A DNA stretch of 39,338 nt from Deltaproteobacteria bacterium. GTDB lineage: Bacteria > Desulfobacterota > Desulfuromonadia > Geobacterales > Pseudopelobacteraceae. Positions 1 through 39,338 of this stretch are shown in pieces. The translations under genes and the position numbers were made by a program. Position 1 is the stretch's first letter; each line of letters opens with the position of its first letter. Location of the stretch: positions 1 to 39,338 of the forward strand of contig JAJYBH010000016.1 of the NCBI GenBank assembly GCA_021779135.1, written 5' to 3'. Under the pieces are notes generated by a model. The model did not search any database. It worked only from the letters and a program-made list of their open reading frames with translations, and was not told the origin of the DNA.

Positions 1-2
1 GG

Positions 3-89
3 GTCAGGCAATTTCTCGAACTGCACCGCACCGAAGAGGGGATCATCCTTGATGCGGAACGGCGTCTTAACCTGCTGCGAAGGAAGTAA
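3..89 (+). CDS. 3' end of an unidentified gene (partial)
   Basis: An open frame enters from the left edge and stops at TAA 87-89, giving a C-terminal tail of 28 charged residues that ends in LNLLRRK. The next gene starts 13 bases after the stop and has its own Shine-Dalgarno, so the two are probably co-transcribed. The fragment is too short to assign to a family, and frame choice rests only on openness and the position of the stop. Confidence 0.45.
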   Translation, partial: VRQFLELHRTEEGIILDAERRLNLLRRK

Positions 90-102
90 ACCGAGGGAAA
101 TC

Positions 103-321
103 ATGAACAGTCTGCTTGACTACAAGGTCCTTATCCCGCTTGTGCTGATACTCGGCTTTGCGCCTTTTTACCCTCAGCCGCATATCGTGGAGAAGGTCAG
201 GATGCTGCTGGCCGGGACGCTGAAAAAGCCGATCGATATCTTTGACCTGTTCTGGCACGCCTGGCCCTTTTTCTTGCTGGCCTACCGGATTGTGCGGGAT
301 ATGAGCGCCAAGGCGGGATAA
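103..321 (+). CDS. small membrane protein, 72 aa
   Basis: The start at ATG 103 is chosen because GAGGG at 92-96 sits six bases upstream; an in-frame ATG further upstream (49) lacks a site and would overlap the preceding gene. Two hydrophobic stretches are seen, roughly residues 8-24 (KVLIPLVLILGFAPFYP) and 50-62 (FWHAWPFFLLAYR), joined by a hydrophilic segment, so a two-helix inner-membrane protein is likely. I believe similar short proteins occur in Geobacter-type genomes, sometimes labelled as RND-transporter-associated. No catalytic motif is visible and the function is unknown. Confidence 0.7.
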   Translation: MNSLLDYKVLIPLVLILGFAPFYPQPHIVEKVRMLLAGTLKKPIDIFDLFWHAWPFFLLAYRIVRDMSAKAG

Positions 322-392
322 AATGTGTGAACGTACCGATCCTCGGTTTTAGTGCTGTGTAAAAGCCAATTTGTCCATACGGGAGATAATGC

Positions 393-2072
393 ATGAAGAT
401 GCGGATTGTAGTAATCGGAGCAAATGCTGCCGGAGCCAAGGCAGCCTCGAAGGCGAAACGGATCAACCCCAAAGCCGACATCACCCTGATTGACAGGGGG
501 AGTTTCATCTCGTACGGCGCCTGCGGAATTCCCTATTTCGTGTCCGATACCGTGGCAGACGTGAAAGCGTTGATGAGCACGCCTGTCGGTGTTGTCCGTG
601 ATGCCCACTTCTTTAACAAGGTCAAGGGGGTCATTGTCAAGACACATACTGAAGTCATGAGCATTGACCGTGACTCACGGGTGGTTCATCTCCTTGAAAG
701 CACAACGGGAGTTGGCTTTTCTCTTGAATATGACCGTTTGATACTTGCCACCGGAAGCTCACCGTATATCCCCCAAATCAGCAAGGTAGACCTGGGCAAC
801 ATCCTGTCCGTCAAATCCATCGAAGACGCCGAGTTACTGAAGAACTGCGCCATTTCCGGTGACACGGCCTGTATCGTCGGCGGCGGTCTGATCGGCCTGG
901 AAACCGCGGAAGCCTTGCAGCAAAAGGGGATGCGGGTGACGGTCATCGAAATGCGTGATCAGGTTCTGCCAGGAGTTCTGGACCCGGAAATGGCATCCCT
1001 CGTCGAAAAGCACCTCAGGCAAAAGGGTGTGACGGTCATGACGAGTTGCACGGTAACCGGATTCAAAGGCAGTACAACGGTAGAAGCGGTGTGTATTGGC
1101 GACCGGGAACTGCCCGCCGGCCTGGTTGTCCTGGCCCCTGGCGTTACCCCCAATATCGGGCTGGCCCGGGCCGCCGGTCTCGACATCGGCACAAGTGGAG
1201 CAATCGCGGTTGATGCGCGGCTCTGCACCAACGATCCCAATATCTATGCCTGTGGTGACTGCTGCGAGACCACTCACCTGATAACCGGGAAAAAGGTCCA
1301 TATCCCGCTGGGGAGCACTGCCAACAAGCAGGGCCGGGTGGCCGGGATCAACGCCGCCGGTGGTGAGGCGACCTTTCCCGGCGTGCTAGGCACCAGCATC
1401 CTCAGGGTGTTCAGCATCAATGCCGGCAAAACCGGCCTGACAGAAAGCGAGGCGCGGGCCAATGGTTTCGATGTCGAGACCGTCATCTCACCGGCCCATG
1501 ACAAGGCACATTTCTTTCCCGGCGCAAAACCGATTGTCCTCAAGCTGATCGCCGACCGGAAGACGGGCAGGCTGCTCGGCCTGCAGGCAGTGGGCGAAGG
1601 GGCCGTTGACAAACGCCTCGATGCCGCGGCCACAGCCATTACCTTCCAGGCAACCGCCGAGCAGCTGTCGCAGATAGACCTGGCCTACGCACCCCCCTAT
1701 TCAGCTGCCATGGACAACCTGATCGTGGCGGCCGATATCCTGAAAAACAAACTTTCCGGCCACGCCAGAGGCATCTCGCCACAGGAGGTAAAACGCAAAT
1801 TCGATGAGGATGACGACTTTATCCTGCTGGATGTCCGTTCCCCGGCCGAGCATGGTGAAATCGGCATCGAAGGGGCGAAGTTGATCCCTCTCGGCATGCT
1901 GCGGGAAAAACTGGAAGAGCTTCCCAGGGACAAGGAGATCATCACCTTCTGCAAGATCAGCCTGAGAGGCTATGAAGCACAAAAGATCCTCGACGCGGCT
2001 GGTTTTGAAAATACGAAGTTCATGGACGGCGGCATCCTGGCCTGGCCATATTCACTCAGGGGCGCCCTGTAA
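393..2072 (+). CDS. CoA-disulfide / NAD(P)H persulfide reductase with C-terminal rhodanese domain
   Basis: A 559-aa FAD-dependent pyridine-nucleotide disulfide oxidoreductase of the CoADR-Rhd (Npsr-like) type. The first dinucleotide-binding motif is VVIGANAAGAKAA at residue 6. The single redox cysteine lies in SYGACGIPYF (Cys44). A second motif (CIVGGGLIGLETAEAL) is near residue 160, and the FAD-binding YACGDCCE near 290. From about residue 460 there is a rhodanese domain (ILLDVRSPAEH) with the persulfide-carrying cysteine in FCKISLRG. Length and domain order match the family, whose members reduce CoA disulfide, CoA persulfide or polysulfide with NAD(P)H in the cytoplasm. The physiological substrate cannot be told from sequence. 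ATG 399 is an alternative start two codons in. Confidence 0.9.
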   Translation: MKMRIVVIGANAAGAKAASKAKRINPKADITLIDRGSFISYGACGIPYFVSDTVADVKALMSTPVGVVRDAHFFNKVKGVIVKTHTEVMSIDRDSRVVHLLESTTGVGFSLEYDRLILATGSSPYIPQISKVDLGNILSVKSIEDAELLKNCAISGDTACIVGGGLIGLETAEALQQKGMRVTVIEMRDQVLPGVLDPEMASLVEKHLRQKGVTVMTSCTVTGFKGSTTVEAVCIGDRELPAGLVVLAPGVTPNIGLARAAGLDIGTSGAIAVDARLCTNDPNIYACGDCCETTHLITGKKVHIPLGSTANKQGRVAGINAAGGEATFPGVLGTSILRVFSINAGKTGLTESEARANGFDVETVISPAHDKAHFFPGAKPIVLKLIADRKTGRLLGLQAVGEGAVDKRLDAAATAITFQATAEQLSQIDLAYAPPYSAAMDNLIVAADILKNKLSGHARGISPQEVKRKFDEDDDFILLDVRSPAEHGEIGIEGAKLIPLGMLREKLEELPRDKEIITFCKISLRGYEAQKILDAAGFENTKFMDGGILAWPYSLRGAL

Positions 2073-2193
2073 GCGATTGCTTCCGCTCAATTCATGCTGC
2101 CCGACACCGCCGGTATGCCCGGTGCATCCGGGCGACGCTCTGAAACAGGCATTCTGAATGTCGTTACGCCGTTGTAATGGAAAGGGGAAAGTT

Positions 2194-2607
2194 ATGGAGA
2201 TGAAGATCACGTTTCCGGGCGGGAAGAGGGTCAATGCGGAGATGGGCGATATCGTCATCCCGACGGACCAGCCTCAGGAAGATGGCGGAGAGGGAACTGC
2301 GCCGACTCCCTACGCGTATTTTCTGGCATCCCTCGGCACCTGTGCCGGGATATACGTACTCAGCTTTTGTCAGCAACGGGGGATAGCTACCGAGGGGCTG
2401 TCGCTCATCCAGCAGATGGAGTTCGGCGTTGACGCTGACGGCAGGAAACGGCTCTCCCGGCTGACCTTCGACATCATGCTCCCTGCCGGTTTCCCGGAAA
2501 AATACCGGAATGCCATCGTAAAGGCGGCCGAGCTTTGCACGGTCAAGAAGGTAATCATGGACCCGCCGGAGTTTGTGATTAGCGCGCACATGACACAGGC
2601 GCGGTGA
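2194..2607 (+). CDS. OsmC-family protein
   Basis: A 137-aa protein. ATG 2194 is chosen because AGGGGA lies at 2183-2188, five bases upstream. The OsmC/Ohr fold signature is present: TPYAYFLASLGTCAGIYV carries the first conserved cysteine, and ELCTVKKVIMDPP near the C terminus carries the second. OsmC proteins use these cysteines as thiol peroxidases; this one looks closest to the short YhfA-like members. It lies 121 bases after the persulfide reductase gene on the same strand, which would fit a shared role in sulfur or peroxide stress, but that link is inference. Confidence 0.85.
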   Translation: MEMKITFPGGKRVNAEMGDIVIPTDQPQEDGGEGTAPTPYAYFLASLGTCAGIYVLSFCQQRGIATEGLSLIQQMEFGVDADGRKRLSRLTFDIMLPAGFPEKYRNAIVKAAELCTVKKVIMDPPEFVISAHMTQAR

Positions 2608-2747
2608 ACTGTCCTGCGAAGCGGTATCGTCTGCCTGTAAACACTCCGGAAGTGCCGGAAACAGGTAACAGTCGGCATGAGACAGGTGATCAACGCAGAA
2701 CAAGTCATCAGCGGTGGTCATGCAGCAGGTGCAAGGCAGGCTCACTA

Positions 2748-2764
2748 CGTGCAATATTTGCACG
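2748..2764. promoter_or_regulatory. perfect palindrome, candidate upstream activator site
   Basis: CGTGCAATATTTGCACG is a perfect 7+3+7 palindrome 66 bases upstream of a sigma54-like -24 box. Its position and symmetry fit the upstream site of an NtrC-type activator; such a regulator is encoded at 5181-6542 in the same gene group. The pairing is inference. Confidence 0.45.
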
Positions 2765-2827
2765 ATATAGACTGCGCGACTACCAACAGATTTATGAAAT
2801 AACCTTTAACTTCAGCAAGATATGGTT

Positions 2828-2843
2828 TTGGCACGTATCCTGA
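2828..2843 (+). promoter_or_regulatory. candidate sigma54 (-24/-12) promoter
   Basis: TTGGCACGTATCCTGA matches the sigma54 -24 element (TTGGCACG) perfectly. The -12 element has GA instead of the usual GC, and the two dinucleotides are separated by the canonical 10 bases (GG 2830-2831, GA 2842-2843). It lies 43 bases upstream of the secreted-protein gene at 2886. Confidence 0.5.
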
Positions 2844-2885
2844 TACTTCCTGGGTAGCACCAATCAAACACAGGAGGAATTAATC

Positions 2886-3209
2886 ATGAAACCACGCATC
2901 ATCACAATGGCGGCAGTAATGGGGCTTTTGGTTGCAGTGAGCGCAGGGGATCTGCTTGCGGCCGGACGCGGGCAAGGCGGAGGAACCGGTGGATTCGGCA
3001 TGCAGAATGGAACCAGGGTCAACCAGCAGACGAGAATCGGGAGTACAACCGCCACACGTCCGGCTGATTCACAGCGGCGCGATGGTACCTTTCTGACCAC
3101 CGGCACAACAGCCAATGGATCAACCACGCGTCCCGGCAATGGTAAAGGGCTTCAGGATGGCTCGCGTCTCACCACGACCACGACTGTGGCTCCGGTAACC
3201 GCACAGTAG
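2886..3209 (+). CDS. small secreted Gly/Thr-rich protein
   Basis: A 107-aa protein preceded by AGGAGG at 2872-2877. It has a clear Sec signal peptide (MKPRIITMAAVMGLLVAVSAG, probable cleavage near LLAAG), followed by low-complexity, Gly-, Thr- and Arg-rich sequence without cysteines or recognisable domains. It is the first gene after the candidate sigma54 promoter and precedes another small secreted protein and a sensor kinase, so it may be an envelope-stress output of that system. No function can be assigned. Confidence 0.75.
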   Translation: MKPRIITMAAVMGLLVAVSAGDLLAAGRGQGGGTGGFGMQNGTRVNQQTRIGSTTATRPADSQRRDGTFLTTGTTANGSTTRPGNGKGLQDGSRLTTTTTVAPVTAQ

Positions 3210-3222
3210 GATTTCGACCCTG

Positions 3223-3252
3223 ATCCCGGCCGGGGCGCGCTCCTGCCGGGAT
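3223..3252 (+). other. intergenic GC-rich hairpin
   Basis: ATCCCGGC (3223-3230) pairs perfectly with GCCGGGAT (3245-3252) around a 14-base loop, between two secreted-protein genes. There is no T-run, so it is more likely an mRNA-processing or partial-attenuation structure than a full terminator. Confidence 0.4.
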
Positions 3253-3274
3253 TACCGCAACGGGGAAGTATTCA

Positions 3275-3802
3275 ATGAAACGCAACCTCCTTATATTCAT
3301 GTGTGTGGTCCTGTGCCTCTGGCATCGACCGGCATCGGCCTTCTGGGGCAGTGATTCAACGGATGCGGCCAGCGGCCTGGATGTGGCAGCCGGCTTCGAC
3401 GTCAACACGATAACCAGTATTGCCGGCACCGTAACCTCATTGCCGGAGCGTAAAGGCCAGGAGCAGCATACCGTGATGGTTGTGGCGACAAACCAGGGTG
3501 CCGTGACTGTCGTGCTTGGGCCTTGGTGGCACTGGGAGAAGCAGTCCTTCAGCATTTCGAAAAATCGGGAGATTGCCATCACCGGCTCGCTCGCGCAGGG
3601 GAAAGATGGTGCAATGTACCTGTTTGCCCAGCGGCTTGAGAACCCGGAAAGCGGAGAAACCTTGACTCTGCGTTCCGATTCGGGCAAGCCGCTCTGGTCA
3701 AGGAACGGATCGGGAAATCGGAATGGAGGCGGCCCGCATGGCGGGATGGGTTCACGTCCCGGTGCCGGTTTCCGTGGTGGCACGAGAGGTGGAATACGGT
3801 GA
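3275..3802 (+). CDS. periplasmic protein, unknown function
   Basis: A 175-aa protein with an N-terminal signal peptide (MKRNLLIFMCVVLCLWHRP, cleavage near ASAFWG). The middle part (about residues 45-125) is beta-rich (IAGTVTSLPE, HTVMVVATNQG, VTVVLGPWW) and resembles small OB-fold-like periplasmic proteins. The C-terminal 35 residues are Gly/Arg/Asn-rich and disordered. It follows the Gly/Thr-rich secreted protein by 65 bases and precedes the kinase. Function is unknown; the OB-fold suggestion is weak. Confidence 0.7.
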   Translation: MKRNLLIFMCVVLCLWHRPASAFWGSDSTDAASGLDVAAGFDVNTITSIAGTVTSLPERKGQEQHTVMVVATNQGAVTVVLGPWWHWEKQSFSISKNREIAITGSLAQGKDGAMYLFAQRLENPESGETLTLRSDSGKPLWSRNGSGNRNGGGPHGGMGSRPGAGFRGGTRGGIR

Positions 3803-3940
3803 CGGTATCGAAGTAACAAAATGGTTCGGAGATGTTTACCGGACCTACACCACAACCCTTGACCTGTACGCTTCCCGTGGCATTGCCGACAGCAGCCCGG
3901 ATTTTGGTGGCGGTACTGCGATCATCTACTCGTTTTGACT

Positions 3941-5164
3941 ATGCGCAAGACCACTCGTCTATTACTCTTTATCCCGCTCTGCTTTACCGTGCTGGTCGCG
4001 TGGTTCGCCTGGTCTGCCTATCACGCCGCTCCGACGCTCGCCGCTGAAAACCTGCGAGGCGCCGGACTCTCTATCTCTGCGGCAATTGAACAGTTAATGA
4101 TTGCCGACCCGTCATTCCGTTCACTGGCGCGCTATACGACCCCGGACATCGCCTACTTTGCGCTCATCGACCGGCAGGGGGTTATCCGCTTTCACACCTA
4201 CCAAGGTCTGATTGGCCAGCCGTTTTCCGGCGATGTCCGCTATATGTTATCCAACGGTATTTCCGAACAGCGAGAGCGTCTCGGAACCGGCGAAGAGGCC
4301 TATCTCCTCCGTACAACGGTTCACGCCCGGCACAACGAATATCTCCTGACCCTGGCGCTGCACACCTATCGTGCTGATCAGGTCATCCGCAGGGCAAATA
4401 CCGGAGTTACCATTGTAGCAGCACTTACCATTGCCCTGTGGGGATTGACTCTGCTGACCCTCGGTATGTTTCGGCGGGAAGAGCGGCATCACCGGGAGAT
4501 GAATCGACGTGAGGAGCTGGCGCGCCTCGGGGAAATGGGCGCGCTTATGGCGCATGAAATCCGCAATCCTCTGGCCGGCATCAAAGGCTTTGCGCAGCTT
4601 GTGGAAACTGACGATGACATTGAGCAGGCACGAAAGCATGCTGAAAAGATAGTTGCCCAGTCCCTCAGGATGGAGGCGCTGGTCAATGATCTGCTCGCAT
4701 TTGCCCGTGACGACCAGGGAGAGCGGCAAACAGCCGAGCTGTCGGAAGTGATTCAGGAGTGCGTCGTGCTGGTCGGGATAGAAGCTGCTGCCCAGAATGT
4801 GACCATTAAGGTGGATGCTCCCGTACCGCTCAGGGCTCATGTGGTAGCCGACCGCATCGTTCAACTGCTGTTGAATTTGATGAAAAATGCCCTGCAGGCG
4901 ATGCCTGATGGCGGTGTGCTTACGATCGGGCTGAGGCAAAAGAGCACTACCGCGCATATCAGCGTCAAAGACAGCGGTAGCGGCATTGCGCCGGAGCATC
5001 TCCGGCACATCTTCGAGCCGTTCTGGACCAGCAAGGCGCAAGGGACAGGTCTGGGTCTGGCGTTGTGCCGGAAAGTGGCGGAAGAGCATGGCGGCGGTCT
5101 GTCAGTAAAAAGCAGTCTCGGCGCCGGATCCGAATTTATCGTTACCTTACCGGTTGTCAAGTAA
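3941..5164 (+). CDS. membrane sensor histidine kinase (NtrB/ZraS class)
   Basis: A 407-aa sensor kinase. TM1 is near residues 6-26 (LLLFIPLCFTVLVAWFAW), followed by a periplasmic sensor region of about 120 residues and TM2 (TIVAALTIALWGLTLLTL). The HisKA box is MAHEIRNPLAGIKGF with the phosphoacceptor histidine in HEIRNP. The HATPase domain has the N box (LLNLMKNALQAMP), G1 (DSGSGIAPEH), F box (IFEPFWTSK) and G2 (GTGLGLALCRK). ATG 3941 is taken; a TTG two codons upstream is possible and neither has a clear ribosome site. It probably phosphorylates the NtrC-type regulator that starts 17 bases downstream. Confidence 0.88.
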   Translation: MRKTTRLLLFIPLCFTVLVAWFAWSAYHAAPTLAAENLRGAGLSISAAIEQLMIADPSFRSLARYTTPDIAYFALIDRQGVIRFHTYQGLIGQPFSGDVRYMLSNGISEQRERLGTGEEAYLLRTTVHARHNEYLLTLALHTYRADQVIRRANTGVTIVAALTIALWGLTLLTLGMFRREERHHREMNRREELARLGEMGALMAHEIRNPLAGIKGFAQLVETDDDIEQARKHAEKIVAQSLRMEALVNDLLAFARDDQGERQTAELSEVIQECVVLVGIEAAAQNVTIKVDAPVPLRAHVVADRIVQLLLNLMKNALQAMPDGGVLTIGLRQKSTTAHISVKDSGSGIAPEHLRHIFEPFWTSKAQGTGLGLALCRKVAEEHGGGLSVKSSLGAGSEFIVTLPVVK

Positions 5165-5180
5165 TACGGGGTATTGAACC

Positions 5181-6542
5181 ATGTCGTCTGCCACCATACT
5201 GATTGTCGAGGATGATGCGGTCTTCCGGGAGCTGTTAAGCACAATCCTTGACAAAGCCGGGTACACCGTGGCAGCTGCTGTGGACGGCGGTGAGGGTCTG
5301 CGTCGCATCCAGCGGGAGCGCTACGATCTTGTCCTGTGCGACCTGAAGATGCCGGTACGAAGCGGGCTTGATCTCTTCCGGGCAACACGGAGTGAAGCGC
5401 AAGCGCCGCTGTTTATCTTCATAACCGCCTTTGGCCGCGTAGATGAGGCGGTGGCGGCCATCAAGGAGGGGGCCTTCGATTTTCTGTCCAAGCCGCTCAA
5501 AGATCCGGCCAGCCTTCTGGCTATCGTGCAGAGGGCTCTTGAACAGGTCAAGCTGGAACGGCTGACGGCATCCCTTCAGGAGATTGAAAAAGCTGGACTC
5601 CCCCCGGAGGATCTGATCTTTTGCGGCCGGGCCATGGAGCAGGTCAGAAAACTGGTACAGGATGTGGCCCGTACCTCCGCAACCGTCCTGCTGCATGGTG
5701 AAAGCGGCACCGGCAAGGAGCTGATAGCACGGATGGTCCATCTGGCAAGTCCGCGCAAGTCGGCAGCATTTATCCCGCTCAATTGCGCCGCCATACCGGA
5801 AAACCTTCTGGAGAGCGAGCTGTTCGGTCATGAGCGCGGTGCTTTTACCGGAGCGGTCCAGGCCCGGCAGGGCAAGTTCGAGTTGGCGCAGGGCGGGACC
5901 ATCTTCCTGGATGAGATCGGCGAGATGCCGGCCCTGCTGCAGGCAAAGCTGCTGCGGGTCCTGCAGGAACGGGTCTTCGAGCGCCTGGGAGGGACACTGC
6001 AAATCAAGGCGGATGTGCGCGTGATCGCCGCATCCAATCGGGATCTGGCCACAGAGGTTGCCGGGAAGCGTTTCCGTGAAGATCTTTATTATCGTCTGAA
6101 TGTCTTCCCGATCAGCCTGCCGCCACTGCGTGAACGGCTTGACGCCATTCCGGGGCTCGTCCGCCATTTCTGCGCCCGGTTCTCGGCCGCCTCCGGTCTT
6201 CGCCGTGCTGCCGGCATCTCGGCCGAGGCGATGAAAATCCTGCAACGCTACTCCTGGCCCGGCAATGTCCGGGAGCTGCAGAATGTCATTGAACGGGGCG
6301 TCATCCTGTCGAGGGGCGAAATAACGAGCGCCGAGTTGCCCGCCGAGCTTCTGGCCCGGCGTCCGCTTCCGGACGACGGCACAGGGATACTCAAGCATCG
6401 CGAGAAAGAAACCATCCTGGCGACCCTGCAGCAGTTCAAAGGCAATCGTCGCCAGACAGCCGCAGCCCTCGGCATCTCACTGCGAACCTTGCAGTACCGG
6501 CTGAAAGAGCTCGATCTGCTGGTCAAGGAAGATCGAAATTGA
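5181..6542 (+). CDS. sigma54-dependent response regulator (NtrC/ZraR class)
   Basis: A 453-aa three-domain regulator. The receiver domain (residues 5-118) has an acidic pair in VEDDA, phosphoacceptor Asp54 (LCDLKMP) and a conserved Lys in FLSKPLKD. The AAA+ domain has Walker A GESGTGKE, the sigma54-contacting loop GAFTGA in ELFGHERGAFTGA, and Walker B GGTIFLDEIGEMP. The C-terminal Fis-type HTH is KGNRRQTAAALGISLRTLQ. It activates sigma54 promoters when phosphorylated by the adjacent kinase. The palindrome and -24/-12 promoter at 2748-2843 are candidate targets upstream of the same gene group. Confidence 0.92.
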   Translation: MSSATILIVEDDAVFRELLSTILDKAGYTVAAAVDGGEGLRRIQRERYDLVLCDLKMPVRSGLDLFRATRSEAQAPLFIFITAFGRVDEAVAAIKEGAFDFLSKPLKDPASLLAIVQRALEQVKLERLTASLQEIEKAGLPPEDLIFCGRAMEQVRKLVQDVARTSATVLLHGESGTGKELIARMVHLASPRKSAAFIPLNCAAIPENLLESELFGHERGAFTGAVQARQGKFELAQGGTIFLDEIGEMPALLQAKLLRVLQERVFERLGGTLQIKADVRVIAASNRDLATEVAGKRFREDLYYRLNVFPISLPPLRERLDAIPGLVRHFCARFSAASGLRRAAGISAEAMKILQRYSWPGNVRELQNVIERGVILSRGEITSAELPAELLARRPLPDDGTGILKHREKETILATLQQFKGNRRQTAAALGISLRTLQYRLKELDLLVKEDRN

Positions 6543-6567
6543 AAACACGGGAACGGGTGGTTTTTTC
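6541..6567 (+). terminator. possible terminator after the sigma54 regulator
   Basis: GAAAACAC is partly complementary to the following GTGGTTTTTTC around a GC-rich loop, directly after the regulator stop and ending in six Ts. The stem is short and imperfect. From here to 6661 no gene is seen. Confidence 0.3.
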
Positions 6568-6661
6568 AATTCATCAACATCTACTTCACTCAGTCGCCGG
6601 GTCTGACCTGGGAGCGGGTGCCCATGGCTGCCGCAATGTGTACAACGTCAGACGGGGTGAT

Positions 6662-7252
6662 TCACAGCTCTCTCCCGGTGAATTCAAGGAATCGATTGAG
6701 AGTTTGCCTGATTCTACCGGTTAGCGAGTTGGCTCGTCGTCCACCGGCTGCTTCAGAAGCCGCGATGACGGGAGACCAGATTTGCTTGACCGTATCCAGC
6801 GCGACATTCTTTCGCGTACTTTTCTGAGCGTACGTGTCGGTGATACCGCAGCAGAGGGCCCTTCTCCATTCCGCCTCACTGCTTGATTTCCATTTATTTT
6901 TGAATTCGGCAAAAGTCAGTTGATCGCCAAAATTCATCTCACTCACGTCGATGGCCGTTGCCTCTCCCTGCTGGTTGCGGCGCACGGCTTCCACATAGGC
7001 GACATGCCAATAATTGCTGATGCTGAATATGGCAACGTCGCCCTCGGCAACGTCAGAGATGTCCTTGTTCTTGAGTTCTTCAATTTCGTCGGTATTCAGG
7101 GGGATTGGAAACAGCGGGACGATTGACTTGATGTAATCGACACAATAACCGCCCTTTTTCATCCAGTCGTCACAGTCACAACCCGCATAGCAGAATGTGT
7201 TCATCATCCCGAAAATTATAACAGCTGCAACCAGTACAGAAAGACGTCTCAT
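6662..7252 (-). CDS. secreted CHAP-like (NlpC/P60-fold) protein
   Basis: Starting at ATG 7252 the protein has 196 aa, beginning with a signal peptide (MRRLSVLVAAVIIFGMMN, cleavage near CYAG). An ATG five codons upstream (7267) is also possible. The mature part has a Cys in GGYCVDYIK and, about 50 residues later, GDVAIFSISNYWHVAYVEAV, which has the Cys...His arrangement of CHAP/NlpC amidase-peptidase domains. Cysteines near the start (GCDCDDW) suggest disulfides. It may act on peptidoglycan or another peptide substrate outside the cytoplasm. It is convergent with the regulator upstream and has the same orientation as comM behind it. Confidence 0.65.
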   Translation of the reverse strand: MRRLSVLVAAVIIFGMMNTFCYAGCDCDDWMKKGGYCVDYIKSIVPLFPIPLNTDEIEELKNKDISDVAEGDVAIFSISNYWHVAYVEAVRRNQQGEATAIDVSEMNFGDQLTFAEFKNKWKSSSEAEWRRALCCGITDTYAQKSTRKNVALDTVKQIWSPVIAASEAAGGRRANSLTGRIRQTLNRFLEFTGREL

Positions 7253-7435
7253 GCGGCAATTTCCCATAGGCCTTTATTCATCAAGTCCTTGATCCAATGA
7301 TTCTTGTGTTCAACGTGGCAGGTATTAATGATGTGCGGATTCCGGTATATATTGGGTGAGCACAACAAGAGATGATACGACATTATTACAAACTTGGCCA
7401 GAGCGATCTCATTCCGGACTCGTGCAAGGGGAGGA

Positions 7436-8743
7436 TTATTGCGTCTTGCGGTCCAGGCTCCGGTACTGGATCGCCTCGGCGATGTGCTGTTCGCGGATGT
7501 TTTCAGAGCCGTCAAGGTCGGCGATGGTGCGGGCCACCTTGAGGATGCGATTGTAGGTGCGGGCGGAGAATCCCAGACGGTCGGTGACCAGTTCCAGCAT
7601 GCGGTTGCCGGTAGCGTCCAGCTCGCAGTGCTTCTTGATGAAGCGCGGCGTCATCTGGGCATTGCAGTGGATCCGCGTCCCCCGATAACGCTCCAGCTGG
7701 ATCTCCCGCGAGCGCTCGACCCGTGCCGCGATTGCGGCGGAGTTTTCCGCTTCGCCCCGGTCGGCCAGCTCGCGGTACTTGACGGCCGGCACTTCGATGT
7801 GGATGTCGATGCGGTCCAGAAGCGGGCCGGAGATGCGTGAACGGTAACGGTGGATGGCGATCGGCGTGCAGCTGCAGGCGTGGATCGGGTCGGACAGGTA
7901 GCCGCAGGGGCAGGGGTTCATGGCTGCCACCAGCATCACCCGCGAAGGATAGGTCAGAGAAACCAGTGAACGGGAGATGGTTACGCGGCCATCCTCAATC
8001 GGTTGGCGCAGAACCTCCAGGACGTTTTTTTTGAATTCCGGAAGCTCGTCCAGAAACAGGACGCCATTGTGGGCCAGGGAGACCTCACCCGGCTTGGGCG
8101 TGGTGCCGCCGCCGATCAGGCCCACGTCGGATATGGTATGGTGCGGAGAGCGGAAGGGTCGCACCGCCAGCAGGGCGCGCTCTTTTTCCAGCATGCCGCT
8201 GACGCTGAAGATCTTGGTGGTTTCTATGGCTTCGTCGAAGGACATCTGTGGCAGGATCGTCGGGATGCGCCTGGCCAGCATGGTCTTGCCCGAACCGGGA
8301 GGGCCGATCATCAGGATGTTATGACCGCCACTGGCGGCTACCTCCAGGGCGCGCTTGGTGTGCTCCTGCCCCTTGACTTCGCTGAAATCCTCACCGTATT
8401 CGCAGCCGCTTGAAAACAGCTCCTGAAGATCGACGCGGCAGGGTTCGATCCCCTCGCGACCGCTCAGGAACTCGACCACCTGTGCCAGGGTCGTGGCGCC
8501 GATGATTTCGAGCCCCTCGACCACTGCCGCCTCGGGAGCGTTCTCGGCCGGCAGGACAATGCCTTTCAGTCCGGCGCGCCTGGCTGCCACGGCCATGGAA
8601 AGCGCCCCGCGAATAGTCTTGAGGCCGCCATCCAGAGAGAGCTCACCCAGCAGGCTGTACTGCTGCAGGAGAGCCGGTTTGACAACACCGGTGGCAGCCA
8701 GGATGCCGATGGAGATGGGCAGGTCGTAGGCGGCCCCCTCCTT
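7436..8743 (-). pseudogene. comM: comM 3' fragment (interrupted Mg-chelatase-like AAA+ helicase)
   Basis: This is the larger, C-terminal part of ComM (YifB), the AAA+ branch-migration helicase that aids integration of transforming DNA. It begins at [15 protein letters not shown] and includes Walker A ([14 protein letters not shown]), Walker B ([12 protein letters not shown]), the zinc-like motif [10 protein letters not shown] and the C-terminal domain ending in YRSLDRKTQ. It is separated from its start codon by the 21.7-kb transposon. The open frame runs on antisense into tnsA, but those residues are not ComM. Joined to 30460-30686 with a single TCCTT, the gene is exactly 510 codons, the usual family length, so the break is a clean insertion without decay. 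Confidence 0.95.
8739..8743. repeat. 5-bp target-site duplication, left copy
   Basis: TCCTT flanks the left end of the element; the identical copy is at 30460-30464. Five bases is the Tn7-family duplication size. Confidence 0.85.
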
Positions 8744-8792
8744 TCTCAGAAACTTCTTTACTTGCAAATTAAAACATCGATAATTGCAAATG
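8744..8792 (+). repeat. transposon left end with two TnsB-type binding repeats
   Basis: The terminus TCTCAGAAAC is followed by two repeats ending in TTGCAAAT: 8754-8769 and 8776-8791, 22 bases apart. The second lies in ATCGATAATTGCAAATG (8776-8792), found as a perfect 17-bp inverted copy at 30393-30409. GAAACTTCTTTACTTGCAAAT aligns with the right end at 15 of 21 positions. A candidate promoter (TTTACT, 16-base spacer, GATAAT) lies within it, five bases before the first tnsA ATG. Confidence 0.85.
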
Positions 8793-9548
8793 AAGAATAA
8801 ATTTCGAAAAGAGAACAAGGGGTACCAAGTGGATTCACTCTTCGGCAAACCTCCCGCACGCAGGGTTCGGCCAAGTAAGTGCACGAATACGGGTTTCCAT
8901 TCCTCCCGTAAAAACGGTCGAGGTGGCGATAGTGAGTCGATTCTGGAACATGATTTTCTGACCCTTCTGGAGTTTGACGATCGAGTCGAACGGTATGATG
9001 TACAACCGATAACTCTCCGTTGGGTCGTTGATGGTAAGCAGTTCATTTATACCCCTGATGTCTTGGTAAAATACACTGACGCTGCACGCGCCGTCAACAA
9101 ATCACTTAAGCCAACATTATATGAAGTAAAGCCGCATGGGGTTCTGAAAAGAGACTGGGACAAATTTAAACTGAAATTCCGTAAGGCGCTGTCCTGGGCC
9201 AAAGAAAATGATGCGCGTTTCAAGATCATTACTGAAAAACAAATCCAAACACCCTTCCTGGACAATGCTAAATTTCTAAATAAATTTCATTGTTCTACGT
9301 TCCCTCAAATAGCCATTGAAGATCGAGAAGAAAATTACGTTCTCCGATCCCTTTTCCAAACTGGCGAGACCTCAGTAAAAGAACTATTGGCCTACATGTC
9401 TGAGGCCAAGTTGCGGCAAGCCGAACTTATCCCATGGATCTGGCGTCTGGCCCTCGAAAAAAAAATTTCTGTTGATATGGACAAGCCACTCACCATGGTA
9501 TCCCGAATCTGGCTGAATGGAGATGGATATACAGGAGGGTCGGTATGA
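8790..9548 (+). CDS. tnsA: TnsA endonuclease
   Basis: A 252-aa (from ATG 8790) restriction-like nuclease that cleaves the 5' ends of the transposon during cut-and-paste movement. The catalytic set expected for TnsA is visible: Glu53 in ILEHDFL, Asp90 in FIYTPDVLV and Glu112-x-Lys114 in YEVKP, followed by the C-terminal winged-helix region that contacts TnsC. ATG 8790 lies inside the terminal repeat and has no ribosome site. GTG 8829, in frame with AAGGGG at 8817-8822 six bases upstream, is a serious alternative and leaves all catalytic residues intact. It overlaps tnsB by four bases. Confidence 0.9.
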
Positions 9549-11383
9549 GTAGAGTTGTCGCTGTTGGCCCAGGCTCTATTGTCGTTTTCGAAGGCAAGAC
9601 ATTTTGCGTAAGGAAATTTGCTTCTGCCGACGAGGTTTTGGCTGAAGATATCGAAAACGGGGAAAGTACAAAATTACCGATTTCGATCGTAGCTTCAAGT
9701 CAAGGTGAAAAGATTGGACTGGCCGTTCCTGACCTTGCGACGGTTTCAGCAAAAACTTGGCGGGAGGGTATAACTAAATATAAAGCGATCAGGCCCTTGT
9801 TGGAAATGTGGCCTCGCCCGACTGAAAAAGTTCAGGCTGTTGCCGACAACTTACTGGTAGATTTGTCAACAGTATATCGATGGATAAAGCATTTTGACGA
9901 AACCAGAACAATTATCAGTTTGTTTCGAAAAAAGCGGTCCGACCGAAAATCAAAAAAATTATCTCCAAAGGTAGAAGAACTGATTGTTGAGGTGATTAAT
10001 TCTTATATCCTCACTAAGCAACAATTGAAATACAAGCTTGCACACCGTGAACTGGAGCTTGCATGCAGAAAAGCTGGTCTTAAGACTCCGCATCTGAATA
10101 CGTTCATAAAAAGAGTGAAAGCCATTCCTGCAGTAATCGTTGTCACCAGAAGGCGAGGTGAAAATGAGGCGCTGCCATATCGTCTCATCAAAGGGCATTT
10201 TCCTGGAGACAATTATCCATATTCTATAATTCAGATAGATCATACCAAACTCGATATAATACTCGTAGATGAAGTCGATCGCATCCCCATCGGCCGGCCG
10301 TATATCACGCTAGCAATAGAGACATTCAGCAGGATGGTTGCCGGTTTTTTTATTTCATTTGACCCGCCTGGCACACTTGGAACGGGTATATGCGTTTCCA
10401 ATGTCATTTTATCAAAGGACGAGCTTCTCGGTAAGTACGATTTGAATTACCGATGGCCATGTTTCGGTATCCCTTCTGTCATACATCTAGATAACGCAAA
10501 GGAATTTCGTGGCAATACCCTGAAAACGACATGCAATTATTACAACATCGATCTTAAGTTTAGGAAAGTTAAGCGTCCGAACTACGGTGGCTATATTGAG
10601 CGTTTGCTTGGAACTCTGTTGGCAGAAATACATGCATTGCCTGGTACCACGTTCTCGAATCCTAAAGCCCGTGGAGAGTACGATTCTGAAGCGAATGCCA
10701 CCATGAGTCTTGGAGACTTCGAAAAATGGTTGATAACCCTTATTTGCGGTGCATACCACAACAGGGTCCACTCCGAATTAGGGATGTCGCCACTGGAGAA
10801 ATATGAGCAAGGTATTATGGGGACTGATGACACTCCGGGTATCGGATATAGGCCGGTAGCAGTTGACGAACACCGCCTTAGAATTGATTTCCTTCCCATG
10901 CTTTCAAGAACGATACAACCAAGCGGTGTTAATATTGACCTGATCAATTACAGTGCTGATGTATTGAATCGTTGGGTAAGCTCAAAGGACTCTTCCGGTC
11001 GTAAGGGGCGCAAGTTCATATTTCGACGTGACCCTCGGGACATCAGTTATCTACTGTTTTATGACCCTGACGTCGAGGCACATTATCGAGTGCCTTATAG
11101 CGACACGACCCATCCACCTATGACGTTGTGGGAATATAAGGCATTGCGGCGTCATCTGAAGGCCATGGGTAAGGCCAGTGTCAATGAAGAGGACATATTC
11201 AAGGCGTTCGAAGACATGAAGAAAGTCGTTGACCACTCGAAAGTGCTAAAGAAGCAAGCGAGGATAAAAAAAGAGAAGAGTGCCAGCGCTCCCCCGCCCC
11301 AAGCTGCCGAGAGGGATACAGAGCCCAAACAAGAACCCAGCTTCCGAAGGGGGAAAATAGTACCATTCGAGCTTGAGGAGTGA
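9545..11383 (+). CDS. tnsB: TnsB transposase (DDE)
   Basis: A 612-aa member of the retroviral-integrase-type transposases that binds the element ends and joins them to target DNA. The N-terminal half has helix-turn-helix DNA-binding regions (VADNLLVDLSTVYRWIKHF). The DDE triad is visible as Asp232 (IIQIDHTKLD), Asp316 (VIHLDNAKEF) and Glu352 (GGYIERLLG), with the usual 35-residue D-E gap. The C-terminal tail is basic and Pro-rich, where TnsB normally contacts TnsC. Its binding sites are the repeats at both ends. GGAGGG at 9535-9540 is close to the start, which overlaps tnsA (ATGA). Confidence 0.95.
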   Translation: MSRVVAVGPGSIVVFEGKTFCVRKFASADEVLAEDIENGESTKLPISIVASSQGEKIGLAVPDLATVSAKTWREGITKYKAIRPLLEMWPRPTEKVQAVADNLLVDLSTVYRWIKHFDETRTIISLFRKKRSDRKSKKLSPKVEELIVEVINSYILTKQQLKYKLAHRELELACRKAGLKTPHLNTFIKRVKAIPAVIVVTRRRGENEALPYRLIKGHFPGDNYPYSIIQIDHTKLDIILVDEVDRIPIGRPYITLAIETFSRMVAGFFISFDPPGTLGTGICVSNVILSKDELLGKYDLNYRWPCFGIPSVIHLDNAKEFRGNTLKTTCNYYNIDLKFRKVKRPNYGGYIERLLGTLLAEIHALPGTTFSNPKARGEYDSEANATMSLGDFEKWLITLICGAYHNRVHSELGMSPLEKYEQGIMGTDDTPGIGYRPVAVDEHRLRIDFLPMLSRTIQPSGVNIDLINYSADVLNRWVSSKDSSGRKGRKFIFRRDPRDISYLLFYDPDVEAHYRVPYSDTTHPPMTLWEYKALRRHLKAMGKASVNEEDIFKAFEDMKKVVDHSKVLKKQARIKKEKSASAPPPQAAERDTEPKQEPSFRRGKIVPFELEE

Positions 11384-11385
11384 TT

Positions 11386-12258
11386 GTGGATACCTTGCTA
11401 GTTGAAGCTCAAGAACACCGGATTGCTGAAGTTCGCAAAGATTTCTGGGTTGGTTATACAACTGCGAAGAATATCCTGGCAGACCTTGATGATTTGATGA
11501 ACTATCCAAGGAAAATCAGGATGCCAAATCTTGCCATCATTGGAGACACCAACAACGGTAAGTCGTTCATTCTGGATAGATTTGTGGCAAAGCACTCCAA
11601 GCCTTTTGATCCAAATGAAGAGAACACAACTCTTCCAATCGTTCATATACGGCTTCGTGCAAAGGCTGACGAGACCAGATTCTATAATGCAATTCTGTCT
11701 TCGTTATTTGCAAGCGGGCCAGATCGGGAATCAGTAGACTCAAAACTCGATCGCATACATCGTCTCCTCTTTCAGTTGGAAACACAGGTGCTTGTCGTCG
11801 ATGAATTTCAACACTCAACCTGTGGCACAAAATCAAAGATCCGGGAGCTTCTTAACGCGGTAAAAAATGTTGGATCCGATCGTAAGATGTCAATTGTCAT
11901 CGGTGGCACTCCTGAGGTCCTGAATGCTCTCAGTTCTGATACCCAGATAGAGAATCGATTCATACCTCGGCACTTGAAAAGATGGTGCTTAGATGACGAG
12001 TTCCTGTCTCTTCTGGTTACAATACAAATTAAGCTCAAACTGAAAAAGCATTACGACTTAACTGATGAATCCATTGCCAAGCGGCTACTCATTCTATCAG
12101 GTGGCATCATTGGGGACTTGGTGGATTTGTTGGTATATCTTGCCGTGCACGCGATAAGAACAGAAGCCGAGGCCATAACAGAAAAGATGTTGAACATTGA
12201 ATATCTGAAGCAAATTGGCTGGACTCCGCCATCTCAACGAACGAAGTATGATAGATGA
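11386..12258 (+). CDS. tnsC: TnsC/TniB-type AAA+ target-selection ATPase
   Basis: A 290-aa AAA+ ATPase linking transposase to target selector. Walker A is IGDTNNGKSF, Walker B is VLVVDEFQHS, and sensor 1 is in IVIGGTPEV. It is short, closer to TniB and other compact TnsC proteins than to the 555-aa Tn7 TnsC. GTG 11386 is chosen because GAGGAG lies at 11375-11380; GTG 11380, overlapping the tnsB stop, is the alternative. It sits in the tnsA-B-C-tniQ operon, with its last 11 bases overlapping tniQ. Confidence 0.9.
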   Translation: MDTLLVEAQEHRIAEVRKDFWVGYTTAKNILADLDDLMNYPRKIRMPNLAIIGDTNNGKSFILDRFVAKHSKPFDPNEENTTLPIVHIRLRAKADETRFYNAILSSLFASGPDRESVDSKLDRIHRLLFQLETQVLVVDEFQHSTCGTKSKIRELLNAVKNVGSDRKMSIVIGGTPEVLNALSSDTQIENRFIPRHLKRWCLDDEFLSLLVTIQIKLKLKKHYDLTDESIAKRLLILSGGIIGDLVDLLVYLAVHAIRTEAEAITEKMLNIEYLKQIGWTPPSQRTKYDR

Positions 12259-13447
12259 AAGCGCGCCTCAACTATGGCTTTTCAGGCCAAAGCCACTTGA
12301 TGATGAGTTGCTGTCATCATGGCTTGTTAGGTGCGCGTATGCCAATGTCCGTAAATTGCACTCATTTTGCACAAGCACTTGGGGGACCAGACATCATTTC
12401 TGGGAAAGAGATCTTGACCGAACAACCGATATCCGGCTCCTTGCCGTATTGGCTGAGAGCACGAATACGGCAAGAAGCAGAGCATATTCGACAACGCTAG
12501 CAGCATATGAAGGTTTGCTGTTCGAGAGGTTTGTTTCAAGCGGCGGGCTTCCATGGGTGATGCCTATAGTCAAGAAGGGGAGGAAGCGGTTTGGGTATGG
12601 AATGCAATTTTGCCCCAGATGTCTTGCTACCGATGAAGTCCCCTATTACCGAAGGTCATGGCGACTATCATGTTTTGTTGTGTGCCCAGTCCATGGTTGT
12701 TATTTGCATGACTGTTGCCCCTCCTGTGGGGCTCCAGTAACGTTTCATCAAGGCGACTACGGAGAAAAGGTACTTCCCTATAACATTACGGCGACGGAAT
12801 GCAATAAATGCAGGCTTGATCGCAGGTCAATCCAGCCGGTCCAATGCAGCGGAAACGAACGTCAAAATCGCCTTATGGCGCTTCAGACGTCATTTGCAGA
12901 TGCCATCCGAACTGGTTGGGCACTGCAACCAGGTGGAACAGAGAAACATATCATGGCTCTGTCCTATTTCAGTGGGTTGCATGACCTCGTGCGCGCGTTG
13001 TGTTCAAGAAGCAGAACAGGCCGATTGCGTGAGGGATGTGAAGTTGAAATGGGTATTGAGGACCTTGAGGCTGAGTTGAGTATCATTGGTGCGTTCGATA
13101 GTTTCAGGTTGAAAGAACGGACAAAAGTCCTGAAGATGGCTGCATGGTTAATTGAACGTTGGTCTGATCGTTTGATAGACATTGCGCTTGAGGCCAACTT
13201 GGCAAGCTCGTATTTCTTCAGTTACAAGGCTTCTACGGCATATTGGTTCTATTCGGCCATAAACGAAAATCTGAACAGATCGCATTATCATCCGTCAATA
13301 CAGGAAATTAAATCCTGTAAATCGTTTCTTAAATCCAATGGTTTGTTGGTCAGCAAGAACAATGTTCATCGATGGTTGGGCAGGTATTTTGTGGATAAGA
13401 GGAGGTATGTCCTCAGGGAAAAGAGTGGTGATCGCCATAGCAATTAG
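12248..13447 (+). CDS. tniQ: TniQ/TnsD-family target-site selector
   Basis: A 399-aa TniQ protein. ATG 12248 gives the typical N terminus (LWLFRPKPLDDELLSSWLVR); a TTG 11 codons upstream is unlikely. The zinc-binding part has CPRC near residue 119 and CPVHGCYLHDCCPSCG about 30 residues later, then CNKC. The C-terminal part carries helix-turn-helix-like segments. TniQ/TnsD proteins bind a specific attachment site and recruit TnsC. Because the element sits in comM, the predicted attachment site is the codons for [11 protein letters not shown]; this is inference. A 113-base gap separates it from vsr, which is convergent. Confidence 0.88.
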   Translation: MIDESAPQLWLFRPKPLDDELLSSWLVRCAYANVRKLHSFCTSTWGTRHHFWERDLDRTTDIRLLAVLAESTNTARSRAYSTTLAAYEGLLFERFVSSGGLPWVMPIVKKGRKRFGYGMQFCPRCLATDEVPYYRRSWRLSCFVVCPVHGCYLHDCCPSCGAPVTFHQGDYGEKVLPYNITATECNKCRLDRRSIQPVQCSGNERQNRLMALQTSFADAIRTGWALQPGGTEKHIMALSYFSGLHDLVRALCSRSRTGRLREGCEVEMGIEDLEAELSIIGAFDSFRLKERTKVLKMAAWLIERWSDRLIDIALEANLASSYFFSYKASTAYWFYSAINENLNRSHYHPSIQEIKSCKSFLKSNGLLVSKNNVHRWLGRYFVDKRRYVLREKSGDRHSN

Positions 13448-13560
13448 CTATTGGATGTTTGGCCTCTACAATTCATCGTCATCTGTGATTTGTATGTTTC
13501 CGTCGTCAATAAGAGAGGAGATAAGTGGATGCCCAGTCAAGTGCCCCATTTTCATTAGGT

Positions 13561-13998
13561 TCACTTTTCACTGAGATGAGACTGTGTTATATCAAACACT
13601 AGATCATTTATTTTATTGGCTGAAATTTCGCACTCCCAAATCACGATAACCCTCCAGCCAGCAGCTTCCAAAGCCGCATAATTTGCTTTATCTCTCTCGA
13701 CATTCCTCATTAGCTTTTCTTCCCAAAATTCACGACGCGTCAATGGAATACGGGCTTGTTTGCAACCCTCATGAAAATGCCAAAAGCATCCATTTACGAA
13801 CAATGCAACTCGACGGGAAGGGAAAACGATATCTGGAGTCCCCGGTAAGTTTTTGCGGTGGATGCGGAACCGTAGGCCGGCCTTATGGAGGGAAGAGCGA
13901 ACGAAAGTTTCCGGAAATGTGTTCTTAGAGTGAACCCGTGCCATTATTTCAGATCTGGTCAACGGAGGGATATTAGGGCACTTTTTGTTTCGTTTCAT
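13561..13998 (-). CDS. vsr: very short patch repair endonuclease Vsr
   Basis: A 145-aa Vsr nuclease, which nicks next to the T of T:G mismatches made by deamination of 5-methylcytosine. Family motifs are seen in order: RSEIMARVHSKNT near residue 15, LPGTPDIVFPSRRVALFVNG with the catalytic Asp, CFWHFHEGC with metal-binding His/Cys residues, and FWEEKLMRNVERD. Length is normal. It is divergent from the cytosine methyltransferase at 14111, with 112 bases between the starts, the usual pairing of Vsr with a Dcm-type enzyme. Confidence 0.95.
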   Translation of the reverse strand: MKRNKKCPNIPPLTRSEIMARVHSKNTFPETFVRSSLHKAGLRFRIHRKNLPGTPDIVFPSRRVALFVNGCFWHFHEGCKQARIPLTRREFWEEKLMRNVERDKANYAALEAAGWRVIVIWECEISANKINDLVFDITQSHLSEK

Positions 13999-14110
13999 AT
14001 CTGATCCACTGTGTAAAGCAAATTGGTGGTTGAAATTCTCCTGGTGTTTGTACTAATTATATGACAAATTGGGTATATTACTATGGGGGGGTTAATGTCG
14101 AGGATTGCCG

Positions 14111-15415
14111 ATGGAACTTAAATTACCAACCCCAATTCGTTTCGTTGATGTCTTCGCGGGTTGTGGGGGCCTGTCATTAGGTCTCCTCAACGCAGGCTGC
14201 GAAGGCGTTTTTGCGATAGAAAAAAGCCCACTGGCCTTTGAAACATTGCGTACTAATCTTGTCGATGGCACTAATCACAAATTTAACTGGCCGACATGGT
14301 TGCCGAAGCAAGCGATGACATGCGAAGAACTGTTAAAGGAGTATCGGAAACAATTATTAAAGCTGAGAGGTCATATCGATCTTATTGTGGGCGGTCCTCC
14401 TTGCCAAGGTTTTTCGACTGCCGGTCGACGTGATCCTGCCGATCCTCGAAATAGAATGACCGAACAATATTTGGATCTGGTGGAGCTGCTTAAGCCCAGT
14501 TTTCTGGTCATTGAAAACGTGGCGGGCTTCAATATGAGCTTTGAAGGGGAAAATTTCAGTGAAGCCTTAGGAGTTGAAACAGAAAAGTCGACATACTCCG
14601 AATATGTGGCATCTCGGCTAGACGGATTCGGCTACCATGTCTCTCGTGGCATTGTGAACTGTGCTGATTTTGGAGTCCCTCAAAATAGATTGCGGTATTT
14701 GATGTTGTGCGAGCGGAAGAGATCAAAAGTGGTACCTCAGGACTTACGCCGTTTGCTTCAGGAAAGTAGGCTTGAGTTCCTTCTTGACCATGGCTTGCCC
14801 ACAGACCGTTTCACTACAGTAAAAGAAGCAATAAGTGATCTGGAAATAACGGGGAAAGAGCTGATCCCAAACGAGGAACCAGGTGGAAGGAGATTCAAAG
14901 AATCCAAGTACTGTCACCAAGTTGGAAAGACTGCTTATCTCAATTTGATGCGAATGGGAAGTGGGGATGAAGCTCCAAATAGCAGGCGACTTGCTAATCA
15001 CAGGGTTAAGACAATTGAGTATTTTAAACGCGTACAATCAATTTGCCGGCCAGGATTTTGTATGTCCATGGAGGAGCGGGCCATGGTGGGGACAAAGAAA
15101 CATTCGACCACGGTGTTGAATTCAACTTGGCCGTCTCCGACGATAACAACGCTACCGGATGATATAATCCACTACAGTGAACCTCGGATACTGACAGTAA
15201 GGGAACATGCAAGGATCCAGTCGTTTCCTGACTGGTTTGCGTTCCAAGGTAAATATACAACCGGGGGCAAACAGAGGAAGCAGGAATGTCCCCGATATAC
15301 GCAAGTTGGAAACGCTGTGCCGCCTTTACTGGCCACTGCTATTGGGAGGTTGATAAAGAAACGACACTTACAGATAGCGACGCGTCCAGTAAAGGATAAT
15401 CAAATAGATTCATAA
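14111..15415 (+). CDS. C5-cytosine DNA methyltransferase 1
   Basis: A 434-aa DNA (cytosine-5) methyltransferase. Motif I is VDVFAGCGGLSLGL, motif IV with the catalytic cysteine is GGPPCQGFS, motif VI is ENV (VIENVAGF), motif VIII is QNRLR and motif X is QVGNAVPP. The target-recognition region lies between about residues 235 and 355; its sequence specificity cannot be read by eye. ATG 14111 is chosen for the GAGG about eight bases upstream; TTG 14105 is possible. No restriction endonuclease of its own is adjacent. Its neighbours are Vsr and the convergent ATPase-receiver-HAD operon, so it may supply the self-marking function of that module. Confidence 0.93.
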   Translation: MELKLPTPIRFVDVFAGCGGLSLGLLNAGCEGVFAIEKSPLAFETLRTNLVDGTNHKFNWPTWLPKQAMTCEELLKEYRKQLLKLRGHIDLIVGGPPCQGFSTAGRRDPADPRNRMTEQYLDLVELLKPSFLVIENVAGFNMSFEGENFSEALGVETEKSTYSEYVASRLDGFGYHVSRGIVNCADFGVPQNRLRYLMLCERKRSKVVPQDLRRLLQESRLEFLLDHGLPTDRFTTVKEAISDLEITGKELIPNEEPGGRRFKESKYCHQVGKTAYLNLMRMGSGDEAPNSRRLANHRVKTIEYFKRVQSICRPGFCMSMEERAMVGTKKHSTTVLNSTWPSPTITTLPDDIIHYSEPRILTVREHARIQSFPDWFAFQGKYTTGGKQRKQECPRYTQVGNAVPPLLATAIGRLIKKRHLQIATRPVKDNQIDS

Positions 15416-15439
15416 ATGGCCGCTCCCATAGTCAGGTTA

Positions 15440-15898
15440 TCAATCATTCCAGTAATCGCATTGCAAGCAGGTCACGCCATTCTCCCGCCACATTTTGACA
15501 ACTGATTCCCTGTCATCGACTACGAAAGCGATCTCTTCTCCTGACGCTCTTATCTCGTTGAGGATCTCCATCTTAATGATGTGATCCTCCCGTTTGTCTC
15601 CATCGATTCGCATAAACAAACGTTCAGCCTTCAATCCTTGAAAGGATATCCAACGGGCGCTTACTTCCCTGTAGCGCTCGGGGCGGCCGGTCACGACATA
15701 CATTGAATAAAGGCGAGATGCCTCAAGTACCTTGTACAATTCGACAATTGGGGGATTGGGGGGGTCTGAATCCATGTCTGCAAAAAAAGCATCCCAGGCT
15801 TTGGGGGTCTGCTGTAAAATTTTTCGCCGCCTGCTTACGTCTGCAAGTGTCCCGTCCAGATCAAATATTACGACTCTCGTTTTATTACTCTTGTCCAA
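15440..15898 (-). CDS. HAD-superfamily phosphatase resembling polynucleotide-kinase 3'-phosphatase domains
   Basis: A 152-aa HAD protein. Motif 1 DLDGTLADVS provides the nucleophile and general acid/base aspartates, motif 2 is VVTGRPE, and motif 4 is VDDRESVV. A DPPNPPIVELYKVL segment and overall length resemble the stand-alone 3'-phosphatase domain of T4-type polynucleotide kinases, which removes 3' phosphates from nucleic acid; a nucleotide phosphatase is the alternative. The TTG start at 15898 is supported by AAGGTG seven bases upstream, and overlaps the receiver gene by 14 bases. Translational coupling implies it works with the receiver and GHKL proteins. Confidence 0.75.
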   Translation of the reverse strand: MDKSNKTRVVIFDLDGTLADVSRRRKILQQTPKAWDAFFADMDSDPPNPPIVELYKVLEASRLYSMYVVTGRPERYREVSARWISFQGLKAERLFMRIDGDKREDHIIKMEILNEIRASGEEIAFVVDDRESVVKMWRENGVTCLQCDYWND

Positions 15899-16901
15899 TG
15901 GTTGGCACCTTTGTCAGGATTTCCGCTAAATGTAACCGGTGGTCACGAAGACGTTTGCGGAGGTCAAGGGTTCGAGCGTCGTCAAAGGGTTCGGGCACTC
16001 CCTCGTCGGGCTCAAAGGTATATACGCCACCATTGTTTGTTGGGCATTGATGCGCAAGCGCGTTCCGCCATTTGAGAAGGAACTTGATTTCCTCTATGAT
16101 TCCTTTCGCATCGGAAAGGGTTTGATGTTTCCCACAAAGGCTTGCGGCCGCCTCGACGCGACTGTAGCTGTCGAATTCACGGAGGCCTATCAGGCTATCG
16201 AAGTTTTTAGGTTCAAGTTCCTCCAACGACTTTATTGCCGCATAAACATTTTTCAGCAACTCATTGTCCTGGTCTTGAACCAGCTTTTTCACAGCCTTTT
16301 CCCTTTCCAGCATCTTTTTGAATATTTTCTTATGGTGCTTCTCCTTGTCGACTGCGCCAAGACTTTCATGTAGCTTGAGAAGCAGGCCGGAGAGTTGATG
16401 GTCGATATCCGCGACCCCCGCCATAACAATTCCCCTCATATTGGCAACGTCGACCACCTTACGTACGGTCAAATCGAAAACATCGCAAATTTTTCTTATC
16501 AATACCTCTTGGTCTCGATCTGAGAAAAAAACACCTTCGAGTTCCCTGTCGGCAGCGAGTCTTCTGAGGGTATGTGTAGGACTGCCAGAATAAAAGATTA
16601 CTTCCGTGAGGCAGTCGTGTTCTCGAACAGATTTGATAACATCGTCCCCTGTTTTACCGCTTCCGTCATTTTCCGTGGCATCTCCATCATGTTGGTTGTC
16701 CTCGGTTATCTGGTAATCGATAACCATCAGGTCGTATGCGTTTCCATCAACTTCTAACGCAATGTCCTCAGGGGATGTTTTGAAGGTGATGTCGAGGTCA
16801 AAACCCTGTTCCTGGACGTGTCTTAACAGGGTTGAACGGTCAAGGGATTCGATATATTCTTCATTGTCTTCAATCCAGATAATACGGTATGTGAGGTTCA
16901 T
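15885..16901 (-). CDS. receiver-domain protein with helical C-terminal domain
   Basis: A 338-aa protein. Residues 4-140 form a receiver domain: an acidic pair in IIWIEDNEEY, probable phosphoacceptor Asp62 in LMVIDYQIT, and a Ser switch residue in FYSGS. The usual Lys-Pro is replaced by FFSDRD, and an acidic insertion (HDGDATENDGSGK) follows the phosphorylation site. Residues 150-338 are helical with a charged coiled-coil-like stretch (KEKHHKKIFKKMLEREK) and no HTH, so it is not an ordinary transcription factor. It overlaps the upstream GHKL gene by four bases and is likely its phosphotransfer or signalling partner. Confidence 0.75.
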   Translation of the reverse strand: MNLTYRIIWIEDNEEYIESLDRSTLLRHVQEQGFDLDITFKTSPEDIALEVDGNAYDLMVIDYQITEDNQHDGDATENDGSGKTGDDVIKSVREHDCLTEVIFYSGSPTHTLRRLAADRELEGVFFSDRDQEVLIRKICDVFDLTVRKVVDVANMRGIVMAGVADIDHQLSGLLLKLHESLGAVDKEKHHKKIFKKMLEREKAVKKLVQDQDNELLKNVYAAIKSLEELEPKNFDSLIGLREFDSYSRVEAAASLCGKHQTLSDAKGIIEEIKFLLKWRNALAHQCPTNNGGVYTFEPDEGVPEPFDDARTLDLRKRLRDHRLHLAEILTKVPTIGQE

Positions 16902-19267
16902 TTTGTCAGCCTTATCCGCAGGGCAAACCCTTTTTCCGCCCCACGTCGCAATGAGATGTCGCCGTTAAGTTGGACCACGGTTTGCTTGACATGGTATAGT
17001 CCCAAGCCGGAACCGTTGGTAGTCGTAACGCCTCGTTCAAAAATTTTATCTGGCGGTTGGACCTCTTTTGAAAGCCCCGGGCCGTCATCCGTTATATCAA
17101 TAAGCAATTCATTTTCTGATGGGTGGCTCAAGTGGACATCAAATCGTTTGGCTCGCGCCCTTGCGCTATTGCTGGCTAGGTTGTCGAACACAATTGCGAT
17201 GTCGATGGGTTTGAAGCGCATTTCGAATTGTTCCAGGAAATCGCGAGTGACTGCAACCCTGAGGTTCTGGGCTGACGTGTCCTGTGCGACGTTCAATAGG
17301 TATTCTTGAATGAAAGTAGCCAGGTCTGCAGTAATCGTCTCCGTTTTTAGCCTGAAGTTGGCTTTTGTTGCAAAATTGGTGATTGCGATGATCTTTCTGG
17401 TGACGTTCAGAGCCTTTTCAATCAACTCGGAGGCCTTGCCCACATTCGTGCCTTCCTTTAGCTGGGTCAAAGCCTGGTCAAGGAAACCCTTGAGCGAATG
17501 GCCGCATATTTTTGATTGATGGTGCAGCAATAAAAGCTGTTCATGATCAGTTCCGGCCATGAGACGTGAAAACAAGATTTCAGACTGCTGAGTGGCTACT
17601 TGAGATTGAAGGTTTTTTTTGGCCTGTGCGATGTTTTTGGCTGCGCTTGTCAAACGTTCAACCTGTTTTGTTTTCCTGTCTACATCTTTTCGTGCCTTTT
17701 GCAATTCGGATTTTTGACGATTGAATTCACTTTGTATCCTGTTTAACGCCAATTTGACGTTTTGGCCGACATTCCCATCAAACGAGTTGAATTTATCGAG
17801 AATGTGGCTGACTTCTTCTTCCCGTTCACGTGACAAGGCGTCGAGTACGTCCGGGGAAATTTCCAACTCCAACGTTCGCGCAGGGGTTGCGCCGACAATC
17901 CTCAGTACATCCAGGGCAATTCGCCTTCGCTTGCTATCGCCAGACTCCTTGTAGACTTCACTTTCAGGCATTTCCTGATCACCAGGAATCACCCCAGTCC
18001 TTAGTTTAACTCGAATTGGTTCCGGAACGGAGTCCCAATCGAGTCCATCTACGACGAATCTTTCAAGCTTGGTCAGGAGCTGTATGAAAAAACTATTGGA
18101 ACCACGAGCAAGCTGAATGAATGATTGGTCCCGCACGACTCCTTCACGGTTTGAAACGATCCGGAATGAGTTGTCGGTGTCTTTGACGTTGATCAATCCG
18201 AGGAGTTCCCGGTTGGCCAAATAGCGGGTTGTGCCTTGGCTCTTCCTTACATCGAGTTGCAGCCAGTCGTTGTTCCGATCTCCATACGGCGGTACGCGGT
18301 AGCCGTTGACAAACAGGAATACAGCTCCAAATTCCACCAAGTTGAGACCTGTTTGGCGTTTAAAATATGCTTTTTTGTAAGGATTCATGTAGTGGAGCAC
18401 TACGTGTATATTTTTTAGCTTGTTGAGGTCCAGATTTTTTTCCACTAGTCGGTAAATGCGATTCCCGTCATGGAACATCTCTGTTGTAATTGTCTCTCCT
18501 AGGGGGTCAATTCTCGATTCGATGTATGTTGTGTTGAATTTTAATTTTGTGAATATTTTGTTTTCAATAATGCCATTAATTTGATTGTGCAATGCCTCTT
18601 TGCCGTCTTGACGAGATTCGGCCTCTGCAACAAGTTTTATTTTTACGCTCCCTTTGTCGAATACGGCTATTGGGTTGACGAATCGTTCGAGATTCCTTTT
18701 AAGTAGCGTCAGTTTTTCTCGACTCCATTCCTGACGAAGGTCCGTAATTGCCAGCATCGTACCTACTTCCGGGGCATTTCTGCCAAGGAAGGCTTCCGCA
18801 TCCTGATCTGAAACCTCTGCGACCGTGATATTTACTTTTTGAATTGTTGATTCTAGACGAACCTTGTTTTCAAATGCTGTCCAATCGACTGTCAGGTGGA
18901 GCAGTGGACCACCACTTCGTCTTGTGAACATGTCGAGTTTCCGGCCAAGCCTGTCACAGGCGAATCGACCAACCCCCTTGTTACCGGCAAGGACCCTGTC
19001 GCCCATCACGGAGTGTTTTTTTTCGGAATAGGCTATATTCAGCCACTTGTTTTTAATATCCAACATTGACATGCCGGATCCATCATCTTCTACGATGACT
19101 GATGCCCCTGATGCGGCAAAATGGATGCTGACGAGGTTTGCCCCGGCATCGATCCCATTTTTCACAAGTTCAACAACTGCAATGTTGTCATCGTTTATGA
19201 GATCTTGCCCAATAATATTTTTTAGATCTGCGTGGGTTATGAAGTGTAGGTTTTGGGGTTTGGCCAT
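16898..19267 (-). CDS. double GHKL ATPase: MORC/paraMORC-like N-terminus plus histidine-kinase-like C-terminus
   Basis: A 789-aa cytoplasmic protein, no membrane segments seen. The N-terminal GHKL fold has an N box (AVVELVKNGIDAGA, residues 31-44), G1 (VEDDGSGMS) and G2 (GNKGVGRFACDRLGRK), as in MutL/Hsp90/MORC ATPases. After a middle region and a coiled coil (RIQSEFNRQKSELQKARK), a DHp-like helix (LLLLHHQSKICGHSLKGF) leads to a second HATPase with N box FDNLASNSARARAK, G1 DITDDGPGLS and G2 GSGLGLYHVKQTV. Prokaryotic MORC/paraMORC ATPases are known to associate with restriction-modification loci. ATG 19267 is chosen because the family N terminus begins there; GTG 19324 would add 19 residues. 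It heads the three-gene operon. Confidence 0.8.
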   Translation of the reverse strand: MAKPQNLHFITHADLKNIIGQDLINDDNIAVVELVKNGIDAGANLVSIHFAASGASVIVEDDGSGMSMLDIKNKWLNIAYSEKKHSVMGDRVLAGNKGVGRFACDRLGRKLDMFTRRSGGPLLHLTVDWTAFENKVRLESTIQKVNITVAEVSDQDAEAFLGRNAPEVGTMLAITDLRQEWSREKLTLLKRNLERFVNPIAVFDKGSVKIKLVAEAESRQDGKEALHNQINGIIENKIFTKLKFNTTYIESRIDPLGETITTEMFHDGNRIYRLVEKNLDLNKLKNIHVVLHYMNPYKKAYFKRQTGLNLVEFGAVFLFVNGYRVPPYGDRNNDWLQLDVRKSQGTTRYLANRELLGLINVKDTDNSFRIVSNREGVVRDQSFIQLARGSNSFFIQLLTKLERFVVDGLDWDSVPEPIRVKLRTGVIPGDQEMPESEVYKESGDSKRRRIALDVLRIVGATPARTLELEISPDVLDALSREREEEVSHILDKFNSFDGNVGQNVKLALNRIQSEFNRQKSELQKARKDVDRKTKQVERLTSAAKNIAQAKKNLQSQVATQQSEILFSRLMAGTDHEQLLLLHHQSKICGHSLKGFLDQALTQLKEGTNVGKASELIEKALNVTRKIIAITNFATKANFRLKTETITADLATFIQEYLLNVAQDTSAQNLRVAVTRDFLEQFEMRFKPIDIAIVFDNLASNSARARAKRFDVHLSHPSENELLIDITDDGPGLSKEVQPPDKIFERGVTTTNGSGLGLYHVKQTVVQLNGDISLRRGAEKGFALRIRLTK

Positions 19268-19623
19268 ATTTTTTTCCAATTCGTTCCAAAATAATGCCTG
19301 GGCAAAGTATAGACCGCTCGTCACGCCCAGATTTGGATAGGGTCATCATTTCTTAACAGATGGACTGCGATGTCCTAAATCGCTGTATTGTTATCACGCA
19401 CCAATGTAATATACCATTTGAGTGAAACATGCCATAAAGGAATGTCACATGGGATATTTGAAGGATATTAGGACGGTGCTATTCATATGTGTCCCGAATG
19501 GTACCGACCGGGGCAATTGCCAATGCGGCTTGACACTTGACGAGTCATTAGTCAATATTGCCTGCGTTGGAACCAAGCTTGGTCCGAGTTAACCATCCTA
19601 ATAGATTATATACGGAGATCGAT
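19268..19623. promoter_or_regulatory. divergent intergenic region between GHKL operon and restriction gene
   Basis: A 356-base gap without a convincing gene. Toward the restriction gene a TTGACA at 19530-19535 is followed at 18 bases by AATATT (19554-19559), a weak promoter candidate. Overlapping it, TTGAC (19537-19541) and GTCAA (19551-19555) form an inverted repeat that could be an operator. Promoters for both divergent units must lie here. Confidence 0.35.
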
Positions 19624-20421
19624 ATGAGTAAGGAAGCAAAAATACATGAGCTGGTCAAGTTGATTGGTGCATTTCTACCTTTGCCAAAATCTATCGAGCC
19701 TTTTCCTGATATAAAACACAAAACCATAAATAAGCTAGCTGAACAAGCGGCAGATTTATCAAATGACTTGGATCCAGTAAAATTACCACCCTATATATTT
19801 GATCCAACTGCTCCAGAGATGCTTGGGAAAGTCACAGCGTGCGCATTGCTGCTGCAAGACAAAAATGCATTGGTTGATTTAAGGGATAATCGTTTCTATG
19901 GTGCCGGAATATACGCCATTTATTTCAGGGGCAGTTTCTTCGCATATTCTGGGTTGTCAAACACGGAAACACCAATATACATTGGAAGCGCCGAACCGGC
20001 GAACAAAATGGCGGGAGATGTAAGGAAACAAGGCCAAGCTATTTGGAAAAGATTGTCGGAACACGCCAAAAGCATTAGTAGGGCGGGCAACATTGAACTT
20101 GAAGATTTCGAATACAGATACTTAGCTGTCAAAAGTGGCATGCAAAAGGCGGCTGAGGACTATCTCATCAATCATTTCAAACCGATTTGGAACAAAGAGG
20201 TGAAAATTTGCTTTGGTTTTGGAAAGCACGGGGATAGTGCAGAAACTCGAAAAAACAAACGGTCTCCCTGGGATACTCTTCACCCTGGGAGGGATTGGGC
20301 GGATGAGTCCACTCATGACCAAAAAGGTGAGAGCATGATAGTAGATGCCATCAATATGCATCTCAACAAGTTACCGCCTATAGAAATCGTCGATTTCAAA
20401 TCACTGCTATTGCCAGTCTGA
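19624..20421 (+). CDS. Eco29kI-family GIY-YIG restriction endonuclease
   Basis: A 265-aa type II restriction endonuclease of the GIY-YIG nuclease family. The GIY motif is GAGIYAIYFRG, the YIG-equivalent is TPIYIGSAEP, followed by an Arg/His helix (IWKRLSEHAKSI) and a Glu/Asn region (AAEDYLINHFKPIWN). The family-typical FGFGKHGDSAETR and SPWDTLHPGRDWA segments follow. Eco29kI cuts CCGCGG, and this enzyme is predicted to do the same. ATG 19624 has GGAG six bases upstream. An N-terminal extension of about 50 residues makes it longer than the 214-aa prototype. Its cognate methyltransferase is at 20924. Confidence 0.9.
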   Translation: MSKEAKIHELVKLIGAFLPLPKSIEPFPDIKHKTINKLAEQAADLSNDLDPVKLPPYIFDPTAPEMLGKVTACALLLQDKNALVDLRDNRFYGAGIYAIYFRGSFFAYSGLSNTETPIYIGSAEPANKMAGDVRKQGQAIWKRLSEHAKSISRAGNIELEDFEYRYLAVKSGMQKAAEDYLINHFKPIWNKEVKICFGFGKHGDSAETRKNKRSPWDTLHPGRDWADESTHDQKGESMIVDAINMHLNKLPPIEIVDFKSLLLPV

Positions 20422-20728
20422 CGGAGGTTATCATATATAATTGCGTCCATACGACAACGTCCTATCTTTCCTCTTTGATTTCGCCAGTCCCCCAGCCCCG
20501 AGTACGCCAGTAATAACTTCGGAATCCAGTTCAACAAAAATCGTACAACTTTTCTGTTTATGACATGTTTTGTCGCATGGTCATGTTATTTAGGCTAACC
20601 GAATTATATATTTTATGTCTATGGAATGCTGCAAGCCCGGATCGTCTTGTACTGCTTGACTTTTTAGTGTAAATCTAGTACGTATAAATAACCGCGGAGT
20701 GCCGCGGAAAACCGCGGAGGACTCGGCG
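20422..20728. promoter_or_regulatory. intergenic region before the RHH-methyltransferase operon
   Basis: A 307-base gap after the restriction gene with no convincing gene. A weak promoter candidate is TTGACT (20656-20661), 17-base spacer, TACGTA (20679-20684); TATAAA at 20683-20688 is another possible -10. The CCGCGG array follows immediately downstream. Confidence 0.4.
20692..20717. promoter_or_regulatory. three CCGCGG sites at exact 10-bp spacing (operator-like array)
   Basis: CCGCGG occurs at 20692-20697, 20702-20707 and 20712-20717, so one face of the helix carries three copies. The array fills the space between the -10 region and the regulator's ribosome site (GGAGGA 20716-20721), overlapping the latter by two bases. 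CCGCGG is the sequence recognised by Eco29kI, to which the adjacent endonuclease is related. Tandem sites one turn apart are also what ribbon-helix-helix regulators commonly bind. Confidence 0.75.
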
Positions 20729-20911
20729 ATGGGAAAAGATGGGAAAAACGCAGTTCGAGTGACGACGACGCTGACAAAAGATCAAAATGCATCATTGGAA
20801 AGACTTGCGAAGAAAAATGGTGTCAAAAAAGCATGGTTGGTCCGTAGGGCTGTCGAAATGGCTATCGAGGAAGCAAATGGTGGTCCACTTCTTCCGTTGA
20901 ATATAGAATAG
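20729..20911 (+). CDS. ribbon-helix-helix (CopG-like) regulator of the R-M operon
   Basis: A 60-aa protein with the RHH pattern: a beta strand (AVRVTTTLTKDQ), helix A (ASLERLAKKNG), and helix B (KKAWLVRRAVEMAIEEA). ATG 20729 is chosen for GGAGGA at 20716-20721, seven bases upstream. RHH proteins bind DNA as dimers on tandem sites through the beta strand. It is 12 bases upstream of the methyltransferase and directly downstream of the CCGCGG array, so autorepression of regulator and methyltransferase is the simplest role. Classical R-M control proteins are HTH proteins, so an RHH one is less usual. Confidence 0.8.
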   Translation: MGKDGKNAVRVTTTLTKDQNASLERLAKKNGVKKAWLVRRAVEMAIEEANGGPLLPLNIE

Positions 20912-20923
20912 GAGGCGGTCTCC

Positions 20924-22087
20924 ATGAGGAGTATTGAACTTTTTTCCGGATGTGGGGGGCTTGCGCTGGGACTCTCCATGGCGGGGTTTCGGCATGAGAT
21001 GATGGTTGAGTGGAACAATGACGCCTGCTCGACTATCTTCCATAATCGACGTCTTGGTGTTGACCATGTTGCACACTGGCCTATCCGCCATGCAGATGTA
21101 CGTGGAATAGATTGGAGTGAAGTCGGCAATGAGCTGCATTTGGTCGCAGGCGGTCCGCCTTGCCAACCGTTTTCAATCGGGGGGAAGCACACTGGTAACG
21201 AGGACTCGCGTGACATGTGGCCACAAGCCATACGCGCGGTTCGTGAACTGATGCCAAACGGATTTGTCTTTGAAAATGTAAAAGGCCTATTGCGCCCTGT
21301 CTTCTCCGATTACCTCAATTGGATAACCTCTCATCTCGCATTGCCGCATCTTGAGCGGGCTGAGAATGAAACATATCAGGAGCACCTCATAAGACTAGGA
21401 CGCAATTTGGATGAAGCCGTTTATGATGTCAGGATATTGAAGGTGAATGCCGCCGACTATGGTGTTGCACAAAAAAGACATCGAGTTATCATTTTTGGTG
21501 TCAGGAGGGACCTAAACATCCCAATCACCCTCCTCCAACCCACGCATTCAAGGGAAAGACTCCTTTGGGATCAGTGGGTGACGGGGCACTATTGGGCGAG
21601 ACACGGGATATCTGTGCCACCGGATAGTCAGATTCCGACTTCAGATAATTTGATGGTGCAAAAACTCAGAAAACAAAATACCCCGCCTGCTCATAGTCCA
21701 TGGGCGACAGTTCGTGATGCCCTCCATGGACTCGGAGAACCCAATGGGAAGATGAATCATAATTTGCAAGAAGGTGCTCGCGTTTACACAGGTCATACCG
21801 GGTGCCCCCTTGATCAACCCGCAAAGGCATTAAAGGCGGGTGCCCACGGCGTTCCAGGCGGCGAAAATATGATGGTTCGAGACGATGGCACGGTTCGCTA
21901 CTTCACAGTTCGTGAAGCGGCACGCCTCCAGGGGTTGCCGGATGAATATACGTTCCCCGGGTCTTGGACTGAGAGCATGAGGCAACTTGGAAACGCAGTA
22001 CCGGTAAAACTCGCCCAAGCGGTGGGAAACATGATGGCGACGATGTTAGAGCAAGATGAGGCAATCCTATTTCGCAATGCGGCATAA
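20924..22087 (+). CDS. C5-cytosine DNA methyltransferase 2 (M.Eco29kI-like)
   Basis: A 387-aa cytosine-5 methyltransferase with motif I ELFSGCGGLALGLSMAG, catalytic GGPPCQPFS, ENVKG, motif VIII QKRHR and motif X QLGNAVPVKL. Length is close to the 382-aa M.Eco29kI. AGGAGG just upstream gives strong initiation. It is predicted to protect CCGCGG against the upstream nuclease. The order R, then regulator plus M under a separate promoter, means methyltransferase output can be tuned independently of the nuclease. It is clearly different from methyltransferase 1 in its recognition region, so the element probably makes two distinct methylation marks. Confidence 0.92.
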   Translation: MRSIELFSGCGGLALGLSMAGFRHEMMVEWNNDACSTIFHNRRLGVDHVAHWPIRHADVRGIDWSEVGNELHLVAGGPPCQPFSIGGKHTGNEDSRDMWPQAIRAVRELMPNGFVFENVKGLLRPVFSDYLNWITSHLALPHLERAENETYQEHLIRLGRNLDEAVYDVRILKVNAADYGVAQKRHRVIIFGVRRDLNIPITLLQPTHSRERLLWDQWVTGHYWARHGISVPPDSQIPTSDNLMVQKLRKQNTPPAHSPWATVRDALHGLGEPNGKMNHNLQEGARVYTGHTGCPLDQPAKALKAGAHGVPGGENMMVRDDGTVRYFTVREAARLQGLPDEYTFPGSWTESMRQLGNAVPVKLAQAVGNMMATMLEQDEAILFRNAA

Positions 22088-22173
22088 ATTTAGTCAACAC
22101 TCCGGGATATTAACGCAGCAATGAATAATCAATCAGTGTAATTTACTTTCAACATCCCGCTAGGAGCATGCAA

Positions 22174-23091
22174 ATGGAAATCATATCAGTCATCAACTAC
22201 AAAGGCGGCGTGGGCAAAACCACGGTCACAGCAAACCTCGCAGGTGAACTGGCTTATCGTGGCAAAAAGGTATTACTACTCGATATGGATGCCCAATCAA
22301 GTCTTACCTTCTCATTCGTAACGCCAGACTATTGGGATACAGATTTGAAGGAAAACAAAACAATAAAGAATTGGTTTGACTGTATTAGTCAAGGAAACAA
22401 GACAATGCCACTTTCTGACCTTGTCATTAAACCCAATAAGGTAAATGCATTCTTATCAAGTAAAAATACTGGTGGCGCCATTGATTTAATTTCATCACAC
22501 TTGGGATTGATAAATGTTGATCTAGAGCTGGCAACCTTGCTAGGTGGGGCCAACATGACCCAAACAAAAAGAAATTATATAAAAGTTCACGGGAAGTTGA
22601 GAAGTGAAATACAATCTTTTGCAGATGATTACGATATTGTCCTGATCGACTGCCCGCCCAATTTCAATATAGTAACGAAAAATGCACTGATTGCTTCAGA
22701 CAAAATTTTAGTTCCTGCCAAACCTGATTATTTATCTACACTCGGGATAGATTATTTGCATGGAAGTGTTAACACTTTGGTAGGTGAATATAATGAATAT
22801 GCTGAGACCGAAAGTGTAGCTCCTGAATTTATAGGCGTTGTTTTTACGATGATCCAAATTTACGGGGGTGAGCCCATTTCTGCTCAAAAGCAGTTTATCG
22901 CCCAAACTAAACGTTTAGAGGTAATGCCGGTTTTGAAAAGCAGTTTCAGAGAAAACAAATCGATATTTGCTGACGCTCCGCAAAATGGTCAACCGGTAGT
23001 TCTGAATTATTATTCAAATGGGACGCATAATGACGTCGTCAAAGAAATTGAAGCTTTTGTGGATGAATTTGTTGATGTTACAGGAGTATGA
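22174..23091 (+). CDS. ParA/MinD-type ATPase
   Basis: A 305-aa deviant Walker A ATPase. KGGVGKTTVTANLA near residue 10 has the signature lysine, LLLDMDAQSS is the switch I region, and IVLIDCPPNFN is Walker B. ATG 22174 is chosen because AGGAG (22162-22166) is seven bases away; the ATG at 22168 is too close. It is coupled to a small downstream gene, as ParA is usually followed by a ParB-like adaptor. Roles on a chromosomal element could be DNA partitioning of an excised form, defence, or positioning. No parS-like repeat was seen nearby. Confidence 0.85.
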   Translation: MEIISVINYKGGVGKTTVTANLAGELAYRGKKVLLLDMDAQSSLTFSFVTPDYWDTDLKENKTIKNWFDCISQGNKTMPLSDLVIKPNKVNAFLSSKNTGGAIDLISSHLGLINVDLELATLLGGANMTQTKRNYIKVHGKLRSEIQSFADDYDIVLIDCPPNFNIVTKNALIASDKILVPAKPDYLSTLGIDYLHGSVNTLVGEYNEYAETESVAPEFIGVVFTMIQIYGGEPISAQKQFIAQTKRLEVMPVLKSSFRENKSIFADAPQNGQPVVLNYYSNGTHNDVVKEIEAFVDEFVDVTGV

Positions 23092-23092
23092 A

Positions 23093-23491
23093 ATGAAAAA
23101 TGAATTGATCATATCAAGATTTCTCGAAGAGATTCTTTCTGAGCTAAGGACCTTGTCTACAAACGATATTGATAAACTTGAAAGCGGTAATTATTCTATC
23201 TCCTTGAAGCTTGTAAAAAACAAAAATACCGGTTTTGATAATACGGCAATGATCCAGAAGGTGGAAAATTCTCAGGTCATGGAGCAACTTAAAAAATTGA
23301 AAACTCGTGACGATGGATATGCGATGCTGTCAAATTATCTTAAAAGTAAAAAAGAATTTGAATGCTTTGCTAAATCCTTGGAAATTTCCGTCTCAAAACT
23401 TGATAAGACGGAACAAATAAAAGAAAAAATCATTGAAGCTACCATCGGTGCAACACTTCGATCAAACGCAATACAGGGAAAAAAAGTGTAG
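23093..23491 (+). CDS. small ParA partner protein, unknown family
   Basis: A 132-aa, lysine- and glutamate-rich, helical protein. The start at ATG 23093 lies one base after the parA stop, with AGGAG at 23082-23086; the open frame extends further upstream but only over parA. No HTH or ParB motif is evident (it contains RDDGYAMLSNYLKSKKEFECF and a Lys-rich C terminus). Position and coupling suggest it is the ParA adaptor or activator. I do not recognise the family. Confidence 0.65.
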   Translation: MKNELIISRFLEEILSELRTLSTNDIDKLESGNYSISLKLVKNKNTGFDNTAMIQKVENSQVMEQLKKLKTRDDGYAMLSNYLKSKKEFECFAKSLEISVSKLDKTEQIKEKIIEATIGATLRSNAIQGKKV

Positions 23492-23552
23492 CAATTTTAA
23501 AGAGGTCCCCATTTCATAATTAATGAAAAAGTAACAGGCACAAACGTGTTAG

Positions 23553-24440
23553 TTAATGCGAAGCTACTCCGTTGACCTGATCGAGGGGTTCGTCTCCATA
23601 CTCTACTTTCGTAAAGTGCTTATCAGCTTTTTCTAGCTCATTAAAAAGAATCTGGTAATTGTCTTCAATGTCCTGAATTATATTGGGATCTTGACCACAA
23701 AATTTTAATAGGTTGTAAAGCCTCAATTTGGAAAATGCACAAATATCAGAGACAATCCTAGAACTATGACCAAGTTTGACCGCAAATTGTTGTTCTTCTG
23801 AGCGACCATAGCGTTCCCATACCATACCGACACCGTCTCCATCTTTGTGAATGAGGTGGCTGCTCATTCCATATCCATGAGCAAGGTGCGCAAGAAGCAT
23901 TAATCCCTCAGAATTACTAGTAATGAAGCTTCTGGTTATCCCTGTAAATGACCACTTTTGCTCCAGTTGTTTTCTTTCTATTCTATTGCTGCAATTTTTT
24001 ATGTTAGTAATTTCATCGTCAGTTAATAGCAACCTCTTAAACGGAAGCCATTCTGGAGAATCAGGGTTTTCAACCACGTCCAAGAAATTTCGTGCGCGGT
24101 CACTGTGCTTGATAGAAGCGTAATTGGGGAGCAACTCCCAATACTCCATTGCTTTTTCCTTTACTTCATCGGATTCGCCAGTCATAAGAAAAACATATTT
24201 TATGGTCCCCTCCATCACTGATCTATTAATAATGTCAGCATCCCATTCCTTTCCAGACTGAACAAGTATCAATGAGCTTTCACTACTTAGATGGCAATCG
24301 ATAAATAATTGCGAATTGACAAACCGTATATATGGATCAATTCCGTCATAGTGCTGGTCTAGAAAAGGTTTTGCCACATCAAAGCACTCTCCAATAAAGT
24401 GGCTTGCTAGACCAGCCCATGTTTTAAGTATTTGTTCCAT
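23553..24440 (-). CDS. DUF5677-type protein
   Basis: A 295-aa, mainly alpha-helical protein without signal peptide or membrane segments. The segment LILVQSGKEWDADIINRSVMEGTIKYVFLM resembles the core of DUF5677 proteins, where conserved Arg and Glu residues sit in paired helices; the biochemical role of that family is not established. It is convergent with the ParA pair and AT-rich like other cargo. Similar proteins are often seen in defence-type islands; calling it defence here is inference. Confidence 0.6.
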   Translation of the reverse strand: MEQILKTWAGLASHFIGECFDVAKPFLDQHYDGIDPYIRFVNSQLFIDCHLSSESSLILVQSGKEWDADIINRSVMEGTIKYVFLMTGESDEVKEKAMEYWELLPNYASIKHSDRARNFLDVVENPDSPEWLPFKRLLLTDDEITNIKNCSNRIERKQLEQKWSFTGITRSFITSNSEGLMLLAHLAHGYGMSSHLIHKDGDGVGMVWERYGRSEEQQFAVKLGHSSRIVSDICAFSKLRLYNLLKFCGQDPNIIQDIEDNYQILFNELEKADKHFTKVEYGDEPLDQVNGVASH

Positions 24441-24601
24441 GTTCCCTCAATATAAACGTCTCAGGGTGTGCATCGGCTGCAGCGTTTGCGGCTATGGCTG
24501 GTTTGATTCAATAATCTTCTCATAGGAAGGTGGCTTCGCATTGCAACGAGTTTGTTGCAGAAGTTGCCCTATGGTTTTTGGGACATGAGAACCATTTTCA
24601 T

Positions 24602-24856
24602 TTATGAGAACGGATTTATTACAGTCTCTGACTTTGCCACTGCAATTTTCCCAGATAGCTTGTTTTTTTCCATTTCAGAAACTGTCAGATCCAATAGAGC
24701 TTTAAGCTCTTTTGCAACCTGCACCCCTTCTTGATCTAGGGTTATGTCCAGGCTTCCAAAAATGGACACCCGGTCAAGTCGGTTCTCGATGGTCAAGTCA
24801 CCGATCTGAAGAGTGTCAGATTCATTCTTGAATGGTTTGAACCCAGGCTCAGCCAT
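24602..24856 (-). CDS. 84-aa protein overlapping the nuclease gene
   Basis: A small acidic protein, beginning MAEPGFKPFKNES, whose start overlaps the end of the nuclease gene by eight bases, implying translational coupling. Predicted mixed beta (LQIGDLTIENRLDRVSIFGS) and helical (ALLDLTVSEMEKNK) content, no Cys, no signal peptide. Coupling to a potentially toxic nuclease makes an inhibitor/immunity role possible, but no recognisable immunity fold is evident. Confidence 0.6.
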   Translation of the reverse strand: MAEPGFKPFKNESDTLQIGDLTIENRLDRVSIFGSLDITLDQEGVQVAKELKALLDLTVSEMEKNKLSGKIAVAKSETVINPFS

Positions 24857-25652
24857 GTTGCCGTCCTCGCTTTCTGCGTTCTTTGTAGGTCTTGGGTTCC
24901 GGAAGTGTCATGGCCCGGGACTTTATTTTTTCACTGATAGAGGGGAATAGATTGATGCCGGCCAGCTTCTCTAATTCCGCTATAGAAACTGTCAGAGGCT
25001 GTGCTTCGACAGCATTATCAACCAGATAGGCGCCAGCTTCTTGTCTGTCTGGGTCATAGACCGCCTTGTAGAGCTGGGTTGGCACAATGACCGCGCCACC
25101 AATCCGCTGCAAGTCCTCTCCCTGAAAGATTGGCCCGGTTACCACATAGAGACCTCCTCGCTCTCTGGTGAGTTTACGCACGGCCGACTCGACACCCTCC
25201 CACACTCCACGGTTATTTTCCGGCACTTGTGGTACCATGTTGGCCAGGGAGAAACATTCCTGCTGTGACCGGAAATCGAACATGTCTGCTGATGGTGCAA
25301 CGTGACCACGGTCGTAGCCGGATCGGGCGTAGTGGTGGAGTTCTGCGCGCTCGGATACCGGTATTTTGGGATCAGGAAAGAACTTGCTCTGACGTTTGAG
25401 CCCCTTCCCTTCGAGCAATCGCATCCGGGTAAGGTGCTCGGCCGAGTACAGGGGCGTTCTGGTGATTCCAGAGTGCTTCAGTGCATAGCCGCTATAGCAG
25501 ACCTCTCGGGTCTTGGCCGAAAGTTTTTGATTGATAAAGTCAGGGGCCGTGCCATCGGCAAAGTGTTCAGGACAGGCGGTTTCACCTGCAAAAACGGTTG
25601 AACACAGGATAGTCAGGGAAATTAGAATTGAGATAAACCGGGTGAACCTCAT
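24849..25652 (-). CDS. secreted DNA/RNA non-specific endonuclease (NucA/NUC1 family)
   Basis: A 267-aa beta-beta-alpha-metal nuclease. The active site DRGHVAPSADM contains the DRGH motif with the general-base histidine, and the metal-binding Asn lies in SLANMVPQVPENNRGVWEG. ATG 25652 is chosen since it gives a clean signal peptide (MRFTRFISILISLTILC, cleavage near VFAG) with GGGGGC upstream; the longer frame adds 31 residues without a ribosome site. It is probably exported to the periplasm or medium, where it could degrade incoming DNA or serve nutrient acquisition. It is coupled to the 84-aa protein. Confidence 0.9.
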   Translation of the reverse strand: MRFTRFISILISLTILCSTVFAGETACPEHFADGTAPDFINQKLSAKTREVCYSGYALKHSGITRTPLYSAEHLTRMRLLEGKGLKRQSKFFPDPKIPVSERAELHHYARSGYDRGHVAPSADMFDFRSQQECFSLANMVPQVPENNRGVWEGVESAVRKLTRERGGLYVVTGPIFQGEDLQRIGGAVIVPTQLYKAVYDPDRQEAGAYLVDNAVEAQPLTVSIAELEKLAGINLFPSISEKIKSRAMTLPEPKTYKERRKRGRQHG

Positions 25653-25809
25653 GGTGCCCCCTGAGGATTGATAAGTGAAGACAGGTTGCGTAATCAGTTT
25701 AACCAACCAGAGCAAGTTTATCGAGCAGGGTGGGAGACTCATCATGTTCGATGCGCTGCAGACCAGTGTCTGTTGGTGGGATGATGTACTCTGATACTTG
25801 GTAACAGGT

Positions 25810-25836
25810 CAGAATGCCTTCGTGGAAGGCATTCTG
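25810..25836. other. perfect 11-bp hairpin
   Basis: CAGAATGCCTT (25810-25820) pairs perfectly with AAGGCATTCTG (25826-25836) around CGTGG. There is no T-run on either strand. It lies in the otherwise gene-free stretch upstream of the nuclease and may be a relic of an inserted element or a protein-binding site. Confidence 0.5.
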
Positions 25837-25922
25837 GAGAGATTGCTGGCGTTCCGGTCTGGATCGCCTCTGGATTCCTGGACACTCCAGAGTTATTAAA
25901 AATGACTCTAAGAGGACGCACA

Positions 25923-26106
25923 TGAGGACAAGCGTTACGCAGAAGAATTTAAGCTAGAAAAAGTCAAGCTACTTTCAGAGTCTGGCCATTCAAACTACAA
26001 TGTTGGCCAGTCAACTGCCATACCACCTAAAGCTAGTAACCAAGCGCCTCCAAACTGAGCTGAAGCGTGTCACCAAAGAACGAGACTGGAGCGTAAAAAC
26101 TATATG
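25923..26106 (+). pseudogene. remnant of an IS3-family orfA transposase
   Basis: Read on the plus strand, from 25924 one frame gives EDKRYAEEFKLEKVKLLSES, the characteristic N terminus of IS3-type OrfA (KRYSEEFK...V..). After a disordered stretch and a stop, another frame gives ELKRVTKERDWSVKT, corresponding to the leucine-zipper end (ELKRVTEERDIL). The helix-turn-helix between them is missing, so this is a decayed, internally deleted fragment. No inverted repeats or orfB are visible. Confidence 0.65.
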
Positions 26107-26116
26107 ATATTGAGAA

Positions 26117-26866
26117 CTATTCAACCCACAACATTGTCAGAACAGTATCGTAGTCGCCTAATTTCACGGAGTATTCTAGTATTTCTCCACTTTCTGGTTG
26201 GGAGCCCGTAAACCATTCATCAGAAGCTACAGCCATGAATTCATCTGGAATCGGTTTTCCTGATAAGTTGTTCCTTGCATATGTGTTTGGCAATTTACCG
26301 AAATCAAGCTTATAGGCAAAATGTTGACTTGGCCTGAAATACCTCATCATGCCGTTTGCGGATACGACAAGCATAACTTCATGATCGGTAACATCAACAA
26401 ATCTCGTAGTAGCGGCAGTAAGGGTGACATTATACTCGTATGCAAGTTCTGAAATATTATCAAAACCTGGATCAAGTTTTTTGCAACGGGGTTTGAAGAT
26501 TTCTAGGGGCATTAACCATTCAGCAGCAAATTGGTTGGCCTCAATCTCTTGTGGCTTTTTGCTGTTGTCCATTAGGTCATTATTTGTGCATCTGAAGGTA
26601 TTAATTTGTGAATGACTGGGTATGGTCACATGACCCAGTTCATGTGCAGCGGTAAACTGTTTTTTCCCTTCTTCAGGAATATTACTAGCAACCATCACAC
26701 CCGTATTTCCGTTTAATCGCAGTGTCATCCCGAGGCAACCATCTAGTGGGCACTCCCGGTAACTAACATCTAGAAAGTCGAAGGCGGCCGTAGGCACAAA
26801 CGGAGGAGCAATCAAACCTACACGTTTCCTGAGCTCAGATGCGTAGAATTCAGTTCCCACGAGCAT
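26117..26866 (-). CDS. ImmA/IrrE-type metallopeptidase
   Basis: A 249-aa zinc peptidase. The active site is FTAAHELGHVTIPSH (HExxH), and the third ligand region is EIEANQFAAEWLMP, both typical of ImmA/IrrE (COG2856). These enzymes cleave a paired XRE repressor after a stress signal. Its ATG directly abuts the stop of the XRE gene, so the two are one operon. The C-terminal 100 residues are beta-rich and may sense a ligand. Its target is predicted to be the repressor just upstream. Confidence 0.9.
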   Translation of the reverse strand: MLVGTEFYASELRKRVGLIAPPFVPTAAFDFLDVSYRECPLDGCLGMTLRLNGNTGVMVASNIPEEGKKQFTAAHELGHVTIPSHSQINTFRCTNNDLMDNSKKPQEIEANQFAAEWLMPLEIFKPRCKKLDPGFDNISELAYEYNVTLTAATTRFVDVTDHEVMLVVSANGMMRYFRPSQHFAYKLDFGKLPNTYARNNLSGKPIPDEFMAVASDEWFTGSQPESGEILEYSVKLGDYDTVLTMLWVE

Positions 26867-27223
26867 TCAACCCTTCCGTTGTTTCAACATGTCCATCATC
26901 ATCCGAATTTGTTCCTTATCCGATGGGGAGAGGTTTGTGAGATCTCTGAAAAGTAGTTGAGCCTCTGGATTTTGCAGCAAATCACTCAAATCAGTTTCCT
27001 CAGATCGTCCTACCAAATAATCTACTGAAACACTAAGTGCAGCGGCTAACTTAATCAGAACTCCACTGCTTGGAGTCCGTTCTTTTGAGAGAATTTGGCT
27101 TAATGCTCCAGGAGTGATACCAGCCATCTTGGAGAGTTGTGCTTGGTTGACCTTAAGGTCCTCCATCTTTTTTCGGATTTTGTCAGTCAGTATTGCCAGG
27201 TCAAGTGTCTCGCTCATAACCAT
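26867..27223 (-). CDS. XRE-family transcriptional repressor
   Basis: A 118-aa protein. The HTH_XRE domain covers about residues 10-72: KVNQAQLSKMAGITPGALSQ is the helix-turn-helix, and SGVLIKLAAALSVSVDYLVG the closing helices. The C-terminal 40 residues (LLQNPEAQLLFRDL...) are a likely cleavage/dimerisation tail. A minus-strand TTGTCA, 17 bases, TATACA promoter upstream would give a nearly leaderless message. It is paired with ImmA and divergent from the E2-like cassette, with TTCACAnnTGTGAA palindromes between. Confidence 0.9.
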   Translation of the reverse strand: MVMSETLDLAILTDKIRKKMEDLKVNQAQLSKMAGITPGALSQILSKERTPSSGVLIKLAAALSVSVDYLVGRSEETDLSDLLQNPEAQLLFRDLTNLSPSDKEQIRMMMDMLKQRKG

Positions 27224-27262
27224 ATTGTATACAATCCAATCCTCTAATTGACAACATAAATA

Positions 27263-27276
27263 TTTACAGCTGTGAA
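27263..27276. promoter_or_regulatory. operator-like palindrome O1
   Basis: TTTACAGCTGTGAA is a one-mismatch version of TTCACAnnTGTGAA, exactly 50 bp from O2 and just upstream of the XRE promoter. Confidence 0.6.
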
Positions 27277-27285
27277 TTATTGTCC

Positions 27286-27314
27286 TTGACTTGGTAGCTG
27301 ACAGTGATTATATT
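27286..27314 (+). promoter_or_regulatory. sigma70-type promoter for the E2-like cassette
   Basis: TTGACT (27286-27291), 17-base spacer, TATATT (27309-27314), directed to the 56-aa gene at 27372. O2 overlaps the end of the -10 and the start point. Confidence 0.7.
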
Positions 27315-27326
27315 CACAACTGTGAA
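27313..27326. promoter_or_regulatory. operator-like palindrome O2
   Basis: TTCACAACTGTGAA has perfect 6-bp arms around a 2-base centre and overlaps the -10/start site of the E2-like cassette promoter. A further half site TTCACA lies at 27335-27340. Confidence 0.7.
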
Positions 27327-27371
27327 CATAAATATTCACAAAATAAATGTTTATAGAAAGGAGTAGAAGAC

Positions 27372-27542
27372 ATGGCAAAAAACCCGCCTACAAGAGATGG
27401 GCACAGACATGGTGCAGTGAAGGATCGAAGCCAAGTCTACAACCCGGTGATAGACCATTGGACCAAACGAGGACCAGATGGTAAGTTTATGGATCAAAAA
27501 GCCGATGACGAACCTTTTAAAGGGGTTCGTAAAGAGAAATGA
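27372..27542 (+). CDS. 56-aa basic protein at the head of the E2-like cassette
   Basis: A short hydrophilic protein with AAGGAG at 27358-27363, eight bases before the ATG. It contains GAVKDRSQVYNPVIDHW and ends PFKGVRKEK. I have the impression that short proteins with a GAVKxRSQVxNP...FKGVRKE pattern recur in bacteria, but cannot name a characterised function. It is the first gene behind the repressed promoter and so is likely part of the same system as the E2-like protein. Confidence 0.7.
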   Translation: MAKNPPTRDGHRHGAVKDRSQVYNPVIDHWTKRGPDGKFMDQKADDEPFKGVRKEK

Positions 27543-27589
27543 ACATCAGCAAGCGTTTCAAATCAACTTACCGGAGTGGAGATTGATCT

Positions 27590-28489
27590 ATGGTTATGCC
27601 GATCACAATCTTGAAGGAAATCGGGCATCAACTTGATGAGGATATTTTTCCACGAATCAAGAACGGCGGAATTGTAACGCCCGGCGAATCCGCTACATGT
27701 TCACCATCTTGGGCAGAGGAGAATAATGATGAAAGACAAGGAAAGAGTAGACACCCAACCAGACCATGGCCAGGGCCCATCAGAGGGCAAAGGCAAACCG
27801 ACAGACCACGGACGTCCGGTGCCGCCTCATCGTCCGTCAGCGCAGAGCTTCAAGCCCAGTACGAAGGAGAACTGACAGCGATATCCGAAGCGTACCCGGG
27901 GGCCAAAGTTTGGCACCAAACAGAAGGTCTCTGGTTGATAACAGAGAGCATACTTTTGCCAGGAATCTGGCAAAGGGCAGTCTTCCTCACCGGAATCCCC
28001 TTCGATCGGTCGCGCATTGTACGGAGCTGGGGATTCTGGATGGGGATGCCATTAAAATATCCAGAATGGATAGGCCCAAGACATACGAATATGCCAGACG
28101 GATCTATATGCGGATTTGAACCTACTGACGGAACATGGAAATTGGGTGACAATCTTCTCGTTCTGCTAGATCTCTATACCCTTTGGGCTTTGCGGCATCT
28201 TCACTTGCAGATCTTCAAACGGTGGCCAGGGCGGCAGGTTGCGCATTTCGTTCATGAAAGACTGACGGAGCTTAAGTCAACAGAACATTGCGGGTGTGGT
28301 TCTAACAATATTTACAGCGATTGTTGCCGAGACAAAGATCTTAGGAGTGACCGCGTACTGGAAGCTGTAAAATTCATCAGTGCCGGAGGCGCAATGCGTT
28401 TTCCCCCTAATGCCGTCATGAACTTTATCAATATACAAGATAACCCACCTAAAATCGATGAATTACTGCCGATGGTACAATTGATTTGA
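27590..28489 (+). CDS. prokaryotic ubiquitin-E2-like protein with C-terminal SEC-C zinc motif
   Basis: The open frame from ATG 27590 (GGAGA seven bases upstream) is 299 aa. From about residue 85 it looks like a UBC (E2) fold: a first helix (AELQAQYEGELTAISEAYPG), beta strands, then RHTNMPDGSICGFE, which matches the E2 active site HPNxxxxGxIC with candidate catalytic Cys174, His165 and Asn167. Trp183 follows, then helices (LLVLLDLYTLWALRHLHL). Residues 233-246 (HCGCGSNNIYSDCC) form a SEC-C zinc-binding motif. The first 84 residues are doubtful: they are Arg/Pro-rich and overlap another small reading frame, so the true start may be internal. No E1, JAB peptidase or ubiquitin-like gene was recognised nearby. 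Confidence 0.7.
   Translation: MVMPITILKEIGHQLDEDIFPRIKNGGIVTPGESATCSPSWAEENNDERQGKSRHPTRPWPGPIRGQRQTDRPRTSGAASSSVSAELQAQYEGELTAISEAYPGAKVWHQTEGLWLITESILLPGIWQRAVFLTGIPFDRSRIVRSWGFWMGMPLKYPEWIGPRHTNMPDGSICGFEPTDGTWKLGDNLLVLLDLYTLWALRHLHLQIFKRWPGRQVAHFVHERLTELKSTEHCGCGSNNIYSDCCRDKDLRSDRVLEAVKFISAGGAMRFPPNAVMNFINIQDNPPKIDELLPMVQLI
27726..27875 (+). CDS. possible 48-49-aa hydrophilic protein overlapping the E2-like frame
   Basis: A separate frame starts with two ATGs (27726, 27729) after GAGGAG at 27716-27721 and ends at TGA 27873-27875. The product (MKDKERVDTQPDHGQGPSEG, then Pro/His/Lys-rich) looks like a natural small disordered protein, more so than the Arg/Pro-rich text of the overlapping E2 frame. 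If real, the E2-like domain would start near its end by coupling or frameshift. Coding status is uncertain. Confidence 0.4.
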   Translation: MMKDKERVDTQPDHGQGPSEGKGKPTDHGRPVPPHRPSAQSFKPSTKEN

Positions 28490-28646
28490 TCCTGAGTGTG
28501 GGATGAATTCTTGCGTAACTGGCCGCAGGGTTAGCCGTTTAAGACCACATTGGTGGATTGACGTGGTTAATGCCGATGCCACCACGTTCAAGTCCCCTTG
28601 TTCTTCAGCCAAATCCTCTAATAACTGATTCGGTCGATTTTTGAAG

Positions 28647-30395
28647 TTAAATCCCCCTCAACAGCGAATCTGCAGAGAAAATACGATCAAGGAAGTGACC
28701 AGGCTTCAGATGCTCATTTTTCTTCCAAGAGTGTTTCAACTTTGACCAGGAATGTTTTGTATTGGTTTGCAAGTATGTTGCATTATTGGAAATACACTCC
28801 TCAACCGCAGCGAGGATATCCTCACCAGGCACTTCAGTATCAGGATTCCAAATCAAAAGTGTCGAGCACTCCCCTGAACGCTTCTGCTCAAACTCAATAA
28901 GATACTTAGTTGAAAATTCTTTCACTACTTTCGCAACGATAAATCTCCTACGTATTTCATTTGCCTTGTCGATGTATGCCCATGTTTCGTCATGGCCATG
29001 TTCGGGAAGGTTATAAATGGCACGTGGATCGTTGTCTTCAGGCTCCTCTTGGATTTCTTCGGTAAGTTTCAAAAAAGATACACTGGCGAGACCGGCAGCG
29101 TTTATCAATTGCAATGAAGCTTGAATTCGGCAGAATGCTGCAATTTCAGCAGAGTTTGCTGGATCCAGGCTGCCATCATCAGGTTGAATGAGTATATGAT
29201 GGCGATCTGAACCAGATTCCCCTTGGCTACTAGTTGACCCCTCCGAATGAGTCGTAATCACTTCTCCGATGGCTGTGCCTCTCTTATTAATTTCCTTCTT
29301 TATAGCAACTTGCCTTACTTCATTGAAATGAGGGAATCTCTTAGCAAGATCATCATCATAACTCATCTCAACGCCCAAGTTTGGGTTAACTGCCCCGGTG
29401 TTCATCTTTACAGGCTGATCCGGAGGATTATTTACATAGATTTTAGCTCGACCGTTGTCACTGCCAGCTCCCCCATCACTTCCTGAGCCGACTGTAGAGA
29501 TATGAGCTACAACTTTAAAGTTCGCTTTTCTGTTTGTACTAATAATTCTGGTGATTACTGTCTGCTTCCCAAATTCATTTTCATACTGCTTGAATGACGC
29601 ATGGATACGGGTGTTCCCATCAAAAGGTGGAAATGCAACAAAAGGTCTTTCTGGTTCAGCCCTAGATATTATTGCTACTTGCTTTGGGATCAACTGTGCC
29701 CGCTTAAGATCAAAACCCTCAGATATAAAGTTTGCCAAAAAAGTTGCAGTGAGCTCCGTTACACCAAGACGTGGCTTTATGGAAACAATGCCTGTTTTCT
29801 TGTCAAAACCGGATTCTTTAGGGTCATAAAGCCAACGCCCAGGGTCAAGTATGCGATCGCTAGTCATGACTCGTGCGATATTTGAAGCATAGCAATAGAA
29901 AAATCTTAAAATTTCAGCACACGGAATTATGATACCGTGAGGATTGTTGTTATGATTGATTGCAAGTAAGTAGGAGTCTGCCTGAGGCTCTTTATAAAAG
30001 TCCCAGTGATATTTCATTGGGATTAGTAATCCCTTATCGCTCTGGTCAACCCTAGAAAAGGCTTCAATTTTGTTCTTCGTCAAATCAAGGTGGATGTCAT
30101 CAGTACGATGGAGATGGTTTGGGAGAGCCTCGGACGGTATTAAATATCCATCTTTGAGAATTGCCTCAATGTACAGTACTGGGAATTGGCCGATTGGGAG
30201 TTCAGCACGTTTGTATTCAAGTGGGAGGGCGTATTCGTATTTCTCTGGACCGGCAAGTTTTCCTATGTAAACGTATATTGTGACGTTGTCAGAGCCATCA
30301 TTCATTTTTGATAATCGACCAAACCAAATTACTTTCCAATAGCCAGCAAAATCGAGACATTTGAAGTAATATGCTTTCTTGACCGTATCTGCCAT
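28647..30395 (-). CDS. tnsE: TnsE-like transposition protein
   Basis: A 582-aa protein reading inward from the right end. Its layout follows Tn7 TnsE: a beta-rich N terminus (YWKVIWFGRLSKM), a helical section (IIPCAEILRFFYCYASNI), a central VAFPPFDGNTRIHASF block like the Tn7 FSFDPPPMQGWKLHV, a long acidic linker, and a C-terminal domain where RRFIVAKVVKEFSTKYLIEF parallels RVIKAVGVQRNGSEFVLLEV. The Tn7 sequences are recalled, not aligned by program. TnsE directs Tn7-type insertion into replicating DNA and conjugal plasmids. Unlike Tn7, the gene is not with tnsABC-tniQ but at the opposite end, and its ATG lies in the terminal repeat. Confidence 0.65.
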   Translation of the reverse strand: MADTVKKAYYFKCLDFAGYWKVIWFGRLSKMNDGSDNVTIYVYIGKLAGPEKYEYALPLEYKRAELPIGQFPVLYIEAILKDGYLIPSEALPNHLHRTDDIHLDLTKNKIEAFSRVDQSDKGLLIPMKYHWDFYKEPQADSYLLAINHNNNPHGIIIPCAEILRFFYCYASNIARVMTSDRILDPGRWLYDPKESGFDKKTGIVSIKPRLGVTELTATFLANFISEGFDLKRAQLIPKQVAIISRAEPERPFVAFPPFDGNTRIHASFKQYENEFGKQTVITRIISTNRKANFKVVAHISTVGSGSDGGAGSDNGRAKIYVNNPPDQPVKMNTGAVNPNLGVEMSYDDDLAKRFPHFNEVRQVAIKKEINKRGTAIGEVITTHSEGSTSSQGESGSDRHHILIQPDDGSLDPANSAEIAAFCRIQASLQLINAAGLASVSFLKLTEEIQEEPEDNDPRAIYNLPEHGHDETWAYIDKANEIRRRFIVAKVVKEFSTKYLIEFEQKRSGECSTLLIWNPDTEVPGEDILAAVEECISNNATYLQTNTKHSWSKLKHSWKKNEHLKPGHFLDRIFSADSLLRGI

Positions 30396-30459
30396 TTGCA
30401 ATTATCGATAGTTTATTTGCACATATCGTTGTCGTTGGCAAATAGCGATGTTTCCGAAA
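30393..30459 (-). repeat. transposon right end with three TnsB-type binding repeats
   Basis: Read inward from TTTCGGAAAC, three related repeats follow at about 20-bp intervals: ATCGCTATTTGCCAA (30435-30449), ACGATATGTGCAAAT (30415-30429) and ATCGATAATTGCAAAT (30394-30409). The last, with the next G, is the perfect inverted copy of 8776-8792. Three sites right against two left is the kind of asymmetry known for Tn7 ends. Confidence 0.85.
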
Positions 30460-30464
30460 TCCTT
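30460..30464. repeat. 5-bp target-site duplication, right copy
   Basis: TCCTT, identical to 8739-8743; part of the AAA-AAG-GAG codons of comM. Confidence 0.85.
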
Positions 30465-30686
30465 TTTTATGTCGGCCGGGGCCAGGTTGGCGGTGATGCG
30501 GCGGGCGGGGAAGTCGTAGCCGGAATTTTTCAACGCGGCCCGCACGCGGTCCTTGCTCTCCTTGACGGCACCATCCGGGAGCCCCACGGTCGCAAAGGCC
30601 GGCAGTCCCGGAGCCAGATCAACCTCTACGTCAACCAGGATGGCATCAATGCCGATCAGTGCGCTGCTGAGGACTTTTGCGAGCAT
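30465..30686 (-). pseudogene. comM: comM 5' fragment
   Basis: This encodes the first 74-75 residues of ComM ([15 protein letters not shown] ... [17 protein letters not shown]), the Lon-like S5 fold at its N terminus, with GGAGG upstream of the ATG. The open frame continues 18 codons into the transposon before stopping. It joins in frame with 7436-8743. It is 71 bases after pgeF on the same strand. With the helicase part cut off it should be non-functional. Confidence 0.95.
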
Positions 30687-30697
30687 GATATACCTCC

Positions 30698-30747
30698 AAT
30701 GTTGAATATTGAATTATGGGTTTTGAATTAATTCAAAATTCAACATT
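30698..30747. repeat. AT-rich 18-bp inverted repeat upstream of comM
   Basis: AATGTTGAATATTGAATT (30698-30715) is the reverse complement of 30730-30747 with one mismatch, around a 14-base loop. It fills the gap between pgeF and the comM ribosome site and differs strongly in composition from the GC-rich flanks, so it may be a small dispersed repeat or an attenuating hairpin. Confidence 0.7.
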
Positions 30748-30757
30748 CAAAATTGCA

Positions 30758-31555
30758 TTACTGTTTCAGCATGATGAAGCCCATCTGCCGGCCGGTTTCG
30801 CCGCTGTCCCTGCGGTAGGAAAAGAACAGTTCGTAGTGGCAGCAGACGCACATGTCAGATGACTGTATCCGGGTTGACGACAGGCCAGCTCCGATGAGCA
30901 GGTCGCGGTTGGCGGCTGCCAGGTCGAGGCGCCAGGTTCCATCGCCACTGCTTTCCGCACAGGTTTCCCAGGGAACCCCGTTCTGGATAAAGGCCTGCCT
31001 GACCGGCGTATCTACTTCGTAGCAGCATTTCCCGATGCTGGGGCCGATGAAGGCCTGCAGTTTTCGCGGGTCGCTCCCGAACATCGTCTGCATGCCCGCC
31101 ACGGTTTTGGCGGCCAGCTTGGCCGCGGTTCCCTGCCACCCGGCGTGGATAGCCGCAATAACACGTTTCTCCGGATCCAGCAGCAGGATGGGGGTACAAT
31201 CGGCCACACAGACCCCGATCATGACACCCGGCTGGTTGGTGATGATGGCGTCGCCCTCCAGGCCGAGAAAATGGCTAAAATCCTCATTGGGTTCGTTGAT
31301 TACCAGGATGTCGCTGCCATGCACCTGCTTGACGGTGACCAGTGCATCCTGGGTAATGCCGAAGGCCCTGGCCAGCAGGCTTCGATTGCCCTCGATGTTG
31401 TGCGGCTGGTCAAGTGTGTTCGTCCCCAGATTGAGGGAGTTGTAGGGCGCGCGCGAGACCCCCTCGTGACGTGTGGTGAAGCCCTGTACTGAACATGCGG
31501 GACCGCTGAATCCGGCCTCGATGTAATGGATACGTCCCGATCGTTTCATCTGCAT
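30758..31555 (-). CDS. pgeF: purine nucleoside phosphorylase / laccase-domain protein (PgeF/YfiH)
   Basis: A 265-aa member of the multicopper-polyphenol-oxidase-like family, now known as purine nucleoside phosphorylases/adenosine deaminases with a peptidoglycan-editing role in E. coli. Motifs: VKQVHGSDIL, VCVADCTPILLLD, AAIHAGWQGTAAK (conserved His), GPSIGKCCYEV (conserved Cys) and CCHYELFFSYRRDSGETGRQ at the C terminus. AGAGG seven bases upstream supports ATG 31555. Length is normal. It is upstream of comM on the same strand. Confidence 0.92.
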   Translation of the reverse strand: MQMKRSGRIHYIEAGFSGPACSVQGFTTRHEGVSRAPYNSLNLGTNTLDQPHNIEGNRSLLARAFGITQDALVTVKQVHGSDILVINEPNEDFSHFLGLEGDAIITNQPGVMIGVCVADCTPILLLDPEKRVIAAIHAGWQGTAAKLAAKTVAGMQTMFGSDPRKLQAFIGPSIGKCCYEVDTPVRQAFIQNGVPWETCAESSGDGTWRLDLAAANRDLLIGAGLSSTRIQSSDMCVCCHYELFFSYRRDSGETGRQMGFIMLKQ

Positions 31556-31657
31556 ATAAAATCCTCTTTGCCCCGTTACTGTGTTGGATGCGATACGATC
31601 GCTGAAACAGACGGCATCGCACTAAAAATAGCTTTGCCTTCTCATCTGCTTTGCGCT

Positions 31658-32260
31658 TTAATGCCTGTGGCGTCGTCGATGCCACCAGACGTAGACCGCC
31701 ACCAGGATGCTGCTGAACAGGAGCACCCAGGCCACTGCCCGGTGGGAATATTGCATGATCAGGTCCTGGTTCTCGCCGATGGCGAAACCGATCCCGGCCA
31801 GGATCGTACACCAGATCCCGGCGCCTGCCAGGGTGTAGAGCGAGAATTTGATGTGATTCATGCCGGAAAGCCCGGCCGGGATCGAGATAAGGTGGCGCAC
31901 CACCGGCAGAAGCCGGCCGATGAAGGTTGATATCTCGCCATGGCTGAGGAAAAACTGTTCGACACGCTGGAACTTGTCCGGCGGGATCAGCACGTACTTG
32001 CCGTATTTGAGGATCAGCGGCCGCCCCAGGTGGTGAGAGACGAAGTAGTTGATATAGGCCCCTATCAGGCTGCCGAACGAGCCGCAGAGTATGGCGACAG
32101 GCATGCTCATCTTGCCCTGGTAGGCCAGATAGCCGGCCGGCGGCATGACCAGCTCGCTTGGTATCGGGATGACGGAGCTTTCCATGGCCATCAGCAGGAA
32201 GATGCCGGGATAGCCCATAACGCCGATGGTATCCAGCAGCCATTGAATGATAATATGCAT
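31658..32260 (-). CDS. DedA-family membrane protein
   Basis: A 200-aa integral membrane protein of the DedA/SNARE-associated (VTT) family, implicated in polyprenyl-phosphate or phospholipid flipping. The signature helices are present: FLLMAMESSVIPIPSELVMP near residue 20, the reentrant GSFGSLIGAYINYFVSHHLG, and GRLLPVVRHLISIPAGLSGM with the conserved FxGR...R/P...PAG pattern. Three to four further membrane segments follow, ending in a His/Arg-rich tail. It is divergent from the methionine-folate gene with 77 bases between. Confidence 0.92.
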   Translation of the reverse strand: MHIIIQWLLDTIGVMGYPGIFLLMAMESSVIPIPSELVMPPAGYLAYQGKMSMPVAILCGSFGSLIGAYINYFVSHHLGRPLILKYGKYVLIPPDKFQRVEQFFLSHGEISTFIGRLLPVVRHLISIPAGLSGMNHIKFSLYTLAGAGIWCTILAGIGFAIGENQDLIMQYSHRAVAWVLLFSSILVAVYVWWHRRRHRH

Positions 32261-32337
32261 TTAGATCTCCGCCGGGGTGTGAAAACAGGAACATCCCTTA
32301 TACCCCAGGGCGGTAATTCCGGCAACAGAAAGTAACC

Positions 32338-34176
32338 ATGAATATCCTGGAACGACTGAAAACAGAGGTTCTGACCGGCGACGGCGCTGTGGGTACCATG
32401 CTGTATGCCAAGGGTGTCAGCCTCGAAAGCAATTTCGAACACCTCAATCTTGTACGCCCCTCCCTGGTCCTGGAACTGGCCATGGAATACGCTGCTAGCG
32501 GAGCGCAGGTGATCGAGACCAACACCTTCGGCGCCAATCGCACCAAGCTTGCGGCCATCGGTCTTGGCCACAAGGTAGCTGAAATCAATGCCGCCGGGGC
32601 CCGTATCGCCCGTCAGGCAGCGCCACCCGGCAGCGGGATTCTGGTGGCCGGTTCGGTTGGGCCGCTGCTGCTGCTCAAAGGCGACGAGCGTGAGTTGTCC
32701 GGTGATGAAATGGAAGCGGTGTTCCGTGAACAGTGCCAGGCCTTGGCAACAGCCGGCATTGATTTCATCCTGCTGGAAACCTTTGCAGCCTTGCCGCAGC
32801 TTGAGGCAGCGGTTCGTGCCGCCCGTGAAACCGGCCTGCCGGTGTGTGCCAGCATGGCTTTTCTGGAGGGAGGGCGCAGCGGCGACGGTACCTCGGTGGA
32901 GTCTTTCTGCCAGGCCATGGAACGGGCAGGCGTCGATATGCTCGGGGCCAACTGCGGCGCCGGACCTTTGGAACTGGTCAAGGTCATCGGCAGGCTGGCC
33001 GGGCTGACGGGCAAGCCGATAGCGGCTTATGCCAACAGCGGCTTTCCCGAGTACCATGACGGACGCTATATCTACCGCACAACCCCGGGCTACTTTGCCG
33101 ACATGGCCAGGGAGATGGCCGCTGCCGGCGCCAACCTGATCGGCGGCTGTTGCGGTACAACCCCTGAACATATTGCCGCCACGGCCCGTGCCCTGTCCGG
33201 GACCAGACCGCAGCCCCGAAAGCCGATGCCGGCCATCAGCATGGCCACACCCGCCGCAGCGGATACGCCCGGCCGCACATCATTTCTGGACAACTGGGGC
33301 GCTCGCAAGGTGATCACCGTGGAACTCGATCCCCCCAAGGGGCTGGAGTGCGGCAGGATCCTAGAAGGGTGCCGCCGCCTGAAGGAGGCCGGCGCGGATG
33401 CCATCAACCTGGCCGAGAACCCGCTGGCGCGACCCCGCATGGGCAACATCGCCCTGGGGAGTCTGATCCAGCGCGAGGTGGGCATCGAGGTGATCATCCA
33501 TGTCACCGGTCGCGACCGCAACCTGATCGGCATGCAATCCGACCTGATGGGCGCCAGTCTGCTGGGTCTCCGTACGGTACTGGCGGTGACCGGTGACCCG
33601 GCCACCATGGGGGATCATGCCGGGGCCAAGTCGGTCTTTGACCTGCACTCTTTTACCCTGATCAAGCTCCTGAGCGACCTGAACAGAGGGGTGAACGCCA
33701 TTGGCAACCCCATCGGCGGCGGGACCGGATTTACTATCGGCGCGGCCTTCAACCCCAATACGCGGGACAGCGCGCTGCAGGCCCGCCGTTTACGCAAGAA
33801 GGTAGACAACGGCGCGGCGTTTGCCCAATGCCAGCCGATCTATGATCCGGCCCTGTTCTTCGAAACGCTGGAGTTGACCCGCGACTGCGGCATCCCGATT
33901 TTACCGGGGATCATGCCGCTGGTCAGCCAGCGCAATGCCGAGTATCTGCACAACGAGGTGCCGGGTATCTCGGTGCCGGAATCCATCCGCGGTCGTATGA
34001 AGGGCTTGGAAAAAGAGGCCGGCGTACGGGAAGGCCTGGCGATCGCCAGGGAGTTTATCCAGGAGGTCTTTGACGCCGCCGGGGGCTTCTACCTGATCCC
34101 TCCCTTCGGGAAATACGAACTGGCCCTGGAACTGATCGACTATATACATTCGCTTGAGAGGACGTGGAAAAAATGA
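32338..34176 (+). CDS. bifunctional homocysteine S-methyltransferase / 5,10-methylenetetrahydrofolate reductase
   Basis: A 612-aa fusion. Residues 1-285 are the homocysteine methyltransferase barrel: GDGAVGTMLYAKG, IETNTFGANR, and the zinc cysteines in GANCGAGP and GGCCGTTPEH. From about residue 315 it is a MetF-type flavin reductase: VITVELDPPKGLE, DAINLAENPLARPRM, LRTVLAVTGDPA, AQCQPIYDP and GIMPLVSQRN. Such fusions make methyl-THF and transfer methyl groups to homocysteine for methionine synthesis, though the methyl donor of this class is not settled. The start follows GAAAGTAACC without a strong ribosome site. Its stop overlaps the lipoprotein start by four bases. Confidence 0.93.
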   Translation: MNILERLKTEVLTGDGAVGTMLYAKGVSLESNFEHLNLVRPSLVLELAMEYAASGAQVIETNTFGANRTKLAAIGLGHKVAEINAAGARIARQAAPPGSGILVAGSVGPLLLLKGDERELSGDEMEAVFREQCQALATAGIDFILLETFAALPQLEAAVRAARETGLPVCASMAFLEGGRSGDGTSVESFCQAMERAGVDMLGANCGAGPLELVKVIGRLAGLTGKPIAAYANSGFPEYHDGRYIYRTTPGYFADMAREMAAAGANLIGGCCGTTPEHIAATARALSGTRPQPRKPMPAISMATPAAADTPGRTSFLDNWGARKVITVELDPPKGLECGRILEGCRRLKEAGADAINLAENPLARPRMGNIALGSLIQREVGIEVIIHVTGRDRNLIGMQSDLMGASLLGLRTVLAVTGDPATMGDHAGAKSVFDLHSFTLIKLLSDLNRGVNAIGNPIGGGTGFTIGAAFNPNTRDSALQARRLRKKVDNGAAFAQCQPIYDPALFFETLELTRDCGIPILPGIMPLVSQRNAEYLHNEVPGISVPESIRGRMKGLEKEAGVREGLAIAREFIQEVFDAAGGFYLIPPFGKYELALELIDYIHSLERTWKK

Positions 34177-34604
34177 AACACTGCTATCGGATTATGATGA
34201 TTTTTGTGATGGTGTCGCTCTGTTCGTGCGCGTATGCCCTGAAGGCTAAACAGGCCAACATCCGCGAGGAATTCAATCGGAGCATGAAAGAGTACAACAA
34301 GATGCTGCGCTGGCGCGATATAGAAAATGCCGGCATGATCTATCTGGACCCAGAATTGCGGGATGAATACATGAAGAGTGCCGAGGATATCAAGAAGCGG
34401 GGGGTTACCATCACCGACTACCGCATCCTGACCTCGGAGTGCACCCCGGAAAAAGGAACCGCCGAGGTGATTGCGGAGTTCGATTACTATGCGCTTCCTT
34501 CCAACCGCATCAAGACCCTCACCTATCACCAAAAGTGGACTTATCTCGATACCGAGGATAAGAAAGGCTGGCAGCTGAAATCCGGGCTGCCCCCCTTTGA
34601 CTAG
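34173..34604 (+). CDS. small putative lipoprotein
   Basis: A 143-aa protein. ATG 34173 overlaps the preceding stop (ATGA), with GAGAGGA upstream; a GTG three codons earlier is less likely. A signal sequence ([16 protein letters not shown]) ends in the lipobox-like LCSC, suggesting a lipidated, membrane-anchored protein. The mature region is charged and contains [20 protein letters not shown] and C-terminal strands ([23 protein letters not shown]), resembling NTF2-like small lipoproteins. Function unknown. Confidence 0.75.
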
Positions 34605-34612
34605 CCCCGTCG

Positions 34613-35518
34613 ATGGCAGACCTGTCTGAACAGATAGTTGCCTTTTGCAGGTACCTCGATACGGAGCGGAATGTGTCACCTCACACCCTGGCCGCCTACC
34701 GGCTGGACCTGGAGCAGTTGGCGGCTTTCGTGGCCCGCGAAAGCGGTACGCCCACCCGAGTCGGGGATGTCGATCATCTGTTGCTGCGTCGTTATCTGGC
34801 GCAGCTGGGGAAACGCGACAAAAAGAGCACAGTCGGCCGGAAACTGGCCGCCATACGGAGTTTTTTCCGATATCTGGTGCGGCAGGCCGTGGTTGAAAAA
34901 AACCCGGCGGAATTGATTGCCACCCCCAAGAAGGAAAACCGCCTGCCGTTTCATCTGGATATCGACCAGGTAACCACCCTGGTCGAGGCGCCCCGGGATG
35001 CCGAGAGATACGCCCTGCGTGACCGGGCGATCCTGGAGATGCTGTATTCCTGCGGTCTGCGGGTGTCAGAACTGACCGGCCTGGCTATCGGCGACCTTGA
35101 TCTTACGGGCGGGATGGTTCGTGTGCTGGGGAAAGGCAACAAGGAGCGCATTGTGCCGGTGGGGAGCCGTGCCGTGGAGGCTATCCGGAAGTACCTGCAG
35201 GGTCGGGGTGAACTGGGCGGCAGTGGACCGCTCTTTTTGAACACACGCGGCCAGCGGATCAATCGCCGCAGCGTGGCGCGCATCGTTGATGCTCATGTCT
35301 TGCGAATAGCCGCCTTCAAGCGCATCTCGCCGCATATCCTGCGGCATACCTTTGCCACCCATATGCTGGAGGGGGGGGCGGATCTGCGCGCCATACAGGA
35401 ACTGCTTGGCCACGCCTCTCTTTCAACTACCCAGAGATACACCCATGTCGGCATCGACCGCTTGATGGAGGTCTACGACAAGGCCCATCCCAAGGCGCAC
35501 ACAAAAAAAGAGGGGTGA
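34613..35518 (+). CDS. xerC: Xer-type tyrosine recombinase
   Basis: A 301-aa site-specific recombinase of XerC/XerD length. The N-terminal SAM-like domain starts [22 protein letters not shown]. The catalytic residues are Arg in [11 protein letters not shown], Lys in [14 protein letters not shown], His-x-x-Arg in [17 protein letters not shown], the second His in [11 protein letters not shown] and the nucleophile Tyr in RYTHV. It resolves chromosome dimers at dif with a partner Xer. Whether it is XerC or XerD is not clear from sequence. It lies outside the transposon and shows no sign of being mobile. Confidence 0.88.
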
Positions 35519-35533
35519 AATCGCTCACCCCTC
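35502..35533 (-). terminator. rho-independent terminator of the Roadblock genes
   Basis: GAGGGGTGA (35510-35518) and TCACCCCTC (35525-35533) form a perfect 9-bp stem with a 6-base loop; on the minus strand it is followed by a T-run (complement of 35502-35509). It overlaps the end of the convergent recombinase gene. Confidence 0.85.
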
Positions 35534-35557
35534 GTGCCGGCCTTGTATGCGGACAAA

Positions 35558-36223
35558 TTATCCGATCTTTATCTCGACGTTGTCCCCTTCGTTCAACTGC
35601 AGTTTTTTCTCTATGCCCGGCCCGACGATGATCGTGCCGTCAAACTGCTGGTCAATATCTTTCATGATCATAACCGGAAAGGTCCCGCTGGTGCCGGCTG
35701 TCGCGTTGATCAGGGTGAGCTTTTTGAAAGCGGATTTGTAGAATTCGCTTATGTAGGAGGAGGTCGGCTGGCTGACGGCGATCATGCCGAGTGAGTCGAA
35801 GCTTTTACTGGCATCGCGGTTGGCGAGATGGCTGATGCGGAGCCTGAGAATGCTGCTGTCGGCGGTTTCTCCGGCAATTTCGGCGATATTCGGGAGCAAT
35901 GCCCCCAGTTTTTTCACCGCCAGTTTGAGGGTGATGTTCAGTACCGGCAGGTTGATGTTTTTGGTGCACAAGAGGCATAGCAGGGCCCCCGGGAAGGCCT
36001 TGATGATGATGCGTCCCTCGGCGTAGCGAAGATCAATGATATCGAGAGAACGGGAAATCTGAAGCCCTTGGGTGCATTCCAGAACGAGCCCGGCAGCCGA
36101 ATGGAGAGATTCTGCATCGATGAGAGGGGGAAATGCATGATCTACAACAGCTCCGTTTTCATTGAAAACAGCACTTCCGATAACACCTTCAACACTATTT
36201 ATGTGACGCAGGATGTCCTGCAT
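35558..36223 (-). CDS. Roadblock/LC7-domain protein
   Basis: A 221-aa protein. The first 120 residues have the Roadblock/LC7 pattern (a start helix, VIGSAVFNENGAVVDHAF, then GRIIIKAFPGALLCLLC and a long helix with LNITLKLAVKKL). Such proteins bind small GTPases of the MglA type or other signalling partners. The C-terminal 80 residues (SFDSLGMIAVSQ...) are a second alpha/beta segment. It follows the DUF4388/Roadblock gene by 12 bases on the same strand, implying one signalling unit. Confidence 0.75.
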   Translation of the reverse strand: MQDILRHINSVEGVIGSAVFNENGAVVDHAFPPLIDAESLHSAAGLVLECTQGLQISRSLDIIDLRYAEGRIIIKAFPGALLCLLCTKNINLPVLNITLKLAVKKLGALLPNIAEIAGETADSSILRLRISHLANRDASKSFDSLGMIAVSQPTSSYISEFYKSAFKKLTLINATAGTSGTFPVMIMKDIDQQFDGTIIVGPGIEKKLQLNEGDNVEIKIG

Positions 36224-36235
36224 GAGACCATCCTC

Positions 36236-36940
36236 CTATTTACCCGGCATCAAGGCGGACTTGATCTCGCCTTCCACACTTTCCAGGTTGAATTCAGGTT
36301 TGACGGCAATGCTCAAATAGTGTTGCCTGGAATCATACATCAGCAAGTGAAAGTCGCTGGTATGTACAGCGGCTGCCTTGGCGTCTCCCAGTCCTATCAG
36401 TTCGCCCAGCTGGTTGCCTATCCTGGCCAGAAAAAGGCCCTTGGCTGATAGTGAGGTTGCTTCAACACTGGTGTCTTGGAGTGGTGTGCCATTTTTGTCC
36501 AGAAGTACTGCGTAGGTGACGCCATTAATCTCCTGGAGACGTGCAGCGACCTTGCTCATGGTGCGCCGTGGGGTTACCGAAGGGGCGTTCCCCCCCCCTG
36601 AATCCGCGCCGTTGGCACGTTCCTCATCCAGTCGGCGCAGCGCTTCCAGTAACAGAAAATCGGTGCGGTAGTGAATGGAACAGGTGTTGGAGGTCATCTC
36701 CGGGTGGATATTGAAGTTCCCGCCAGGCCATTTGATGATCTGGTAGATGGCTTCTTCACCGGTCTCATTGCCCTGGACGGCGTGGATAATCTCGCCGTCG
36801 GCGAAATAGATGATACCTTCACTGTTGCCATAAATGACAGTGATGCAGCCGGTGTATTTGTTGTGGCTTTTGAGCTGGATGACATCGGTGAGGGAGAGCC
36901 CGGCAACCGCGCCTTGAAATCCATTTAAGTTGTCAGCCAT
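36236..36940 (-). CDS. DUF4388 plus Roadblock-like signalling protein
   Basis: A 234-aa protein. Residues 5-95 are a DUF4388/PatA-like domain (GLSLTDVIQLKSHNKYTGCI, GIIYFADGEIIHAVQGNETG, IIKWPGGNFNI), common in Geobacter and myxobacterial signalling proteins. After a Gly/Ser linker, residues 125-230 resemble a Roadblock domain (LQEINGVTYAVLLDKNGTPL). It is the first gene of the pair ending at the terminator at 35502. It probably senses or relays polarity or motility signals through a small GTPase; this is inferred from family context. Confidence 0.8.
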   Translation of the reverse strand: MADNLNGFQGAVAGLSLTDVIQLKSHNKYTGCITVIYGNSEGIIYFADGEIIHAVQGNETGEEAIYQIIKWPGGNFNIHPEMTSNTCSIHYRTDFLLLEALRRLDEERANGADSGGGNAPSVTPRRTMSKVAARLQEINGVTYAVLLDKNGTPLQDTSVEATSLSAKGLFLARIGNQLGELIGLGDAKAAAVHTSDFHLLMYDSRQHYLSIAVKPEFNLESVEGEIKSALMPGK

Positions 36941-37051
36941 CTGTTCCAGCCTGTTCTAGTCGAGGAATATGCGCACCGGCATTGGTGAGCAAAGCGTAAT
37001 ATATAAACCATACCTGCTCGATAAGTTCAAGTATGAAATGGAACCCGGAAT

Positions 37052-37081
37052 ATAAAAAACCCCGCCGGTTTCCCGGCGGGG
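37052..37081 (-). terminator. rho-independent terminator of the CoA-transferase gene
   Basis: CCCCGCCGG (37060-37068) pairs perfectly with CCGGCGGGG (37073-37081) around TTTC; the minus-strand transcript runs into a T-rich tract (complement of 37052-37059). It lies 40 bases beyond the stop. Confidence 0.9.
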
Positions 37082-37121
37082 TAAGAAGGAAATGGAAACA
37101 ACCTTGATAAGGGTAAACAGG

Positions 37122-38717
37122 CTATTCGCAAAGATCCAATTTGATATCCCAGTTCTTGATCTTCATGGTGCCGTTCTTTTCCAGGTTGAGGTGCATCTTG
37201 AAGGCGCGATCCCACAGTTGCGGCTCGTGGGCAACCTTGCGGCGGAGGCATTCTGACAGCGCCATTTCATAGTACTCGGTCAGGATCGGCTTGTAATCCG
37301 GATGGGCACACTTCTCGATAATGACCTTGGCGCGGTCACGCGGGCAGAGGCCGCGAAGGTCGGCCAGTCCCTGCTCGGTTATCACGCAGTCCAGGTCGTG
37401 CTCGGTGTGGTCGATGTGTGAGCAGTGCGGCACAACGCAGGAAATGCCGGTCGGGTCGGTCTTGGAAGGACGTGATGACGGGGTGTGCATCATTTTCAGA
37501 TAGCCGTTGCGCAGGAAGTCGCCGGAGCCGCCCAGACCGTTGATCATGCGGGTTCCGCCGACCAGGGTCGAGTTGGCATGAGCGTAGATGTCGATCTCGA
37601 CCGGGGTGTTCATGGCGATGCAACCGAGACGACGGATCGGTTCCGGTGCATTGGAGATGGAGAGCGGCCGCAGTGTGATCTTGTCGAAGTATTTGTCCAT
37701 GTTCTCGAAAAACTTCGGGAAGCCCGGTGTCGCCGAGAGCGAGAGCGAACAGGAAGAGGCGTGGTCCAGTTTGCCCGAGTCGAACAGGTCGAGCATGGTG
37801 TCCTGGAGCACCTCGGTATAGACGGAGAGGTTGTAGAACGGGCCCTTGGCCAGGCCGCCGATGACGGCGTTGGCGATGGAGCCGACGCCCGACTGAAGAG
37901 GCAGAAGGTTGTCCGGCAGACGGCCCATCTTTACTTCGTGGGTGAAGAACTCGATAACGTGGTTGGCAATGGCTTCCGAGGTGTCATCCTGCTCTGCGAA
38001 GGCGCGACCCTGGTCACGCAGCTTGGACTCGACCACGGCGATGATCTTCTTGGGGTCGCAGGGGATCGAGGTTGAACCGATGCGGGTACCGGCCTTGGTG
38101 ATGCCCAAGATCTGGCGGTTGGGCGGGGTGCCGCAGGAGACCAGGTCGTGGATACCTTCGAAGGAAGGCTGGCCGGTGTTGACCTCGATGATGATCCGGT
38201 CGCACATCATCAGTATCTCGGGGATCACACCGCAGGAGGAGGTCGGCACCAGGCTGCCGTCTTCGGTAATGGCCGATACTTCGATGATGGCTAGGTCAAG
38301 TCTGCCGGTTGGTGCGTCCTTGGTGTAGAAACCGTAGCCAAGATCCTGGGCGAACAGGGAGAGGTGCTTGTCACCCATGCGGATGCGGCCTTCGTTGATG
38401 CCGGCAGCGATGTTCTTGCCGGTCTGGTAGGGCCAGCGGCGGTCAATCATGTCGTTGACTGCCCAGCGGTCTTCGGTCTCGGCGCCGACGGAGGCGCCGA
38501 TGAAGAGGTTGAACTTCCACTTGCCCTGAAGGTTGTTTTTTTCAACATGCTCGGCCACGGCAATCGGAACAACTTTCGGGTAACCGGCCGGGGTGAAGCC
38601 TGACCAGCCAAGATTCATGCCGGGCTGGAAGAACTGGATCGTTTCTTCAGCGGTCATAACCTTGCTTAAAAGTGACTTGTGGCGTACGCGGTCTTGCAGG
38701 GTTCCATAATCTGACAT
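37122..38717 (-). CDS. acetyl-CoA hydrolase/transferase (probable succinyl-CoA:acetate CoA-transferase)
   Basis: A 531-aa family I CoA-transferase of the Ach1/ScaCT type. Motifs include LGWSGFTPAGYPKVVP near the N terminus, the GxxNAV element (GVGSIANAVIGGLAKGPF) and, after VIE(V)NTGQPSFEGIHD, the C-terminal SPSR-like region and VITEQGLADLRGLCPRDRA. In Geobacter, enzymes of this type activate acetate with succinyl-CoA, coupling acetate uptake to the TCA cycle, which fits the proposed host. Hydrolase versus transferase activity cannot be told from sequence alone. Length is normal, with its own promoter and terminator. Confidence 0.92.
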   Translation of the reverse strand: MSDYGTLQDRVRHKSLLSKVMTAEETIQFFQPGMNLGWSGFTPAGYPKVVPIAVAEHVEKNNLQGKWKFNLFIGASVGAETEDRWAVNDMIDRRWPYQTGKNIAAGINEGRIRMGDKHLSLFAQDLGYGFYTKDAPTGRLDLAIIEVSAITEDGSLVPTSSCGVIPEILMMCDRIIIEVNTGQPSFEGIHDLVSCGTPPNRQILGITKAGTRIGSTSIPCDPKKIIAVVESKLRDQGRAFAEQDDTSEAIANHVIEFFTHEVKMGRLPDNLLPLQSGVGSIANAVIGGLAKGPFYNLSVYTEVLQDTMLDLFDSGKLDHASSCSLSLSATPGFPKFFENMDKYFDKITLRPLSISNAPEPIRRLGCIAMNTPVEIDIYAHANSTLVGGTRMINGLGGSGDFLRNGYLKMMHTPSSRPSKTDPTGISCVVPHCSHIDHTEHDLDCVITEQGLADLRGLCPRDRAKVIIEKCAHPDYKPILTEYYEMALSECLRRKVAHEPQLWDRAFKMHLNLEKNGTMKIKNWDIKLDLCE

Positions 38718-38865
38718 CTGTCTACCTCCATGTTTGTATTTGCTGTCAACAGGCTCGAATACACGTCCTGAAATTCTCGAAAACGCCGAGGCAAGTCATT
38801 GATAAAACACGAATAAATCCCGCTAGTTATAATGTATACAAATGTAAGGATTTTAGTAAAACCGG

Positions 38866-38894
38866 ATTTTACTCATCCGGGAATGCTTAGTCAA
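38866..38894 (-). promoter_or_regulatory. candidate promoter for the CoA-transferase gene
   Basis: On the minus strand TTGACT (38894-38889), 17-base spacer, TAAAAT (38871-38866). The -10 is overlapped by a CCGGAT/ATCCGG inverted repeat (38862-38867 and 38875-38880) that may be an operator. The leader to the start is about 140 bases. Confidence 0.5.
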
Positions 38895-38965
38895 GATAAA
38901 AGTATACACAATATCTCGTTCCGTTTATGGATTCAGGGCAGCACTGTCGAAGTCGGCCGACCTGT

Positions 38966-39256
38966 TCAGTTTTCGTAGTCCACGGCCACGATGGAGGAAC
39001 AGACCGATTTCATATGGGGAATGACTTCACCGGCGTGGTAGGGGTGAACCTGGTACGCTTGCAGATCTTCAATCGAGTCAAATCTCGTCAGAAGGGCGAT
39101 GTCGTATGAGCGTTCGGAGCGGATAACATCGACCCCCGCCTCAAGGTGCCGCAGTTGACTGATTTTCCCCTGCATGCTGAGTAGTTTGTCACGTGTCGCG
39201 GACAGGTTTTCGGCGGTGGGATCGGCTAACTTGAACATGACGATATGTGTGACCAT
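38966..39256 (-). CDS. Dabb (stress-responsive A/B barrel) domain protein
   Basis: A 96-aa protein starting MVTHIVMFKLADPT with AAAGGAG just upstream. The Dabb/ferredoxin-like barrel pattern is seen: HIVMFKL, a helix with LLSMQGKISQL, LEAGVDVIRSERSYDIALLTRF and the end helix YQVHPYHAGEVIPHMK. Members form small dimeric barrels; some are cyclases or stress proteins, but many have no known role. It is a stand-alone gene; the remaining bases to the right edge hold only its upstream region. Confidence 0.88.
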   Translation of the reverse strand: MVTHIVMFKLADPTAENLSATRDKLLSMQGKISQLRHLEAGVDVIRSERSYDIALLTRFDSIEDLQAYQVHPYHAGEVIPHMKSVCSSIVAVDYEN

Positions 39257-39338
39257 AGTGTGATTCTCCTTTACTGGCGTGTGATGTAAAAGTGGGAATA
39301 TTGTTATATCGGCTAACTGTTCGAGGACGTCTCGTCAC

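Follow-up and report, generated by a model that had tools for sequence, protein, structure and literature searches.

Descriptions of bacterial ubiquitin-like conjugation have been of E1-E2-Ubl(-JAB) cascades, with the single E2s of CBASS as the odd case. The window, by which we mean the whole 39,338-nucleotide stretch of DNA analysed here, encodes an E2-like protein of 299 amino acids, and the question raised by this locus is what such a protein acts on, or with, when the usual companions are not recognised beside it. The initial annotation had placed it in an inducible transposon cassette and pointed to one or two very small hydrophilic proteins upstream as the possible substrate or modifier. 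The cassette has the following features.

26117-26866, minus strand: CapP-type M78/IrrE-like peptidase (PADLOC capP, E 7.8e-54; Pfam Peptidase_M78, E 7e-13).
26867-27223, minus strand: CapH-type HTH repressor (PADLOC capH, E 6.5e-17; Pfam HTH_3, E 8e-13).
27224-27371: divergent promoter region; two imperfect palindromes that resemble operators, TTTACAGCTGTGAA (27263-27276) and TTCACAACTGTGAA (27313-27326), were found by reading the sequence and may serve as CapH operators.
27372-27542, plus strand: 56-aa protein of the PDC-S38 family, an accessory nearest the promoter in Cap-regulated operons (PADLOC PDLC05010, E 4.4e-29 over the full length; neighbourhoods).
27590-28489, plus strand: E2-like protein, 299 aa (AlphaFold2, VIA-align, alignment of relatives).
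27729-27875, plus strand: 48-aa disordered protein overprinted on the E2 gene in its +1 frame (70 of 70 loci; ATG and Shine-Dalgarno, codon-phase and stop tests).
28082-28111, plus strand: E2-type active-site motif HTNMPDGSIC (H165, N167, C174), with H, T, N, D, G, S and C invariant in the alignment.
28289-28327, plus strand: SEC-C-type cysteine cluster CGC...CC, with C234, C236 and C245 invariant and C246 nearly so; it lines up with the SEC-C cluster of single E2s from CBASS.

The E2-like protein consists of an N-terminal piece (residues 1-35), a disordered linker (36-78), a UBC domain (approximately 80-230), the SEC-C-type cluster (234-246; C234, C236, C245 and C246 in a CxC...CC arrangement) and C-terminal helices; RHTNMPDGSICGFE corresponds to residues 164-177 and includes H165, N167 and C174. 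Scans with Pfam, NCBIfam and PHROGs assigned it to no family, neither the Prok-E2 models nor the SEC-C model of Pfam matched the window's own sequence, and a PDB sequence search with the E2 profile returned chance matches only. The PADLOC CBASS E2 models were merely grazed by the window's protein (E 0.02-0.05) and were matched by several of its relatives at 3e-4 to 1e-2. These relatives were collected with an alignment seeded with five loci and scanned against 84,980 species genomes, which gave 66 loci; about 70 related loci are considered in total, mainly proteobacterial (alpha-, beta-, gamma- and deltaproteobacteria, with one MAG labelled Flavobacteriales). Residues H165, T166, N167, D170, G171, S172, C174, C234, C236 and C245 are invariant in 49 aligned full-length relatives, an alignment that left out loci whose active site escaped the regular expression (HTNFPHGSIC, HTNYYPNGSIC and HTNYPDGSMC), and because of this invariance the active-site motif and the cysteine cluster are not regarded as chance matches. 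The active-site pattern is kept across the roughly 70 loci with rare variants, a conservation for which the search itself partly selected, because both scan patterns (WIGPRHTN and the DGSxC block) lie within this region, the other parts of the protein being outside the scan. The E2 region is frameshifted in loci L045, L053 and L070, which are pseudogenes or assembly errors. The family is rare in the window's own phylum, with one full-length and one partial match besides the window in a 395-genome sample; in viral contigs 36 stretches fit a pattern and none was confirmed, and a phage collection gave no match.

AlphaFold2, run on the 49-sequence alignment, gave a model with mean pLDDT 85.2 and pTM 0.80, in which pLDDT exceeds 90 across most of the UBC domain, residues 1-35 and approximately 80-299 are mostly confident and residues 36-78 are disordered. 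Foldseek alone found nothing significant for this model (first E2 at E 1.2), and VIA-align on Foldseek's top 1000 chains ranked first 8yjy_B, from the Serratia CdnG-E2 complex (Z 8.4, 126 residues, 3.0 A), with 8hsb_B, likewise Serratia CdnG-E2, also in the first rows (Z 7.7); UBC, UEV or UFC1 domains make up nearly all of the 50 rows listed. Structure prediction and comparison establish a UBC fold for the E2-like protein. An hhalign comparison with four CBASS single E2s carrying SEC-C tails aligned both the active-site region and the cysteine cluster (E 5e-4, at a probability of only 31%); the profile link runs end to end. The protein is likely to be related to the CBASS E2-SEC-C proteins. 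One of these four is from the window's own genome, where a CD-NTase lies beside an E2 with a SEC-C-type tail, as in the CBASS single-E2 type (locus L073, G000:C217). The assignment made by the initial annotation is thus upheld on the two points named there as able to overturn it, the fold and the conservation of HTN...C in homologues, and the E2 active-site pattern and C-terminal SEC-C motif that it had read from the sequence are both present.

The description as an inducible transposon cassette also proved correct. The cassette is cargo of a Tn7-like element encoding TnsA-like, TniA/TnsB-like, TniB and TniQ proteins (8784-13447 and 30402-30686), which sits in comM/yifB, interrupting that gene, and carries nearly identical inverted repeats at its ends (about 8766-8793 and about 30386-30420); its inducibility would come from the divergent CapH/CapP regulator pair. 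Two R-M-type systems share the element with the E2 cassette. The window holds two cytosine methylase modules (13561-15415 and 19558-22087), one with a Vsr-type endonuclease and one with an Eco29kI-type restriction enzyme, and a row of genes on the minus strand (15440-19324) for a GHKL ATPase of 808 aa with two HATPase domains, a 338-aa protein and a HAD/PNKP-like phosphatase, which may be another defence module. A 584-aa ORF without a family match (28647-30401, minus strand), lying at the element's right end, resembles TnsE in position and length.

Regulators of the same kinds accompany the relatives. They were detected in 64 of the 70 loci (25 with HTH and M78 genes, 29 with a fused XRE-M78 gene and 10 with a WYL gene), nearly all on the opposite strand, and by eye two of the remaining six loci also carry HTH and M78-like genes, so that regulators are present in at least 64 of 70. 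HTH/M78 and WYL-kind regulators respond to ssDNA, and derepression by DNA damage is known for characterised CapH/CapP pairs (PMC13373217); by analogy, the divergent regulators would put the cassette under DNA-damage induction. In two alphaproteobacterial fused XRE-M78 regulators (L004:3629-4570 and L005:3687-4628) EExxH replaces HExxH, and these proteins may sense without cutting. Gabija, SoFic, AbiH and R-M genes are among the neighbours of the E2 gene in other genomes. That no E1, ubiquitin-like or JAB gene adjoins the E2 was borne out in about 70 loci by phmmer searches with Ubl, multi-Ub/E2 and E1/JAB proteins as queries, the one exception being a weak E1-like match (3.7e-5) that lies 4 kb from the E2 in locus L006; phmmer searches with four CD-NTases likewise found no CD-NTase near the E2 in 70 loci. 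The absence of an E1 holds only locally, because four ThiF-family (ThiF-like) genes elsewhere in the window's own genome could act as E1 in trans.

Which protein, then, is the partner of this E2? The initial annotation favoured the 56-aa protein as a dedicated substrate or modifier and proposed a neighbourhood survey of its family together with E2-like genes, and that survey spoke against it. The protein is a clear member of the PADLOC single-gene candidate PDC-S38, which adjoins this E2 in 3 of 70 loci and is widespread without it, and it was accordingly rejected as an obligate partner. PDC-S38 occurs in 12 of 395 genomes and in 60 plasmid records. Just before it, in most loci read, stands an HTH/M78, fused HTH-M78 or WYL regulator, or a CapK/CapS-like ATP-binding/HTH pair, two plasmid loci being without a Cap-type regulator directly adjacent; downstream lie Bub-type genes (Multi_ubiq with Prok-E2_E; E1-N/ThiF), a CD-NTase/SAVED operon of CBASS, or nothing obvious. 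It recurs immediately behind Cap-type or WYL regulators in defence operons that are otherwise unrelated (L137, L138 and L140, and the Bub-type operons L107, L109 and L110, which it heads), and since it trails Cap-type regulators in such different operons, PDC-S38 probably belongs to the control module and goes with the regulator, not with this E2. A YegP-like gene downstream of CapK/CapS is a parallel to this position (PMC13373217). The upstream slot is filled by a Pfam-confirmed DUF2188 protein in 4 of the 70 E2 loci, and a GSYRSA-repeat protein lies downstream in 12 Rhodobacterales-type loci; the accessory small proteins are thus variable and the overprinted ORF is constant.

This overprinted ORF, the strongest feature of the locus and one that the initial annotation missed, is the second of the small hydrophilic proteins, and here the earlier description was only half right: the 56-aa ORF does lie upstream, and the other is nested inside the E2 gene in the +1 frame (27726/27729-27875). 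It encodes 48 amino acids over the region of the disordered linker between the N-terminal piece and the E2 domain, with in-frame ATGs at 27726 and 27729 and a Shine-Dalgarno sequence AGAGGAG at 27715-27721; in the model the N-terminal piece is confidently folded, and space for a second protein is provided by the disordered linker. When all neighbouring ORFs were clustered, the small ORF came up in 70 of 70 loci; it lies within the E2 gene, in the +1 frame, unless frameshifts break the latter. Its consensus opens with M and a few variable residues, continues with R.DPQPDHGKGPPDGKGRPVDHGRPVPPHRSSAQ and ends in a variable tail. Strong matches were found at the E2 locus only, among 25 E2-bearing genomes and 297 genomes of the window's phylum. 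No secondary structure is predicted for it (pTM 0.19), and its consensus across loci has neither a conserved C-terminal Gly nor an invariant Lys. The protein is therefore not a ubiquitin-like donor of the canonical kind, and no obvious acceptor lysine is present. As a ubiquitin-like modifier it was rejected, having no beta-grasp and no conserved C-terminal Gly and being predicted to be disordered.

Because shadow ORFs, whether in other frames or on other strands, are frequent in these mostly GC-rich loci, the presence of a nested ORF proves nothing by itself and was not taken as evidence; start codon, Shine-Dalgarno and codon-phase tests were used instead. The ORF starts with ATG in 50 of 50 distinct loci and has a Shine-Dalgarno sequence within 18 bases 5' of it in 49 of 50, against about 10% at control positions, and frame 0 is open across the overlap in all 50, against 2.8 expected were the +1 protein alone constrained (11 loci have an open third frame), these counts being non-independent owing to the relatedness of the loci. 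Differences in the overlap pile up at the third codon position of the +1 frame (0.62 per site versus 0.33 and 0.30, at the larger divergences), and amino-acid identity across the same bases is 69.5% in the +1 frame, 50% in frame 0 and 45% in the third frame. These patterns support the view that both frames are coding and that the +1 ORF is translated from its own ribosome-binding site and under protein-level selection. The commonness of shadow ORFs would allow the ORF to be untranslated and conserved only because the frame-0 linker or an RNA structure is constrained, but frame 0 is the less conserved frame there and is predicted to be disordered, and with the starts, ribosome-binding sites and third-position variability as they are, we consider this exceedingly improbable. 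The overprinted protein is the better partner candidate of the two small proteins.

The analysis suggests that the E2 and the overprinted small protein form a two-protein system of the conjugation type, so far undescribed, that serves in stress or against phages and lacks the usual genes for E1 and ubiquitin. CapH would repress the divergent promoter, and ssDNA from damage or phage replication would activate CapP and lead to CapH cleavage, as in characterised CapH/CapP pairs. The transcript would encode PDC-S38 and then the E2-fold enzyme, whose disordered N-terminal linker would be read in a second frame to yield the 48-aa disordered protein in fixed linkage with the E2. Most likely, the E2 would act through the invariant C174 on the co-made partner, or would couple this partner to host or phage proteins, and the outcome would be growth arrest or phage inhibition. 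The fold, the overprinted partner and the Cap-type control context are well supported; derepression by DNA damage at this locus, conjugation in the sense of a covalent reaction with the partner, and a defensive outcome are what we infer. A stress- or phage-inducible two-protein cassette, in which the E2 acts on or with its overprinted disordered partner to bring about arrest or phage inhibition, is our preferred reading, held tentatively at a little under even chances. Its more specific form is possible but rather doubtful: a minimal immune system that conjugates proteins without an E1, its E2-like enzyme and a dedicated disordered substrate or modifier coming from overlapping frames and being co-expressed on DNA damage or phage attack. 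The Serratia CBASS single E2 is said, in the work of Yan et al. 2024, to process and conjugate the cyclase without an E1, which would be a precedent for an E1-less E2.

Other roles for the two proteins have to be weighed against this cassette. Without a conserved Gly or Lys in the partner, simple ubiquitin-like or lysine-acceptor chemistry is disfavoured, which makes an inhibitor or adaptor role the main rival: the 48-aa protein could be an antitoxin-like governor of a harmful E2, or its chaperone, and not a substrate, with the shared DNA keeping the stoichiometry. Its obligate one-to-one linkage with the E2 and absence elsewhere, its disordered, binder-like composition and the tight, hair-trigger type of the regulators all fit such a role, but small antidotes are usually encoded by separate ORFs and would not need overprinting; we think it somewhat unlikely.

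The E2 could also take a ubiquitin-like donor (a ThiS/MoaD-type or Bub/Bil-type Ubl) from an E1 encoded elsewhere, the small protein then being a scaffold or target adaptor. Canonical E2 chemistry requires an E1, the four ThiF-family proteins of the same genome could supply it, and true Bub-type operons are headed by PDC-S38 as well. We nevertheless judge this unlikely, given that no E1, Ubl or JAB was recognised in the sampled loci save the weak match in L006, and that in the window's own genome no Prok-JAB rose above the cut-off. It is still less probable, and in our estimate a slim chance, that this E2 is left over, decayed or on its own, from a single-E2 operon of CBASS type II and binds without catalysis, as UEV proteins do. 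The CBASS single E2 is its closest fold and shares the E2 and SEC-C architecture, but the catalytic His, Asn and Cys are invariant over divergent relatives, a CD-NTase occurs in none of the 70 loci, and the stable gene structure with its conserved overprinted ORF and N-terminal piece is unlike decay.

The cassette appears new as a variant of bacterial E2-type systems, and the overprinted partner is its most unusual feature. In the open literature on PDC-S38 and on E2 proteins with SEC-C, and in family libraries and defence databases up to PADLOC 2023, no description turned up of this E2 family, of the overprinted gene or of the system they would form. A stable E2-only unit in alpha-, beta-, gamma- and deltaproteobacteria, which stands behind DNA-damage-type regulators and is in every case accompanied by a disordered protein from an overprinted frame, offers a small, genetically clean system for asking what a lone E2 can do, and it adds a well-supported example of a conserved bacterial overprinted gene.

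Among known systems, the CBASS type II single E2 (Serratia CdnG-E2, 8yjy/8hsb; doi 10.1038/s41564-024-01684-z) shares with the window's E2 the UBC fold and an operon without E1, and some CBASS single E2s have a similar C-terminal SEC-C-type cluster. Sequence similarity is low (14% identity to 8yjy_B), and, unlike CBASS type II, the window's E2 has no adjacent CD-NTase or SAVED/effector gene and has instead an extra N-terminal piece and linker together with the overprinted 48-aa partner. Bub/Bil operons have the E2 fold in common with the cassette and are under the same Cap-type regulators (PMC13373217), and some Bub-type operons (L107, L109 and L110) are likewise headed by PDC-S38, whereas no Ubl, E1, JAB or Metal_CEHH genes were recognised at the window's E2. 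With CapH/CapP- and CapW-controlled defence operons the cassette shares the PADLOC capH and capP matches, the divergent promoter and the downstream cargo, but its cargo is an undescribed E2-only unit. Finally, PDC-S38, listed by PADLOC as a single-gene candidate, looks here and elsewhere like a regulator-linked leader gene, and so is recast as a component of the module that regulates defence operons under Cap control.
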